From contig NZ_JAFLWW010000018.1 in NCBI RefSeq assembly GCF_018555685.1, positions 1-41,944 on the forward strand: DNA of 41,944 bases, given 5' to 3'. The notes beneath the pieces were generated by a model, which was not told the origin of the DNA, did not search any database, and worked only from the letters and a program-made list of their open reading frames with translations. The DNA is from Aminobacter anthyllidis. GTDB lineage: Bacteria; Pseudomonadota; Alphaproteobacteria; Rhizobiales; Rhizobiaceae. Below are positions 1 to 41,944 of the stretch, piece by piece. The first letter of the stretch is position 1; every line of letters begins with the position of its first letter. A program made the position numbers and the translations under genes.

Positions 1-116
1 CAGGATCGGCCAACGCGTCGTGGAGCGAGTGGTTCCGAGATCGCGGTAAACTCTTTCCTGACCTCAACCCACTGATCACGGGGAGACGGAACCAGGCTAG
101 AATTTTCAGCACACTC

Positions 117-482
117 TCACCGAACATTACCAAACAGGCCGAGAATGCCGAAGATCAGCCATGTGACGAACCCGGCGACGATCATGGTCGCGACGACGAG
201 TTTCAGGCCGGCGTTCAGGGTGTCGATGTCCTCGGCCATAGAAGGCCAAGGCCGCGCCGACGAGGATCATGGCCCGCGCCGTGGTCATCGGGGTGTTGGG
301 CATGCCGTCCATCCACAGTTGGACGATAGGCGTCTCCAAGGAATCGGATAGTAATCCTGGCCCATTCCCAGGAAGCCGCCGAAACCCAGAACAGCGCGGG
401 CAATCTTGCCTCCGGTTTTCTCCAGCACCAGCCGCTTCACTTCGCCGACATGAAGCACGTCTGAGGAGGCATCGTTCGCCAA
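117..482 (-). pseudogene. Frameshifted small membrane protein remnant
   Basis: Three stretches of protein-like sequence lie head to tail on the minus strand but in two frames. The first begins at a TTG at 482 (residues like EKTGGKIARAVLGFGG) and runs to about 345. The middle (MDGMPNTPMTTARAMILVGA) is in another frame to about 240. The end (DIDTLNAGLKLVVATMIVAG, then FVTWLIFGILGLFGNV) returns to the first frame and stops with TGA at 117-119. Two compensating frameshifts near 345 and 240 explain this. The joined product would be about 120 residues with one or two C-terminal hydrophobic helices. I do not recognise the family. Sequencing error is an alternative to true decay. Confidence 0.4.
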
Positions 483-531
483 AAAACAACTGCGCCAGGA
501 GCAGTTTCACGCCATATTGTGCGGCGATTGG

Positions 532-699
532 CTAACGTTTTTTCGCAAGAAATCTGGCTTCCCGTAACAGCGATGACCAGTCGTAGCCGAGGGCAGCAAT
601 CAGCTGCCTGGCTTGTGTCTCGGTGACATTGCCTTCTTTCATTAAGCGCCGGATCGTGAAGTCTTCAACATTGGTGGGCTCAGCGGGTTCTTCTGCCAT
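532..699 (-). CDS. Small hypothetical protein, 55 aa (DUF3606-like?)
   Basis: The reading frame is open much further upstream, but the ATG at 699 is chosen because AAAGGACG lies six bases before it and the residues beyond look non-coding. The product is short, charged and predicted helical: an acidic N-terminus (MAEEPAEPTNVEDF) followed by two helices containing VTETQARQLIAALGYDW and ending in lysines and arginines. The pattern 'VTxxQ-----A-LG' recalls DUF3606 proteins common in rhizobia, but this is only a visual resemblance. It is divergent from the HTH gene at 956 and shares a 256-base intergenic region with it. Function unknown; a cytoplasmic or DNA-associated small protein is possible. 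Confidence 0.45.
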   Translation of the reverse strand: MAEEPAEPTNVEDFTIRRLMKEGNVTETQARQLIAALGYDWSSLLREARFLAKKR

Positions 700-869
700 T
701 TCACACGTCCTTTGAGCGCCAACGAACGTATTGCTATCAAGTTCCATCAATGATGTTCGGTCGCGAGTTCGTTCGACGATCTGATGTCGGCGAAATGGCT
801 TGATCACAGGAAGGCTAAACACCATATTGCGATTGCACCTCTCAACGTTTCGGGAGTGACGCATTCGGT

Positions 870-886
870 TGCCGGCTTTCCCGGCA
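870..886. repeat. Inverted repeat TGCCGG-N5-CCGGCA
   Basis: Perfect six-base arms separated by CTTTC, in the divergent intergenic region between the 55-aa gene (start 699) and the HTH gene (start 956). It lacks a T-run on either side, so a terminator is unlikely. An operator for the neighbouring HTH protein is possible but unproven. Confidence 0.25.
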
Positions 887-955
887 TACCACCTCAATAT
901 CAGCGCTGACGCATTTCAAACGACCGCCAGCGCTGTCTCAAAATTTGGAGGCTAA

Positions 956-1219
956 ATGTCTATTGCAATGCCTTTCGCGCTGCCGGAAGAAGTTCTGTCA
1001 GCAATTGCAAATGGAACGCCCGCCATCCAGGCATACCGCCAATATTTGGGCTATTCGATCAGCGCCGTCGCTGTGACAAGTGGGCTTACGGTCGAAGAAG
1101 TAGAAAGGATCGAAGCCGGATATCGCTTCGAAAAAGGATATCGGGACCGTATTGCGCGAGCCCTTGGCCTTCCAGATGGCATTTTCGACCAAATGTCGGA
1201 CGTCTCGAACGCTGCTTAG
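956..1219 (+). CDS. Small HTH (XRE-like) DNA-binding protein
   Basis: Eighty-seven residues. The ATG at 956 has a strong ribosome site, GGAGG five bases upstream. Residues about 22-75 form a helix-turn-helix of the lambda-repressor type: AIQAYRQYLGYSISAVAVTS, then the recognition-helix region GLTVEEVERIEAG and a last helix RDRIARALGL. The pattern 'xxxVExIEAG' is the typical XRE signature seen also in antitoxins of the HigA type. No toxin gene is adjacent, so a free-standing regulator or an orphan antitoxin are both possible. It probably binds DNA as a dimer in the cytoplasm; target unknown. Confidence 0.65.
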   Translation: MSIAMPFALPEEVLSAIANGTPAIQAYRQYLGYSISAVAVTSGLTVEEVERIEAGYRFEKGYRDRIARALGLPDGIFDQMSDVSNAA

Positions 1220-1363
1220 TCTGCCAGGAGCCCGCAGAACTCAGCGGGCCGCCCCCCAATTCACCGCAAGCTGCCAGATGCCCGAACACACGGCACAGAA
1301 GGCGGAATGGCATGGAACAGTCTGCGAGCCAGGGAGTTAAGCGGTCTTCATAGGGAGGCGAAA

Positions 1364-1573
1364 ATGACGGCCGATCTGAAGTCGTCTTGCAGCGACAATG
1401 ACCTTCGAAGACGCGCTATATATCTCCGTGGTTCTGGGGGGTCTCGTGTCGATCACAGGGCAGCTATTGACCACCATCTGAGCGACATTTCAGGACCGCG
1501 ATGGACAGACCTATTTTACATCGCTGTGGCGTTCGGTGCCGCTAGCGGCATCTTGTGGCTGGCGGGCTATTAG
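1364..1573 (+). CDS. Hypothetical single-pass membrane protein, 69 aa
   Basis: ATG at 1364 is preceded by GGGAGG with a good spacing, which decides the start over an in-frame ATG at 1307. The N-terminal two thirds are polar and arginine-rich. The last 20 residues (LFYIAVAFGAASGILWLAGY) form one hydrophobic helix ending exactly at the C-terminus, which suggests a tail-anchored inner-membrane protein with the N-terminus in the cytoplasm. No family recognised, and the gene stands alone between short intergenic stretches. Confidence 0.4.
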   Translation: MTADLKSSCSDNDLRRRAIYLRGSGGSRVDHRAAIDHHLSDISGPRWTDLFYIAVAFGAASGILWLAGY

Positions 1574-1730
1574 CCCCATAAAAAAGCGACTTGTATCGAT
1601 CAGGCAGCCACAGGTGGTCGCGACTTCGCGGATGGGTTGGCGCTGCTGCCCCAGTTTTCCATAGGGATTGGCGGAACAGGTGGCAAACTCGCGCATTGAA
1701 TAAGCAGAACCCGACTAGCTGGGAGCCTCG

Positions 1731-1943
1731 GTGAACATGCCTACGCCCGATCCGAACAATCCTGCGCCGACGCCTGACAATCCTAATCCCGAGCCAGCGC
1801 GCCCTCCTACTCCCCCCGAAACCCCAACGCCTGAGCCGCCGGGCGTTCCGCCGCCCTCTCCCACTCCAATCCCCCCTCCCGGGGAGGAGCCGATCCAGAT
1901 ACCGCCAGGATCTCCGCCAGAAGTGCCCCCGGTACCGCGGTAG
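1731..1943 (+). CDS. Proline-rich small protein
   Basis: Seventy residues, 33 of them proline (47%), with Thr, Glu and Asn between short PP/PPP runs. GTG at 1731 has GGGAG five bases upstream; an in-frame ATG at 1737 is the alternative start. There is no signal peptide or membrane helix. Such a protein would be an extended polyproline-II chain, perhaps a linker or a ligand for partner domains. Translation of the PPP stretches would be expected to depend on EF-P. The low-complexity composition makes a chance ORF possible, but the ribosome site and clean start argue for a gene. Confidence 0.4.
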   Translation: MNMPTPDPNNPAPTPDNPNPEPARPPTPPETPTPEPPGVPPPSPTPIPPPGEEPIQIPPGSPPEVPPVPR

Positions 1944-2002
1944 ATTCCAACTCTAGACCGAGCGATGACGTCACCGGTGGAACGGACATTTGGAGCGAAC
2001 AG

Positions 2003-2278
2003 ATGAACTTCATTTCCGTAATGGCAGTCACCGAGGAGGTTGCGCGAGAGCGGGCTTCCAATCAGACGGGCTACGCACCGGAAACTATCGGTTGCGTTTC
2101 GCTGGTTGTCGAGGAAGACGACAATAGCCGCCAACACCTCTACATCTTCGAGACGAGCCAGGACGTCACTACACATCCGAGCTATGCCGAAGCGACGCTT
2201 TCGGAGTCTGTTGATCTGAATGGGTTGACTGACGGACCGGTGCTTCAGTTCGGGCGGGAGGTGACTGTCGGCGGATAG
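2003..2278 (+). CDS. Hypothetical acidic protein, 91 aa
   Basis: ATG at 2003 has TTGGAG about eight bases upstream. The product is acidic, with regular alternation suggesting an alpha/beta fold: a helix around TEEVARERASNQTGY and strands around IGCVSLVVEEDD and HLYIFETS. No membrane segment and no recognised motif. It follows the proline-rich gene by 60 bases on the same strand, so the two may be co-transcribed. Function unknown. Confidence 0.45.
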   Translation: MNFISVMAVTEEVARERASNQTGYAPETIGCVSLVVEEDDNSRQHLYIFETSQDVTTHPSYAEATLSESVDLNGLTDGPVLQFGREVTVGG

Positions 2279-2394
2279 TTAATTTGAACCGTTTCGATCC
2301 ACCCCGGTTGTTACACACAGCTAGCATGAGCGTGTCGAGATGGCGTTGAGATGGGTACATTTGCCGCTATTCGAGTGGCCGCGCCGCCGCCAGC

Positions 2395-2913
2395 TCAGCT
2401 ATCGACAAGGAGGGTGGCAATTTCGCTTGCCATGATCATTTCGTAGCCAATGCGCCCATCGAGGGTAACGCCAGTCGCCCGGAAGCTGCAGCTCCGGTAG
2501 AAGGCCAAGGCGTGTTCGTTTCCAGTATTTACAGACAACATCAACAGCGAAACTGCCGGGCGGTTGTCAGCCACCCATTGCGCCATCTTCCGGATCGTGG
2601 CGGCGCCGAGGCCCTGACGCTGGAACTGTCTGCTGATCCGAAAGTTGTGCAGCGTCATCACGCCCGGGAAGGCCCAGTCGGGCAGCGCCGGCGCTTCTCG
2701 GAGAACGAAAAAGCCAATCGGGCTATCAGCCTGGGTAACGCTGAATGGATGAATGGATTCCTGATGCGGGCTGCATCGGAGGCGATCGAAGATTTCCCGG
2801 ATTTGTCCGCCTGAGAACTCCTCTTGGTCCCCGTCAACATCAATTGCTGTCGCGAGTTCTTCGTCGGAGAGCAGAAGCTTATCGAGGCACAGCTCAAAGT
2901 TTGACGGCCTCAC
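2395..2913 (-). CDS. GNAT family N-acetyltransferase
   Basis: The 172-residue product has the acetyl-CoA-binding motif A of GNAT enzymes, ISRQFQRQGLGAATIRKMAQ (R/Q-x-x-G-x-G/A pattern), preceded by a beta-strand (MTLHNFRI) and followed by the motif B region (LSVNTGNEHALAFYRSCSF). The start is a GTG two bases after the luxI stop, with GGAG eight bases upstream, so it is translationally coupled to luxI and is the last gene of a luxR-luxI-GNAT operon. It should transfer an acyl group from an acyl-CoA to an amine. The substrate cannot be read from sequence; modification of a quorum-controlled product, or of self or signal molecules, is inference from position. Confidence 0.75.
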   Translation of the reverse strand: MRPSNFELCLDKLLLSDEELATAIDVDGDQEEFSGGQIREIFDRLRCSPHQESIHPFSVTQADSPIGFFVLREAPALPDWAFPGVMTLHNFRISRQFQRQGLGAATIRKMAQWVADNRPAVSLLMLSVNTGNEHALAFYRSCSFRATGVTLDGRIGYEMIMASEIATLLVDS

Positions 2914-2915
2914 GT

Positions 2916-3566
2916 CTATTGCTCCGCGTCCGTCGCACGGGTCGGGGGTAGCGCACCCGCCATATGCAAAACCGATCCTTCTATGCCGTAAGAGCGTCTG
3001 GTGGCGTCCAGCGCCGTTTGCGTAACCTCGATGAGTGCGGCAACTATTTCGCAGTCGTCAAGCTGCAGTCGTTCGCCCAGGATCGCCACCGACCAGCCCA
3101 GCGATCTCAGTCGCTCCGGCCAGAACGCCTCGCAAACGACGCTGATCTGTCGGGTTCCCAACTGCAAGCTAGCCTCGAGCAGACCGCAGAGCACCTCCCC
3201 CGCCAGGCGGGCGGGTTTGCCCGCTGTACGATAGGGGAATGCAACGAAGAAGCGGGTCCATTCATGGATGTCGGGAGCGCGAGGTGGCGAGCCATTGGCG
3301 AGTTGTGGAAAGACATCACCCAGCAGGTGTGGGCGGGTCGTTGGGACCAACCTGGAACCGCCTATGACGTCGCCGGAGCTATCCAGAGCGAGCAGGTAAA
3401 TTGCATGTTCCGTATCGAACGCGTCCATCTCGATGTCGATAGGCCGGGCAAGCGCCTGCCACTTTCTTTCGGCTACGTAGATTTCGTGACGCAGTCGGAA
3501 ATGTCTCTCCAGCTGCCTCTGAAACAGCCTCCGGTTTGACCAATCGACGACGACGATGCGACCCAT
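2916..3566 (-). CDS. Acyl-homoserine-lactone synthase (LuxI/TraI family)
   Basis: LuxI enzymes make N-acyl-homoserine lactones from S-adenosylmethionine and acyl-ACP. The 216-residue product has the family's invariant residues in order: R26 in RLRHEIY, W36, D48 and D51 in DIEMDAFDTEHAIYL, R72 in GGSRL, and E102/R105 in HEWTRF. ATG at 3566 has GGAGG upstream. It lies 42 bases downstream of luxR on the same strand and two bases before the GNAT gene. On Ti-like plasmids traI heads the trb operon; here it is 25 kb away from trbB. The acyl chain made cannot be inferred. Confidence 0.92.
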   Translation of the reverse strand: MGRIVVVDWSNRRLFQRQLERHFRLRHEIYVAERKWQALARPIDIEMDAFDTEHAIYLLALDSSGDVIGGSRLVPTTRPHLLGDVFPQLANGSPPRAPDIHEWTRFFVAFPYRTAGKPARLAGEVLCGLLEASLQLGTRQISVVCEAFWPERLRSLGWSVAILGERLQLDDCEIVAALIEVTQTALDATRRSYGIEGSVLHMAGALPPTRATDAEQ

Positions 3567-3608
3567 GGCGACCTCCGTGCCATTTGTAGGTAGTTGGCGT
3601 GATCGTCG

Positions 3609-4406
3609 CTATCGCCAGATCTTGTCATTGCCCGCCTGGATTTCACCAAGAACCAGTCCCTTGGTGATCGCTCGCTGGACGTTGTTTGCGCCCAGCTTTT
3701 CGCGGATGTGGCGGAGATGCGACTGAACCGTATATGTCGACACGTTCAAAATGATCGCGATGACTTCCGCGGATTTACCCGCAGCACTCCACTGAAGCAC
3801 TTCTGCTTCTCGTTGCCCCAGGATTGGCCCGCATTCGAGGTCAAGGAGCCCCTCAAGGCGACATATGGCTTGAAAGGCTTTCAGGCACAGAGCTTCGACC
3901 AGAGGCCGGGCAAATGGAGATAGCTCTATTCTGTCCCCGGCCGCTGTCACCACTGCAGGTCCCCGGAAGGGGATATGGATTGGTACGCACAGCCCGTCGT
4001 TCATCGCAAAGTCCCGCGCCTCGTCCATCACCAGTTTTGCGCGCGGCGACATGGCCTCGGGCCGCAGGTCGCTCCAAAGGAAGGGAAAAACTCGATTCCG
4101 GCATCGAGCGACGCAAGGGTCATGCTGAAAATGCCCCTCCTCGACGTAACGACGATACCAGTCCTGACGCCATCCATCGCAGAGGACCTCGCGGTGCCAA
4201 TATCGATCCTCCGGAACGGGCAGACCGGTGATCAGGAGGTCGCTGAAACCATAACGCGCAAGATGGCCCTGCAGGGTCTTCAGGACCTCGGCTGTGGTCT
4301 TGATCTCGGAAATCTCCGAAGCTGCCTGGCCGAGTTGAAGGATTAATCTTTCGTCTTCGATCCGTATCGTAGGCCTCCCAAGGCGTGGACAGCATAAAGG
4401 AAGCAA
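3609..4406 (-). CDS. LuxR-family quorum-sensing regulator
   Basis: The 265-residue product has an N-terminal autoinducer-binding domain and a C-terminal LuxR HTH. The acyl-HSL pocket pattern is visible in residues ~70-115: W-x4-Y (WRQDWYRRY), then HDP and FLWSDL, matching W57/Y61/D70/W85 of TraR. The HTH near the C-terminus reads LGQREAEVLQWSAAGKSAEV, then TVQSHLRHIREKLGANN. The longest start is a TTG at 4406 with no strong ribosome site and no ATG nearby in frame, so the start is uncertain. It precedes luxI by 42 bases, so it is probably its cognate receptor. Confidence 0.88.
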   Translation of the reverse strand: MLPLCCPRLGRPTIRIEDERLILQLGQAASEISEIKTTAEVLKTLQGHLARYGFSDLLITGLPVPEDRYWHREVLCDGWRQDWYRRYVEEGHFQHDPCVARCRNRVFPFLWSDLRPEAMSPRAKLVMDEARDFAMNDGLCVPIHIPFRGPAVVTAAGDRIELSPFARPLVEALCLKAFQAICRLEGLLDLECGPILGQREAEVLQWSAAGKSAEVIAIILNVSTYTVQSHLRHIREKLGANNVQRAITKGLVLGEIQAGNDKIWR

Positions 4407-4543
4407 TCGTAGTTCGGCAAAAAGTTCAATGTGACGAAGGTATTATTGAAGTCGTTGTTCGGGTAACTAAAGGTATTGGTGCAAAGTGCGGTCAATAGCC
4501 ATTTTTTGTCTTAGAGTACGCTTTGAAAGCGGTCCGGAATATA

Positions 4544-4804
4544 TCAACCTTCTTCTTTGTCATCATGGTCAGGCGTGGCGTCGGCCTCGAATGCGCTGGA
4601 TGGTGTGATCAGCTCGAAGCCTTCTACCCCAAGGGCCCTTGCCAGGATTTCCAGAGTGTCCAACGTTGCATTGCGGCGCCCGGTTTCGACGCTGCTGACG
4701 TACGCACGCGAGAGGCCGGATAGAAGTGAGAGCCGCTCTTGCGACAAGTCCCGCTCCTTGCGCAGCCGACGCACGTTCAAGCCCAGTCGATGACGTAGAT
4801 CCAT
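4544..4804 (-). CDS. XRE-family HTH transcriptional regulator
   Basis: Eighty-six residues with a textbook Cro/CI-type HTH at about 8-63: LGLNVRRLRKERDLSQERLS, then LLSGLSRAYVSSVETGRRNA and LDTLEILARALGV. The tail is acidic (HDDKEEG). It starts at ATG 4804 behind a near-consensus sigma-70 promoter (4828-4856). It lies 137 bases upstream of luxR on the same strand and divergent from the ORF at 4929 and the threonine-synthase-like gene. It is well placed to control both directions through the inverted repeat at 4864-4892. Small-ligand binding is not evident because no sensor domain is present. Confidence 0.85.
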   Translation of the reverse strand: MDLRHRLGLNVRRLRKERDLSQERLSLLSGLSRAYVSSVETGRRNATLDTLEILARALGVEGFELITPSSAFEADATPDHDDKEEG

Positions 4805-4827
4805 GATTGTGCTGCACCTTTGTGATC

Positions 4828-4856
4828 ATTATAGAATGGCACACTTTAGGAGTCAT
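4828..4856 (-). promoter_or_regulatory. Predicted sigma-70 promoter of the XRE gene
   Basis: On the minus strand a perfect -10 TATAAT (plus-strand ATTATA, 4828-4833) lies 17 bases from a -35-like ATGACT (plus-strand AGTCAT, 4851-4856). The -10 is about 24 bases upstream of the XRE start. It may also feed luxR-luxI-GNAT downstream. Confidence 0.6.
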
Positions 4857-4863
4857 TTCGGTT

Positions 4864-4892
4864 GACTTCAACTGATATGCCTGTTTGAAGTC
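4864..4892. promoter_or_regulatory. Inverted repeat GACTTCAA-N13-TTGAAGTC, candidate operator
   Basis: Perfect eight-base arms (4864-4871 and 4885-4892) lie immediately upstream of the XRE -35 element and 37 bases before the ATG at 4929 on the other strand. A divergent position next to an XRE gene is typical of an autoregulatory operator. The link to this XRE protein is inference. Confidence 0.45.
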
Positions 4893-4928
4893 GGGCAAGT
4901 ATGAGCTCGCAAGCCTTTGAGAGGAACG

Positions 4929-5081
4929 ATGAAGCAGGTGTCTCAGCCGCAGAAGTTCAATTGCGCTACGTCTGAAGACCATGAAAAGCATTGGTGTAGA
5001 CTGGCCATCCCATTTGCTCCGCACGCTCTGGTTCTCGTAGCTGCTGTTACATTCATGCCCGTGGTGGGGTTCCAGTCGTGA
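4929..5081 (+). CDS. Small ORF (50 aa) coupled to the threonine-synthase-like gene
   Basis: An ATG at 4929 preceded by GAGAGGAACG opens a 50-codon frame. Its TGA stop (5079-5081) overlaps the GTG start of the next gene (5078-5080), a GTGA coupling arrangement. The product begins polar (MKQVSQPQKFNC, then a Glu/Asp/His stretch) with two cysteines. It ends in a hydrophobic segment, LAIPFAPHALVLVAAVTF, that could span the membrane. I do not recognise the family. It may be a small membrane protein, a leader peptide that sets translation of the enzyme, or a precursor peptide. The ribosome site and exact overlap support translation. Confidence 0.45.
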   Translation: MKQVSQPQKFNCATSEDHEKHWCRLAIPFAPHALVLVAAVTFMPVVGFQS

Positions 5082-6325
5082 GCGCTGTAATGGGCTATTC
5101 CTGCATCAGGTGCGAGACACATTATCCCGCATCGATGACGATCGACTCCAGGGGATGTCCGATCTGTGCGCCGGTCGCCCCCGCCAACTTGGCACCAATT
5201 TACGGGCAGGCAGTGGTTGGCGGCACTGTTGCCGGGGAAGAACAGAGTCGTTCGTCCTTGTGGAAAAGCGGCCCAAGGCTGCCATGCACGGGCACCGACA
5301 TCGTCACCTTGGGCGAAGGGCAGACGCCCCTGCTCTCCTGTCCTCGGATCGGCTCATCATTGGGCACAACCAACCTTTTCATAAAGGATGAGAGCCGTAA
5401 TCCGACATGGTCTTACAAGGACCGGTTCTCTACCGTCGCGGTATCGATTGCACGTGCGCAGGGCGCCAAGGTAGTGGCCACCGCTTCATCCGGCAATGCT
5501 GGTGCTTCGCTTGCCGCTTACGCTGCAAGAGCAGACATGGACTGCGTCGTGGCAACATTTGCGGGCACGGCCGGCGCCATGCTTTCCCAGATCAGGAAAC
5601 ACGGCGCCATAGTCATTCCGCTGGTCAATAAGGTGGACAGATGGAAGTTCCTCGCTGAAGCGCAGGAGCGGTTTGGCTGGTTTATCACGTCTCCCTTCAG
5701 CGCTCCTGTCGTCGGTGGTCATCCGCTTGCCATCGAGGGCTACAAGACGATCGCATACGAAATCATCGAACAACGAGCCGGTGAAGTTCCAGACTGGTGC
5801 GTCATGCCAGTCTGCTATGGCGACGCTCTCTCGGGCGTGTGGGCTGGGTTCAGGGAGCTCTATTGCGACGGCCTCATCGACCGCTTGCCAAAAATGGTTG
5901 CGGCAGAGGTTCACGGCTCACTGTCGGCCTCTCTCGCTCGAGGAACCGATCACGTTCTGGAGCAGGAGGTTCGGTTCGACCCTCTCGCCGTTTCGATTGG
6001 CACATCGCGTAGTACGTACCAGGCGCTCAAGGCACTTCGGGAATCGTCAGGCCAGGCGGTACCGGTATCCAACGATGGGCTGATCGACATGCAGTCGCTC
6101 CTCGCCAGGAGAGAGGGGATTTTTGCAGAACTCGCATCGGTCACCCCTCTCATGGCGATAAGGACGCTGGCTGATCGTGGCCTGATTGCTACACGCGACA
6201 GTGTCGTTGCGGTCGTTACTGCTGGTGGCCTGAAGGACCTCGATCGATCGGCCCCGCAGGAGGCGCGCTATGCGACATTCGACACGACTGCGGATGCCTG
6301 GAACTGGTTCATGAATGGCCAGTGA
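5078..6325 (+). CDS. Threonine-synthase-like PLP enzyme
   Basis: The 415-residue product is a fold-type II PLP enzyme of the ThrC group. It starts with a zinc-ribbon (C9-x2-C12 and C27-P-x-C30), then TLGEGQTPLL, then the PLP lysine loop NPTWSYKDRFS with K114, the phosphate and substrate loop ATASSGNAGASLAAYAAR, and a C-terminal VVTAGGLKDL. Classical ThrC turns O-phospho-L-homoserine into L-threonine. Homologues with a zinc-ribbon are common, but plasmid copies may act on other phospho-amino acids. GTG at 5078 overlaps the stop of the 50-aa ORF; ATG at 5090 is an alternative start. It converges on the CysK-like gene with 27 bases between stops. Confidence 0.85.
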   Translation: MSAVMGYSCIRCETHYPASMTIDSRGCPICAPVAPANLAPIYGQAVVGGTVAGEEQSRSSLWKSGPRLPCTGTDIVTLGEGQTPLLSCPRIGSSLGTTNLFIKDESRNPTWSYKDRFSTVAVSIARAQGAKVVATASSGNAGASLAAYAARADMDCVVATFAGTAGAMLSQIRKHGAIVIPLVNKVDRWKFLAEAQERFGWFITSPFSAPVVGGHPLAIEGYKTIAYEIIEQRAGEVPDWCVMPVCYGDALSGVWAGFRELYCDGLIDRLPKMVAAEVHGSLSASLARGTDHVLEQEVRFDPLAVSIGTSRSTYQALKALRESSGQAVPVSNDGLIDMQSLLARREGIFAELASVTPLMAIRTLADRGLIATRDSVVAVVTAGGLKDLDRSAPQEARYATFDTTADAWNWFMNGQ

Positions 6326-6352
6326 CGTTTTCCCATCATTCGGAACTACGGC

Positions 6353-7390
6353 TCAGCCTTCCGTTGACTGGAGGCGCATCACATCCTCAAGACGACGTCG
6401 ACGCCATTCGAAACGGGTCCACGCTGTCTCAGATCTGGGTTCAATTCTGGAGATTTTCGTCGGGGTGGTGGATGCGGGGGTCCTCCAGCCAGGCAGGGTG
6501 GAAAGCCAGATGTCGCTGTAAACGGTGTCGGCATGCCGATGGCCTTCATCAGGCATGATCACAGCGATCCGTGCGTCCGGGCTCGTCTTGCTCACCCACT
6601 GACCGACAAGGGCGGCGGCGCCACTGGTTGGGCCCATGAATATCCCATGCTGCCGGAACAAGCGGTGGGCGGCATGGAATGCCGGATATGCACCGACCCA
6701 GTGGATTTCGTCTATCAACTCGTGGCGCACATTTCGGGGCAAGACACTGTTGCCGAGGCCTCGAAGCACTCGTTTTCCGAGCGGTTGTCCAAACAAGATG
6801 CTGCGGTGGGTGTCGACGCCAATGATCCTGAGATGGGGGAAAACCCTTCGCAAGAAAGTGCCGGTACCGCAGAGCGACCCGCCAGTTCCTATGCATCCGA
6901 CCAGGCAGTCTATCTGGCCCATTGCGCGCACAAAAAGATCAGCCAAACGGGCGTAAGCCAGCCAATTTCCATCACTGTCGTACTGCCGTGTCCAAAAGGC
7001 CTCCGGCTCCCGGTGCAATATGCTGCCCAGATTATCGAGCCGGCCAGTCTGGTTGCCGTCACCCCGGGGATCGTCAAGTGCAATGACCTCGGCTCCCAGG
7101 CGCTGAAGTCGTGCCTGATACTTGGGATCCATCAGGCTTGAGGCGGTGACGAGCGTCAAACGATAGCCACGCGCAGCCGCAAGGAGTGCCACCGCCATCC
7201 CGAATGTGCCTGAGGTCGTCTCGACAATATGCGCATTCCTTTTGATCTCGCCTGATGCTTCAGCCCGATCGAGGATGAAGCGGGCGGGCATCAGTTTCAT
7301 CAGCGGGAAAGCTGCGGCAACGACGTTCTCTGCCAGCCGAGCCATGCGAGGCGTCTCGAGTGCCTCGAAATAGTCTGCATCAAATCTCAA
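6353..7390 (-). CDS. CysK-fold PLP enzyme (cysteine synthase family, divergent)
   Basis: The longer open frame to 7558 only overlaps the kinase gene. The TTG at 7390 is chosen because GGAGG lies just upstream and conserved sequence begins there, giving 345 residues. It is a fold-type II PLP enzyme. The PLP lysine is probably K32 in FPLMKLMPARFILDRAE, aligning with the S-V-K-D-R element of CysK. The substrate loop is ETTSGTFGMAV, where most sulfhydrylases have TSGNTG, so the usual Asn is Thr. A phosphate-binding GTGGSLCGTG follows. It should do beta-replacement or elimination on an activated serine or threonine. It overlaps the kinase stop by 11 bases. Confidence 0.82.
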   Translation of the reverse strand: MRFDADYFEALETPRMARLAENVVAAAFPLMKLMPARFILDRAEASGEIKRNAHIVETTSGTFGMAVALLAAARGYRLTLVTASSLMDPKYQARLQRLGAEVIALDDPRGDGNQTGRLDNLGSILHREPEAFWTRQYDSDGNWLAYARLADLFVRAMGQIDCLVGCIGTGGSLCGTGTFLRRVFPHLRIIGVDTHRSILFGQPLGKRVLRGLGNSVLPRNVRHELIDEIHWVGAYPAFHAAHRLFRQHGIFMGPTSGAAALVGQWVSKTSPDARIAVIMPDEGHRHADTVYSDIWLSTLPGWRTPASTTPTKISRIEPRSETAWTRFEWRRRRLEDVMRLQSTEG

Positions 7391-8345
7391 CTGCGCCTCC
7401 CCCCGAATAGATCGGCTGCACAACGACGTCTTTGAAGCCGGCCGCGGTCGCCGCCTCTGCAATGTTGCGCGACGCATCGGCGATGCGGACCGCCGATGCG
7501 TCCAGGATGATCCCAATGAGAGATCCGCTATGGGCGACCTGAACTCCGCAGGCGTCAAACTGGTCGGCGATGGCCAAGGCAGTCGCGAATTGCGCCTTGG
7601 CGAGATGGCGCTGACTGATCTTTGCGCTGAGTGTCGCGGCCTGCCCCAATAGCCGCGGGTCCTGAAATCGTATCGAGCGCGCAGCCAGCCCTCTCAACAT
7701 TGAAAATGTCTGGATTTCCTCACTGGAGTAGCGAGCCGGCGGCAAGGCAAGCGTATCGACCAACTGACCGTCATTCGCTTTGAAACCTATGACCCGGATC
7801 GGCGGCAGTGCGTCGCCAAAATGCTCGATCACCAAGCCTTCACGCTGGGCAAACAAAACAGCCTGGTCCTCAAAAGCTATCGCGTCACTGGCTTGCTCGG
7901 CCTCGACTGCCAAGCGAGAGATGACCGAGGGCCGAAGCCCCATCTCGAATGCATAGGCAACAGCTCGTATCGTGGCAACGACATCGGCGGTGGAGGAGCC
8001 ATATCCATGGCCGACTGGAATCGTGCTTTCAACAGTGAGCAGGCCGCCTCGATTATGTTCGTTGAGGTGTCTCAGGGTTAGCGATGCTGCTTTTGCAGCC
8101 TTCGTCTTCTCCGGTGGCATCACCTTGACCCCTTGGCCGTCGGTGATCCGGAAAATCGCAAGGGAACTCATGTGACTGAGTGGGAGCGTGACCAATCCAC
8201 GATGAAGCCGTCCCCTCTGATCCTGGAAGACGCCCTGGATCAGCTCGCCGTGATGTGCGCCGGCCCGGCCCGCTCCCGATCGGTTTACGCGGAGGGCATT
8301 GGTCGACGAAGCTGGTGGGTGAGGAGAACTCTCAGGCCTTGTCAC
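7380..8345 (-). CDS. GHMP-family kinase, PduX-like (L-threonine kinase candidate)
   Basis: The 321-residue product carries GHMP motifs in the arrangement of PduX: HHGELIQGVF near the N-terminus, the ATP loop PVGHGYGSSTADVVATIRA (PduX-type SSTAD), and a C-terminal AHSGSLIGIILD. PduX phosphorylates L-threonine to O-phospho-L-threonine for cobalamin side-chain synthesis. GTG at 8345 has AAGGAG seven bases upstream. No cobalamin gene is present in this window. Instead the gene overlaps a CysK-like PLP enzyme and faces a ThrC-like one, suggesting that the phospho-amino acid is used for something else. Substrate serine or homoserine is also possible. Confidence 0.78.
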   Translation of the reverse strand: MTRPESSPHPPASSTNALRVNRSGAGRAGAHHGELIQGVFQDQRGRLHRGLVTLPLSHMSSLAIFRITDGQGVKVMPPEKTKAAKAASLTLRHLNEHNRGGLLTVESTIPVGHGYGSSTADVVATIRAVAYAFEMGLRPSVISRLAVEAEQASDAIAFEDQAVLFAQREGLVIEHFGDALPPIRVIGFKANDGQLVDTLALPPARYSSEEIQTFSMLRGLAARSIRFQDPRLLGQAATLSAKISQRHLAKAQFATALAIADQFDACGVQVAHSGSLIGIILDASAVRIADASRNIAEAATAAGFKDVVVQPIYSGGGAVEI

Positions 8346-8481
8346 TTCTCATCTCCTTCCATGGGCTGGATGAGAAGCTGGTCGAGCGAGACGGCTCTGT
8401 CACTCGCCACATTTGGCGATTGACCCCGTTTCAAGGCCGCTGATTTATGCTTTTGTCATAGGCGCGAGATCTCTGGGTTCC

Positions 8482-9123
8482 TCACCGGCATTGCCTGCGT
8501 GGGCCGCCGTCGTAAGGCTGGTAGGTGTTGTCCTCTGATCGATATGAGCGATATCTGCTGAAGCAGTACTCCAGGTGATCTGTGCCAACGTAATTCTGGT
8601 CGTCTGCATAGACCAATTCCACTGATCCCTCAGACGGTCGATCCGTGGCTTGGTCGTGATTGTACGTGTCCTCGCCGTCGCTCGTATCGAAATATGGCGA
8701 GATGCATTCACGTCTTCTACCGCTGAAGGGAGTGTAGCTGTTGTCATAGGCGCGATAAGAACGATACCGGTCGGAACACCACGCCACATGGGCTGCAATC
8801 GTTTCGGCTTGCAAGGGTGGTTGGCTGTTGGGTTCAACCCCGGCGGATGGCTTTTCTAAAGCGCTGACCGCAGGCATGACGCTAGGTGAGGCGGATTGGA
8901 TATGCGATTGCCTTGGGACTGGTCGGGCTGCAAGACGATCGAACGCTTGTGCTGACTTGTTTACCTTTACCGGATGGTCGGTCCAGACTTCGGTCGTTTC
9001 AGTTGCCAGAGAGAGTTGCCGTTCGGGCTCGGCGTTGAAGAAGGCAGTTGCCGTAATCAGGCCACTCAAGAACATGACCAGCGCTAAACCAAGGCCGCAA
9101 ACGGCCATTAGCAGAGGTTTCAT
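8482..9123 (-). CDS. BA14K-like envelope protein with two repeats
   Basis: The 213-residue protein begins with a hydrophobic segment (MKPLLMAVCGLGLALVMFLS) that is a signal anchor or signal peptide. A variable linker follows, then two copies of a BA14K-type module at about 113-147 and 183-213: AWCSDRYRSYRAYDNSYTP and EYCFSRYRSYRSEDNTYQP, each closing with a second cysteine after RR. BA14K is the Brucella immunoreactive 14-kDa family, common in rhizobia and reported as lectin-like; its exact role is unclear. Each repeat has a cysteine pair that could form a disulphide in the periplasm. It lies upstream of the kinase gene on the same strand with 136 bases between. Confidence 0.75.
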   Translation of the reverse strand: MKPLLMAVCGLGLALVMFLSGLITATAFFNAEPERQLSLATETTEVWTDHPVKVNKSAQAFDRLAARPVPRQSHIQSASPSVMPAVSALEKPSAGVEPNSQPPLQAETIAAHVAWCSDRYRSYRAYDNSYTPFSGRRRECISPYFDTSDGEDTYNHDQATDRPSEGSVELVYADDQNYVGTDHLEYCFSRYRSYRSEDNTYQPYDGGPRRQCR

Positions 9124-9429
9124 ATCGCGCTCCTGCGGCCTATCTTGGCACTAAATGCGCGACGTCGATGGTGGTTCCCCGCAAAGATGGGTGACTGAGA
9201 CGGCGGACGTTCCGTCATCGCTGCAGACGAATTTGCAACGGCCGGTCAAGCTCATCTCATGCAGGTTCAAGCTTGCTCGCCGCTTGTTCGTGCACCCGGG
9301 CCCCTCTGCAGCGGATTGTGCAGCGGCAATCTCAATCAAGATGAAAACTCGCCGATGCTCCGTTTTGGGCCAGATGCCCCGGAGTAGATGGCGCGCCAAA
9401 TCTCCGGGGCCACATTACGCCGCGCAGGG
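9124..9429. other. Intergenic region, no confident gene
   Basis: About 306 bases between the BA14K-like gene and the small gene at 9430. Short frames exist on both strands but lack ribosome sites and protein-like composition. It presumably holds the BA14K promoter; no clear element was found. Confidence 0.4.
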
Positions 9430-9687
9430 CTAGATGTTGATCAAACTCGCACCATTCATTTGGGCCACTTCCGCGGTGCTGGGCTGCCTCTCAAACAATA
9501 TTGGCTCTCCCGTGCACTGCGCGACATCCAGGACGCAGCTCAAGATATCCTCGAAGGCCACATTCTCCTGTGGGTTCTGGCTCTGAACTAGCTGCGCGAT
9601 CTCCACGACGTTGATCGGGCTAGCAGTTCTGGCGGCTGCTACGGCCGCCGATATCCTGTTCATCAGCTCTTGGGATAGCGGGCGCAT
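9430..9687 (-). CDS. Small conserved protein, paralogue of 33872-34090
   Basis: Eighty-five residues; ATG at 9687 has GAGGAG eight bases upstream. The core INVVEIAQLVQSQNPQENVA, then FEDILSCVLDVAQCTGEPIL, matches the protein at 33872-34090 (INIVKIANQVQNDNPHENVA, then LEDILSVALDMAQATGNAIV) without gaps. The pattern is helical with conserved Asn-Pro-x-Glu-Asn-Val and Glu-Asp-Ile-Leu. No membrane segment. I do not recognise a named family. Two diverged copies on one plasmid, each alone under its own upstream region, suggest a selected function, perhaps a small regulatory or adaptor protein. Confidence 0.6.
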   Translation of the reverse strand: MRPLSQELMNRISAAVAAARTASPINVVEIAQLVQSQNPQENVAFEDILSCVLDVAQCTGEPILFERQPSTAEVAQMNGASLINI

Positions 9688-9927
9688 TGGGGGTCTCCTC
9701 TAAAGCTGGATTATCGCTCCAGACTGAACTCTTGGCAAGCAAAATCCAGGAATAATAAAATGAAATCATGTAGTTAGCAATATGATGCAAGTTGGTGGAG
9801 AAGCCAGAATTAGGTTTGGCTGCCAAATGAAATTGCTGCACAGAATTAGACCACAGCGGTATTGACTGGATTTGAGCCAAACACCATAATTAAGCCACTT
9901 ACTCATTCAGCACATTTATGCCGAAAG

Positions 9928-10167
9928 ATGGTGGTGTCGATGCCTGAGCTTGAGAGAGGCGAACGCCTGCAGATTATGCTCAATGCGGAAGAGCTGGCGG
10001 CTGTCGAGGACTTCCGTTTTCAACGAAGAATGCCGAGCCGGGCTTCCGCAGTTCGCGAGTTGCTACGTCGAGGACTGGCAGCAGAAGGCTTCGTGGAAGC
10101 AACTGTTGGAGCGAAGTCGCAAGATTTTGGCGTTATTGATCAAAATGGAAACGCCGATAGCGCGTGA
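9928..10167 (+). CDS. Ribbon-helix-helix-type small protein
   Basis: The product (79 residues from ATG 9928; ATG 9940 is an alternative) contains GERLQIMLNAEELAAVEDFR, then MPSRASAVRELLRRGLAAEG. This is the ribbon-helix-helix arrangement: a short strand (LQIML), a helix, and a second helix preceded by PSRA. Many rhizobial plasmids carry this family as free-standing DNA-binding proteins. It lacks a toxin neighbour. It is divergent from the small gene at 9687 with 240 bases between, and convergent with the ATP-grasp gene. It likely dimerises and binds DNA; target unknown. Confidence 0.65.
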   Translation: MVVSMPELERGERLQIMLNAEELAAVEDFRFQRRMPSRASAVRELLRRGLAAEGFVEATVGAKSQDFGVIDQNGNADSA

Positions 10168-10284
10168 AACACCGCGTCGCGTGGCAGAGATTGCGAATCT
10201 CGGCAGCAGCCACGGTCAGGCGATGAAGGTCGTTGTTGAGACTTTTTTTGGGGAACTCGTAGTCCGCTGACTAGTGTCTCCAGC

Positions 10285-11331
10285 TCAAAGCGTCGCCAGG
10301 CGGGCATTGGACATTGCCATTCCATAGGCTTGTCTTAGCGCGAACTTTTCTTCCAGCGCATCAATGACGGTTGCAGCAAAATCCGCTTTGTACATGGTGG
10401 CGAGCCTTGTCAGCCCGCCTGGCGTGAAGACGTTGATCTCAAGGAGTTTGTCGCCGACAATGTCGAGCCCGACGAGAAACATGCCGTCGTTCACCAGTTT
10501 CGGGCGCACAATCTCGGCCAGGGCCAACATCCTGTCCGTTACCTTGACCTTCCGCGCAGTCCCAGCTGCATGGATGTTGGACCGAACATCGCCTTTGGCC
10601 GGCACCCGGCGAAAGGCCGCATAGCTGCCATCCCGCTTCAGCGGTCGGCCGTTTAGGAGGAATAGACGCACGTCACCTGCTTTAGCCTCGGGAATGTAGG
10701 CCTGGGCGATCAGATAGCCATCACCACTCGCCGCCTCAAAAATCTGGTTCAGATTGGAATCATCAGGGGTTGCGATATGGAAGACATTCTTGCCGCCCGA
10801 TCCCTGTAACGGCTTGACGATACAGCCCTTCGGCTGATTTTCGATGAAAGCGCGTATTTCGGTGATGCTGCGTGATATCAGCGTTGCGGGCCTGACTATC
10901 TCGGGGAAGGCCTGGAGGTAGAGCTTGTTCTGCGCTTGGGCCAGTCCGTCCGGATCATTGACCACAATCACGCCGCGTTCCGCGGCAAGGCGCCCAAACA
11001 TGATGCCAGCATTGGCGGCCCATGGTCGTTCTGTAGCGTCGAGCGAGGGGTCATTGCGCAGAAACAATAGATCGATATCGCCTACGGTGAAGGTTTTCTT
11101 CTGGGCATTTGCCTCCAGCAGGGCCGTGTGCAGCTTTTCAGGGGTCTTGTAGGGGGCGGCCGGCAAAACCACGCCGCTGATAGCGAGGCTGTCATCCGGC
11201 CGAAGGATGAAGTCGCCGGGTTCTACATAAACAACCGAATGCCCACGCTGAACTGCCGTCAGGGCAAGTGTGGTCGTCGTGTAGCCTGCAGTTTCTTTCT
11301 CAACCGAATTGACAAAGAGGGCAATGCGCAT
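10285..11331 (-). CDS. GshB-like ATP-grasp ligase
   Basis: The 348-residue product is an ATP-grasp enzyme of the glutathione-synthetase (GshB) type. It has an N-terminal Rossmann-like domain (MRIALFVNSVEKETAGYTTT), a central ATP-binding part with CIVKPLQGSGGKNVF, the DVRLFLLNGRPLKRDGSYAA strand pair, and the metal-binding LLEINVFTPGG near 308-320. ATP-grasp ligases join a carboxylate to an amine through an acyl phosphate. It is the last gene of a three-gene operon, 12 bases after the DUF1704 gene, so it probably acts with that peptidase and the amidohydrolase rather than in glutathione synthesis. Substrate unknown. Confidence 0.82.
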   Translation of the reverse strand: MRIALFVNSVEKETAGYTTTTLALTAVQRGHSVVYVEPGDFILRPDDSLAISGVVLPAAPYKTPEKLHTALLEANAQKKTFTVGDIDLLFLRNDPSLDATERPWAANAGIMFGRLAAERGVIVVNDPDGLAQAQNKLYLQAFPEIVRPATLISRSITEIRAFIENQPKGCIVKPLQGSGGKNVFHIATPDDSNLNQIFEAASGDGYLIAQAYIPEAKAGDVRLFLLNGRPLKRDGSYAAFRRVPAKGDVRSNIHAAGTARKVKVTDRMLALAEIVRPKLVNDGMFLVGLDIVGDKLLEINVFTPGGLTRLATMYKADFAATVIDALEEKFALRQAYGMAMSNARLATL

Positions 11332-11343
11332 CGGGGACTCCAG

Positions 11344-13212
11344 TCATGTTTCAATCATGTCGATCGGATCCATCCCGGCCATCGCCTTCTTGAGGCGCGG
11401 CCGCGCGACTTCCGATGAAAGGAACGCCGGTTCGAGTCGCGGGGCTCGTAGTAAGCCGCGCGCGCTCAGTTCCGTGATGATGCCAAAATGGTCGGCAGAG
11501 ATCTTGCCGATCCAGAAAGGTGTCAGGCTGCCGCCGTTCCTTAGATGATCAAGCACTTGCACTACGCCGCGCAAATAGATGGCGTCTTTGGCAAAGCCGC
11601 CGCTGCGGAAAACACGCAACACCACGTTGAAGGCACTACGGCGGTCGAGACCGAAATCCGCATGGAGGACACGGAAGGTTTCCTCAAACCTCGCCCCGTC
11701 AAGCATCGCCTGGCATGCGAGAACCCTCGCCGCAATCAGCCGCAACCTTGCCGCAGTCATGCCGCCGACGAGATATTCCGCCAACACCGCCAGCCCTTCC
11801 TGCATGCCCTCATAGCCGGCCAAGCCGCTGCGCAGGATGGCAAGTCCCTGCATGTCGCCGTTGAAGTAGGTCAACAGGTGAACACCGATCTCGTGGCTGA
11901 GCAACGCCATCAGACGCTCCGGTGCGAGCCTGGTATCACGCGAGACGAGAAGCCGGTTTCGAGAGACCAGCAGGCCGGCGGGCAAATCCGAGCGAATTTC
12001 CACGGAGGCTTCGAAGTCGGGGGAGGCAGCCCTATATCGGGCGATCATTTCTCGCGCTGCAGCAGCAACGGAATCCGCGCCGAGGCATTTCTGCTTGGCC
12101 TTCGGCTCAAGGCCAGTTGCCTTATCGAGAATGCCTAGAGCCCTTGCAGCGAGCTCCGGCTCGACGCTTCCGTAAAGGGCGCGCCCGAGTTCAGCGAAGC
12201 GAGGGGTTTCGCGCGCCGCCAGCATCGACAGTTGGAGGTCAAGTTCTTGCTGTTTTTCGGAAAGCAGTCCGGCAAGGAGGGGATCTTCAAGATGATCGAG
12301 CGAGACGGAGTAGAGTTTCCGCTTCTCCGTGGTGACCTCGAACTCGAGCGGCCGATATAGCAGCGGTGGCGCGCGCTCGAACCCCCCTGCCTCGAACTCC
12401 AGCCAAGCTTGCTCTGCATTGATCGGTGTAACGGCAAGCAGGAAGTCGAAAGCCGATGCAACCTTGTCTATGTCCCGATCGGCACGGGCAACTGCGTCAA
12501 TGAAGACCCGGCGCCCCAGTGAACGATGGGTTGTTGGTGCTTCGAGTTGCGATGCCTTGAGGAAGGCGCTGACTGCCTGCAGCGCGGAGTCGACCATGTT
12601 GGCCACGACAAGGTCGCGCAAGGCGGGATACGTGCCTTTTCCGCCGGGCGCTCGATAGATCGGCGCAAAACGCACGGTCAGGCACGGTATGTCGACGAGA
12701 ATATCTGAAAGCAGTGGCTCTTCGAATGCGGCTGGGTTGAAGTCGCCGACGCGCGGTGTCCTGTACTTTGCCTCTCGCTTGGAGGCAGCGGCCGCGAACC
12801 GTTTGAGCGCAGCCTTTTCTGCTGTCGTGTCTCCGCCCGCCAGTGCAATTTCGAAAGGTGGCAGGAACGGTGCGTCGTCGGTTAGGAAGCGGTCTTCTGC
12901 CAGTTCGCCGATGTCGATGATCAAAAACGAACCGCAGCGATCATGCATCGATGTCGCCACCAGCCGGGCTACTTCGCCGGCGAGGTTGGAACCCGTCGCG
13001 ATCAAGTAGGAGGCACTGGCCGAGACGGCGTCGAATGCCGCATCATGACCGGGTCCCACGTAAACGCAGAGAAAGGGAAGCGGCCGGTCTATGTGCAAAC
13101 GGCAGGCACCCGCGAAATCCTGACGAATGGGCTTGCCCTCTTTCAGCAACGCATCGAGGCCCGCTTCGATTGGGGCCAGGTGTGATGCCTCGTCAACGAG
13201 CCTCGGCTTCAT
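11344..13212 (-). CDS. DUF1704 'QEGLA' metallopeptidase-like protein
   Basis: ATG at 13212 overlaps the stop of the upstream gene (ATGA), so this start (622 residues) is preferred over a longer frame to 13350. The protein has the HExxxH zinc motif HEIGVH at about 439-444 and, about 30 residues later, GMQEGLAVLAEY, whose Glu is the expected third ligand. This is the DUF1704 family, often labelled flavohemoglobin expression-modulating QEGLA protein. The eukaryotic members (MATCAP) are tyrosine carboxypeptidases. It is probably a cytoplasmic peptidase; its bacterial substrate is not established. It is the middle gene of the amidohydrolase-DUF1704-ATP-grasp operon. Confidence 0.85.
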   Translation of the reverse strand: MKPRLVDEASHLAPIEAGLDALLKEGKPIRQDFAGACRLHIDRPLPFLCVYVGPGHDAAFDAVSASASYLIATGSNLAGEVARLVATSMHDRCGSFLIIDIGELAEDRFLTDDAPFLPPFEIALAGGDTTAEKAALKRFAAAASKREAKYRTPRVGDFNPAAFEEPLLSDILVDIPCLTVRFAPIYRAPGGKGTYPALRDLVVANMVDSALQAVSAFLKASQLEAPTTHRSLGRRVFIDAVARADRDIDKVASAFDFLLAVTPINAEQAWLEFEAGGFERAPPLLYRPLEFEVTTEKRKLYSVSLDHLEDPLLAGLLSEKQQELDLQLSMLAARETPRFAELGRALYGSVEPELAARALGILDKATGLEPKAKQKCLGADSVAAAAREMIARYRAASPDFEASVEIRSDLPAGLLVSRNRLLVSRDTRLAPERLMALLSHEIGVHLLTYFNGDMQGLAILRSGLAGYEGMQEGLAVLAEYLVGGMTAARLRLIAARVLACQAMLDGARFEETFRVLHADFGLDRRSAFNVVLRVFRSGGFAKDAIYLRGVVQVLDHLRNGGSLTPFWIGKISADHFGIITELSARGLLRAPRLEPAFLSSEVARPRLKKAMAGMDPIDMIET

Positions 13213-14105
13213 CCGAAGCCTCGCAGCGCAGCCTCTAGGACGGGCACTGTGGACGCCAGCATAGTGCGCAGCTGGTCGATCGTTGCCTGGTCGGGATCGC
13301 CGCTCCATTCGTCCATGAAAATCTTCTTGAACTCGACTGCAATGGCGCATCCGGTTTTGGGGAAATTGGCATGGACGAACCGTGTTTGTTCGCCTTTGCC
13401 CTGGAAAGACACATTTTCGCGAATGTCGATAGGCTTGCCGTTGAGTGAGTGGCCACGCAGCGTCTCGATGAATGGGGCGACAATTGGCGCCCAGCGCTCT
13501 CGGTCCATAGAGAACGTGCCGATGTTGATATCGGGCGCTTCTTCCTGCGATGTAGGTATAACCTCCGGCCCGCCGCGCCGGTGATTGTAGCTGTGGACGT
13601 CGATAAGCACGAACCTGCCGTGTCGGTTTTCGATTTCCGTCAGCACACGCTTCAGCTCGGCGTAATAGGCATCGTGGAAGGCGAGAGCTTCCGTCACGAT
13701 GTCTTCGGAGGGCTGCTGTTGCCAGACTTTCAGACCCCAGGATTGTTCTGGCGACAGGTAGATCGCGGCGTCACGCGCGCGATTCAGGTCGACCTGAAAA
13801 CGCGACCGATGAACAGTGATCTGGGTCGGGAAATCGGCAATGAAGTGCTCAGTGAAAGGGTCTTCCTCGCGCAGGCGTTCCGGGTCTGGGAGACACATCA
13901 GTGATCGGCAGGTACTGTCCACGTCTGTACCGTTGTGGATAGCGGTGCCAACCACCGGTGAATCGCCCAGCTTGATGGTCCAGCCTGGTGATCCGTCCGG
14001 ATCTATCGTTGAAATTGCCCAGTTCACTCCTTCGAAATGCGCGGAGGGGTTGGACGGTTCCCGGTCGTAGTGAAGCAAATGGTGCTTAGGCGCCGGGCGT
14101 GCCAC
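13209..14105 (-). CDS. N-formylglutamate amidohydrolase family protein
   Basis: The 298-residue product matches the HutG-type N-formylglutamate deformylase family by two motifs: ITVHRSRFQVDLNRARDAAI and VLIDVHSYNHRRGG, the second holding the metal-binding histidines. HutG removes formate from N-formyl-L-glutamate in histidine degradation, but no hut genes are here. Its partners are a DUF1704 peptidase, overlapping by four bases, and an ATP-grasp ligase. A related amide hydrolysis on a peptide or modified amino acid is more likely than histidine catabolism (inference). GTG at 14105 is the longest start and has a weak ribosome site. Confidence 0.82.
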   Translation of the reverse strand: MARPAPKHHLLHYDREPSNPSAHFEGVNWAISTIDPDGSPGWTIKLGDSPVVGTAIHNGTDVDSTCRSLMCLPDPERLREEDPFTEHFIADFPTQITVHRSRFQVDLNRARDAAIYLSPEQSWGLKVWQQQPSEDIVTEALAFHDAYYAELKRVLTEIENRHGRFVLIDVHSYNHRRGGPEVIPTSQEEAPDINIGTFSMDRERWAPIVAPFIETLRGHSLNGKPIDIRENVSFQGKGEQTRFVHANFPKTGCAIAVEFKKIFMDEWSGDPDQATIDQLRTMLASTVPVLEAALRGFG

Positions 14106-14165
14106 CGCGGGCGGCGATTTCGCAATTTGGCAGCCCCGCTATCTCGACGTCGCGTGACCAGCCGC

Positions 14166-15182
14166 TCACCTTTGGCGAGACCTTCTCGGGATCACCAGTC
14201 GAGCCGCCAGCATGCCCACGCAAACTGCCATGGCCATCAGGGACACCGTTGGTAGATCTATCGGTTGGGAGCTGGCAGCGATACCGGGCCTAGCTATGGT
14301 CGACGATGTGGCCATGTCTGCATCGACCACCGGCTGAAGATCAGTTCTGCTGCCATGCCTTACCGAGTAAGCCCGGGTCAGCTCTGCTCCGAAGAGAAAT
14401 ATCTGCGAGGAGTAGAAGACCCACAGCAGGATAACCAGCAGACCTCCGGCGGCTCCATATGAGGATGCTGCGGCGCTGGTACCAATGTACCAGCCGATAA
14501 GCGATTTCCCCAGTGTGAAGAGCGCGGCCGTGACAAGAGCGCCCGTCATGACGTCGCGCCACCCGAGCCTGCGATCCGGCAGAACTTTGTAGATTGCAGC
14601 AAACATGGCGGTGATAAGCGCGAATGAGACAAGGGTGTTGACCACTCCGAGGATCAGGGTACCGAAGGGCAGATTTGCGTTGATGACGTCGCTCATGGCG
14701 GTGATGGCCGTACTGGCGACAAGGGAAACAAGAAGCAGAAACCCTAGTGCCGCGACGAGGCCCAGGCTCGCAGCACGTGCCCGCACCAGTCTTGAAACCG
14801 AGTTGCCAGAGGGTTCGACCTTCCAGATTGTGTTCAACGCCGTTTGCATTTCGCCAAACACTCCCGAGGCACTGACAACTAGCGTCACCAATCCGATCAA
14901 TGTCGCCCATGCACCAGCAGTTCTTGCCGAGGCGCCCTCGAGCGCCGCCTGAAGCAGGTCAGCACTTTGCGGTCCCATCAAACCGGAAATCTGCGCCGAC
15001 AGCGCCAACTGGGCAGCTTCGTTGCCAAAAGCTACTCCGGCGACAGCGACAACGATGAGAAGGATCGGCGCTAGCGACGTTGCCGCATAAAATGCCATCG
15101 CCGCGCCGTGGCTGAAAGCGTTGTCAGTGACGAAAGCAAATGCGCTTTCCTTGATCAAAGCCCAGGCATCCACAAGTCGCAT
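14166..15182 (-). CDS. YihY/UPF0761 family inner-membrane protein
   Basis: The 338-residue product has the N-terminal signature of the YihY (virulence factor BrkB-like) family, DNAFSHGAAMAFYAATSLAP, followed by about six hydrophobic helices. FGEMQTALNTIWKVEP and VLPDRRLGWRDVMTGALVTA are also typical. ATG at 15182 follows GGGAGG at ideal distance and replaces a GTG three codons earlier. The C-terminal 60 residues after TRAYSVRHGS are variable, with one extra hydrophobic segment. The family is often called a ribonuclease BN homologue, which is a misnomer; its function is unproven. It lies 60 bases upstream of the amidohydrolase gene and may head that operon. Confidence 0.82.
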   Translation of the reverse strand: MRLVDAWALIKESAFAFVTDNAFSHGAAMAFYAATSLAPILLIVVAVAGVAFGNEAAQLALSAQISGLMGPQSADLLQAALEGASARTAGAWATLIGLVTLVVSASGVFGEMQTALNTIWKVEPSGNSVSRLVRARAASLGLVAALGFLLLVSLVASTAITAMSDVINANLPFGTLILGVVNTLVSFALITAMFAAIYKVLPDRRLGWRDVMTGALVTAALFTLGKSLIGWYIGTSAAASSYGAAGGLLVILLWVFYSSQIFLFGAELTRAYSVRHGSRTDLQPVVDADMATSSTIARPGIAASSQPIDLPTVSLMAMAVCVGMLAARLVIPRRSRQR

Positions 15183-15308
15183 TAGCACCTCCCTTGGTCA
15201 TGACATAGGTCCATGTCCGCAAGGGTCGAGAAAAGAAGTGAAGCCTTGATGGAATCGTAAGGTGCCTGTTGTCCGAGGTTGGCGCGCAAGGCGCCAGCTT
15301 CGCGCTCT

Positions 15309-15693
15309 CTATTCGATGATCTTCCAGTAGGAATCCTTGCGGATCACCTTGCCCGCTCGGAATGTGTAGAAGTCACAACCTTGCACCTCCACGCGCTTCC
15401 CCTCGCGCGTGGTTGCCGTGAGGATCCATTTGGAGATCCCGAACCGCGTCCACAAAATGTTCCGCGTTGCCATAGTGGACGTCGGGCAAACCGTCGAAGC
15501 GTGTGCTGATCGCTTTTCGTACGTTCGGCTTTCCCTCAAACCGTGAACCCCAACGCTCTGTTCCCCTTGGCATTTCCAAGACGCAGTCATCGGAAAAGTA
15601 CTCCATGATGAGGTCGAGATCGTGCGCGTTGAAAGCATCACATAGGCCGGTCAGCGTCGATCGGATGATGTCCATCGTTTCGTCTCCATCCAT
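15309..15693 (-). pseudogene. Frameshifted SnoaL/NTF2-like protein
   Basis: The N-terminal part in one frame (MDIIRSTLTGLCDAFNAHDL, then EYFSDDCVLEMPRGTERWGS) continues to about 15440. The C-terminal part is in another frame (SKWILTATTREGKRVEVQG, then CDFYTFRAGKVIRKDSYWKI) and stops at 15309. Together they make an intact-length SnoaL-like (NTF2-fold) protein of about 127 residues with the family's usual order. One frameshift near 15430-15445 separates them. The fold covers ketosteroid-isomerase-like enzymes and small-molecule-binding proteins. A real decay event or a base-call error could explain it. Confidence 0.6.
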
Positions 15694-15768
15694 CAGGATA
15701 TGCTCTGGGTCGCCAACTGCCCCCGCGCAACCGGTCAGGTCGAAACGATGATGCTCTGCCTCTGGGGC

Positions 15769-16359
15769 CTAGCTGAGATCAAATCGCTCAAGCATTTGCT
15801 TGAGCCGCAAGTTCTGATCACGAAGGTGTTCGACCAATAGCTGTCTGAGGCGTTTGTTCTCTGCTTCAAGCGCGGCGATAGCGTCCAGTGTGAGTGGCTC
15901 GGCAGCAATTTTGGACTGCTCGGATTGATCCTTGCTATTCCGTGCAGGCTGGCCGCGCCGGGCGCGTCGTTGAGGAGTGCGCTTTGATATCTTTCGAGGC
16001 CGTGACGAATGCAGGTCCTCCTGCGTTGCCCCAACAGACGCGGCCTCAGGCTGTTCGGCATTGAGCTCAGGCAACCCAGTCGCCGAATTGCCAGTAGCCG
16101 CGCTAGCGATTTGAGCAAGGTCGGTGGCAACTGCTGGTTCGTCTACGGAGTGCGTGTCGACCTTAACAGGCGATGTGACCGCACCGGTGCTGGCGCTATG
16201 GCGTGCGTGGCCCGGATAACTCAAATCCGCCTGCTGATCTTCGACCTCTCTGGCCAACGCCTTGAGATCCGTATCTCCCCAAATCGAGTTTGCCGGCGAC
16301 TTTGACTGCCGCCGCGGCGATTTGAACTCAACAACGAATTTCCGCTGTGGCGTCTTCAT
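15769..16359 (-). CDS. SyrB-like regulator, variant without the central HTH
   Basis: The 196-residue protein starts MKTPQRKFVVEFKSPRRQSK and then IWGDTDLKALAREVEDQ, a pattern I associate with a rhizobial SyrB-related family. The middle is low-complexity, then very basic (RPRKISKRTPQRRARRGQ). The last 45 residues form a leucine-zipper-like coiled coil (AALEAENKRLRQLLVEHLRD) that closely parallels the C-terminus of the SyrB-like protein at 16537-17019. It lacks the YYQWK helix-turn-helix seen there. SyrB in Sinorhizobium meliloti represses syrM, a symbiosis regulator. A hetero-oligomer between the two neighbours is plausible (inference). Confidence 0.6.
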   Translation of the reverse strand: MKTPQRKFVVEFKSPRRQSKSPANSIWGDTDLKALAREVEDQQADLSYPGHARHSASTGAVTSPVKVDTHSVDEPAVATDLAQIASAATGNSATGLPELNAEQPEAASVGATQEDLHSSRPRKISKRTPQRRARRGQPARNSKDQSEQSKIAAEPLTLDAIAALEAENKRLRQLLVEHLRDQNLRLKQMLERFDLS

Positions 16360-16536
16360 GGTCCATTCCAGGCAATATTTGATAGTGGCAGGCGCTCGTG
16401 GGCATGACTGCTCTTCATGTGCACATACAGCACGCAGCTGTCCGCTACAACGGACAGCGCAATGGCGTTGCTGGTCAGCATTGTTACTCCGCTCGATCGA
16501 GAGCGTCGTATTTCATTTGGCACGTTTGCGAACGTT

Positions 16537-17019
16537 CTAGTTCAGCCCCAGCCTCTTGCGTAGCTCGAGGTTTTCTGCCCGCAGCTTTTCCGCCAGCAGG
16601 CCGCGAAGCCGATTGTTTTCCGCTTCGAGCTGAACGAGCTCAGCCAGATCACTGCCGCCACTAGCGGTCCTCTCGACCTTCCGAGCGGCCGGGACTTCGT
16701 TCTTCTTGGCGGCAGGCTTTTGCTTTTCGTTGCGCTTCCACTGATAGTAGGTCTGCACCGATATCCCGGCGCTTTTGACCACCTCCTGCAGTGTGCTCAT
16801 GCCCTCGGCAACTTTCTTGCCGATCAGCTTGAGCTTTTCGGCTTTCTCACTTTCGCTATACGTCTTGCGTTTGGGACCTGGCTTTTCTACAGACGCAGGT
16901 TCTGACGCAGCACTACCGGCTTCCGCAGCCTTCTTACGCCTCGGCGACTTCTGCTGCTTAACAACAATTCCGTCATCCGTTTTACCGGCTACAGCCGATG
17001 CACCGTTTTCGTCATCCAT
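16537..17019 (-). CDS. SyrB-like transcriptional regulator
   Basis: The 160-residue product (ATG 17019, GAGGG upstream) has three parts: a Lys/Arg/Ala-rich N-terminus, a transposase-like HTH at about 55-100 (KTYSESEKAEKLKLIGKKVA, then SAGISVQTYYQWKR), and a C-terminal coiled coil (LVQLEAENNRLRGLLAEKLR). This order is that of SyrB from Sinorhizobium meliloti. Members are abundant on symbiotic plasmids, where the characterised one is a negative regulator of syrM. It lies 177 bases upstream of the second SyrB-like gene on the same strand. The DNA target here is unknown. Confidence 0.72.
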   Translation of the reverse strand: MDDENGASAVAGKTDDGIVVKQQKSPRRKKAAEAGSAASEPASVEKPGPKRKTYSESEKAEKLKLIGKKVAEGMSTLQEVVKSAGISVQTYYQWKRNEKQKPAAKKNEVPAARKVERTASGGSDLAELVQLEAENNRLRGLLAEKLRAENLELRKRLGLN

Positions 17020-17247
17020 ATGTGTCGCCCTCATTTGAGTAGCGCCATTACTCGAACGAGTAGCAAGTGGAGTCAACACTGTCAGGAAAATCGTCTTTAA
17101 GGCAGTGGCTGCTAATGTAACACTCCGCGCTTGGTGCGGTGGCCAAAACCATCAATCCAATTTCTGCTTTCCAAGCCTAAGGTTCATCGCGTGGATATCA
17201 AGCGTAGTCAGCTTGGGTGAATACACTCTGGTGCCTAGTAGATTTCG

Positions 17248-17949
17248 TCAGATAATTCTTTTGTCTTTTGCGATTGAAACGGCCTGCACCAAATTGGTCG
17301 CGTCAAGTTTCTTGCGGGCATTGTCGAGATAGAACTGGACGGTTCGATACTGGAGATTCGTGATGAGTGAGATCTCTCGCATGTACTTGCCCTTCGCTGC
17401 CCATTTTAAGCATACGGCCTCTTGAGATGACAGGCTCAAAGAACAACTCACGAGCTCGGTGTCGGCGATAGCGCGTAGCCGATGATGTATGTACAGGACG
17501 GCCTGTTCCGCTCGCGCCACGCTGCCAATCGTCGGACTTGTCGCCTGCGCAGTTGTGAGTGACAGCATCAGGATGCTGCCATAGCTGCCCTCCACCGGAA
17601 TCGTCAGCCCGGAGTGGAGGCCGTATTGCTTGGCCATGGAGCGGAACCGCTTTTCTTCGGTCGTGAGATAGCGGCTTGGCCAATCCTGAGCAGACCAGGC
17701 GAACATTTGCATGAGGCGCTTTGCCATTGTGACGACCGGGTCGATACGCGCAAACTGGCTTTCCAGATAGTCATTCTGCCACTCGAGCGGATAACTGTTG
17801 ATCGTAGAAATTTCCTTCGACGTTATCTCAAAATAGGCGAAACGTTCGAAGCCACAGGCAATCGAGAATAATTTCAACGCACTTCTGATCGATCGCTGGT
17901 CGTTCGATGTGTCGAGTGCATCGATGAGTGCCGTGATCTGTCCGTCCAA
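17248..17949 (-). CDS. traR: TraR-like LuxR-family regulator of conjugation
   Basis: The 233-residue product (TraR is 234) has an acyl-HSL-binding domain with all four TraR pocket residues in order: W and Y in EWQNDYL, D in ARIDPVV, and W in MFAWSAQDW. The C-terminal HTH reads LSLSSQEAVCLKWAAKGKYM, then YRTVQFYLDNARKKLDATN. It lies just downstream of the trb operon on the same strand, as traR lies near trb on several rhizobial plasmids. It likely activates trb transcription when bound to the signal from the luxI at 2916. No traM-like antiactivator gene was found in the window. The gene symbol is by similarity and position. Confidence 0.82.
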   Translation of the reverse strand: MDGQITALIDALDTSNDQRSIRSALKLFSIACGFERFAYFEITSKEISTINSYPLEWQNDYLESQFARIDPVVTMAKRLMQMFAWSAQDWPSRYLTTEEKRFRSMAKQYGLHSGLTIPVEGSYGSILMLSLTTAQATSPTIGSVARAEQAVLYIHHRLRAIADTELVSCSLSLSSQEAVCLKWAAKGKYMREISLITNLQYRTVQFYLDNARKKLDATNLVQAVSIAKDKRII

Positions 17950-18022
17950 GTGTCCTTCTCCGGGCTCAGAGATTATTGTAACGACTTCCCAATGCCTGAG
18001 GTATCGGACGGGTAATCACACG

Positions 18023-18044
18023 CAATCGCATAATCTGGCGATTG
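18023..18044. promoter_or_regulatory. Inverted repeat CAATCGC-N8-GCGATTG upstream of traR
   Basis: Perfect seven-base arms (18023-18029 and 18038-18044) lie about 74 bases before the TraR-like start. The position suits an operator controlling that gene, either by itself or by another factor. It does not resemble a lux box. Confidence 0.4.
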
Positions 18045-18153
18045 ACGTCTCTAATCATTCATGAAGGCACCTCACACGGTCGACGGCATCTATGGGCCTG
18101 CCCGCGCAAGGGCGAAGCAGGTTACGATCATCGAGCTGCCTGCGGCTCAAATG

Positions 18154-18197
18154 TCAGTTGTAAGATCAGTTATAAGAATTGTGCGAGTTTCTTATAA
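18154..18197. repeat. Two tandem 12-mers plus an inverted copy (TTATAAGAA motif)
   Basis: TCAGTTGTAAGA (18154-18165) is followed directly by TCAGTTATAAGA (18166-18177). The core TTATAAGAA (18170-18178) then recurs inverted as TTCTTATAA (18189-18197) with a ten-base spacer. The AT-rich cluster stands in GC-rich DNA between traR and trbI. It looks like a multi-site protein-binding region: an operator, or a transfer- or replication-type site. No nearby factor can be assigned to it. Confidence 0.5.
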
Positions 18198-18272
18198 TGA
18201 CGGTCGAGTCATGAAATCTCGCAGAGGTATTCGCGGAAGCCTGGACCCGTGGATTGTCGCGAGGCCATCAAA

Positions 18273-18398
18273 ATGGGGCTGAACCTGCTTCCAGAAAAGC
18301 ACCAGGAAGGAGTCCTGATTACGCTGAAGGATGGCTTGTCTTCAATAGGCTTGGACCTTAAGGGGTTCGGCAATACCGAAGCAACTGTCAAACCGTAG
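18273..18398 (+). CDS. Possible 41-aa small protein
   Basis: An ATG at 18273 with GAGG eight bases upstream opens a frame encoding MGLNLLPEKHQEGVLITLKD, then GLSSIGLDLKGFGNTE, ending at TAG 18398. Composition is protein-like and the frame starts 76 bases after the TTATAAGAA repeat cluster, which could be its control region. It opposes the trb genes and traR. The bases between 17950 and 18578 hold no other convincing gene. It could also be the end of a decayed gene. Confidence 0.25.
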   Translation: MGLNLLPEKHQEGVLITLKDGLSSIGLDLKGFGNTEATVKP

Positions 18399-18578
18399 TC
18401 GCCCATATCACCATGCTTGGAGAGTGACCGCGCCTATCGGCAGCGGCTACTAACCCTTGGAGGACGCTTTGGGACCGAACGGCTGATGGCCGCGTTCGCC
18501 AGGAAATCGGAACCATTTTGAGGGGGCAGAGAGGCGGAGGCCAAGATAAGGTCGCCAGCCCGCTCGCCGACCATGGTC

Positions 18579-19886
18579 TCAACCTCGATAAGCACTTGGA
18601 AAGACAATGTCCTGGTCGACGAGAACGTTGAACTTATAGCCAGGTCGGATTTCGAGGGTAGGTTGGACGTCGAGATTCTTGCTGATGGTGCGTTCAGCGA
18701 CGCGCCCAAAAGTCTCGGCGAAATTCCGCCGGGCGGCATCGGACGCAGTGTCGTGGTTGGCGCGCGTCGATGAATTTGGCACAGCCATGTCGATGCCGGT
18801 GCCGATGATCGCGAGGAGGATCGCCGAGCCGAATGTCTTGAAATAATGGTTGTCGACCTTGTCCTTGAAGCCACCATTGCCTTCAGCGTCTGTGCCCGCC
18901 ATGCCGCCGATCTGCAAAGTCGAGCCGTTCGGAAAGATGATGTCGGTCCAGACAACGAGCACGCGTGATTGGCCGAACGAAACCTCGGCGTCGTAACGGC
19001 CGAAAAGCTTGGTTCCCCGGGGAATGAGCAGACGATGACCGGTGGCACTGTCATAGACGTTCTGACTGACCTGGGCGGTAATGCGGCCGGGCAGGTCGGA
19101 AGTGATGCCGGTGATCAATATCGCCGGTATTACCGAACCGCGTTTCAGTTCGTAGGGCGATTGCTGTGGCAGGAGCTTGTTCGGCAGATAACCGAGTTCC
19201 CTCATGTCAGCGTTGTAGAAGTCTTCCTTGGCGCGCTGGCCATTCGGATCAAGGCTCTGACCGCCGATACCCGCCTGGAGTGCCGCAGCATAGAGATTGG
19301 CAGCCGAGGCAGAGGTAGCCGATGCTGCCGGGGCATTGCCGATGTCCGTCAGTTCGCCCGTTTCGGCCGCTTCAAGCTTGTTGAGGCTGATGGTGAGAGG
19401 CGAGTCATAGGCAGCGTCATTGGCCTGCAACCGTGCCATCTTCTGACGATGGCGCTCACGAATGTATTGCTCGCGCTGCTCACGCTCGAGGCGAGCTTTC
19501 CAGACCTCCTCGGGTTCGCTCTGTTCGACAGATTGCCCATCGCTCCGTGGTCGGGCTTCGAACGGATTGTCGGTCGCCTTCTGCGGCTCCGCCGGAGCAA
19601 TCGGTGACGGTTGCAGTGTGGCCGCTTCAGCCGGCTCACCGATGATACCGTCCGACACTCCACGTTTCAGGTGGTCGGCGAATGTTGATGCCGAGATGTT
19701 CGAGGCGGCGTCGATGGCATCGTCACCACGAAAGAACAGGCCGCGCGACGTCAGGCCAAAGATGATGACGGCGAAGAACAGTATGACCAGAAGGCCGGCC
19801 ACAATCACCGGCAGCCGGTTGAGGCGGCGGATACCAAAGCCGCTCTCCTCGTTTGGCGCACCGCCGAGCTTCAAGGATTGAACCAT
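18579..19886 (-). CDS. trbI: Conjugal transfer protein TrbI
   Basis: TrbI is the VirB10-like energy-transducing component spanning inner and outer membranes in the mating-pair channel. The 435-residue product has a short cytoplasmic start, one membrane helix (LPVIVAGLLVILFFAVIIFG), a Pro/Glu-rich periplasmic linker, and the C-terminal VirB10 domain. That domain includes the RGSVIPAILITGITSDLPG strand region, LLIPRGTKLFGRYDAEVSFG and the ending YKFNVLVDQDIVFP. ATG at 19886 has GGGAGG upstream. It is the last trb gene, 11 bases after trbH. Confidence 0.93.
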   Translation of the reverse strand: MVQSLKLGGAPNEESGFGIRRLNRLPVIVAGLLVILFFAVIIFGLTSRGLFFRGDDAIDAASNISASTFADHLKRGVSDGIIGEPAEAATLQPSPIAPAEPQKATDNPFEARPRSDGQSVEQSEPEEVWKARLEREQREQYIRERHRQKMARLQANDAAYDSPLTISLNKLEAAETGELTDIGNAPAASATSASAANLYAAALQAGIGGQSLDPNGQRAKEDFYNADMRELGYLPNKLLPQQSPYELKRGSVIPAILITGITSDLPGRITAQVSQNVYDSATGHRLLIPRGTKLFGRYDAEVSFGQSRVLVVWTDIIFPNGSTLQIGGMAGTDAEGNGGFKDKVDNHYFKTFGSAILLAIIGTGIDMAVPNSSTRANHDTASDAARRNFAETFGRVAERTISKNLDVQPTLEIRPGYKFNVLVDQDIVFPSAYRG

Positions 19887-19897
19887 GCCTCCCTCCC

Positions 19898-20326
19898 CTA
19901 TCCGCGGCGCATGACTGAGAGCGGACTTGCAGGAGATGCCCCCGACAGTGTCGTCTGGTAAGCGCGTCCGAGTTCAACGGTGCTTGTCGACATTCGCACG
20001 AGGATCTGGCCCTCATGGCTGTCGACGACATAGGCAAGAGGGATCTCTTTCTGGCCGTCCGTTTGCTGGTCCGTGGCGACGGCATAACCCCACCCCTTCA
20101 GCGACGTTTCGAGCGCCTGGCCGAAGGGTGAGCTGTCAGGTTTCAAGATGATGGTGCCGTTTGCCGGGCCAATCTGTTCGGCAAACTTGGTCACCATGTC
20201 GCCTGCAATGGCGCTCGCAGCGGATCCGGAAATCTCAGGCGGCGCTGAACTGGCGACGAGGCCGTCGGTCGTGGACGTCTGACAACCGGCGCACGATAAA
20301 AGCAGAACGGCAAAGGTCCCGCGCAT
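19898..20326 (-). CDS. trbH: Conjugal transfer lipoprotein TrbH
   Basis: The 142-residue protein starts with a short hydrophobic signal ending LLLSCAGC, a lipobox with the lipidated cysteine at about residue 15, so it should be an outer-membrane lipoprotein. It contains an Ala/Ser-rich stretch, then [20 protein letters not shown]-like sequence typical of TrbH. Within the mating-pair apparatus TrbH has the position of the small lipoprotein partner of TrbG, comparable to VirB7. It sits between trbG and trbI with gaps of two and eleven bases. Confidence 0.85.
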
Positions 20327-20328
20327 TC

Positions 20329-21198
20329 TCAGCCCCCTCGCCTGATGGTGATCTTTTCCTGTTTCCAGCCGACCCCCGAGACAAGGACAGCGCGCTCGAC
20401 ATGATAGTCGACCACCATCATGTCGCCTTTCATCCGATAATTGACGACCCGGTTCTCTCCCCCTGAAACTACGAACAGCACCGGAGCATCCTGTCCGGAG
20501 ATCGATCGCGGAAACTGGATGTAGGTCTTGGTCCCGTCGGAATAGACCCGTGTCGGGCGCCAGCGGGCATTGCCGGAGACGGAATAGCCAAAATTCAATT
20601 GCTCAGCCGGAACGCCTGCGCCTGGAACTATGCTTGCTTCGAGCCGTGCGTTCATGTCGGCCAGTTTCGCGCTCACATCTTCCGGATACTCAAACCCGAC
20701 ACGCGCCATATACTGGTTTTGATGCGACTTGAGCTGGATGTGGTAGGTACGTCGTGATGTGGTGACCACCATCGACGTAACAAGATCTGGCTCGGACGGC
20801 TTGACGATCAGGTGGATCGCCTGTCCGCCGATGGCGCCGGAGGTCGCTGGCTCAACCTTCCAGCGCACCGTATCGCCGACCAGTACGTCGCGCACTGCCT
20901 CGCCTGCCTGGAGCTCGATGTCGCAGACCTGCAAGGGCGAGCAGACAACGGAAGGCTGGATTTCGCCATAGAGAAAAATAACCTTGCCGTCGGCGCCCTT
21001 GGTGACGAGGCCCTTCTTTCCGCGCCATTGCCCGGAAATTCCTGTCCCCTTTTGCTCGTTGGCACTCATGCCCTCGGCATGGGCTTTCGGCACAAAGGTT
21101 GGAGCGGCGCAGAGTGCAGCGACGATCGTGGCTGCGACGGGGAGAATTGCACCGACGTTTCTGGTGGCAATGATCATGAGTGGGGCTATGCCTTTCAT
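20329..21198 (-). CDS. trbG: Conjugal transfer protein TrbG
   Basis: TrbG is the VirB9-like outer-membrane-complex subunit. The 289-residue product begins at ATG 21198, which overlaps the trbF stop (ATGA). It has a signal peptide ([20 protein letters not shown], cleavage near AHA). The body is beta-rich and typical of VirB9/CagX proteins: [33 protein letters not shown], then a C-terminal domain with [40 protein letters not shown] and [20 protein letters not shown]. It partners TrbH and TrbI. Confidence 0.93.
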
Positions 21199-21857
21199 AG
21201 CTGAGCGGTCCAGTCGAAGTCGCGCAGGTAAAGACCGATAGGGTTGAGCCGGATGACTCCCTCGTCCTGGGGCGCGGTCAGCGTGACGGTGGCGATGCCG
21301 CGGAAGCGACGCAATGCCGTCTCTTTGCCCTTGCGGTCGCGTTCGAATTCGGTCCAGTCGATCTGGAATGATTGCGGTGAGAGCGCCACGATGTTGTTGA
21401 CCTCGATGGAGACTGTCGCGGTCCTGGCCTTGTCGAAGGGCGAGCTCGATCGGAACCACGCATTGACCTTCTCGGTCGCAGGATCTGACGTCCTCAAGAG
21501 CGCATAGGTACGGTCGATATATTGTTTTTGGACCACCGCATCGGGCGTCACGCTACGGAAATTGGAGACGAAGCTGCCAAGGGTCGCGCGCACGACACGC
21601 GTGTCAGCATATTCAATCTGCTGCGGGAAGCCCGCATGCGCTGAAGTCCCGAGCTTGTCGACTTCCACGATAAAGGGAACGAGCTTGACTTGCGTACTCT
21701 GGAACAGCGCATAGGAGAAGCCGATCACTGCCATGGTCATTCCAGTGATGCCGACGATGCGCCAGCCGGCAGCAGCCCTCACATAGGAGCCGTAGCGCTC
21801 GTTCCATTCCTGGCGAGCGGCGAGATAGGGGTTTTCGGGCGGGTTGCGCTCGGCCAT
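21195..21857 (-). CDS. trbF: Conjugal transfer protein TrbF
   Basis: TrbF is the VirB8-like inner-membrane assembly factor. The true start is ATG 21857 (220 residues); upstream codons of the open frame overlap trbL. The N-terminus has the family signature [20 protein letters not shown], then one membrane helix ([19 protein letters not shown]) and a periplasmic NTF2-like domain with [20 protein letters not shown] and the ending [17 protein letters not shown]. It lies 17 bases after trbL and overlaps trbG by four bases. Confidence 0.93.
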
Positions 21858-21874
21858 GACTGGCGTTCTCCATG

Positions 21875-23065
21875 CTACTTGTTCTCGTTGAGAGGCTGCG
21901 GAGATGGCGCGGGCTTGCCCGGTGGCCTGCTTTGGTCGAGTTTGGCATTGGCAAGCCCGAGCAAAGACCCTGCGTGGGCTCCCGGCGAGGCAATCGCCTT
22001 TTCCTTGGCCGCAGATCCAGCAGCCCATCCTGCATTACCGATGCCAGCGGCCATGCCGCGTAGGGCTGCAGCCGCCATGGAAGAGCCACCTGCTCTGGCC
22101 GCACTTGCCGTCGCAGCGCCACTGGCGGCGGCACTTGCGCCAAGGAAGGCACCACCAGCCGCGAAGGTCGCTGCTTGCCCGCCATGTCGTATCGCCTCCA
22201 TGCCACCGGCGACGGAGGCTCCTTGCACCACACCCTGGAGGATAGCCGGCACGTACATGGCGATGATGAACACGACGACGGCTATGCCGGCGATGGCGAG
22301 TGTGGTGACAAACTGTTCGGACTTGCCCGTCGGTGCGTCAGCCAGACCAAGTAGAACCTCCGAGCCGATCCGCGCGATCATGACCAGCGCCATCAGCTTC
22401 ATCCCGACCGAGAAAGCATAGATGAGGTAGCGAACGGCAAAATCCTTGGTGAAGGACGAGCCGCCGAGGCCGAGCATGATCATGCCGGCGAGAAGGCCAA
22501 CATACATCTCAACGAGGACTGCAACGAAGATCGCCGCGACCAAGCTGAAACAGACGACCACCACGACCATGGCGAAGACGGCGGCGATCGCAAGGGCATT
22601 GTCTTCGAACAAGCCGAACTTTGCCTGTTCAGACATCTTCGAGGCGACGCGGATGCCGGCGTCGAAGATGTTCGCGGGTGATGCTGATCCGCCACTGGCG
22701 CCGATCTGGAAAAGGCTGTCGACGATCGCCTTGGCGAAGCTCGGGCCCTGGTCCAGGATGAATGCGAAGAGGCCAATGAACATGATCCGGCGCACGAGCT
22801 CTCCAAACCAGCTGTCGAGCGAGGCGGTGTTGATCGCGAGCCAGACAGCAGCGATCGCAACCTCGATCCCGGCAAGGATCCAAAACAGCGAACGGGCCGC
22901 GTTCATCACCGTCGTCTGCCAACCACGCGCGGCCGTCACGACTTGGTTCTCGAGTGTGGTCAGCACCGAACCCTGCTGCGCCAACACAGGCGTACTGGCG
23001 AGCAGGATCATGCCGATCACTGTGAAGGCGAGCTGGCAACTGGCGGCTTGTTTGATTGTTACCAT
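21875..23065 (-). CDS. trbL: Conjugal transfer protein TrbL
   Basis: TrbL is the VirB6-like polytopic inner-membrane channel component. The 396-residue protein has a signal-like first helix ([20 protein letters not shown]), then five or six long hydrophobic segments, including [20 protein letters not shown] and [20 protein letters not shown]. An Ala/Gly-rich stretch at 270-345 follows ([20 protein letters not shown], then many AAS/AAG). The C-terminal tail is polar. ATG at 23065 overlaps the trbK stop. The Ala-rich tail is typical of rhizobial TrbL proteins. Confidence 0.93.
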
Positions 23066-23271
23066 CGCGGCCGCATCTCCTGACCGCCGCGTACGTCCCG
23101 ATCCGGATTGCCGCCGAAGAAGTTTTCAGCCCGCTCGCGCCGCGCGGTGGCCGATATCGATGCGGGCCCCTCGTTCACCCGTGCGGGTTGCCGCAGCATC
23201 CAGATAGCGCCGCCCGCGCAGAAGCTGATGACGACCCCAATCGCCATTCCAATGATCATGGAAGAGTTCAC
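23059..23271 (-). CDS. TrbK-alt, putative entry-exclusion protein
   Basis: The 70-residue product starts at a GTG that overlaps the trbJ stop (GTGA), with GGAG eight bases upstream; ATG 23259 is an alternative. One N-terminal membrane helix (MIIGMAIGVVISFCAGGAIW) is followed by a charged tail ending RERAENFFGGNPDRDVRGGQ and then EMRPRW. This is the TrbK-alt form, distinct from the cysteine-containing classical TrbK. It should block mating between cells carrying the same plasmid. The C-terminal motif is shared with TrbJ. Confidence 0.82.
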   Translation of the reverse strand: MNSSMIIGMAIGVVISFCAGGAIWMLRQPARVNEGPASISATARRERAENFFGGNPDRDVRGGQEMRPRW

Positions 23272-24074
23272 CAGCGCGGCTCCATCATTTGGCCGCCCCG
23301 CACATTGGGCAGTGTCGAATCGAAGAAGTTTTGGCGCCGCGCCTGAGCTAGGTCCTTGTCCGCCTGTCTGGACTGGAACCATGTTCCCATCATCGTCGTC
23401 TGTTGCGAGACCAGCCCGCGAAGCTTCTGGAATTGCGCCACCTGCTGGGCCGCTATCTGATGGCCGATCTGAAGCGCTTTCATCTGGCCGTCGGCGGTCT
23501 CCGACATGGAGCGCAGCGAGCTCATGGTGGATTCCTCCGAGGTGAATTGGTCAGCCGTCAGCCCTGCCGCCTTCAGCGTACCGGCGATGGTGTCTCGGTT
23601 CGTTTCCGACCAGGTCTGGTAGTTGGCGGAGAAGGTTTCGCCATCGGCGAGGCCCGTCTTGAAATCGGCAAAGCTTTGAAAGCGCTGCTTGAGCACGTCA
23701 TCGACATTGCCCATCGAAAAAGCGATGCTCTGGCCCTGCCGGACCACGGCTTGCAGCTTCTTGAGGTCGCCTTCGACCTGCCCCCAAATGTGCTTGGGCA
23801 GCCGGGCGGTGTTTTGAAGCAGGTTGTTGTAGATATTAAGCTGGTTCTGGATCTGCTCGGCTAGCTGCGTGATCTGCTTGATCTGGTTGTTGACCTGCTC
23901 GGCCGACTTGCCGACAAGCGCGATCAACTCGGCATTGTTGAGGAGCTGTGTCCATTCGGTTGCCTGGCCGGTTACGCCGCCGGCGTGACCGGTTATCGGC
24001 GCGACCGTGATGACGATGAACATGACCGCGGCACCGGCCGTTCGCAGCCTATGCGGACGGAAACAACGATGCAT
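23268..24074 (-). CDS. trbJ: Conjugal transfer protein TrbJ
   Basis: TrbJ is the VirB5-like minor-pilin or periplasmic component. The 268-residue product begins at ATG 24074 (GAGGAG seven bases upstream) and overlaps the end of trbE. It has a signal peptide (AAVMFIVITVAPITGHAGG). The body is long helical coiled coil, for example AEQVNNQIKQITQLAEQIQN and GQMKALQIGHQIAAQQVAQF. It ends VRGGQMMEPRW, very like the tail of the following TrbK-alt. Confidence 0.92.
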   Translation of the reverse strand: MHRCFRPHRLRTAGAAVMFIVITVAPITGHAGGVTGQATEWTQLLNNAELIALVGKSAEQVNNQIKQITQLAEQIQNQLNIYNNLLQNTARLPKHIWGQVEGDLKKLQAVVRQGQSIAFSMGNVDDVLKQRFQSFADFKTGLADGETFSANYQTWSETNRDTIAGTLKAAGLTADQFTSEESTMSSLRSMSETADGQMKALQIGHQIAAQQVAQFQKLRGLVSQQTTMMGTWFQSRQADKDLAQARRQNFFDSTLPNVRGGQMMEPRW

Positions 24075-26523
24075 GGCCAACTCCTCTCAATTCGAGCCAA
24101 TGGGTCGGCCAGTCCAGGCCGTGTTCGCGCTTCAGGGCCAAGATGCGTTTGAGATCGTCCTTGCCAGAGGCGCCGACGAAGGACAGGGCGACCGGTCCGA
24201 GCGACATATCGAACAGTCGCCGGCCTTCCGGCGAGGCGACGTAGTACTCACACTTGGGAACGGCAGTGGCGACGATTTCGATCTGGCGCTCGTTGAATCC
24301 GATGCGCTGGTAGAACTCACGCGTGCCTGCCTCGCGCGCCGCCCCATTAGGCAGGCAGATCTTTGTCGGGCAGGATTCTTTCAGCACATCGATAATGCCG
24401 GAGCGTTCCGCGTCGGAGATCGACTGGGTGGCGAGTACGACAGCGCAATTGGCCTTGCGCAGCACCTTCAGCCATTCCCGGATCTTGTTGCGAAAAGTCG
24501 GGTGACCCAGCATCAGCCATGCCTCGTCGAGGACGATCAGGCTGGGTGCGCCGGTCAGGCGCTTCTCGATCCTGCGGAACAGATAGGTCAGGACGGGGAC
24601 GAGGTTGCGCTCGCCCATATTCATCAACTGCTCGATCTCGAAGGTCTGTAGCGATGCAAGCGACAGGCCGTCGCTTTCAGCGTCGAGCAGGTGTCCCATC
24701 GGGCCGTCGATGGTGTAGTGGTGAAGTGCCTCCTTGATCTCGCGCATCTGGACGCCGGACACGAAGTCCGAGAGCGAGCGTCCGCGGGCCTCCGCCAACA
24801 GTGCGACTTGCTTGGAAATTGCATTCCGGTGATCGGGCGTGATGGCAACACCCTGCAGCGCCACGAGCGTCTCGATCCATTCCGATGCAAATGCCTTGTC
24901 GGCGTCGGTGGAGAGATCCGAGAGCGGGCAGAAGGCGAGTGCCCGACCGGAGTTCGCCCCCTCCCCCGCTGAAACCTCGTTATCTGCCCCGATCTCGTAG
25001 TGATCGCCGCCAGCGGCCAGTGTCAGTGGCAGCATGGATAGACCCTTGTCGAAGGCAAAAATTTGGGCCTCGGGGTAGCGCCGGAACTGGGCCACAATGA
25101 GTGCCAGCAGCGTCGACTTGCCCGACCCGGTCGGCCCGAAGATCAGTGTGTGGCCGACATCGTCGACATGCAGGTTCAGCCGAAACGGTGTCGAGCCCGA
25201 CGCAACCTGGATCAGCGGTGGAGAGGCCGGTGGATAAAAGGGGCAAGGAGCTATTGGGCTTCCGGACCAGACCGAATTCAGTGGAATGAGATCGGCAAGG
25301 TTGCGTGTGGTGATCAGCGGCTCGCGGATGTTGGCGTACCAGTTGCCAGGCAACGAGCCAAGGAAAGCGTCGGTCGCATTCAGCGTTTCGATCCGCGCTC
25401 CGAAACCCTCTGCCTGGATCAGGCGCCGCACCGCTTCACAGTTCTCCCGAAGGCGAGTGCTGCTTTCGTCAAACAACACGATGACAGGCGTGTAGTAGCC
25501 ATAGGCGACCAGCTGCGAGGAAGCTTGCGCGATAGCATCCTCCGTCTCTGCCACCATCGACATGGCGTCCTGGTCGACCGCGCGCGACTGCGTCTGGAAC
25601 AGCTGGTCGAAAAACGGCCGGACCTTCTGCTGCCACTTCTTGCGGGTGCGCTCGAGCTTCTGGCGGGCTTCCTGGTCATCGAGGAACATAAAGCGCGACG
25701 ACCAGCGATAGCTTAGCGGCATCAAGTCGAGGGAGTTGAGGATGCCGGGCCAGCTTTCGGCCGGCAACCCGTCGATCGCAACGACGCCAAGAAAGCGGTT
25801 CTCGACAATTGGTGTCAGACCATGCTGAAGCTCGGCTGTCACCAGCCAGTCGAGATACATAGGGATGTCAGGCAGGCGAACGGGATGGTTCTCTCCCGTG
25901 ATGCAGAAGCGGATGAACTGGAACAGTTCGTCGTAGCGCGCGCTCACAAAACCACCGCGCTCCTCGACCGATCGCGTTACCATCCGCCTGATCGACAAGA
26001 CGTTGGCGAGATATTGCTCGACTTCGCGGATCGATGTCTCAAACGTCTCCAGCACCGTATCGGCATAGGTTGCCGCCCGGCTGCCCGCGTCCGAATAGAA
26101 ATAGCGGGTGAGCCCTGATCTTTGCCGCACCGGCGCACGATAGGTCAGGATCAGCGCATGCCGGCTCTCATAGTGTCCCTTCCCTCGCTCGAAATGCCCT
26201 CGCCGCTCGTTGTCGATGGCGCGCGTTACTGGATCGGGAAAATGGCATTCCGCTGTTGCCGGATAAGCGACGGTGGGTACCCGTACCGCCTCGACCTGGA
26301 TCATCCAGCCCGAGCCGAGGCGCGAGAGGATCGCGTTGATCTGGCGCGAAATCTCGTTGCGCTCGGTATCGGTAGAGCTCTCCGAATCCGGGCCTGCGAA
26401 GTACCAACCTGCCATCAAGCTTCCGTCCTTGAGCAGGATAACGCCATTGGCGACCAGCCCCGCATAAGGAACGAGATCGGCAAAGGACGGGCCAGAATGG
26501 CGAAAGGAACGTAGTGCTACCAT
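24049..26523 (-). CDS. trbE: Conjugal transfer ATPase TrbE
   Basis: TrbE is the VirB4-like ATPase of the inner-membrane complex that powers pilus assembly and substrate transfer. The 824-residue product has the Walker A motif GPTGSGKSTLLALIVAQF at about residue 463 and the Walker B LIVLDEAWLMLGHPTFRNKI at about residue 662. A downstream LATQSISDAERSGI motif and a CagE/TrbE-type N-terminal half are also seen. ATG at 26523 starts 13 bases after trbD. It overlaps trbJ by 26 bases. Confidence 0.94.
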   Translation of the reverse strand: MVALRSFRHSGPSFADLVPYAGLVANGVILLKDGSLMAGWYFAGPDSESSTDTERNEISRQINAILSRLGSGWMIQVEAVRVPTVAYPATAECHFPDPVTRAIDNERRGHFERGKGHYESRHALILTYRAPVRQRSGLTRYFYSDAGSRAATYADTVLETFETSIREVEQYLANVLSIRRMVTRSVEERGGFVSARYDELFQFIRFCITGENHPVRLPDIPMYLDWLVTAELQHGLTPIVENRFLGVVAIDGLPAESWPGILNSLDLMPLSYRWSSRFMFLDDQEARQKLERTRKKWQQKVRPFFDQLFQTQSRAVDQDAMSMVAETEDAIAQASSQLVAYGYYTPVIVLFDESSTRLRENCEAVRRLIQAEGFGARIETLNATDAFLGSLPGNWYANIREPLITTRNLADLIPLNSVWSGSPIAPCPFYPPASPPLIQVASGSTPFRLNLHVDDVGHTLIFGPTGSGKSTLLALIVAQFRRYPEAQIFAFDKGLSMLPLTLAAGGDHYEIGADNEVSAGEGANSGRALAFCPLSDLSTDADKAFASEWIETLVALQGVAITPDHRNAISKQVALLAEARGRSLSDFVSGVQMREIKEALHHYTIDGPMGHLLDAESDGLSLASLQTFEIEQLMNMGERNLVPVLTYLFRRIEKRLTGAPSLIVLDEAWLMLGHPTFRNKIREWLKVLRKANCAVVLATQSISDAERSGIIDVLKESCPTKICLPNGAAREAGTREFYQRIGFNERQIEIVATAVPKCEYYVASPEGRRLFDMSLGPVALSFVGASGKDDLKRILALKREHGLDWPTHWLELRGVGHASLFPSA

Positions 26524-26536
26524 GGCTCTGTGCCCC

Positions 26537-26836
26537 TCAGTATCGGCGCCAGGGCGTCGAGGTGGGTCGGTAGTGCGGTCGATAGGAGATGTGTCTGATG
26601 TAGACGCGTCGCATCATCGGGTCGGACCTGGCCATCATGCGAAGTGCTGCGACCACCACGATCCAGACCGTTATCCCAAACAGCGCGGAATAGAGCGTCA
26701 GCACCACGAAGATCAGGATTACCGCCGCGAGCCCGGTGACGAGCACCAGTTCGCGGTCCGCCCCCATCAGCAGGTTCGGGCGCGACAGAGCGCGATGGAT
26801 GCGGTTGCGCTGGAGATTGGGTCCAACGTCAGCCAT
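26537..26836 (-). CDS. trbD: Conjugal transfer protein TrbD
   Basis: The 99-residue inner-membrane protein, a VirB3-like component, starts at ATG 26836 and overlaps the trbC stop. [20 protein letters not shown] is a typical VirB3 start, with two adjacent hydrophobic segments ([20 protein letters not shown] and [17 protein letters not shown]) followed by [20 protein letters not shown]. In the family TrbD works with TrbE at the membrane. The size equals that of TrbD of Ti-type plasmids. Confidence 0.92.
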
Positions 26837-27206
26837 ACCGCCCCTCCCCTTTCTCAGGAGACACATCAGCGGCTCCAACATCGCCGATGGAGGCGCCTGT
26901 TGCGCCGAACAAGGCGACGATCTGAGTGGCGCCGAGAAGAATGCCGGCAACCAGCACCACATACATGAGCCTGCGCGCGAAATCGTTGAGCTCGCCGCCG
27001 AAGATTAGCATGCCGCCGGCAACGGCAACGGCCGCCAGCGCGATGAAGCCTGCAACAGGTCCCGTGATCGATTGCTGGATCCGTTGCAGCGGGCCTTCCC
27101 AAGGCAGCCCACCGCCTGAACTGGCAAATGCTGGATCGGCCAGAATGAGTGAAAGCGACAGCGTGAAAGCGCCAATGATGAGAACGGTGTTACGGTCGTG
27201 CGACAT
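26829..27206 (-). CDS. trbC: Pilin precursor TrbC
   Basis: TrbC is the VirB2-like pilin. The 125-residue precursor (ATG 27206, overlapping the trbB end) has a signal ([20 protein letters not shown], cleavage near AFA-S) and two hydrophobic helices in the mature part ([20 protein letters not shown] and [20 protein letters not shown]). A short loop with NDFARR lies between them. In well-studied systems the mature pilin is processed further, in some cases cyclised. The C-terminal [11 protein letters not shown] would be the processed tail. Confidence 0.9.
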
Positions 27207-28167
27207 GGCGCGGCTCCTCGATCTGCGCGTAAATCTCGGTCTGGTACTGAGTGCCGGCGAAACGCTCGACGTGAATGACATCGCGTACCCGTCGGCCCTT
27301 GGGCGTTCGTTCGATCGACACGACGAGATCGACTGCCTCCCCGATGACTTCTTGCATCGGCTGCAGGCTGACCTCCGATGTCAGTTGTTCGAGGCGGCGT
27401 AGCGCCGACATCGCCGTGTTGGAGTGAATGGTTGTCACGCCGCCGGGATGACCAGTGTTCCAGGCCTTCAGCAACGTCAAAGCTGCGCCATCACGGACCT
27501 CGCCGACAATGATCCGATCTGGTCTCAGCCGCATCGTGCTCTTGAGCAGACGGGCCATATCGATCGTATCGCTGGTGTGCAGCGTCACAGCATTCTCCGC
27601 AGTGCACTGGATCTCCGCCGTGTCCTCGAGAATGAGCAACCGATCCTGCGGCGCCGTTTCGGCGATCTCGGCGATGACCGCATTGGCCAGGGTCGTCTTG
27701 CCTGACCCCGTCCCACCGGAGATAACGATGTTCAACCGGGAAGTGATCGCATTGCGGATCACTGATGCCTGTCTCTCGGTCATGATGTTGAAAGACACAT
27801 AATCGACAAGTGGGATCAGCCGCGAAGCGCGCCGCCGGATGGTAAAAGTTGGGGCCGAGACGACGGGCGGCAGCAACCCCTCGAAACGATGCCCGCCGAT
27901 CGGCAACTCGCCCGAGATGATCGGGCGATCCTCGTCGGCCTCGGAGTGAAGTGCGTGCGCGACGCTGCCAATGACGATCTCGGCAGCGGCGGCATTCATC
28001 TCGCCGGCTGGCGCAATGCCATGTCCAAGCCGTTCGATGAAAAGCTGTCCGTCGGGGTTCAGCATGATCTCGACGACAGATGCTTCATCGAGTGCCGCGC
28101 AAAGGTCGTGGCCAAGTGCATCCCGCAGCTTATGTATGAGGCGAGGATGTGAGCGAAGTTGCACCAT
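27190..28167 (-). CDS. trbB: Conjugal transfer ATPase TrbB
   Basis: TrbB is the VirB11-like traffic ATPase. The true start is ATG 28167 (325 residues); the open frame reaches 28347 but those codons look non-coding, and GAGG lies eight bases before 28167. The product has VRLH/N-type features: Walker [21 protein letters not shown] at about 149, the Asp-box [20 protein letters not shown], Walker B-like [20 protein letters not shown], and [20 protein letters not shown] (His box). It is the first trb gene. A 341-base leader with regulatory palindromes precedes it. Confidence 0.94.
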
Positions 28168-28358
28168 GTCGGATGCCTCATGCCGCTTCGTGACAGGTGG
28201 GGGAAACTTTGGCGCGCGTTGGTCCGAGCAGGACGGGCCAACGCAGCAAGTTCCTCGTCGGTCCTTGAGCAGAACCATGTCTTGCACTCGCCATCGTCCC
28301 CTCAGTCCCCAGCGGTTGGATGGGGACGAAGTCATCACAGATTGCATTTTGGGGAGAG

Positions 28359-28372
28359 TGTAGAAATCTACA
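28359..28372. promoter_or_regulatory. Palindrome TGTAGA-AA-TCTACA, candidate tra/lux box
   Basis: A perfect six-base inverted repeat with two-base spacer about 192 bases before the trbB start. The TGTAG...CTACA core resembles lux/tra boxes bound by LuxR-type proteins, and the trb operon is the classic TraR target. The match is visual only; the flanking bases are not symmetric. Confidence 0.45.
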
Positions 28373-28421
28373 GTCGCCTGCGATGGCCAGCCGGGCGCGC
28401 AAGGCAGCGGCTCCCGTTCTG

Positions 28422-28436
28422 TTAACCTTCGGTTAA
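28422..28436. promoter_or_regulatory. Perfect CtrA box TTAA-N7-TTAA
   Basis: TTAACCTTCGGTTAA inside a 17-base perfect inverted repeat (28421-28437). It lies 72 bases before the 66-aa gene on plus and about 255 bases before trbB on minus. CtrA is the cell-cycle regulator of alphaproteobacteria, and its consensus is TTAA-N7-TTAA. Only one other perfect match was seen in the window, upstream of repA. Confidence 0.55.
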
Positions 28437-28508
28437 CGAAACTCTTGCTCGTCAGGACCTTTTAGTCTTCACTAATTTTAAGGGGTGGATTAGGCGGGAG
28501 AGGGGAAG

Positions 28509-28709
28509 ATGAAATTCCACGATGTCCGGGAACAGCTGAGGACCGTTGGGGTTTTGATCAGCAAGCGAGGCTGCGAAATTCGGATCAATCATTTCGGGGG
28601 AACACCCGAGACTGCATTTTTCACATCAAGCTTGGATGAGGCGCTGGCGGCTGGCCTGTCGATGGCGAGACCAAAACATCTGCCCAAGCAATGGTGCTCA
28701 CAACGTTAG
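28509..28709 (+). CDS. Conserved-looking small protein, 66 aa
   Basis: ATG at 28509 has GAGGGGAAG upstream. The sequence MKFHDVREQLRTVGVLISKR is followed by two beta-like strands (EIRINHFGGTPETAFFTSSL) and a helix (LDEALAAGLSMA), giving a small alpha/beta fold. Similar proteins are scattered on rhizobial plasmids, without a known role. It is divergent from trbB across a 341-base region that carries the CtrA box and a lux-type palindrome, so it may be co-regulated with transfer or cell cycle. Function unknown. Confidence 0.6.
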   Translation: MKFHDVREQLRTVGVLISKRGCEIRINHFGGTPETAFFTSSLDEALAAGLSMARPKHLPKQWCSQR

Positions 28710-28884
28710 CTGAAAAATCCGCTCGCCTCTGGTTGCGACCAGCGTGGCTTGCGATCAATATGACTCGACGCATCCAGTCTTGTTGCTGGCGTGAGGATGT
28801 TCCTGGGCATGGGAGATCCCAAGCGAGACTATGAGGACAGCGTTGGGGCTGTGAGCCGGAAATAGAGCGACAGCAAAAGGGTCC

Positions 28885-29793
28885 TCAACTTTTCTTCATG
28901 CCTTCGTCGACGAGCCAGCTTCTCAATACGGCGACTTCCGGACGAGCGAGACTGGCTTCGGCCGTCATCAACACATAGGGTTGGCGGATTGGCAGGGAGA
29001 TGCCGAATGCATCGACGAGACGCCCGCTGTCGAGTTCTCGTTCGACCATGAAGTCGGGAACAAGGGCGAACCCTGCACCGGCCAGGCAGGCTTCGATGGC
29101 GAGATGCACGAGATTGAACGACAGCGTGGTGCGCAGTTCGAGGGGGCCAAAGCCTGTGGCAGCGAACCAGGCTTCCCAGCCCTCGTCGTGCCAGCCGGGT
29201 TCGGCGAAATCCACCTTGATCAGCGGTCGTGACAGCAGATCGGCTGGGGTCGGCGCCGCTGGCAGGCCGGCGCTGACCTCAGGCGACGAAACGACCACCA
29301 GCCTGCCACCGATGAGCGTATCCTGCCGAACGCCAGGGATCGTTCCGCGGCCATGATAGATGGCGAGATCGGGATCCCGCTCGTTGGCACTCCAGCGGTG
29401 CGGCAGTGCCAAGACAGCAACCGAAATGTCTGGGTGCGCAGCGTGGAAGCTGCCGATGCGAGGCGCCAGCCACTTGGTCGCCAGTGAGAACTGGCACCGC
29501 ACAGTGACCGTGCTTGTACCGCCGGGTGCCCGCGCCGCCACGCTCGCTGCGGTGACTTGATCGAAGATGGCACCGAGCCGCGCCGCGAACACGCGGCCGG
29601 TCTCGGTGAGCCTCACGCCATTCGCGCGTCTCTCGAACAGCGGCCCGTCGATCCAATCTTCGAGCTGCTTCATTTGGTGGCTGATGGCCCCAGGCGTCAC
29701 GCCCAACTCACCACCTGCACGGGCGAAACTCAGATGGCGTGCGGCTGCTTCGAAGGCGCGCAGAGCTAGAAGGGGCGGCAGATGTCGCGTCAT
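28885..29793 (-). CDS. LysR-type transcriptional regulator
   Basis: The 302-residue product has the LysR HTH at about 4-62 (LLALRAFEAAARHLSFARAG, then GVTPGAISHQMKQLEDWIDG) of the GcvA subgroup, and a substrate-binding domain with the usual beta/alpha alternation. ATG at 29793. It is divergent from the M20 amidohydrolase gene with 91 bases between, so it should regulate that operon and itself, as OccR/NocR do for opine transport operons. The inducer is probably the substrate imported or cleaved downstream. Confidence 0.9.
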   Translation of the reverse strand: MTRHLPPLLALRAFEAAARHLSFARAGGELGVTPGAISHQMKQLEDWIDGPLFERRANGVRLTETGRVFAARLGAIFDQVTAASVAARAPGGTSTVTVRCQFSLATKWLAPRIGSFHAAHPDISVAVLALPHRWSANERDPDLAIYHGRGTIPGVRQDTLIGGRLVVVSSPEVSAGLPAAPTPADLLSRPLIKVDFAEPGWHDEGWEAWFAATGFGPLELRTTLSFNLVHLAIEACLAGAGFALVPDFMVERELDSGRLVDAFGISLPIRQPYVLMTAEASLARPEVAVLRSWLVDEGMKKS

Positions 29794-29884
29794 GATCCAG
29801 ACTCAATCTGGCTAAGGCAAGCCGAGAGAACTTTTAGTTTGCGCCTACATTCTTCGCCGTGACATCGTCCTGTCAAGACAAGGA

Positions 29885-31291
29885 ATGAGCAGGATTATGC
29901 CTCGGAACCAAGCTATAGCAACCGCAACTGCCTTTGCGGCAAACGGCCGTTTCCTGGCCGACCTTACCCGGCGGGTCGCAATCGCGACCGAGAGCCAGAA
30001 ACCGGAGCGGCTCCCGGAATGCTTCCGCTATCTGAGCGAGATCAGCGCAGACTTTGGCCGCCTCGGCTTCTCTGGCGAGATCATTGAGAACCCGGACCCG
30101 ACAGGCGGTCCGTTGCTGATCGCGCGCCGCCACGAAGGCGACGATTTGCCGACATTGCTCGTTTACGGTCATGGCGACGTCGTGGCCGGAATGGAAGGTG
30201 CTTGGGCTAATGGTCGCGATCCATGGCGCGTCAGCGTTGAAGGCGAACGCATCTATGGGCGTGGCACCGCCGACAACAAGGGGCAGCACACTATCGTCAT
30301 GCTGGCACTGGAAGCAGTGCTTGCGACCCGCGGAGTCCTCGGCTTCAACACGGTGGCACTGATCGAGACCTCGGAAGAGACCGGCTCAGCTGGCTTGCGC
30401 GAGGTCTGCGAGGAGCATCGATCAAAGCTTGTGGCTGACTGGCTGATTGCGTCGGACGGGCCCCGGCTCGCCATGGGACGGCCGACCCTCGACGGCGGCA
30501 CGCGGGGCACCGTCGATTTCGACCTGGTTTGCGATCTCAGATCGGGAGCGCATCACTCCGGCAACTGGGGTGGGCTCATTGCCAATCCGGCCGTGATCCT
30601 GGCCAACGCGATCGCCAGCCTGATATCGGCAACCGGCCGCATCAATGTGCGTGCGATATTGCCCGCGGAGGTCCCACCAAGCGTGCGCGTGGCCCTTGCC
30701 CAGATCGAGTTAGAGACTGAAATTGATGGCCCTGAACTCGATCCATGGTGGGGCGAGCCAGGCTTGTCCCAGCCCGAACGGGTCTTCGGATGGACGGCGC
30801 TGGAAGTGCTGGCGATGACAGCTGGAACGCCTGCCCAGCCGATCAACGCCATCCCGCCGCAGGCTTCGGCGAGGCTGCAGATTCGCTACACTGTGGATAC
30901 CAATCCCGCCACCTTCATGCCCGCCATCCGTGACCATCTCGACGAGCACGGCTTTCACAATGTAGCGGTCGCCCCAAAGGCGAAGGAATCTGACTGGGGA
31001 GCAACGCGTCTCGATCCAGAACACCCGTTGATGCGCTGGGCGGCAGCCTCTGTGGAAAAGACTACGGGCGTAAGGCCGACGATCCTGCCCAACGCTGGCG
31101 GCTCGCTGCCAAATGATTGTTTTGCCGACATTCTCGGCATGCCCACGGTCTGGGTGCCGCATTCTTATTCGGGCTGCTCCCAGCACGCGCCGGACGAGCA
31201 CTTGCTCAAGCCCCTCGTGGTCGAGGGACTTGCAATCATGACCGGCCTGTTCTGGGACCTCGGAACGTCCGGCCGTCCTGGCCAAAGCTGA
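29885..31291 (+). CDS. M20 family metallopeptidase/amidohydrolase
   Basis: The 468-residue product has all M20 (ArgE/DapE/CPG2) metal ligands: H96 and D98 in YGHGDV, D130 in GRGTADNKGQ, E164/E165 in ETSEETGS, and a late His in YSGCSQHAPDEH. The dimerisation domain is in the middle (about 205-320). Such enzymes remove an acyl or amino-acid group from a peptide or N-acyl amino acid. ATG 29885 or 29897 may be the start (AGGA lies near both). It heads an operon with an ABC importer, so its substrate is probably what the importer brings in. Confidence 0.88.
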   Translation: MSRIMPRNQAIATATAFAANGRFLADLTRRVAIATESQKPERLPECFRYLSEISADFGRLGFSGEIIENPDPTGGPLLIARRHEGDDLPTLLVYGHGDVVAGMEGAWANGRDPWRVSVEGERIYGRGTADNKGQHTIVMLALEAVLATRGVLGFNTVALIETSEETGSAGLREVCEEHRSKLVADWLIASDGPRLAMGRPTLDGGTRGTVDFDLVCDLRSGAHHSGNWGGLIANPAVILANAIASLISATGRINVRAILPAEVPPSVRVALAQIELETEIDGPELDPWWGEPGLSQPERVFGWTALEVLAMTAGTPAQPINAIPPQASARLQIRYTVDTNPATFMPAIRDHLDEHGFHNVAVAPKAKESDWGATRLDPEHPLMRWAAASVEKTTGVRPTILPNAGGSLPNDCFADILGMPTVWVPHSYSGCSQHAPDEHLLKPLVVEGLAIMTGLFWDLGTSGRPGQS

Positions 31292-31322
31292 CACATCAAG
31301 AAGAAACAAAGGGAGGGAGCTC

Positions 31323-32153
31323 ATGTTTGGAAAGCTAGCGAAACTGTCGGGGATTATCTCGCTCTGTGCCCTGCTCGTGGCACCTGCAGCGGCGGAGGGC
31401 CAAGTCGAAGTGCGTATTGGCACGGATGGGGGTTACCTGCCCTGGACGTCGATGACGCCGGAAGGGGAGTTGACCGGGTTCGACATCGAGCTGGCGAAAC
31501 TTGTCTGCGAGCGCATGGAGCGGACCTGCCGCTTTACCGCCCAGCCATGGGAAGGCCAAATCCCGGCGCTCGAACAGGGCAAATACGACATTCTGGTCGG
31601 GGGTATCTCGATCACGCCGGAACGGCAGAAGCGCCTGGCGTTCACCCAGAGCTACGGTAACCTCCCGATCAATTTTGCCGCCGCCAAGTCTTCTGGCCTG
31701 AACGGCAAGTCGACCTGGCCGGAACTCAAGGCGGCACTTGCAGGCAAGACCATTGGCGTGCAGTCCGGCACACAAAGCCAAAAGTTCATGGACAACGAAC
31801 TCAAAAGTGAGGTGACCATTCGTCTTTATGACAATCAGGACAGCCTCAATCTCGATCTTCTCGCCGGTCGGATAGACGCCGCACTCGCCGGGCGCTCGCC
31901 CTGGATCGCGTTGACTCGCACCCCCCAGGGAGAGCCGATCGAAATCCTGTCCCCAAATCTTGATTTCCAGCAATTCAATTATCTGGGTGTCGGGGTCGGT
32001 GGCCTGATGCGCAAGGATGGGCACGAATTGCGCAAGGCCTGGGACGAGGCGCTGTGCAAGCTGAAAGTCGAAGGTGAAGTCAAGCGCATCTCGGAGAAGT
32101 GGTTCGGCTTCGACATCTCTGTCAAACCGGACCCGATTATCTGCGGAGCCTGA
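31323..32153 (+). CDS. Periplasmic amino-acid/opine-binding protein
   Basis: The 276-residue protein has a signal peptide (IISLCALLVAPAAAEG) and the HisJ/OccT-type binding fold: VRIGTDGGYLPWTSMTPEGE, LTGFDIELAKLVCERMER, then YDILVGGISITPERQKRLAF, typical of polar amino-acid and octopine/nopaline receptors. ATG at 31323 has GGGAGGGAG upstream. It follows the amidohydrolase by 31 bases and precedes two permeases, an order and size resembling OccT-OccQ-OccM of Agrobacterium Ti plasmids. The ligand cannot be read from sequence. Confidence 0.9.
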   Translation: MFGKLAKLSGIISLCALLVAPAAAEGQVEVRIGTDGGYLPWTSMTPEGELTGFDIELAKLVCERMERTCRFTAQPWEGQIPALEQGKYDILVGGISITPERQKRLAFTQSYGNLPINFAAAKSSGLNGKSTWPELKAALAGKTIGVQSGTQSQKFMDNELKSEVTIRLYDNQDSLNLDLLAGRIDAALAGRSPWIALTRTPQGEPIEILSPNLDFQQFNYLGVGVGGLMRKDGHELRKAWDEALCKLKVEGEVKRISEKWFGFDISVKPDPIICGA

Positions 32154-32159
32154 GCCATC

Positions 32160-32870
32160 ATGAATGGCGGGGCTTCCATCGTCGACCTCTTCATTTGGGG
32201 ATCCGGGGGATGGTCGAGGCCACTTCTTACTGGCCTTTGCGTGACCGTCGCCTGCGCGAGCATCGGCTACGTGCTCGGCATCGTGCTGGGGCTTGCGGTA
32301 GCCTTCGCAAAGCTTGGTCGCAACAGCTGGCTCGCGGCGGCTGCAACGGTCTACACGACACTGTTGCGCGGTGTGCCACCGCTCCTCGTCATCTTCCTCT
32401 TGTTCTTCGGCACCAACGGCGCTCTGATGTGGATCGCACGCGGCTTCGGCTACGCCGGCTATATAGAGGTTGACGCCTTCACGGTGGGTGTTCTTGCCGT
32501 TGCGTTCGTATCGGCCGCCTATAGTTCAGAGGTTTTTCGCGGCGCCCATGCCGCCATTCCGAAGGGCCAATTCGAGGCTTTTGCCGCGCTGGGCCTGCCG
32601 CCCGTTGTTGGCCTGTGGACGGTGATCATGCCGCAGATGTTACGGCTGGCGCTGCCTGGCCTCGGCAATGTCTGGATCCTGGCCATGAAAGAGACAACAC
32701 TGCTTTCGGTGATCTCGCTGGCCGAACTGATGCGGGTGGTGGGGCTTGCCGGCCGCACCACCGGGCAGCCTTTCGTCTTCTATGGTGCGGCGGCTATCAT
32801 CTACCTGGTCCTCATCGCGATGTCCTCGCGAGCGTTCAAGGCGGTCGAAGCAAGGATGCGGTGGGCTTAA
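32160..32870 (+). CDS. ABC transporter permease (HisQ/OccQ-like)
   Basis: The 236-residue membrane protein has about five helices and the permease EAA motif EAFAALGLPPVVGLWTVIMP, where it contacts the ATPase. The first hydrophobic run (LLTGLCVTVACASIGYVLGI) and LLRGVPPLLVIFLLFF are typical of the amino-acid (HAAT) group. It starts six bases after the binding-protein stop. It should pair with the permease at 32876 as a heterodimer. Confidence 0.88.
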   Translation: MNGGASIVDLFIWGSGGWSRPLLTGLCVTVACASIGYVLGIVLGLAVAFAKLGRNSWLAAAATVYTTLLRGVPPLLVIFLLFFGTNGALMWIARGFGYAGYIEVDAFTVGVLAVAFVSAAYSSEVFRGAHAAIPKGQFEAFAALGLPPVVGLWTVIMPQMLRLALPGLGNVWILAMKETTLLSVISLAELMRVVGLAGRTTGQPFVFYGAAAIIYLVLIAMSSRAFKAVEARMRWA

Positions 32871-32875
32871 GCACG

Positions 32876-33613
32876 ATGGATCTCGAAACCACTCTTCACG
32901 TCGCGACGGAACTCGCCGGGGCCATCTGGGTCACGCTGGCGCTCGCCGCGGCGACCTTACCGCTGGGCTTCATGTTCGCGGCGCTCACAACCTGGGCCCG
33001 CAAGTCGCCCTACCGCTTCGCGCAGACCGTGGCTTCGGCATATGTGCTGGTGTTTCGCTCAACGCCGCTACTGGTCCAGATCTTCGTGCTCTATTATGGC
33101 CTCAGCCAATTCGCATGGGTGCGCTCGAGCCCCGCCTGGATCGTGCTTAGGGATCCTTTTGCCTGCGCAATCATCGCGATGAGCCTGTGCGCCGGCGCCT
33201 ACACGGCGGAGGTGATGCGAGGCGGGCTGGCGGCGGTGCCCCAAGGAGCGATTGAGGCGGCCCGTTCATTAGGGCTCTCGCGGTTCAAGACTTTCTTGCT
33301 GGTTACTGCGCCGATCGCGATGCGGCGGGCGCTACCTGCTTACAGCAATGAGATCGTCGTCACGCTCAAATCGACCTCTCTCGCCTGCACTATCACTGTG
33401 ATGGAACTGACAGGTGTCGCCAAGGACCTGATGAGCCAGACGTTCGCCGTCATAGAGGTGTTCTGCATGGTGGCCGCCATTTATCTTGCGATCAACATGA
33501 TCCTGATCTTCGCCCTTCGGTCGCTGGAGCTCTCCTTGTCGCCGGCCTATCTGCGGCCAGCCTCCAGGATGCGACGAATGATCCCCTGGATGTCTCGCTC
33601 AATTGCGCGATGA
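32876..33613 (+). CDS. ABC transporter permease (HisM/OccM-like)
   Basis: ATG at 32876 lies five bases after the first permease stop; the open frame extends to 32615 but that part overlaps the other gene. The 245-residue protein has FRSTPLLVQIFVLYYGLSQF and the EAA loop IEAARSLGLSRFKTFLLVTA, diagnostic of HAAT permeases. Its length equals that of OccM. No ATP-binding protein follows: after 33613 comes non-coding DNA, then a small gene. The ATPase may be encoded elsewhere or shared. Confidence 0.88.
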   Translation: MDLETTLHVATELAGAIWVTLALAAATLPLGFMFAALTTWARKSPYRFAQTVASAYVLVFRSTPLLVQIFVLYYGLSQFAWVRSSPAWIVLRDPFACAIIAMSLCAGAYTAEVMRGGLAAVPQGAIEAARSLGLSRFKTFLLVTAPIAMRRALPAYSNEIVVTLKSTSLACTITVMELTGVAKDLMSQTFAVIEVFCMVAAIYLAINMILIFALRSLELSLSPAYLRPASRMRRMIPWMSRSIAR

Positions 33614-33871
33614 CGGTCGGGCACTGCGTGAGGGTCCGCAGGCACAGGTGGTGCAGCTTCGACTGCATGTCACTTCGAAAAGGCCCCGGCCCACGGGTTT
33701 CAGTTGGTCACATTCCTACGGCCACGGCAGGCGGTATGCATCACAATGGTTGGGTACTCCTATCTAGGACCTGCCTAAATAATTGATATTGTTAATATAT
33801 TTATTGCGTCCTTATTGTCGTTCCCGCAGAAATGGAGGACACTGCACCTGAAGGAAACCCAAAAGCGCTCT

Positions 33872-34090
33872 ATGTCTCCGCTTCCAATGAAGCAAGTTTC
33901 GCTTGCCATCAATCCCGCAAGGCACTGGGGGCAGATCAACATCGTGAAAATCGCCAATCAGGTTCAGAATGACAATCCGCACGAAAATGTTGCGTTGGAA
34001 GACATCTTGAGCGTAGCGCTCGATATGGCGCAGGCGACCGGAAACGCGATTGTGCTTGAGAAAATCGAGGCCCCTCACCTCTCGCAATAG
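33872..34090 (+). CDS. Small conserved protein, paralogue of 9430-9687
   Basis: The 72-residue product begins MSPLPMKQVSLAINPARHWG and continues INIVKIANQVQNDNPHENVA, LEDILSVALDMAQATGNAIV. The core aligns without gaps to the gene at 9430-9687 (MRPLSQ start, NPQENVAFEDIL). ATG 33872 is chosen because it matches the paralogue start; a TTG frame runs back to 33815. An AT-rich stretch (33777-33806), perhaps its promoter, lies upstream. Family not recognised. It follows the importer operon by 259 bases on the same strand. Confidence 0.58.
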   Translation: MSPLPMKQVSLAINPARHWGQINIVKIANQVQNDNPHENVALEDILSVALDMAQATGNAIVLEKIEAPHLSQ

Positions 34091-34118
34091 GCCCAACTGA
34101 AACAGGCCCAACTGAAAC
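34089..34118. repeat. Perfect tandem duplication of a 15-mer
   Basis: AGGCCCAACTGAAAC occurs twice without a gap (34089-34103, 34104-34118), starting in the stop codon of the small gene. Together with the GGGCCT at 34123-34128 the second copy can form an AGGCCC/GGGCCT hairpin, possibly terminator-like but without a T-run. Confidence 0.5.
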
Positions 34119-34459
34119 TGCGGGGCCTAATACGCCATTCGGCGCGGAGCCTCGTTGGCACTACCGATTGCAACGAGTTTATGTTCGACTGACCCCGAAC
34201 CATTGGGTGCTGGCGCATGATCCCAAAGCCTGGCGGTGTTTAGGCCTAATGATGAGCGTCGTCAGTACAGCATTGATTGCAGACATCCGCTTTCCATAGG
34301 GGAGTGCTTTATGTTGCATTGGTTACACCTAACATTCTGCCAGGCTGACCAGTTGCAACAGAACCCCACCCAGGCAGCCACGAGCTGCTGCGCGTTCCCC
34401 AACGCGGGCGCCGGGACGATGTTCGATCCTGTATCGTGGAGCGCATGGCGAGCGTGGCC
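34119..34459. other. Intergenic region, no confident gene
   Basis: Frames here are short, lack ribosome sites and overlap nothing conserved. This is the convergent gap between the small gene at 34090 and the glycosylase at 34460, and longer than such gaps usually are. Confidence 0.4.
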
Positions 34460-35032
34460 CTAATCCCCTGCCCTAGTCGGCGGCCGGGGAAAACGAACGC
34501 TCAAGAAAGGCGACCCGGCCAATCCAAAACGCCAAGCAACATCTGTGCCCCGACTGATTCCAACGCGCGTCCCGTTCACGATGTCTACATCGCTGCCTCG
34601 TTCCAGGGTCAATTCGAACGGCGGTCTATCAAGGGGAAGACCGTCCAGCTCGCCACCGATCTTGAGCGCCGAGGTCAGTTTTCCTGGACCGGAGCAAAGT
34701 TCTCGTGGATCGCCCCAGCGCCCTCGCCTTTGCCGCATGACGTCAACTTGCCATCGTGGCTCCAAAGCGCGCAAAAGCACTGCGCTTCCTGGTGTGCAAA
34801 CAAAGTTCAAACACCAGTGGAGACCATGCGAGCGATACACATAAGCGGTACCCGGCCTGCCAAACATCGACTTGTTTCGAGTGGTCGGGCCGCGGAAGCT
34901 GTGGGATGCCGGATCGTCAGCCTCATAGGCTTCCGTTTCGACTATCAGGCCGCCGCACCCGTCAACAAGGAAACGGCAGCCAATCAGATTTTGAGCCACA
35001 ATGTGAGCGGGCTGTGAGAACATGTCCCCCAT
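34460..35032 (-). CDS. 3-methyladenine DNA glycosylase (AAG/MPG family)
   Basis: The 190-residue product matches the AAG family: GGLIVETEAYEADDPASHSF with the catalytic Glu, RGPTTRNKSMFGRPGTAYVY, SHGLHWCLNFVC, and ELCSGPGKLTSALKIGG. The enzyme removes alkylated purines such as 3-methyladenine and hypoxanthine, starting base excision repair. ATG at 35032. It stands alone. Carriage on a plasmid beside gene-poor DNA suggests an acquired gene. The size is near the family norm (180-210). Confidence 0.9.
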   Translation of the reverse strand: MGDMFSQPAHIVAQNLIGCRFLVDGCGGLIVETEAYEADDPASHSFRGPTTRNKSMFGRPGTAYVYRSHGLHWCLNFVCTPGSAVLLRALEPRWQVDVMRQRRGRWGDPRELCSGPGKLTSALKIGGELDGLPLDRPPFELTLERGSDVDIVNGTRVGISRGTDVAWRFGLAGSPFLSVRFPRPPTRAGD

Positions 35033-35523
35033 TGGGATCCCTACTCATCGCTGCAGCTAAAAGGTCTCTTCCACATAGTCTTGAAACCGTCAGGATGGGC
35101 CGAGTTCGTCTCGCCGTAGTGACTGCCCTCTCGTTGCGGGCTCCGCGAGATGGGGTGCGGGTCCGCAATCTCCCCGCCAGAATCCTTGTATGTGGCAAAT
35201 AACGCTGCGCACCCAAATTGGTTCAGCAGGTCAATGCGTCCTTTGCCCTCGGCGTCTTGTCTTCAGATGGCATGCGCCTCAATCTATGGCTGGGTCCTAA
35301 GAAGCTCGTTGAGACGAAAATCTCAACCTCCGAACACCTAGCCTCAGGTGCCTCTGCAATGCGAAAACGGCGCGGTGCCAACAGTGGCAACGGCTAGACA
35401 ATCGGGCACGCCTAGTCACGACATTGTCGCGGAACCCAGATCTCGTTCACGCCCATACTCCTTGAGGCGTGCTCCGCCGCTCACGCACCGGGAACTTCAT
35501 TGACCGCTTGGCGTTGTGACCAA
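35033..35523. other. Gene-poor region
   Basis: No frame has convincing composition or a ribosome site. The stretch may be decayed DNA between two acquired segments. No transposase remnant or terminal repeat was recognised. Confidence 0.4.
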
Positions 35524-35542
35524 AATGCCCATTGAGGGCATT
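35524..35542. promoter_or_regulatory. Inverted repeat AATGCCC-N5-GGGCATT before the 24-aa gene
   Basis: Perfect seven-base arms end 13 bases before the ATG at 35556 and adjoin its ribosome site GGGAGGAG. It could be an operator or an RNA hairpin that affects ribosome access. Confidence 0.4.
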
Positions 35543-35555
35543 GGGAGGAGTGAAG

Positions 35556-35630
35556 ATGAACAACATCATTTATCTAGTCGGCCTAGTCGTGATCGTCTTG
35601 GCGGTCCTTGCGTTTTTCGGGCTTCGTTAG
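35556..35630 (+). CDS. 24-aa membrane peptide
   Basis: GGGAGGAG lies seven bases before ATG 35556. The product, MNNIIYLVGLVVIVLAVLAF followed by FGLR, is one hydrophobic helix with a short basic end. Very short proteins of this pattern (MN-IIY-IGLVVIV---L-F-GLR) are, to my recollection, widespread in alphaproteobacteria as small inner-membrane proteins of unknown role. It is isolated in a gene-poor stretch. Confidence 0.6.
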   Translation: MNNIIYLVGLVVIVLAVLAFFGLR

Positions 35631-36579
35631 GTTCAGCGTTTTACCGGTTCCCCTCCCCGTCTCGGCGCCGACCGAAATAGCTGTCTGGTTTCGTCCTACA
35701 GCCAACGCTGGCGTGTCGTGGCGTGAATGCGCGTTAGTCGGCCTGATAGGCGGGGCAGCAACAGTGTAAATCGTCTTGGTGCCAACCTTGTCCCTGCGAC
35801 TCAGGCGCCGCCATGAGCAAACAGGATCGGCCTCACCACCGTGCATATTCGAGCCGCCGGCTGCCCAAACCTGCACGGCCAGGACGGCAATCGGCGCGAA
35901 TGAACGCTTGTGGCGGAAGCGACGGCGCAAGTAGATGCCCTACGTTGGCTGTAACAAACCAATGCCCGAACCAAGGTGCCTGGAGCTTTCGATGAAAGCT
36001 CGCCGCCCAAATGATGCCCGAAATTTCGCAACCCAGGCAGCCACATTTGGCCTTTGTCGTGCCGGTTGGGACAATCTCGCTCGATGAGCTGGTCGTTGAT
36101 CGGTCGCCGTCGTTCGCATCAGGGAAGGGGAGACAAGCGCGCGATGCGGGCCCGTCTGCCCTTTTCAAACATCCTGACGCGACCTTCCCGTGGTGCCCGA
36201 TCGCATATCCAGGGCCGCGTCGAGCGGCAGCCCGTTGTAGATTGGAACCGAGCGACTGGCGCTAGTCATGACCAGCAACTCCTGCTGAGCATGTGATGCT
36301 GGCGGAGGCGTGTCTCCTTGCATAGCCGCTCTTGAGAGCGCCGCCTGGACTATCACTGCAGATAGCGAGGCACGACCCGCGAAGGTGTGAGGACAGGGAG
36401 GATCAGTCTCGCAGCCAAACAGCAATCCGGTGGCGTTGCACGTGATCGGTTCGTAACGTGTTGTAGAGCGATGAGGGTGAGGGTCTTAGTCGAGTTTCGC
36501 TTGGCCAACGCAAGACCGCAAAATAAGCCATCTACAGGCAAGGACAAAGTTCTATGGCCACGTTTCGTGGCTGAGGGTC
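35631..36579. other. Gene-poor region upstream of repABC
   Basis: Frames of 60-115 codons exist on both strands but overlap each other, lack ribosome sites and have no recognisable motifs. No insertion sequence or terminal repeat was recognised. It probably is degenerate sequence. Confidence 0.4.
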
Positions 36580-36598
36580 TTTTGACAGCCGTGCAGAA
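36580..36598. repeat. 19-bp repeat TTTTGACAGCCGTGCAGAA, copy 1
   Basis: An exact copy of 38068-38086. This copy is about 255 bases upstream of repA and the other is just after the repA stop. It is not the 16-bp GTTNNNNGCNNNNAAC palindrome described for repABC parS sites. A partition or copy-number site is possible by position. Confidence 0.5.
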
Positions 36599-36749
36599 AG
36601 CTTGTTTCGCTCCTAATAACAATGGCTTATGAAGTGTTTTGGTGGGTATGTGAAGTATGGGGCACTCCGCGATCTCGCAGTACCCTGACTTCATGACGGT
36701 GGGAGGCCGAGGTCCTCACACCACATCAAATGACGCCTTCAATCGGGCG

Positions 36750-36764
36750 TTAACCCTCTGTTAA
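36750..36764. promoter_or_regulatory. Perfect CtrA box upstream of repA
   Basis: TTAACCCTCTGTTAA (TTAA-N7-TTAA) ends 11 bases before a putative -35 of the repA promoter (36776-36781), a position that would suit activation. This would connect plasmid replication to the host cell cycle. CtrA binding is inferred from the motif only. Confidence 0.55.
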
Positions 36765-36775
36765 CTAAAAATTTC

Positions 36776-36804
36776 TTGCCGGAACGAGAGAATCAAGCAT
36801 TAAT
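36776..36804 (+). promoter_or_regulatory. Predicted repA promoter
   Basis: TTGCCG (36776-36781) and ATTAAT (36799-36804) with a 17-base spacer, about 49 bases upstream of the repA start. An inverted repeat TCAAGC-N9-GCTTGA (36793-36813) straddles the -10 and may be the operator of RepA/RepB autorepression. Confidence 0.45.
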
Positions 36805-36852
36805 CACGCTTGAAAAGCAAATCGCTGCAGAAAAGCGTTATTCCGGAAATCG

Positions 36853-38064
36853 GTGACTATGAATTTGGTACCCAACCTCGATGTAGAGTTCGACTTCGAT
36901 GAGGAGATTCTCGAACAAGGAGAACTCATCTCGGACAAACTCAACATGCTGCGCATGGAGCAGTATCCCCCAAATGCCCTGAAGGGGCTACGACAGTTCT
37001 CGTCGGTGGAGGTCGCGGATTTTATCGGCGTTACGCAAAACCACATCAAGAAGATTCACCTGGAAGGGAAGGGTCCCGCGCCGGAAGTTTCCACATCCGG
37101 TCGCCGTTCCTATACCGCGCAGCAGATGCTCGAATTGAGGCAGTACCTCGACAAGCACGGGCGCAGTGACTTCAAGCGTTACGTCCCACATCGCCGCCAG
37201 GGCGAAGCGCTACAAGTGATCTCAGTCGTCAACTTCAAAGGTGGAAGTGGCAAGACCACGACCGCGGCTCATCTTGCTCAGCATCTAGCCCTCACCGGAC
37301 ATCGCGTACTTGCCATCGACCTTGATCCCCAGGCTTCGCTGTCAGCGCTCCATGGCATCCAGCCGGAACTCGACAAAAACCCGTCGCTCTACGAAGCACT
37401 TCGATATGACGAGGAGCGGAAATCCATCAAGGATGTGATCCGGCCAACGAATTTTCCTGGCCTAGACATCGTGCCCGCGAACCTTGAGCTGCAAGAGTAC
37501 GAATACGAGACGCCGCTGGCGGCGACGAGCAATAGTCCGGCTGAAGGGAAGCTCTTCTTCACCAGGATCTCGAACGCTCTCAAGGAAGTCGACGATCGTT
37601 ACGACGTGGTTGTCATCGATTGTCCGCCGCAGCTCGGATATCTCACATTGACGGCGCTGACGGCGTCGACCTCAGTGCTCATCACCGTCCATCCGCAGAT
37701 GCTCGACATCATGTCGATGAGCCAGTTCCTGTTGATGCTCGGAGGCATTTTGCACTCCATCAAGGGGGCAGGGGCTGCGGTGAAACTGAAGTGGTTCCGC
37801 TACCTTGTAACGCGCTACGAGCCAACCGATGGGCCGCAGGCCCAGATGGTTGGTTTCCTGCAGGCGTTGTTCAACAAACGGATGCTCAAGAACCAGATGT
37901 TGAAATCCACCGCCATCTCGGATGCGGGCATCACCAAGCAGACACTGTACGAAGTCGAGAAGAGCCAGTTTACGCGTTCGACCTACGAGCGGGCGATGGA
38001 AAGCCTCAACTTGGTGAATTCTGAAATCACGGGCCTTGTTCACCAGGCATGGGGGCGCAGATAA
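36853..38064 (+). CDS. repA: Plasmid partitioning protein RepA (ParA-type ATPase)
   Basis: RepA is the ParA-like ATPase that moves plasmid copies and represses the repABC promoter. The 403-residue product has an N-terminal MerR-like HTH (EVADFIGVTQNHIKKIHLEG), the deviant Walker A VVNFKGGSGKTTTAAHLAQH near 125-143, the signature DLDPQASLSALHG, and the Walker B VVVIDCPPQLGYLTLTAL. GTG 36853 or ATG 36859 may be the start. It is followed after 75 bases by repB. The set is that of a class I repABC operon. Confidence 0.95.
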   Translation: MTMNLVPNLDVEFDFDEEILEQGELISDKLNMLRMEQYPPNALKGLRQFSSVEVADFIGVTQNHIKKIHLEGKGPAPEVSTSGRRSYTAQQMLELRQYLDKHGRSDFKRYVPHRRQGEALQVISVVNFKGGSGKTTTAAHLAQHLALTGHRVLAIDLDPQASLSALHGIQPELDKNPSLYEALRYDEERKSIKDVIRPTNFPGLDIVPANLELQEYEYETPLAATSNSPAEGKLFFTRISNALKEVDDRYDVVVIDCPPQLGYLTLTALTASTSVLITVHPQMLDIMSMSQFLLMLGGILHSIKGAGAAVKLKWFRYLVTRYEPTDGPQAQMVGFLQALFNKRMLKNQMLKSTAISDAGITKQTLYEVEKSQFTRSTYERAMESLNLVNSEITGLVHQAWGRR

Positions 38065-38067
38065 TGA

Positions 38068-38086
38068 TTTTGACAGCCGTGCAGAA
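38068..38086. repeat. 19-bp repeat TTTTGACAGCCGTGCAGAA, copy 2
   Basis: Exact copy of 36580-36598, three bases after the repA stop. Its end GCAGAA forms a six-base inverted repeat with TTCTGC at 38095-38100, in the repA-repB gap where several repABC plasmids carry parS. Confidence 0.5.
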
Positions 38087-38139
38087 CGTCATTTTTCTGC
38101 GTGAAATCAAATTGATGGCATGGAGTTTCGGAGGGGGCG

Positions 38140-39132
38140 ATGGCTAGAAAGCACCTTCTGGCAAGTGTTACTGCGTCGATGGCTGGGGACAAGGGTGAAG
38201 TCGCCCACGCAGCCTCGGAGGCTCGCTCGCAATATGCAATGCGCGGTGCCTCTCGCTCCATGATTCAGTCATTGGACGAAATGGCAGAGAACTCGCTGCG
38301 GATGTTCGATGGCGAAACTATCGTTTCGCTGGATCCGGCATTGTTGGATGGCTCGTTTGTGGCCGACCGAATTGGCGACAACGACGAAGAGTACCGACAG
38401 CTACGCGAAGCAATTCGACGCTCGGGGCAATCGACGCCGATTCTGGTTCGGCCGCACCCAGATGACACGCAGCGATACATGATCGTGTTTGGGCATCGTC
38501 GCGCGAAAGTTGCCAGAGATCTCGGCACCAGCGTGCGCGCGGTGGTGAAGCCATTGGCCGACATCGAGCATGTCCTTGCTCAGGGGCAGGAAAATACGGC
38601 TCGTGCCGATTTGTCGTTCATTGAGAAAGCCCTGTTCGCGCGAAAGCTCCTCGATAGTGGGATGACGAAGGATGTCGTCAAATCGGCGCTGACGATCGAC
38701 GATACGCTGCTTTCTCGTATGAGCTCGGTGGCGGAGGCTATTCCAGAGGCAGTCCTTGAGGCTGTGGGGGCGGCGAAGGGCGTCGGGCGAGATCGCTGGG
38801 AAGAACTCAAGAAGATCGTTCTGACACCCGCCAATGCGGGCAAGGCCGTCGCGTTCGTCGCCACTGAGGATTTCGCGACTGCTCAGGCCAACGATGAAGG
38901 CTTCAGCGCCCTCCTCACGGTCTTGAAGTCTTCGAAGGCACCCAAGAAAGCCAAGGCATCCGCCACGCCCAATGTCTGGGCTGCGGACGACAAATCGGTT
39001 TGCGTGTCGGTAAAGAAGACACCGAAGAAGGCCCTGATTGCTGTTGAGGCGACAGACGGCCCACGCTTCGCTGATTTCATCACTGGCCAACTGGACAGCC
39101 TCTACGAGGCTTTCAGGCGGTCGGAAAAGTAG
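38140..39132 (+). CDS. repB: Plasmid partitioning protein RepB (ParB-type)
   Basis: RepB is the centromere-binding partner of RepA. The 330-residue product has the ParB/sulfiredoxin box: IRRSGQSTPILVRPHPDDTQ, then YMIVFGHRRAKVARDLGTSV. It also has the NTPase/partner region LAQGQENTARADLSFIEKAL and the HTH DVVKSALTIDDTLLSRMSSV. ATG at 38140 is preceded by GGAGGGGG. It sits between repA and repC and is followed by the ctRNA region. Confidence 0.94.
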   Translation: MARKHLLASVTASMAGDKGEVAHAASEARSQYAMRGASRSMIQSLDEMAENSLRMFDGETIVSLDPALLDGSFVADRIGDNDEEYRQLREAIRRSGQSTPILVRPHPDDTQRYMIVFGHRRAKVARDLGTSVRAVVKPLADIEHVLAQGQENTARADLSFIEKALFARKLLDSGMTKDVVKSALTIDDTLLSRMSSVAEAIPEAVLEAVGAAKGVGRDRWEELKKIVLTPANAGKAVAFVATEDFATAQANDEGFSALLTVLKSSKAPKKAKASATPNVWAADDKSVCVSVKKTPKKALIAVEATDGPRFADFITGQLDSLYEAFRRSEK

Positions 39133-39154
39133 AGAAAAACGGAGACATACCGCA

Positions 39155-39210
39155 AAAGAAAAAGGCCCCCAAACGTTGCCGTCGTGGAAGCCCTTCTCAT
39201 AGCCTGAACA
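39155..39210 (-). ncRNA. Antisense ctRNA between repB and repC (RepE type)
   Basis: On the minus strand, a promoter (39216-39244) is followed by about 55 bases ending in a hairpin, GGCTTCC pairing with GGGGGCC (with G-U pairs), and a T-rich run complementary to AAAAGAAAAA at 39154-39163. The same segment is highly conserved in repABC plasmids. There a small counter-transcribed RNA limits RepC synthesis and is a major incompatibility determinant. The ends are estimated. Confidence 0.85.
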
Positions 39211-39215
39211 ACTAG

Positions 39216-39244
39216 AGAATCGCATTTCCCCGAATCAGTGTCAA
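39216..39244 (-). promoter_or_regulatory. ctRNA promoter
   Basis: Perfect -35 TTGACA (plus-strand TGTCAA, 39239-39244) and a -10-like GATTCT (plus-strand AGAATC, 39216-39221) with a 17-base spacer. The strong -35 fits the constitutive expression expected for this RNA. Confidence 0.75.
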
Positions 39245-39304
39245 GAGTCACGGCACCTAACTGGTGAGCAGATTTCTTTTGCCTCATTGAAAGGCAGGGA
39301 AATT

Positions 39305-40513
39305 ATGGACCCCCATATCTCGACGACGCCCTTTGGGCGGCGGTTGCTGTCGCTTGCCATGGTGGCAGGTCAGATGGCGGCCGACAGCTGTGCGCCTGGC
39401 GCCAGCACCAACAAATGGCAGGTGTTTCGCGCCGTCTGCGAGGCCAAGGGATTGCTTGGCGCCAGCGATCGCGCGCTTGCCGTGCTCAACGCGCTGCTGA
39501 GCTTCCATCCGGATACGGATCTGGTGGAAGGGGAGGGGCTGGTGGTGTTTCCTTCCAACGCCCAGCTGGCGCTCAGGGCGCATGGCATGGCGCCGGCGAC
39601 GCTGAGACGGCATCTGTCGGTGCTCGTCGATTGCGGCCTTGTGGTGCGTCGCGACAGCCCCAATGGCAAGCGTTACGCCCGCAAGGGCTATGACGGTGCA
39701 ATCGAGCAGGCCTTCGGTTTCGACCTGACGCCGCTTCTGGCCCGGGCGGAAGAGTTCGAACGCTTGGCCGAGGCTGTCAGGGCCGAAAGGCGGGCGCTGT
39801 TGCTCGTACGCGAGCGCATCACCATCCTGCGCCGTGACATCGCCAAGATGATCGCCTTTGGCCTGGAGGAGGGGATAACGGCCGACTGGCAGCGCCTGCA
39901 TTTCGAATATCGCGAGATCGCGGCGACGATTCCACGCACGGCGAGCCGGCTTGAGCTCGAGCCGATTGCCGAAGAACTCGCGATGCTTGCCCAGGAGGTG
40001 CGCAAGACGCTGGAAAGTCACGTTAAAACTGAAGAAACAAGCGCCAATGAGTCTCATTTCGAGCGCCACATACAGAATTCAAATACACACCTTCATGAAC
40101 TTGAACCCGGCCTCGAAAAAGGCCACGGGACGACCGCTGCGGTGAAACTGGAGACGAAGAGCCAGCCGCCAACGGGTTATCCGCTTGGCATGGTGCTGCG
40201 TGCCTGCCCTGATATTGCCGATTACGCACGCAACGGCATTTCGGGCTGGGCGGATCTGGTTGAAACGGCAAACCTGGTGCGCGGCGCGCTCGGTGTCAGT
40301 CCGGATGCGTGGGACCAGGCCTGCGAGGCGATGGGGGCGGTGGATGCCGCGATCATGGTGGCGGCGATGCTGCAGAAGGGGGAGGCGATTGCGAGCCCCG
40401 GCGGCTATCTGCGCAGCCTGACGGCGAAGGCCAGGGCCGGCGAATTCTCGATCGGGCCGGTGCTGATGGCGCTGCTGCGTGGCAAGGGAGGGGCGCAGGC
40501 CAAGGCGGGATGA
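39305..40513 (+). CDS. repC: Replication initiator RepC
   Basis: RepC is the essential initiator of repABC plasmids; the origin lies within its own gene in well-studied cases. The 402-residue product has FGRRLLSLAMVAGQMAADSC, KWQVFRAVCEAKGLLGASDR, ALAVLNALLSFHPDT and the HTH part FPSNAQLALRAHGMAPATLR RepC signatures. It ends with a Gly/Ala-rich tail (GEAIASPGGYLRSLTAKARA). ATG 39305 follows AGGG; an in-frame TTG at 39287 is less likely. It is downstream of the ctRNA target. Confidence 0.95.
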   Translation: MDPHISTTPFGRRLLSLAMVAGQMAADSCAPGASTNKWQVFRAVCEAKGLLGASDRALAVLNALLSFHPDTDLVEGEGLVVFPSNAQLALRAHGMAPATLRRHLSVLVDCGLVVRRDSPNGKRYARKGYDGAIEQAFGFDLTPLLARAEEFERLAEAVRAERRALLLVRERITILRRDIAKMIAFGLEEGITADWQRLHFEYREIAATIPRTASRLELEPIAEELAMLAQEVRKTLESHVKTEETSANESHFERHIQNSNTHLHELEPGLEKGHGTTAAVKLETKSQPPTGYPLGMVLRACPDIADYARNGISGWADLVETANLVRGALGVSPDAWDQACEAMGAVDAAIMVAAMLQKGEAIASPGGYLRSLTAKARAGEFSIGPVLMALLRGKGGAQAKAG

Positions 40514-40609
40514 TCAGAGGCGCGGGGTGACGGCGCCTGATGGTCTTCAGACCAATCTCGGGCGTCCACGGCCCTGGTCCTCTTGTTCTCGCGGGCCGTG
40601 ACAGCAATG

Positions 40610-40628
40610 TATGACTACAATGGTCATA
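40610..40628. promoter_or_regulatory. Inverted repeat TATGAC-N7-GTCATA, candidate TA operator
   Basis: Perfect six-base arms end 14 bases before the TTG start proposed for the antitoxin. Phd-type antitoxins repress their own operon at such palindromes. If the antitoxin instead starts at the ATG at 40607, the repeat would lie within its coding sequence. Confidence 0.45.
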
Positions 40629-40642
40629 ATCGAGTAGGCAAG

Positions 40643-40885
40643 TTGAGAGAGATTCAGCTCAAGGATGCTAAGGCGACGCTTTCCGCAGTCGTTGATCAGG
40701 CTGTTCGCGGCAATCCGGCAATCATCACTCGGCACGGCAGGAAAGAAGCTGTTGTGCTTTCTTTTGATGAGTACGAGAAGCTTTCGCACGTTCCAAGTTT
40801 CGGGCGCTTGCTAGCGTCATTTCCGGGGGATGAAGAGGATATCCCTGCTCGAACCGGAAAAGCGAGCAGGCCTGTCGATCTCTGA
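40643..40885 (+). CDS. Phd/YefM-type antitoxin
   Basis: From TTG 40643 the 80-residue product reads REIQLKDAKATLSAVVDQAV, then GNPAIITRHGRKEAVVLSFD, EYEKLSHV: the Phd/YefM DNA-binding domain, with a C-terminal toxin-binding tail rich in acidic residues. GAGTAGG just upstream supports this start; the frame also extends to 40583. Its stop overlaps the toxin ATG (TGATG). In this family antitoxin and toxin form a complex that also represses the operon. Confidence 0.85.
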   Translation: MREIQLKDAKATLSAVVDQAVRGNPAIITRHGRKEAVVLSFDEYEKLSHVPSFGRLLASFPGDEEDIPARTGKASRPVDL

Positions 40886-41322
40886 TGTTCCTGGTGGATA
40901 CAAATGTGATTTCGGCGCTCGCACCGTCGAAACGGGGTGGAGAGGGTCGACTAATCGATTGGCTAGATCAGGCTAGCCCACACTTGTTCCTGTCAGTGAT
41001 ATCAGCAGCTGAGGTGATGTCCGGAATCGCGAAGTCTGAGTGGGAAGGCGCAACAACCAAGTCGAAAACACTGAAAGAATGGTGGCAGAGCGTCGAATAC
41101 CTCTATGCGCAACAACTGTTGCCGTTGGACTTGAGGTGCGCCCATGCAGCTGGCCAACTCCTTGATCATGCTCGCGCTCACCAACCGGGCTATGAAGACA
41201 TCGCTATTGCTGCCACTGCCCAAGTGCACGGCCTCACGGTTCTGACCAGGAACATGCGACATTTCGAGCCCTTGGGTGTTCGCTCGCTTGATCCCTTTTT
41301 GGCGCTGCCGCCCCTGCCTTGA
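40885..41322 (+). CDS. PIN-domain toxin (VapC/FitB-like)
   Basis: The 145-residue product begins MFLVDTNVISALAP with the first PIN acid D5, E43 in SAAEVMSG, an acidic YEDIAIAATAQVHG with the next Asp, and ends TVLTRNMRHFEPLGV. The last motif is FitB-like, with His where many VapC have Asp. Such toxins are ribonucleases, usually of tRNA or rRNA, kept inactive by the antitoxin. Overlap with the antitoxin by one base indicates coupled translation. It most likely stabilises the plasmid. Confidence 0.87.
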   Translation: MFLVDTNVISALAPSKRGGEGRLIDWLDQASPHLFLSVISAAEVMSGIAKSEWEGATTKSKTLKEWWQSVEYLYAQQLLPLDLRCAHAAGQLLDHARAHQPGYEDIAIAATAQVHGLTVLTRNMRHFEPLGVRSLDPFLALPPLP

Positions 41323-41348
41323 TCTTGGGGGAGGGGGCCGTTCTTCGA

Positions 41349-41924
41349 TTAGAGCCCGCTGGCCTTGGTGAGGTTGACGCGGAAGCGGTCGCGGCGGCGC
41401 TGGTATTTGCGGGTCATTTCGGCACTGGCATGGCCGAGCTGCTTCTGCACGTAACGCTCCTCGACGTCGGCCGATGAGGCAAGGCCAGCCCGCAGCGAAT
41501 GGCCGGCAAAGAGCCTGGCGCGCTCGGCCTCGGTCAGGTCGCCGCGCACGCCAGCGGCAAGGGCCGTGCGCTTGACCAGACGGGCGACTTCCTGGTCTTT
41601 CAGCCGCTCAGTGCCGACCTTCTTGCCCCGACCGGTGATCCGGCGGAACAGTGGGCCGCGAGCGATGCGGGCAAGGTTCAGCCAAGTCTCCAAAGCCACC
41701 ACAGGGCAGGTGATATCGGCCGAGCCGGGGCCAATCTCGACCTCGCGCCAGCCAGTCTTGCCGCGCAGGGTCACCAGTATGCCTTTGCCTGGGAAGATTT
41801 CGATCCAGCCGCGGCCGTTGTTAGCTGACCGTTTTCCGTGAGACTTGCGATCATTTGTTTTCAATGGGTTAGCCGATTCAGATTTGATGAGACCGAGTCG
41901 GATTTGTTGAGACGGAACTGTCAT
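41349..41924 (-). pseudogene. Tyrosine recombinase/integrase, N-terminally truncated
   Basis: The 191-codon frame contains the C-terminal catalytic half of a tyrosine recombinase: the beta-strands GWIEIFPGKGILVTLRGKTG, HSLRAGLASSADVEERYVQK (H-x-x-R) and LGHASAEMTRKYQRRRDRFR (GH and the catalytic Tyr). The first catalytic Arg and the core-binding domain expected upstream are missing. Family-like sequence begins near 41822, and the codons before it (MTVPSQQIRLGLIKSESANP) do not look like the family. So the gene was probably cut by an insertion or rearrangement whose DNA begins near 41825. An active enzyme is unlikely. Confidence 0.7.
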
Positions 41925-41944
41925 GCGATTCAGTTATGGTGAGA
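41824..41944. other. Sequence replacing the integrase N-terminus
   Basis: The last 120 bases carry two imperfectly repeated motifs, GATTCAGATTTGATGAGACC and GATTCAGTTATGGTGAGA (41876-41895 and 41927-41944), with TTGTTGAGACGG between. They resemble the repeated ends of an insertion sequence, but the element is cut by the window edge and I cannot name it. Confidence 0.3.

Follow-up and report, generated by a model that had tools for sequence, protein, structure and literature searches.

Which pathway is encoded by a PduX-like kinase and two PLP enzymes that lie beside luxR and luxI genes in Aminobacter anthyllidis? The window, by which we mean the whole stretch of DNA analysed, is a contig that ends at position 41944. 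In the original prediction, the kinase activates threonine, a CysK-like PLP enzyme replaces or eliminates the phosphate, and a ThrC-like PLP enzyme supplies the threonine, an interpretation that is partly supported by the results below. We propose AHL-controlled synthesis of a beta-amino-substituted aminobutyrate that is reused via a ThrC-like lyase, a reading to which we give equal chances of being right or wrong.

Gene arrangement and plasmid setting

Open reading frames and Pfam agree on a PduX-like kinase gene and a CysK-like enzyme gene that overlap by 11 bases (7380-7390, both on the minus strand) and on a ThrC-like gene on the plus strand that converges on this pair beside HTH, luxR, luxI and GNAT genes, confirming the arrangement described originally. 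The stretch 4929 to 8345 does contain the kinase gene and the two PLP enzyme genes, but its left end, 4929, is an out-of-frame ATG located 149 bases upstream of the ThrC-like start at 5078. At the other end, the GTG at 8345 may not be the true kinase start, which could lie a little further downstream. The genes are as follows:

7380..8345, minus strand: GHMP kinase, PduX-like, predicted L-threonine kinase (open reading frame, Pfam, PduX homology, family alignment)
6353..7390, minus strand: fold-type II PLP enzyme (SbnA/CysK group), predicted to carry out beta-replacement on O-phosphothreonine (homology, residues)
5078..6325, plus strand: ThrC-like PLP enzyme, unlikely to be a threonine synthase, predicted product-using lyase
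4544..4804, minus strand: small HTH_3 regulator, a conserved part of the module
3609..4406, minus strand: luxR, autoinducer-binding regulator (Pfam Autoind_bind/GerE)
2916..3566, minus strand: luxI, acyl-homoserine-lactone synthase (Pfam Autoind_synth)
2395..2913, minus strand: GNAT N-acetyltransferase (Pfam), candidate for acetylating the product
17248..17949, minus strand: second luxR-type gene (Autoind_bind and GerE), possible second regulator

A Pfam scan of 30 window proteins, a subset of the open reading frames, revealed repABC and type IV secretion genes, and the module sits on a repABC plasmid. The set occurs twice in this genome, and the other copy has Ehu-DoeB genes 8-12 kb away.

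The kinase and its PLP enzyme partner

The kinase is 321 amino acids long, possesses HHGELIQG and GSSTAD motifs together with the Pfam GHMP_kinases_N domain, and matches Salmonella PduX at 30% over 66% of the query (E 1e-8). The product of PduX is phosphothreonine, which CobD uses, and the kinase here is likewise predicted to phosphorylate L-threonine as the first step of the pair.

The partner enzyme is a 345-amino-acid Pfam PALP protein with a TTG start and a TSGTFG loop. The odd threonine of this loop is present in 77/81 aligned PLP proteins and is thus a family trait, and the catalytic K32 is found in all 81. SbnA is the nearest solved protein, while the score against its family model TIGR03945 is 192 bits, below the cut-off of 349.95. 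Three residues, including Arg132 and Tyr152, are named for selective O-phosphoserine binding by SbnA in a published study (PMC12414870). The equivalents of Arg132 and Tyr152 occur in 81/81 and 80/81 of the aligned proteins, respectively, and the Ser185 position is Gly, so that two of the three recognition residues are retained. The PLP enzyme being preceded by its own kinase, its substrate is probably phosphothreonine. The originally proposed pairing of a PduX relative with a PLP enzyme of the phospho-amino-acid beta-replacement type is supported. A scan of viral contigs with the PLP protein gave five pattern matches and no relative.

The ThrC-like protein

The ThrC-like open reading frame (GTG start, 415 amino acids, Pfam PALP) has ThrC as its nearest solved family. 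It was originally taken as the threonine supplier, a role that the following observations do not support. The protein scores 139 bits against TIGR00260, below the cut-off of 167.1, and a true ThrC is encoded elsewhere in the genome (C12:486749, 287 bits). Moreover, an N-S-V-N-P-x-R motif common to four solved ThrC proteins, which we take to be the substrate-phosphate site, is absent, its N, S and R being replaced by V/I, G and G/A in 70/71 rows of the family alignment with one row gapped. The GNAGN loop is altered as well, whereas the fold and the PLP lysine (68/71 rows, 3 gaps) are shared with ThrC. Because the score is below cut-off, the motif is gone and the true ThrC lies elsewhere, threonine synthase activity is improbable for this protein. 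Its company in relatives of importers, a DoeB-like deacetylase and an M24 hydrolase points to product use rather than precursor supply. Some ThrC-like relatives sit in catabolic-looking gene rows.

Conservation and locus types among relatives

Among the best 80 of 221 relatives found, the kinase is present in 77/80 loci, the ThrC-like gene in 54/80 and luxI in 39/80. In 74/80 loci the kinase gene immediately precedes the PLP gene in the same orientation, and the pairing is therefore not due to chance. In a second sample of 297 genomes drawn evenly across the taxonomic family, the PLP gene was found in 18 and the kinase in 17, all of them within these 18. The ThrC-like gene was found in 16 genomes (15 shared with PLP) and a luxI-like gene in 19 (14 shared). 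Both the expected conservation of the kinase-PLP pair and its association with luxR-luxI are thus borne out by the two samples. Counts against our proposal are the 3/18 PLP genomes without ThrC, together with one ThrC genome and five luxI genomes without PLP. The module is plasmid-borne, occurs in soil and root-nodule bacteria and is conserved as a gene set. It is found on pMLb of Mesorhizobium japonicum MAFF 303099, a sequenced symbiont of Lotus, and the whole Ehu-DoeB-GNAT-luxI-luxR-HTH-ThrC-PLP-kinase set occurs in Bosea vaviloviae and Aminobacter MSH1.

The loci fall into distinct types. All 39 luxI, 14 DoeB and 21 M24 loci also possess the ThrC-like gene, and the ThrC-like gene and ArgH occur together in 0/80 loci. 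ArgH-type loci number 14/80, every one with ATP-grasp. NRPS adenylation motifs were found in 4/14 of these plus L006, with none in the other 66 loci and none in the window. The ArgH marker gave no match in the window either, and the genome's two ArgH proteins above cut-off are encoded on other contigs. The listed active-site columns are nearly alike in 14 ArgH-type and 55 ThrC-type PLP proteins.

In many relatives the set is extended by importers (EhuB-type, other amino-acid ABC, or tricarboxylate-type Tct, the last in 15/80 loci) and by a deacetylase resembling DoeB or an M24 hydrolase. The EhuB of a Bosea relative scores 209 bits, above the NCBI cut-off of 190.9, and the DoeB-like protein 260 bits, below its cut-off of 402.7. 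Four M24 proteins scanned matched ectoine hydrolase models weakly, at best 46-88 bits against cut-offs of 575-613. Ehu-DoeB cassettes also occur apart from any kinase-PLP pair, as on contig C25. In the window contig, deacetylase and M24 markers found no match and an EhuB search gave only distant importer genes (26%) about 23 kb off. The amino-acid importer and M20 peptidase there (28885-33613) were rejected as the missing uptake genes, the binding protein being 26% EhuB-like with its best score to another family.

GNAT genes are present in 20/80 loci, and in Cupriavidus the PLP enzyme itself carries a fused GNAT domain. No GNAT was seen in 29 of the 39 luxI loci, some of them cut by contig ends. 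GNAT and M24 genes co-occur in 0/80 loci, though both lie on one plasmid in Cupriavidus, in Mesorhizobium AR07 and in Paraburkholderia. Since the M24-only locus type matched neither GNAT nor ATP-grasp markers, a make-and-break logic is incomplete there. Assignment of the GNATs to the EctA family was discarded: no EctA model is among the NCBIfam matches of the window protein, and those of L030 and L025 have no NCBIfam match whatever. The nearest solved proteins to the L030 GNAT are, weakly, spermidine acetyltransferases. An AceE/E1-like gene, which in Mesorhizobium mostly adjoins the kinase, occurs in 24/80 loci and fits 2-oxobutyrate use. MFS genes lie close to the kinase-PLP pair in Cupriavidus and Mesorhizobium AR07.

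Quorum sensing genes and palindromic elements

Of the four matches listed from a simple palindrome scan of promoters in 17 loci, three precede luxI (in L030 Bosea, L033 Aminobacter MSH1 and L054 Mesorhizobium) and none is in the window. A first motif built from these matches was then tested on other genes and was found upstream of the kinase in 13/45 lux loci versus 0/38 non-lux loci, again with no match in the window; these counts are exploratory, the motif having been chosen after looking and the rows being related. Another palindrome upstream of the kinase is kept in all three loci aligned (the window, L001 and L034). The elements in the window are:

8399..8424, no strand: near-perfect palindrome of 26 bp that precedes the kinase gene, candidate site for LuxR
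18026..18041, no strand: second-best window copy of the 8399-8424 element, 2 mismatches, upstream of the second luxR-type gene
3612..3627, no strand: degenerate version of the 8399-8424 element with 3 mismatches, lying upstream of luxI and over the 3' end of luxR

The copy at 3612-3627 may reflect coding constraint or chance. The second luxR-type gene has no luxI alongside and adjoins type IV secretion genes. By way of such elements, LuxR and AHL may control the kinase operon. One published study counts four luxI homologs in M. japonicum MAFF 303099 and deals with I1 (PMC10470506). The luxI contexts of the genus Rhizobium have been surveyed (PMC13133039), and the main text of that survey contains no mention of threonine synthase, GHMP, cysteine synthase or ectoine.

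Proposed pathway and alternatives

From the gene content, homology, active-site residues, co-conservation and conserved palindrome upstream of the kinase observed here, we infer the following reactions, product, lyase role and LuxR control. The kinase would phosphorylate L-threonine, and the PLP enzyme would put a nitrogen nucleophile (ammonia, aspartate or some other amine) in place of the beta-phosphate, resulting in 2,3-diaminobutyrate or an N-substituted form. The module is without an ArgH-like gene, which makes these nucleophiles, and free diaminobutyrate as the product, candidates only. Where present, the GNAT may acetylate the product. The ThrC-like enzyme would act on this product, most likely as a beta-lyase yielding 2-oxobutyrate and ammonia, while in many relatives the compound would be brought back into the cell by the importers together with the deacetylase (DoeB-like) or the M24 hydrolase. 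The AHL made by LuxI would act through LuxR to drive the kinase operon. Points against this reading are the missing ArgH-like gene, the lack of deacetylase, M24 and close EhuB matches in the window contig, the Ehu-DoeB cassettes far from any kinase-PLP pair, the many luxI loci that show no GNAT, the separation of GNAT and M24 genes in the 80 loci and the weak scores of the M24 proteins. A more specific version, which we hold only tentatively, is that acetylated 2,3-diaminobutyrate or its ring-closed form is made at high density, released and then recovered by importer, deacetylase and ThrC-derived lyase as a private nutrient for carriers only. The ring-closed form is an ectoine isomer with a five-membered ring.

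An unlikely though serious contender is an opine-like N-adduct, in which the beta-carbon of the threonine skeleton is bonded to the amino group of a second amino acid, such as aspartate, and which is left uncleaved as a metal chelator or nutrient, with the ThrC-like enzyme reversing the bond. SbnA makes N-adducts of this type, the active-site columns are nearly identical to those of ArgH-type enzymes, whose lyase partner would imply an aspartate adduct, and both the lack of ArgH wherever ThrC is present and the Tct importers suit it. However, the GNAT and DoeB-like genes are better fitted by an acetyl-diamino acid, and no metal-uptake gene was noticed among the module's annotated neighbours, judged by annotations alone. 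Density control, which suits antibiotics, and the nearby MFS genes would also fit an amino acid that is toxic or an antimetabolite and is pumped out to harm competitors, its maker being protected by the ThrC-like lyase (and GNAT). Importer markers, however, gave matches in a larger number of loci than the three tried for exporters, and we consider this improbable.

Plain threonine degradation, in which kinase and PLP enzyme give 2-oxobutyrate by phosphorylation and then beta-elimination, is more doubtful still. Fold-type II enzymes can perform such an elimination and the E1-like gene would take its product; by contrast, threonine dehydratases need a single step and no ATP, the pair has a biosynthetic look where ArgH and NRPS genes accompany it, and the ThrC-like, DoeB-like and GNAT genes would be unaccounted for. 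That the ThrC-like enzyme is a threonine synthase feeding the kinase has the nearest solved family in its favour and is very improbable given its score, its lost motif, the real ThrC on C12 and the catabolic-looking rows of some relatives. Least probable of all, to the point of near exclusion, is a part in cobalamin synthesis through PduX-type phosphothreonine for CobD. The kinase is homologous to PduX, but its constant partner is a beta-replacement-type enzyme, and no cobalamin or pdu gene was found among the 30 Pfam-scanned window proteins or the annotated neighbours of relatives' loci, in line with the originally noted absence of a cobD-type partner. Two of the refuting conditions set out originally, absent conservation and a place in a cobalamin pathway, did not materialise.

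If our proposal of a reused aminobutyrate is true, AHL quorum sensing on rhizobial and Aminobacter plasmids controls a defined small-molecule economy, proteins that carry a threonine synthase annotation have another function, and threonine-to-diaminobutyrate chemistry reaches beyond antibiotic clusters to free amino-acid exchange. If the private-nutrient version holds, only module carriers can use the shared nitrogen store, and the ThrC-like proteins represent a new lyase family.

Relation to known systems

A kinase belongs to the DabABC set. The DabABC genes (friulimicin, laspartomycin) and the diaminobutyrate genes of mureidomycin and pacidamycin start from L-threonine and use PLP beta-replacement, as proposed here. 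In the DabABC study, threonine is converted to 2,3-diaminobutyrate with a cysteine-synthase-like PLP enzyme performing the replacement (PMC4052310). The kinase-PLP family recurs with ATP-grasp and ArgH, and in Streptomyces NRPS genes are present as well as ArgH. In the company of an ArgH-like lyase, and of NRPS genes in some loci, the pair looks like this published route and is not new, so that the original claim of no described pathway does not stand for the pair. For the gene set as a whole, no description was found in the open-licence PMC literature among the matches listed. The window differs from DabABC in having ThrC-like, GNAT and luxR-luxI genes and no ArgH, ATP-grasp or NRPS, and many module relatives have importer and hydrolase genes; the likeness to DabA/PacQ is one of description. 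SbnA (staphyloferrin B, 2,3-diaminopropionate) shares the Arg132 and Tyr152 equivalents, whereas the window enzyme falls below the SbnA family cut-off, has Gly for Ser185 and a TSGT rather than TSGN loop, and has its own kinase ahead.

With ectoine uptake and use (EhuABCD, DoeA/DoeB), the module has in common the EhuB above cut-off in the Bosea relative, a DoeB-like protein and the logic of GNAT plus deacetylase. By contrast, the DoeB-like protein is below cut-off, the M24 proteins match DoeA models weakly, the diamino acid would be 2,3 rather than 2,4, and EhuB and DoeB, without a close match in the window contig, lie in relatives and near copy 2. Opine and rhizopine systems of Agrobacterium and rhizobia differ in that synthesis here would take place in the bacterium itself. 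They resemble the module in being plasmid-encoded, in AHL quorum sensing and in the linkage, seen in relatives of the module, of synthesis genes with genes for uptake and use, which may act on one compound.

Gene layout in the window

The three-gene observation of the original prediction was sound, in that the kinase, PLP enzyme and ThrC-like reading frames are all real, and it is more general than can be seen from the window alone. The genes below were called as open reading frames, with matching Pfam domains.

7380-8345, minus strand: kinase (PduX-like GHMP)
6353-7390, minus strand: PLP enzyme (SbnA/CysK-like)
5078-6325, plus strand: ThrC-like PLP enzyme
4544-4804, minus strand: HTH regulator
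3609-4406, minus strand: luxR
2916-3566, minus strand: luxI
2395-2913, minus strand: GNAT

The kinase and PLP enzyme genes overlap by 11 bases, and 27 bases separate the 3' ends of the PLP enzyme and ThrC-like genes. A start at 4929, previously assigned to the ThrC-like gene, is out of frame with 5078-6325.

Chemistry of the kinase-PLP core

The kinase matches Salmonella PduX (30% over 66%, E 1e-8) and, among solved proteins, mevalonate kinases, weakly. For the PLP enzyme, SbnA was the top-scoring family (192 bits, under the cut-off of 350), and SbnA structures scored best among solved ones. Alignment pairs K32, R117, Y137 and G168 with SbnA K47, R132, Y152 and S185, and a published account names SbnA R132, Y152 and S185 as key to the selective binding of O-phosphoserine (PMC12414870). 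In the family alignment K32 and R117 are kept in 81/81 proteins, Y137 in 80/81 and T62 of TSGT in 77/81, whereas the position of SbnA S185 is glycine (G168) in 81/81. Because 14 ArgH-type and 55 ThrC-type PLP proteins differ consistently at columns 83 and 191 only, the PLP chemistry is probably common to both types.

Published accounts describe 2,3-diaminobutyrate as derived from threonine and ammonia (PMC10714638), and DabABC as making it from threonine via PLP beta-replacement (PMC4052310). Given these routes, the module core is of a known kind, and as judged from sequence its kinase-PLP pair looks like one version of the diaminobutyrate route; unlike in a DabABC-type route, the ArgH step is absent from the window.

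Kinase relatives with 43-45% identity were also seen in Rhizobium johnstonii (L123:15907-16794), Mesorhizobium huakuii (L124:15830-16729) and Roseibium (L125:14421-15314), next to NTP transferase, CDP-alcohol phosphatidyltransferase and asparagine-synthase-like genes; two of these loci also have alkaline-phosphatase-family and ABC uptake genes close by. Rhizobial plasmids may thus carry another small-molecule system built on phosphothreonine.

Conservation and architectures

When 84,980 species genomes were scanned by sequence pattern, 221 PLP-protein relatives were found, from which the best 80 were kept with at most 10 kb per side (some loci end at contig ends), and marker genes were called by searches with set score thresholds. 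Co-occurrence was borne out in these best 80 of 221, with the kinase marker in 77/80 and the ThrC-like gene in 54/80 loci; luxR (40/80), luxI (39/80), an AceE/transketolase-like gene (24/80), M24 hydrolase (21/80), GNAT (20/80), ATP-grasp (18/80), Tct importer (15/80), DoeB-like (14/80) and ArgH (14/80) were also found. By marker search in the same 80 loci, ThrC and ArgH never shared a locus (0/80), nor did GNAT and M24 (0/80), and ThrC was present in 39/39 luxI, 14/14 DoeB and 21/21 M24 loci. The pattern was unchanged after collapsing the set to 58 loci of less than 90% PLP identity (ThrC with ArgH 0/58; luxI with ThrC 24/24).

A sample of 297 genomes, spread evenly over the family, served as a check with less bias. 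The PLP enzyme occurred in 18 and the kinase in 17, every one among those 18; ThrC-like genes occurred in 16 (15 with PLP) and luxI-like genes in 19 (14 with PLP). Counter-cases were PLP without ThrC in three genomes (G129, G165, G172), ThrC without PLP in one (G226) and luxI without PLP in five. Within the genus of the window, 2/5 of the genomes listed have the module, a patchy occurrence consistent with mobile DNA.

Architectures of the module in relatives
Type A: kinase-PLP facing ThrC, then HTH-luxR-luxI, with GNAT, DoeB-like and EhuB-type importer genes in some (window, Aminobacter, Bosea, Mesorhizobium including M. japonicum pMLb)
Type B: kinase-PLP-importer-ThrC-M24-HTH-luxR-luxI
Type C: type B order without lux (Agrobacterium, Rhizobium)
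Type D: kinase-PLP with GNAT and MFS, and M24, DoeB, ThrC and importer genes on the same plasmid (beta-rhizobia, Mesorhizobium AR07); GNAT is fused to the PLP enzyme in Cupriavidus
Type E: kinase-PLP-ATP-grasp-ArgH (Azospirillum, Streptomyces, others)
Type F: kinase-PLP-ATP-grasp with DoeB and ThrC (Shinella, Xaviernesmea, Rhizobium populisoli)

NRPS adenylation motifs occurred in 4/14 type E loci and in one further locus (L006); the motif search gave no hit in the remaining 66 loci, in L005 or in the window. In a PLP tree of 89 rows (quick method, midpoint root), the window belongs to a group of 32 rows with good support, of which 30 are of lux type, and the ThrC/ArgH trait needs two changes. 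A Paracoccus saliphilus locus (L029, 10003-12654) keeps kinase, luxR and luxI with only a PLP fragment, and a ThrC-like gene was not found in the stretch; this module looks decayed.

The ThrC-like enzyme

The ThrC-like enzyme had been proposed to supply threonine, and three observations speak against this role. It scores 139 bits against TIGR00260, under the cut-off of 167.1, and a true ThrC (287 bits) is encoded elsewhere in the genome, on contig C12. Moreover, the N, S and R columns of N-S-V-N-P-x-R, common to four solved ThrC proteins, are V/I, G and G/A in 70/71 ThrC-like rows, near-duplicates included, with one gap. These residues presumably hold the substrate phosphate, as they do in Thermus ThrC. 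Of the 71 rows, 68 retain the PLP lysine (three gaps). The protein is unlikely to be a threonine synthase.

Importer and M24 hydrolase genes lie near the ThrC-like gene in Agrobacterium, Cupriavidus, Paraburkholderia and Mesorhizobium AR07, joined in the last three by a DoeB-like gene. The Bosea EhuB exceeds its family cut-off (209 > 190.9), the two DoeB-like proteins scanned fall under theirs (260 and 271 < 402.7), and the four M24 proteins scanned match ectoine hydrolase models only weakly. Many Mesorhizobium loci have an E1-like gene adjoining the kinase (203 bits against the AceE family, under its cut-off of 860), which would suit 2-oxobutyrate. Taking the sub-cut-off score, the lost motif, the importer, M24 and DoeB-like neighbours and the E1-like gene together, we favour a predicted lyase that uses the module product.

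Palindromes and quorum sensing

Roughly 60 bases upstream of both luxI and the kinase gene, lux loci carry a palindrome resembling ACCGGAATTCCGGT. Counting matches at 11 or more of 14 positions, it was found in 14/45 luxI, 13/45 kinase and 2/45 ThrC promoters of lux loci and in 0/38 kinase promoters of loci without lux, the motif having been chosen after an exploratory scan and the promoter rows being related. The window is not among the matching loci. It carries a 26-base palindrome upstream of the kinase (8399-8424), kept in three aligned loci (window, L001, L034), which is its clade's own element. The 16-base core has one exact match in the 6.7 Mb genome, which is no test since the pattern was derived from that site; with up to 2 mismatches, 85 genomic sites were found versus 13 for the reversed pattern. 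Weaker copies lie at 3612, upstream of luxI and overlapping luxR coding, and at 18026, upstream of a second luxR-type gene; within the window, 6 matches at up to 3 mismatches versus 3 expected is not significant.

Plasmid setting and further copies

The contig and the window coincide exactly (41,944 bases). Since it carries repABC-type replication/partition genes (36853-40513; ParA, RepB and RepC families) and type IV secretion genes (18579-28347; TrbI, CagX, VirB8, TrbL/VirB6, TrbE, VirB11-type), both by protein family matches, the contig is evidently a plasmid or part of one. The nearest plasmid-collection records of kinase and PLP enzyme are from Aminobacter (92-93%). In the stretch 17248-28347, a luxR-type gene without luxI adjoins the secretion genes, and plasmid transfer may also be touched by quorum sensing.

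Consecutive genes for glutathione synthetase, a QEGLA/MATCAP-family protein and N-formylglutamate amidohydrolase (10285-14105), arranged identically in Aminobacter pAA02, are probably a conserved peptide-metabolism cluster unrelated to the module. A further stretch (28885-33613) holds a LysR regulator, an M20 peptidase and an amino-acid ABC importer whose binding protein is nearest the lysine/arginine/ornithine type; it was rejected as the module's importer, the binding protein being too distant from EhuB.

Contig C23 of the genome carries another copy of the set (identity 71% for PLP, 61% for ThrC-like, 59% for luxI), with an EhuB-permease-permease-ATPase-DoeB row 8-12 kb away. More DoeB cassettes lie on C25, together with EhuB, and at the edge of C11, cut off by the contig end; no kinase-PLP markers were found near either within the stretches read, so DoeB cassettes also occur apart from the module. 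A broken kinase remnant was seen on another contig (G000:C1:985546-985931, locus L022), with an ORF resembling an integrase by eye within about 2 kb.

Comparison with known systems

The claim that no described pathway has this gene set is not supported for the kinase-PLP core, which fits the diaminobutyrate route; among the papers listed by searches of open-licence literature, none described the full set. What is new is the stable joining of kinase-PLP to quorum sensing, to a ThrC-like enzyme unlikely to be a threonine synthase and, in many relatives, to uptake and hydrolase genes. In Agrobacterium, one plasmid unites opine uptake and AHL signalling (PMC3907764); by analogy with it, we infer that the module may be opine-like.
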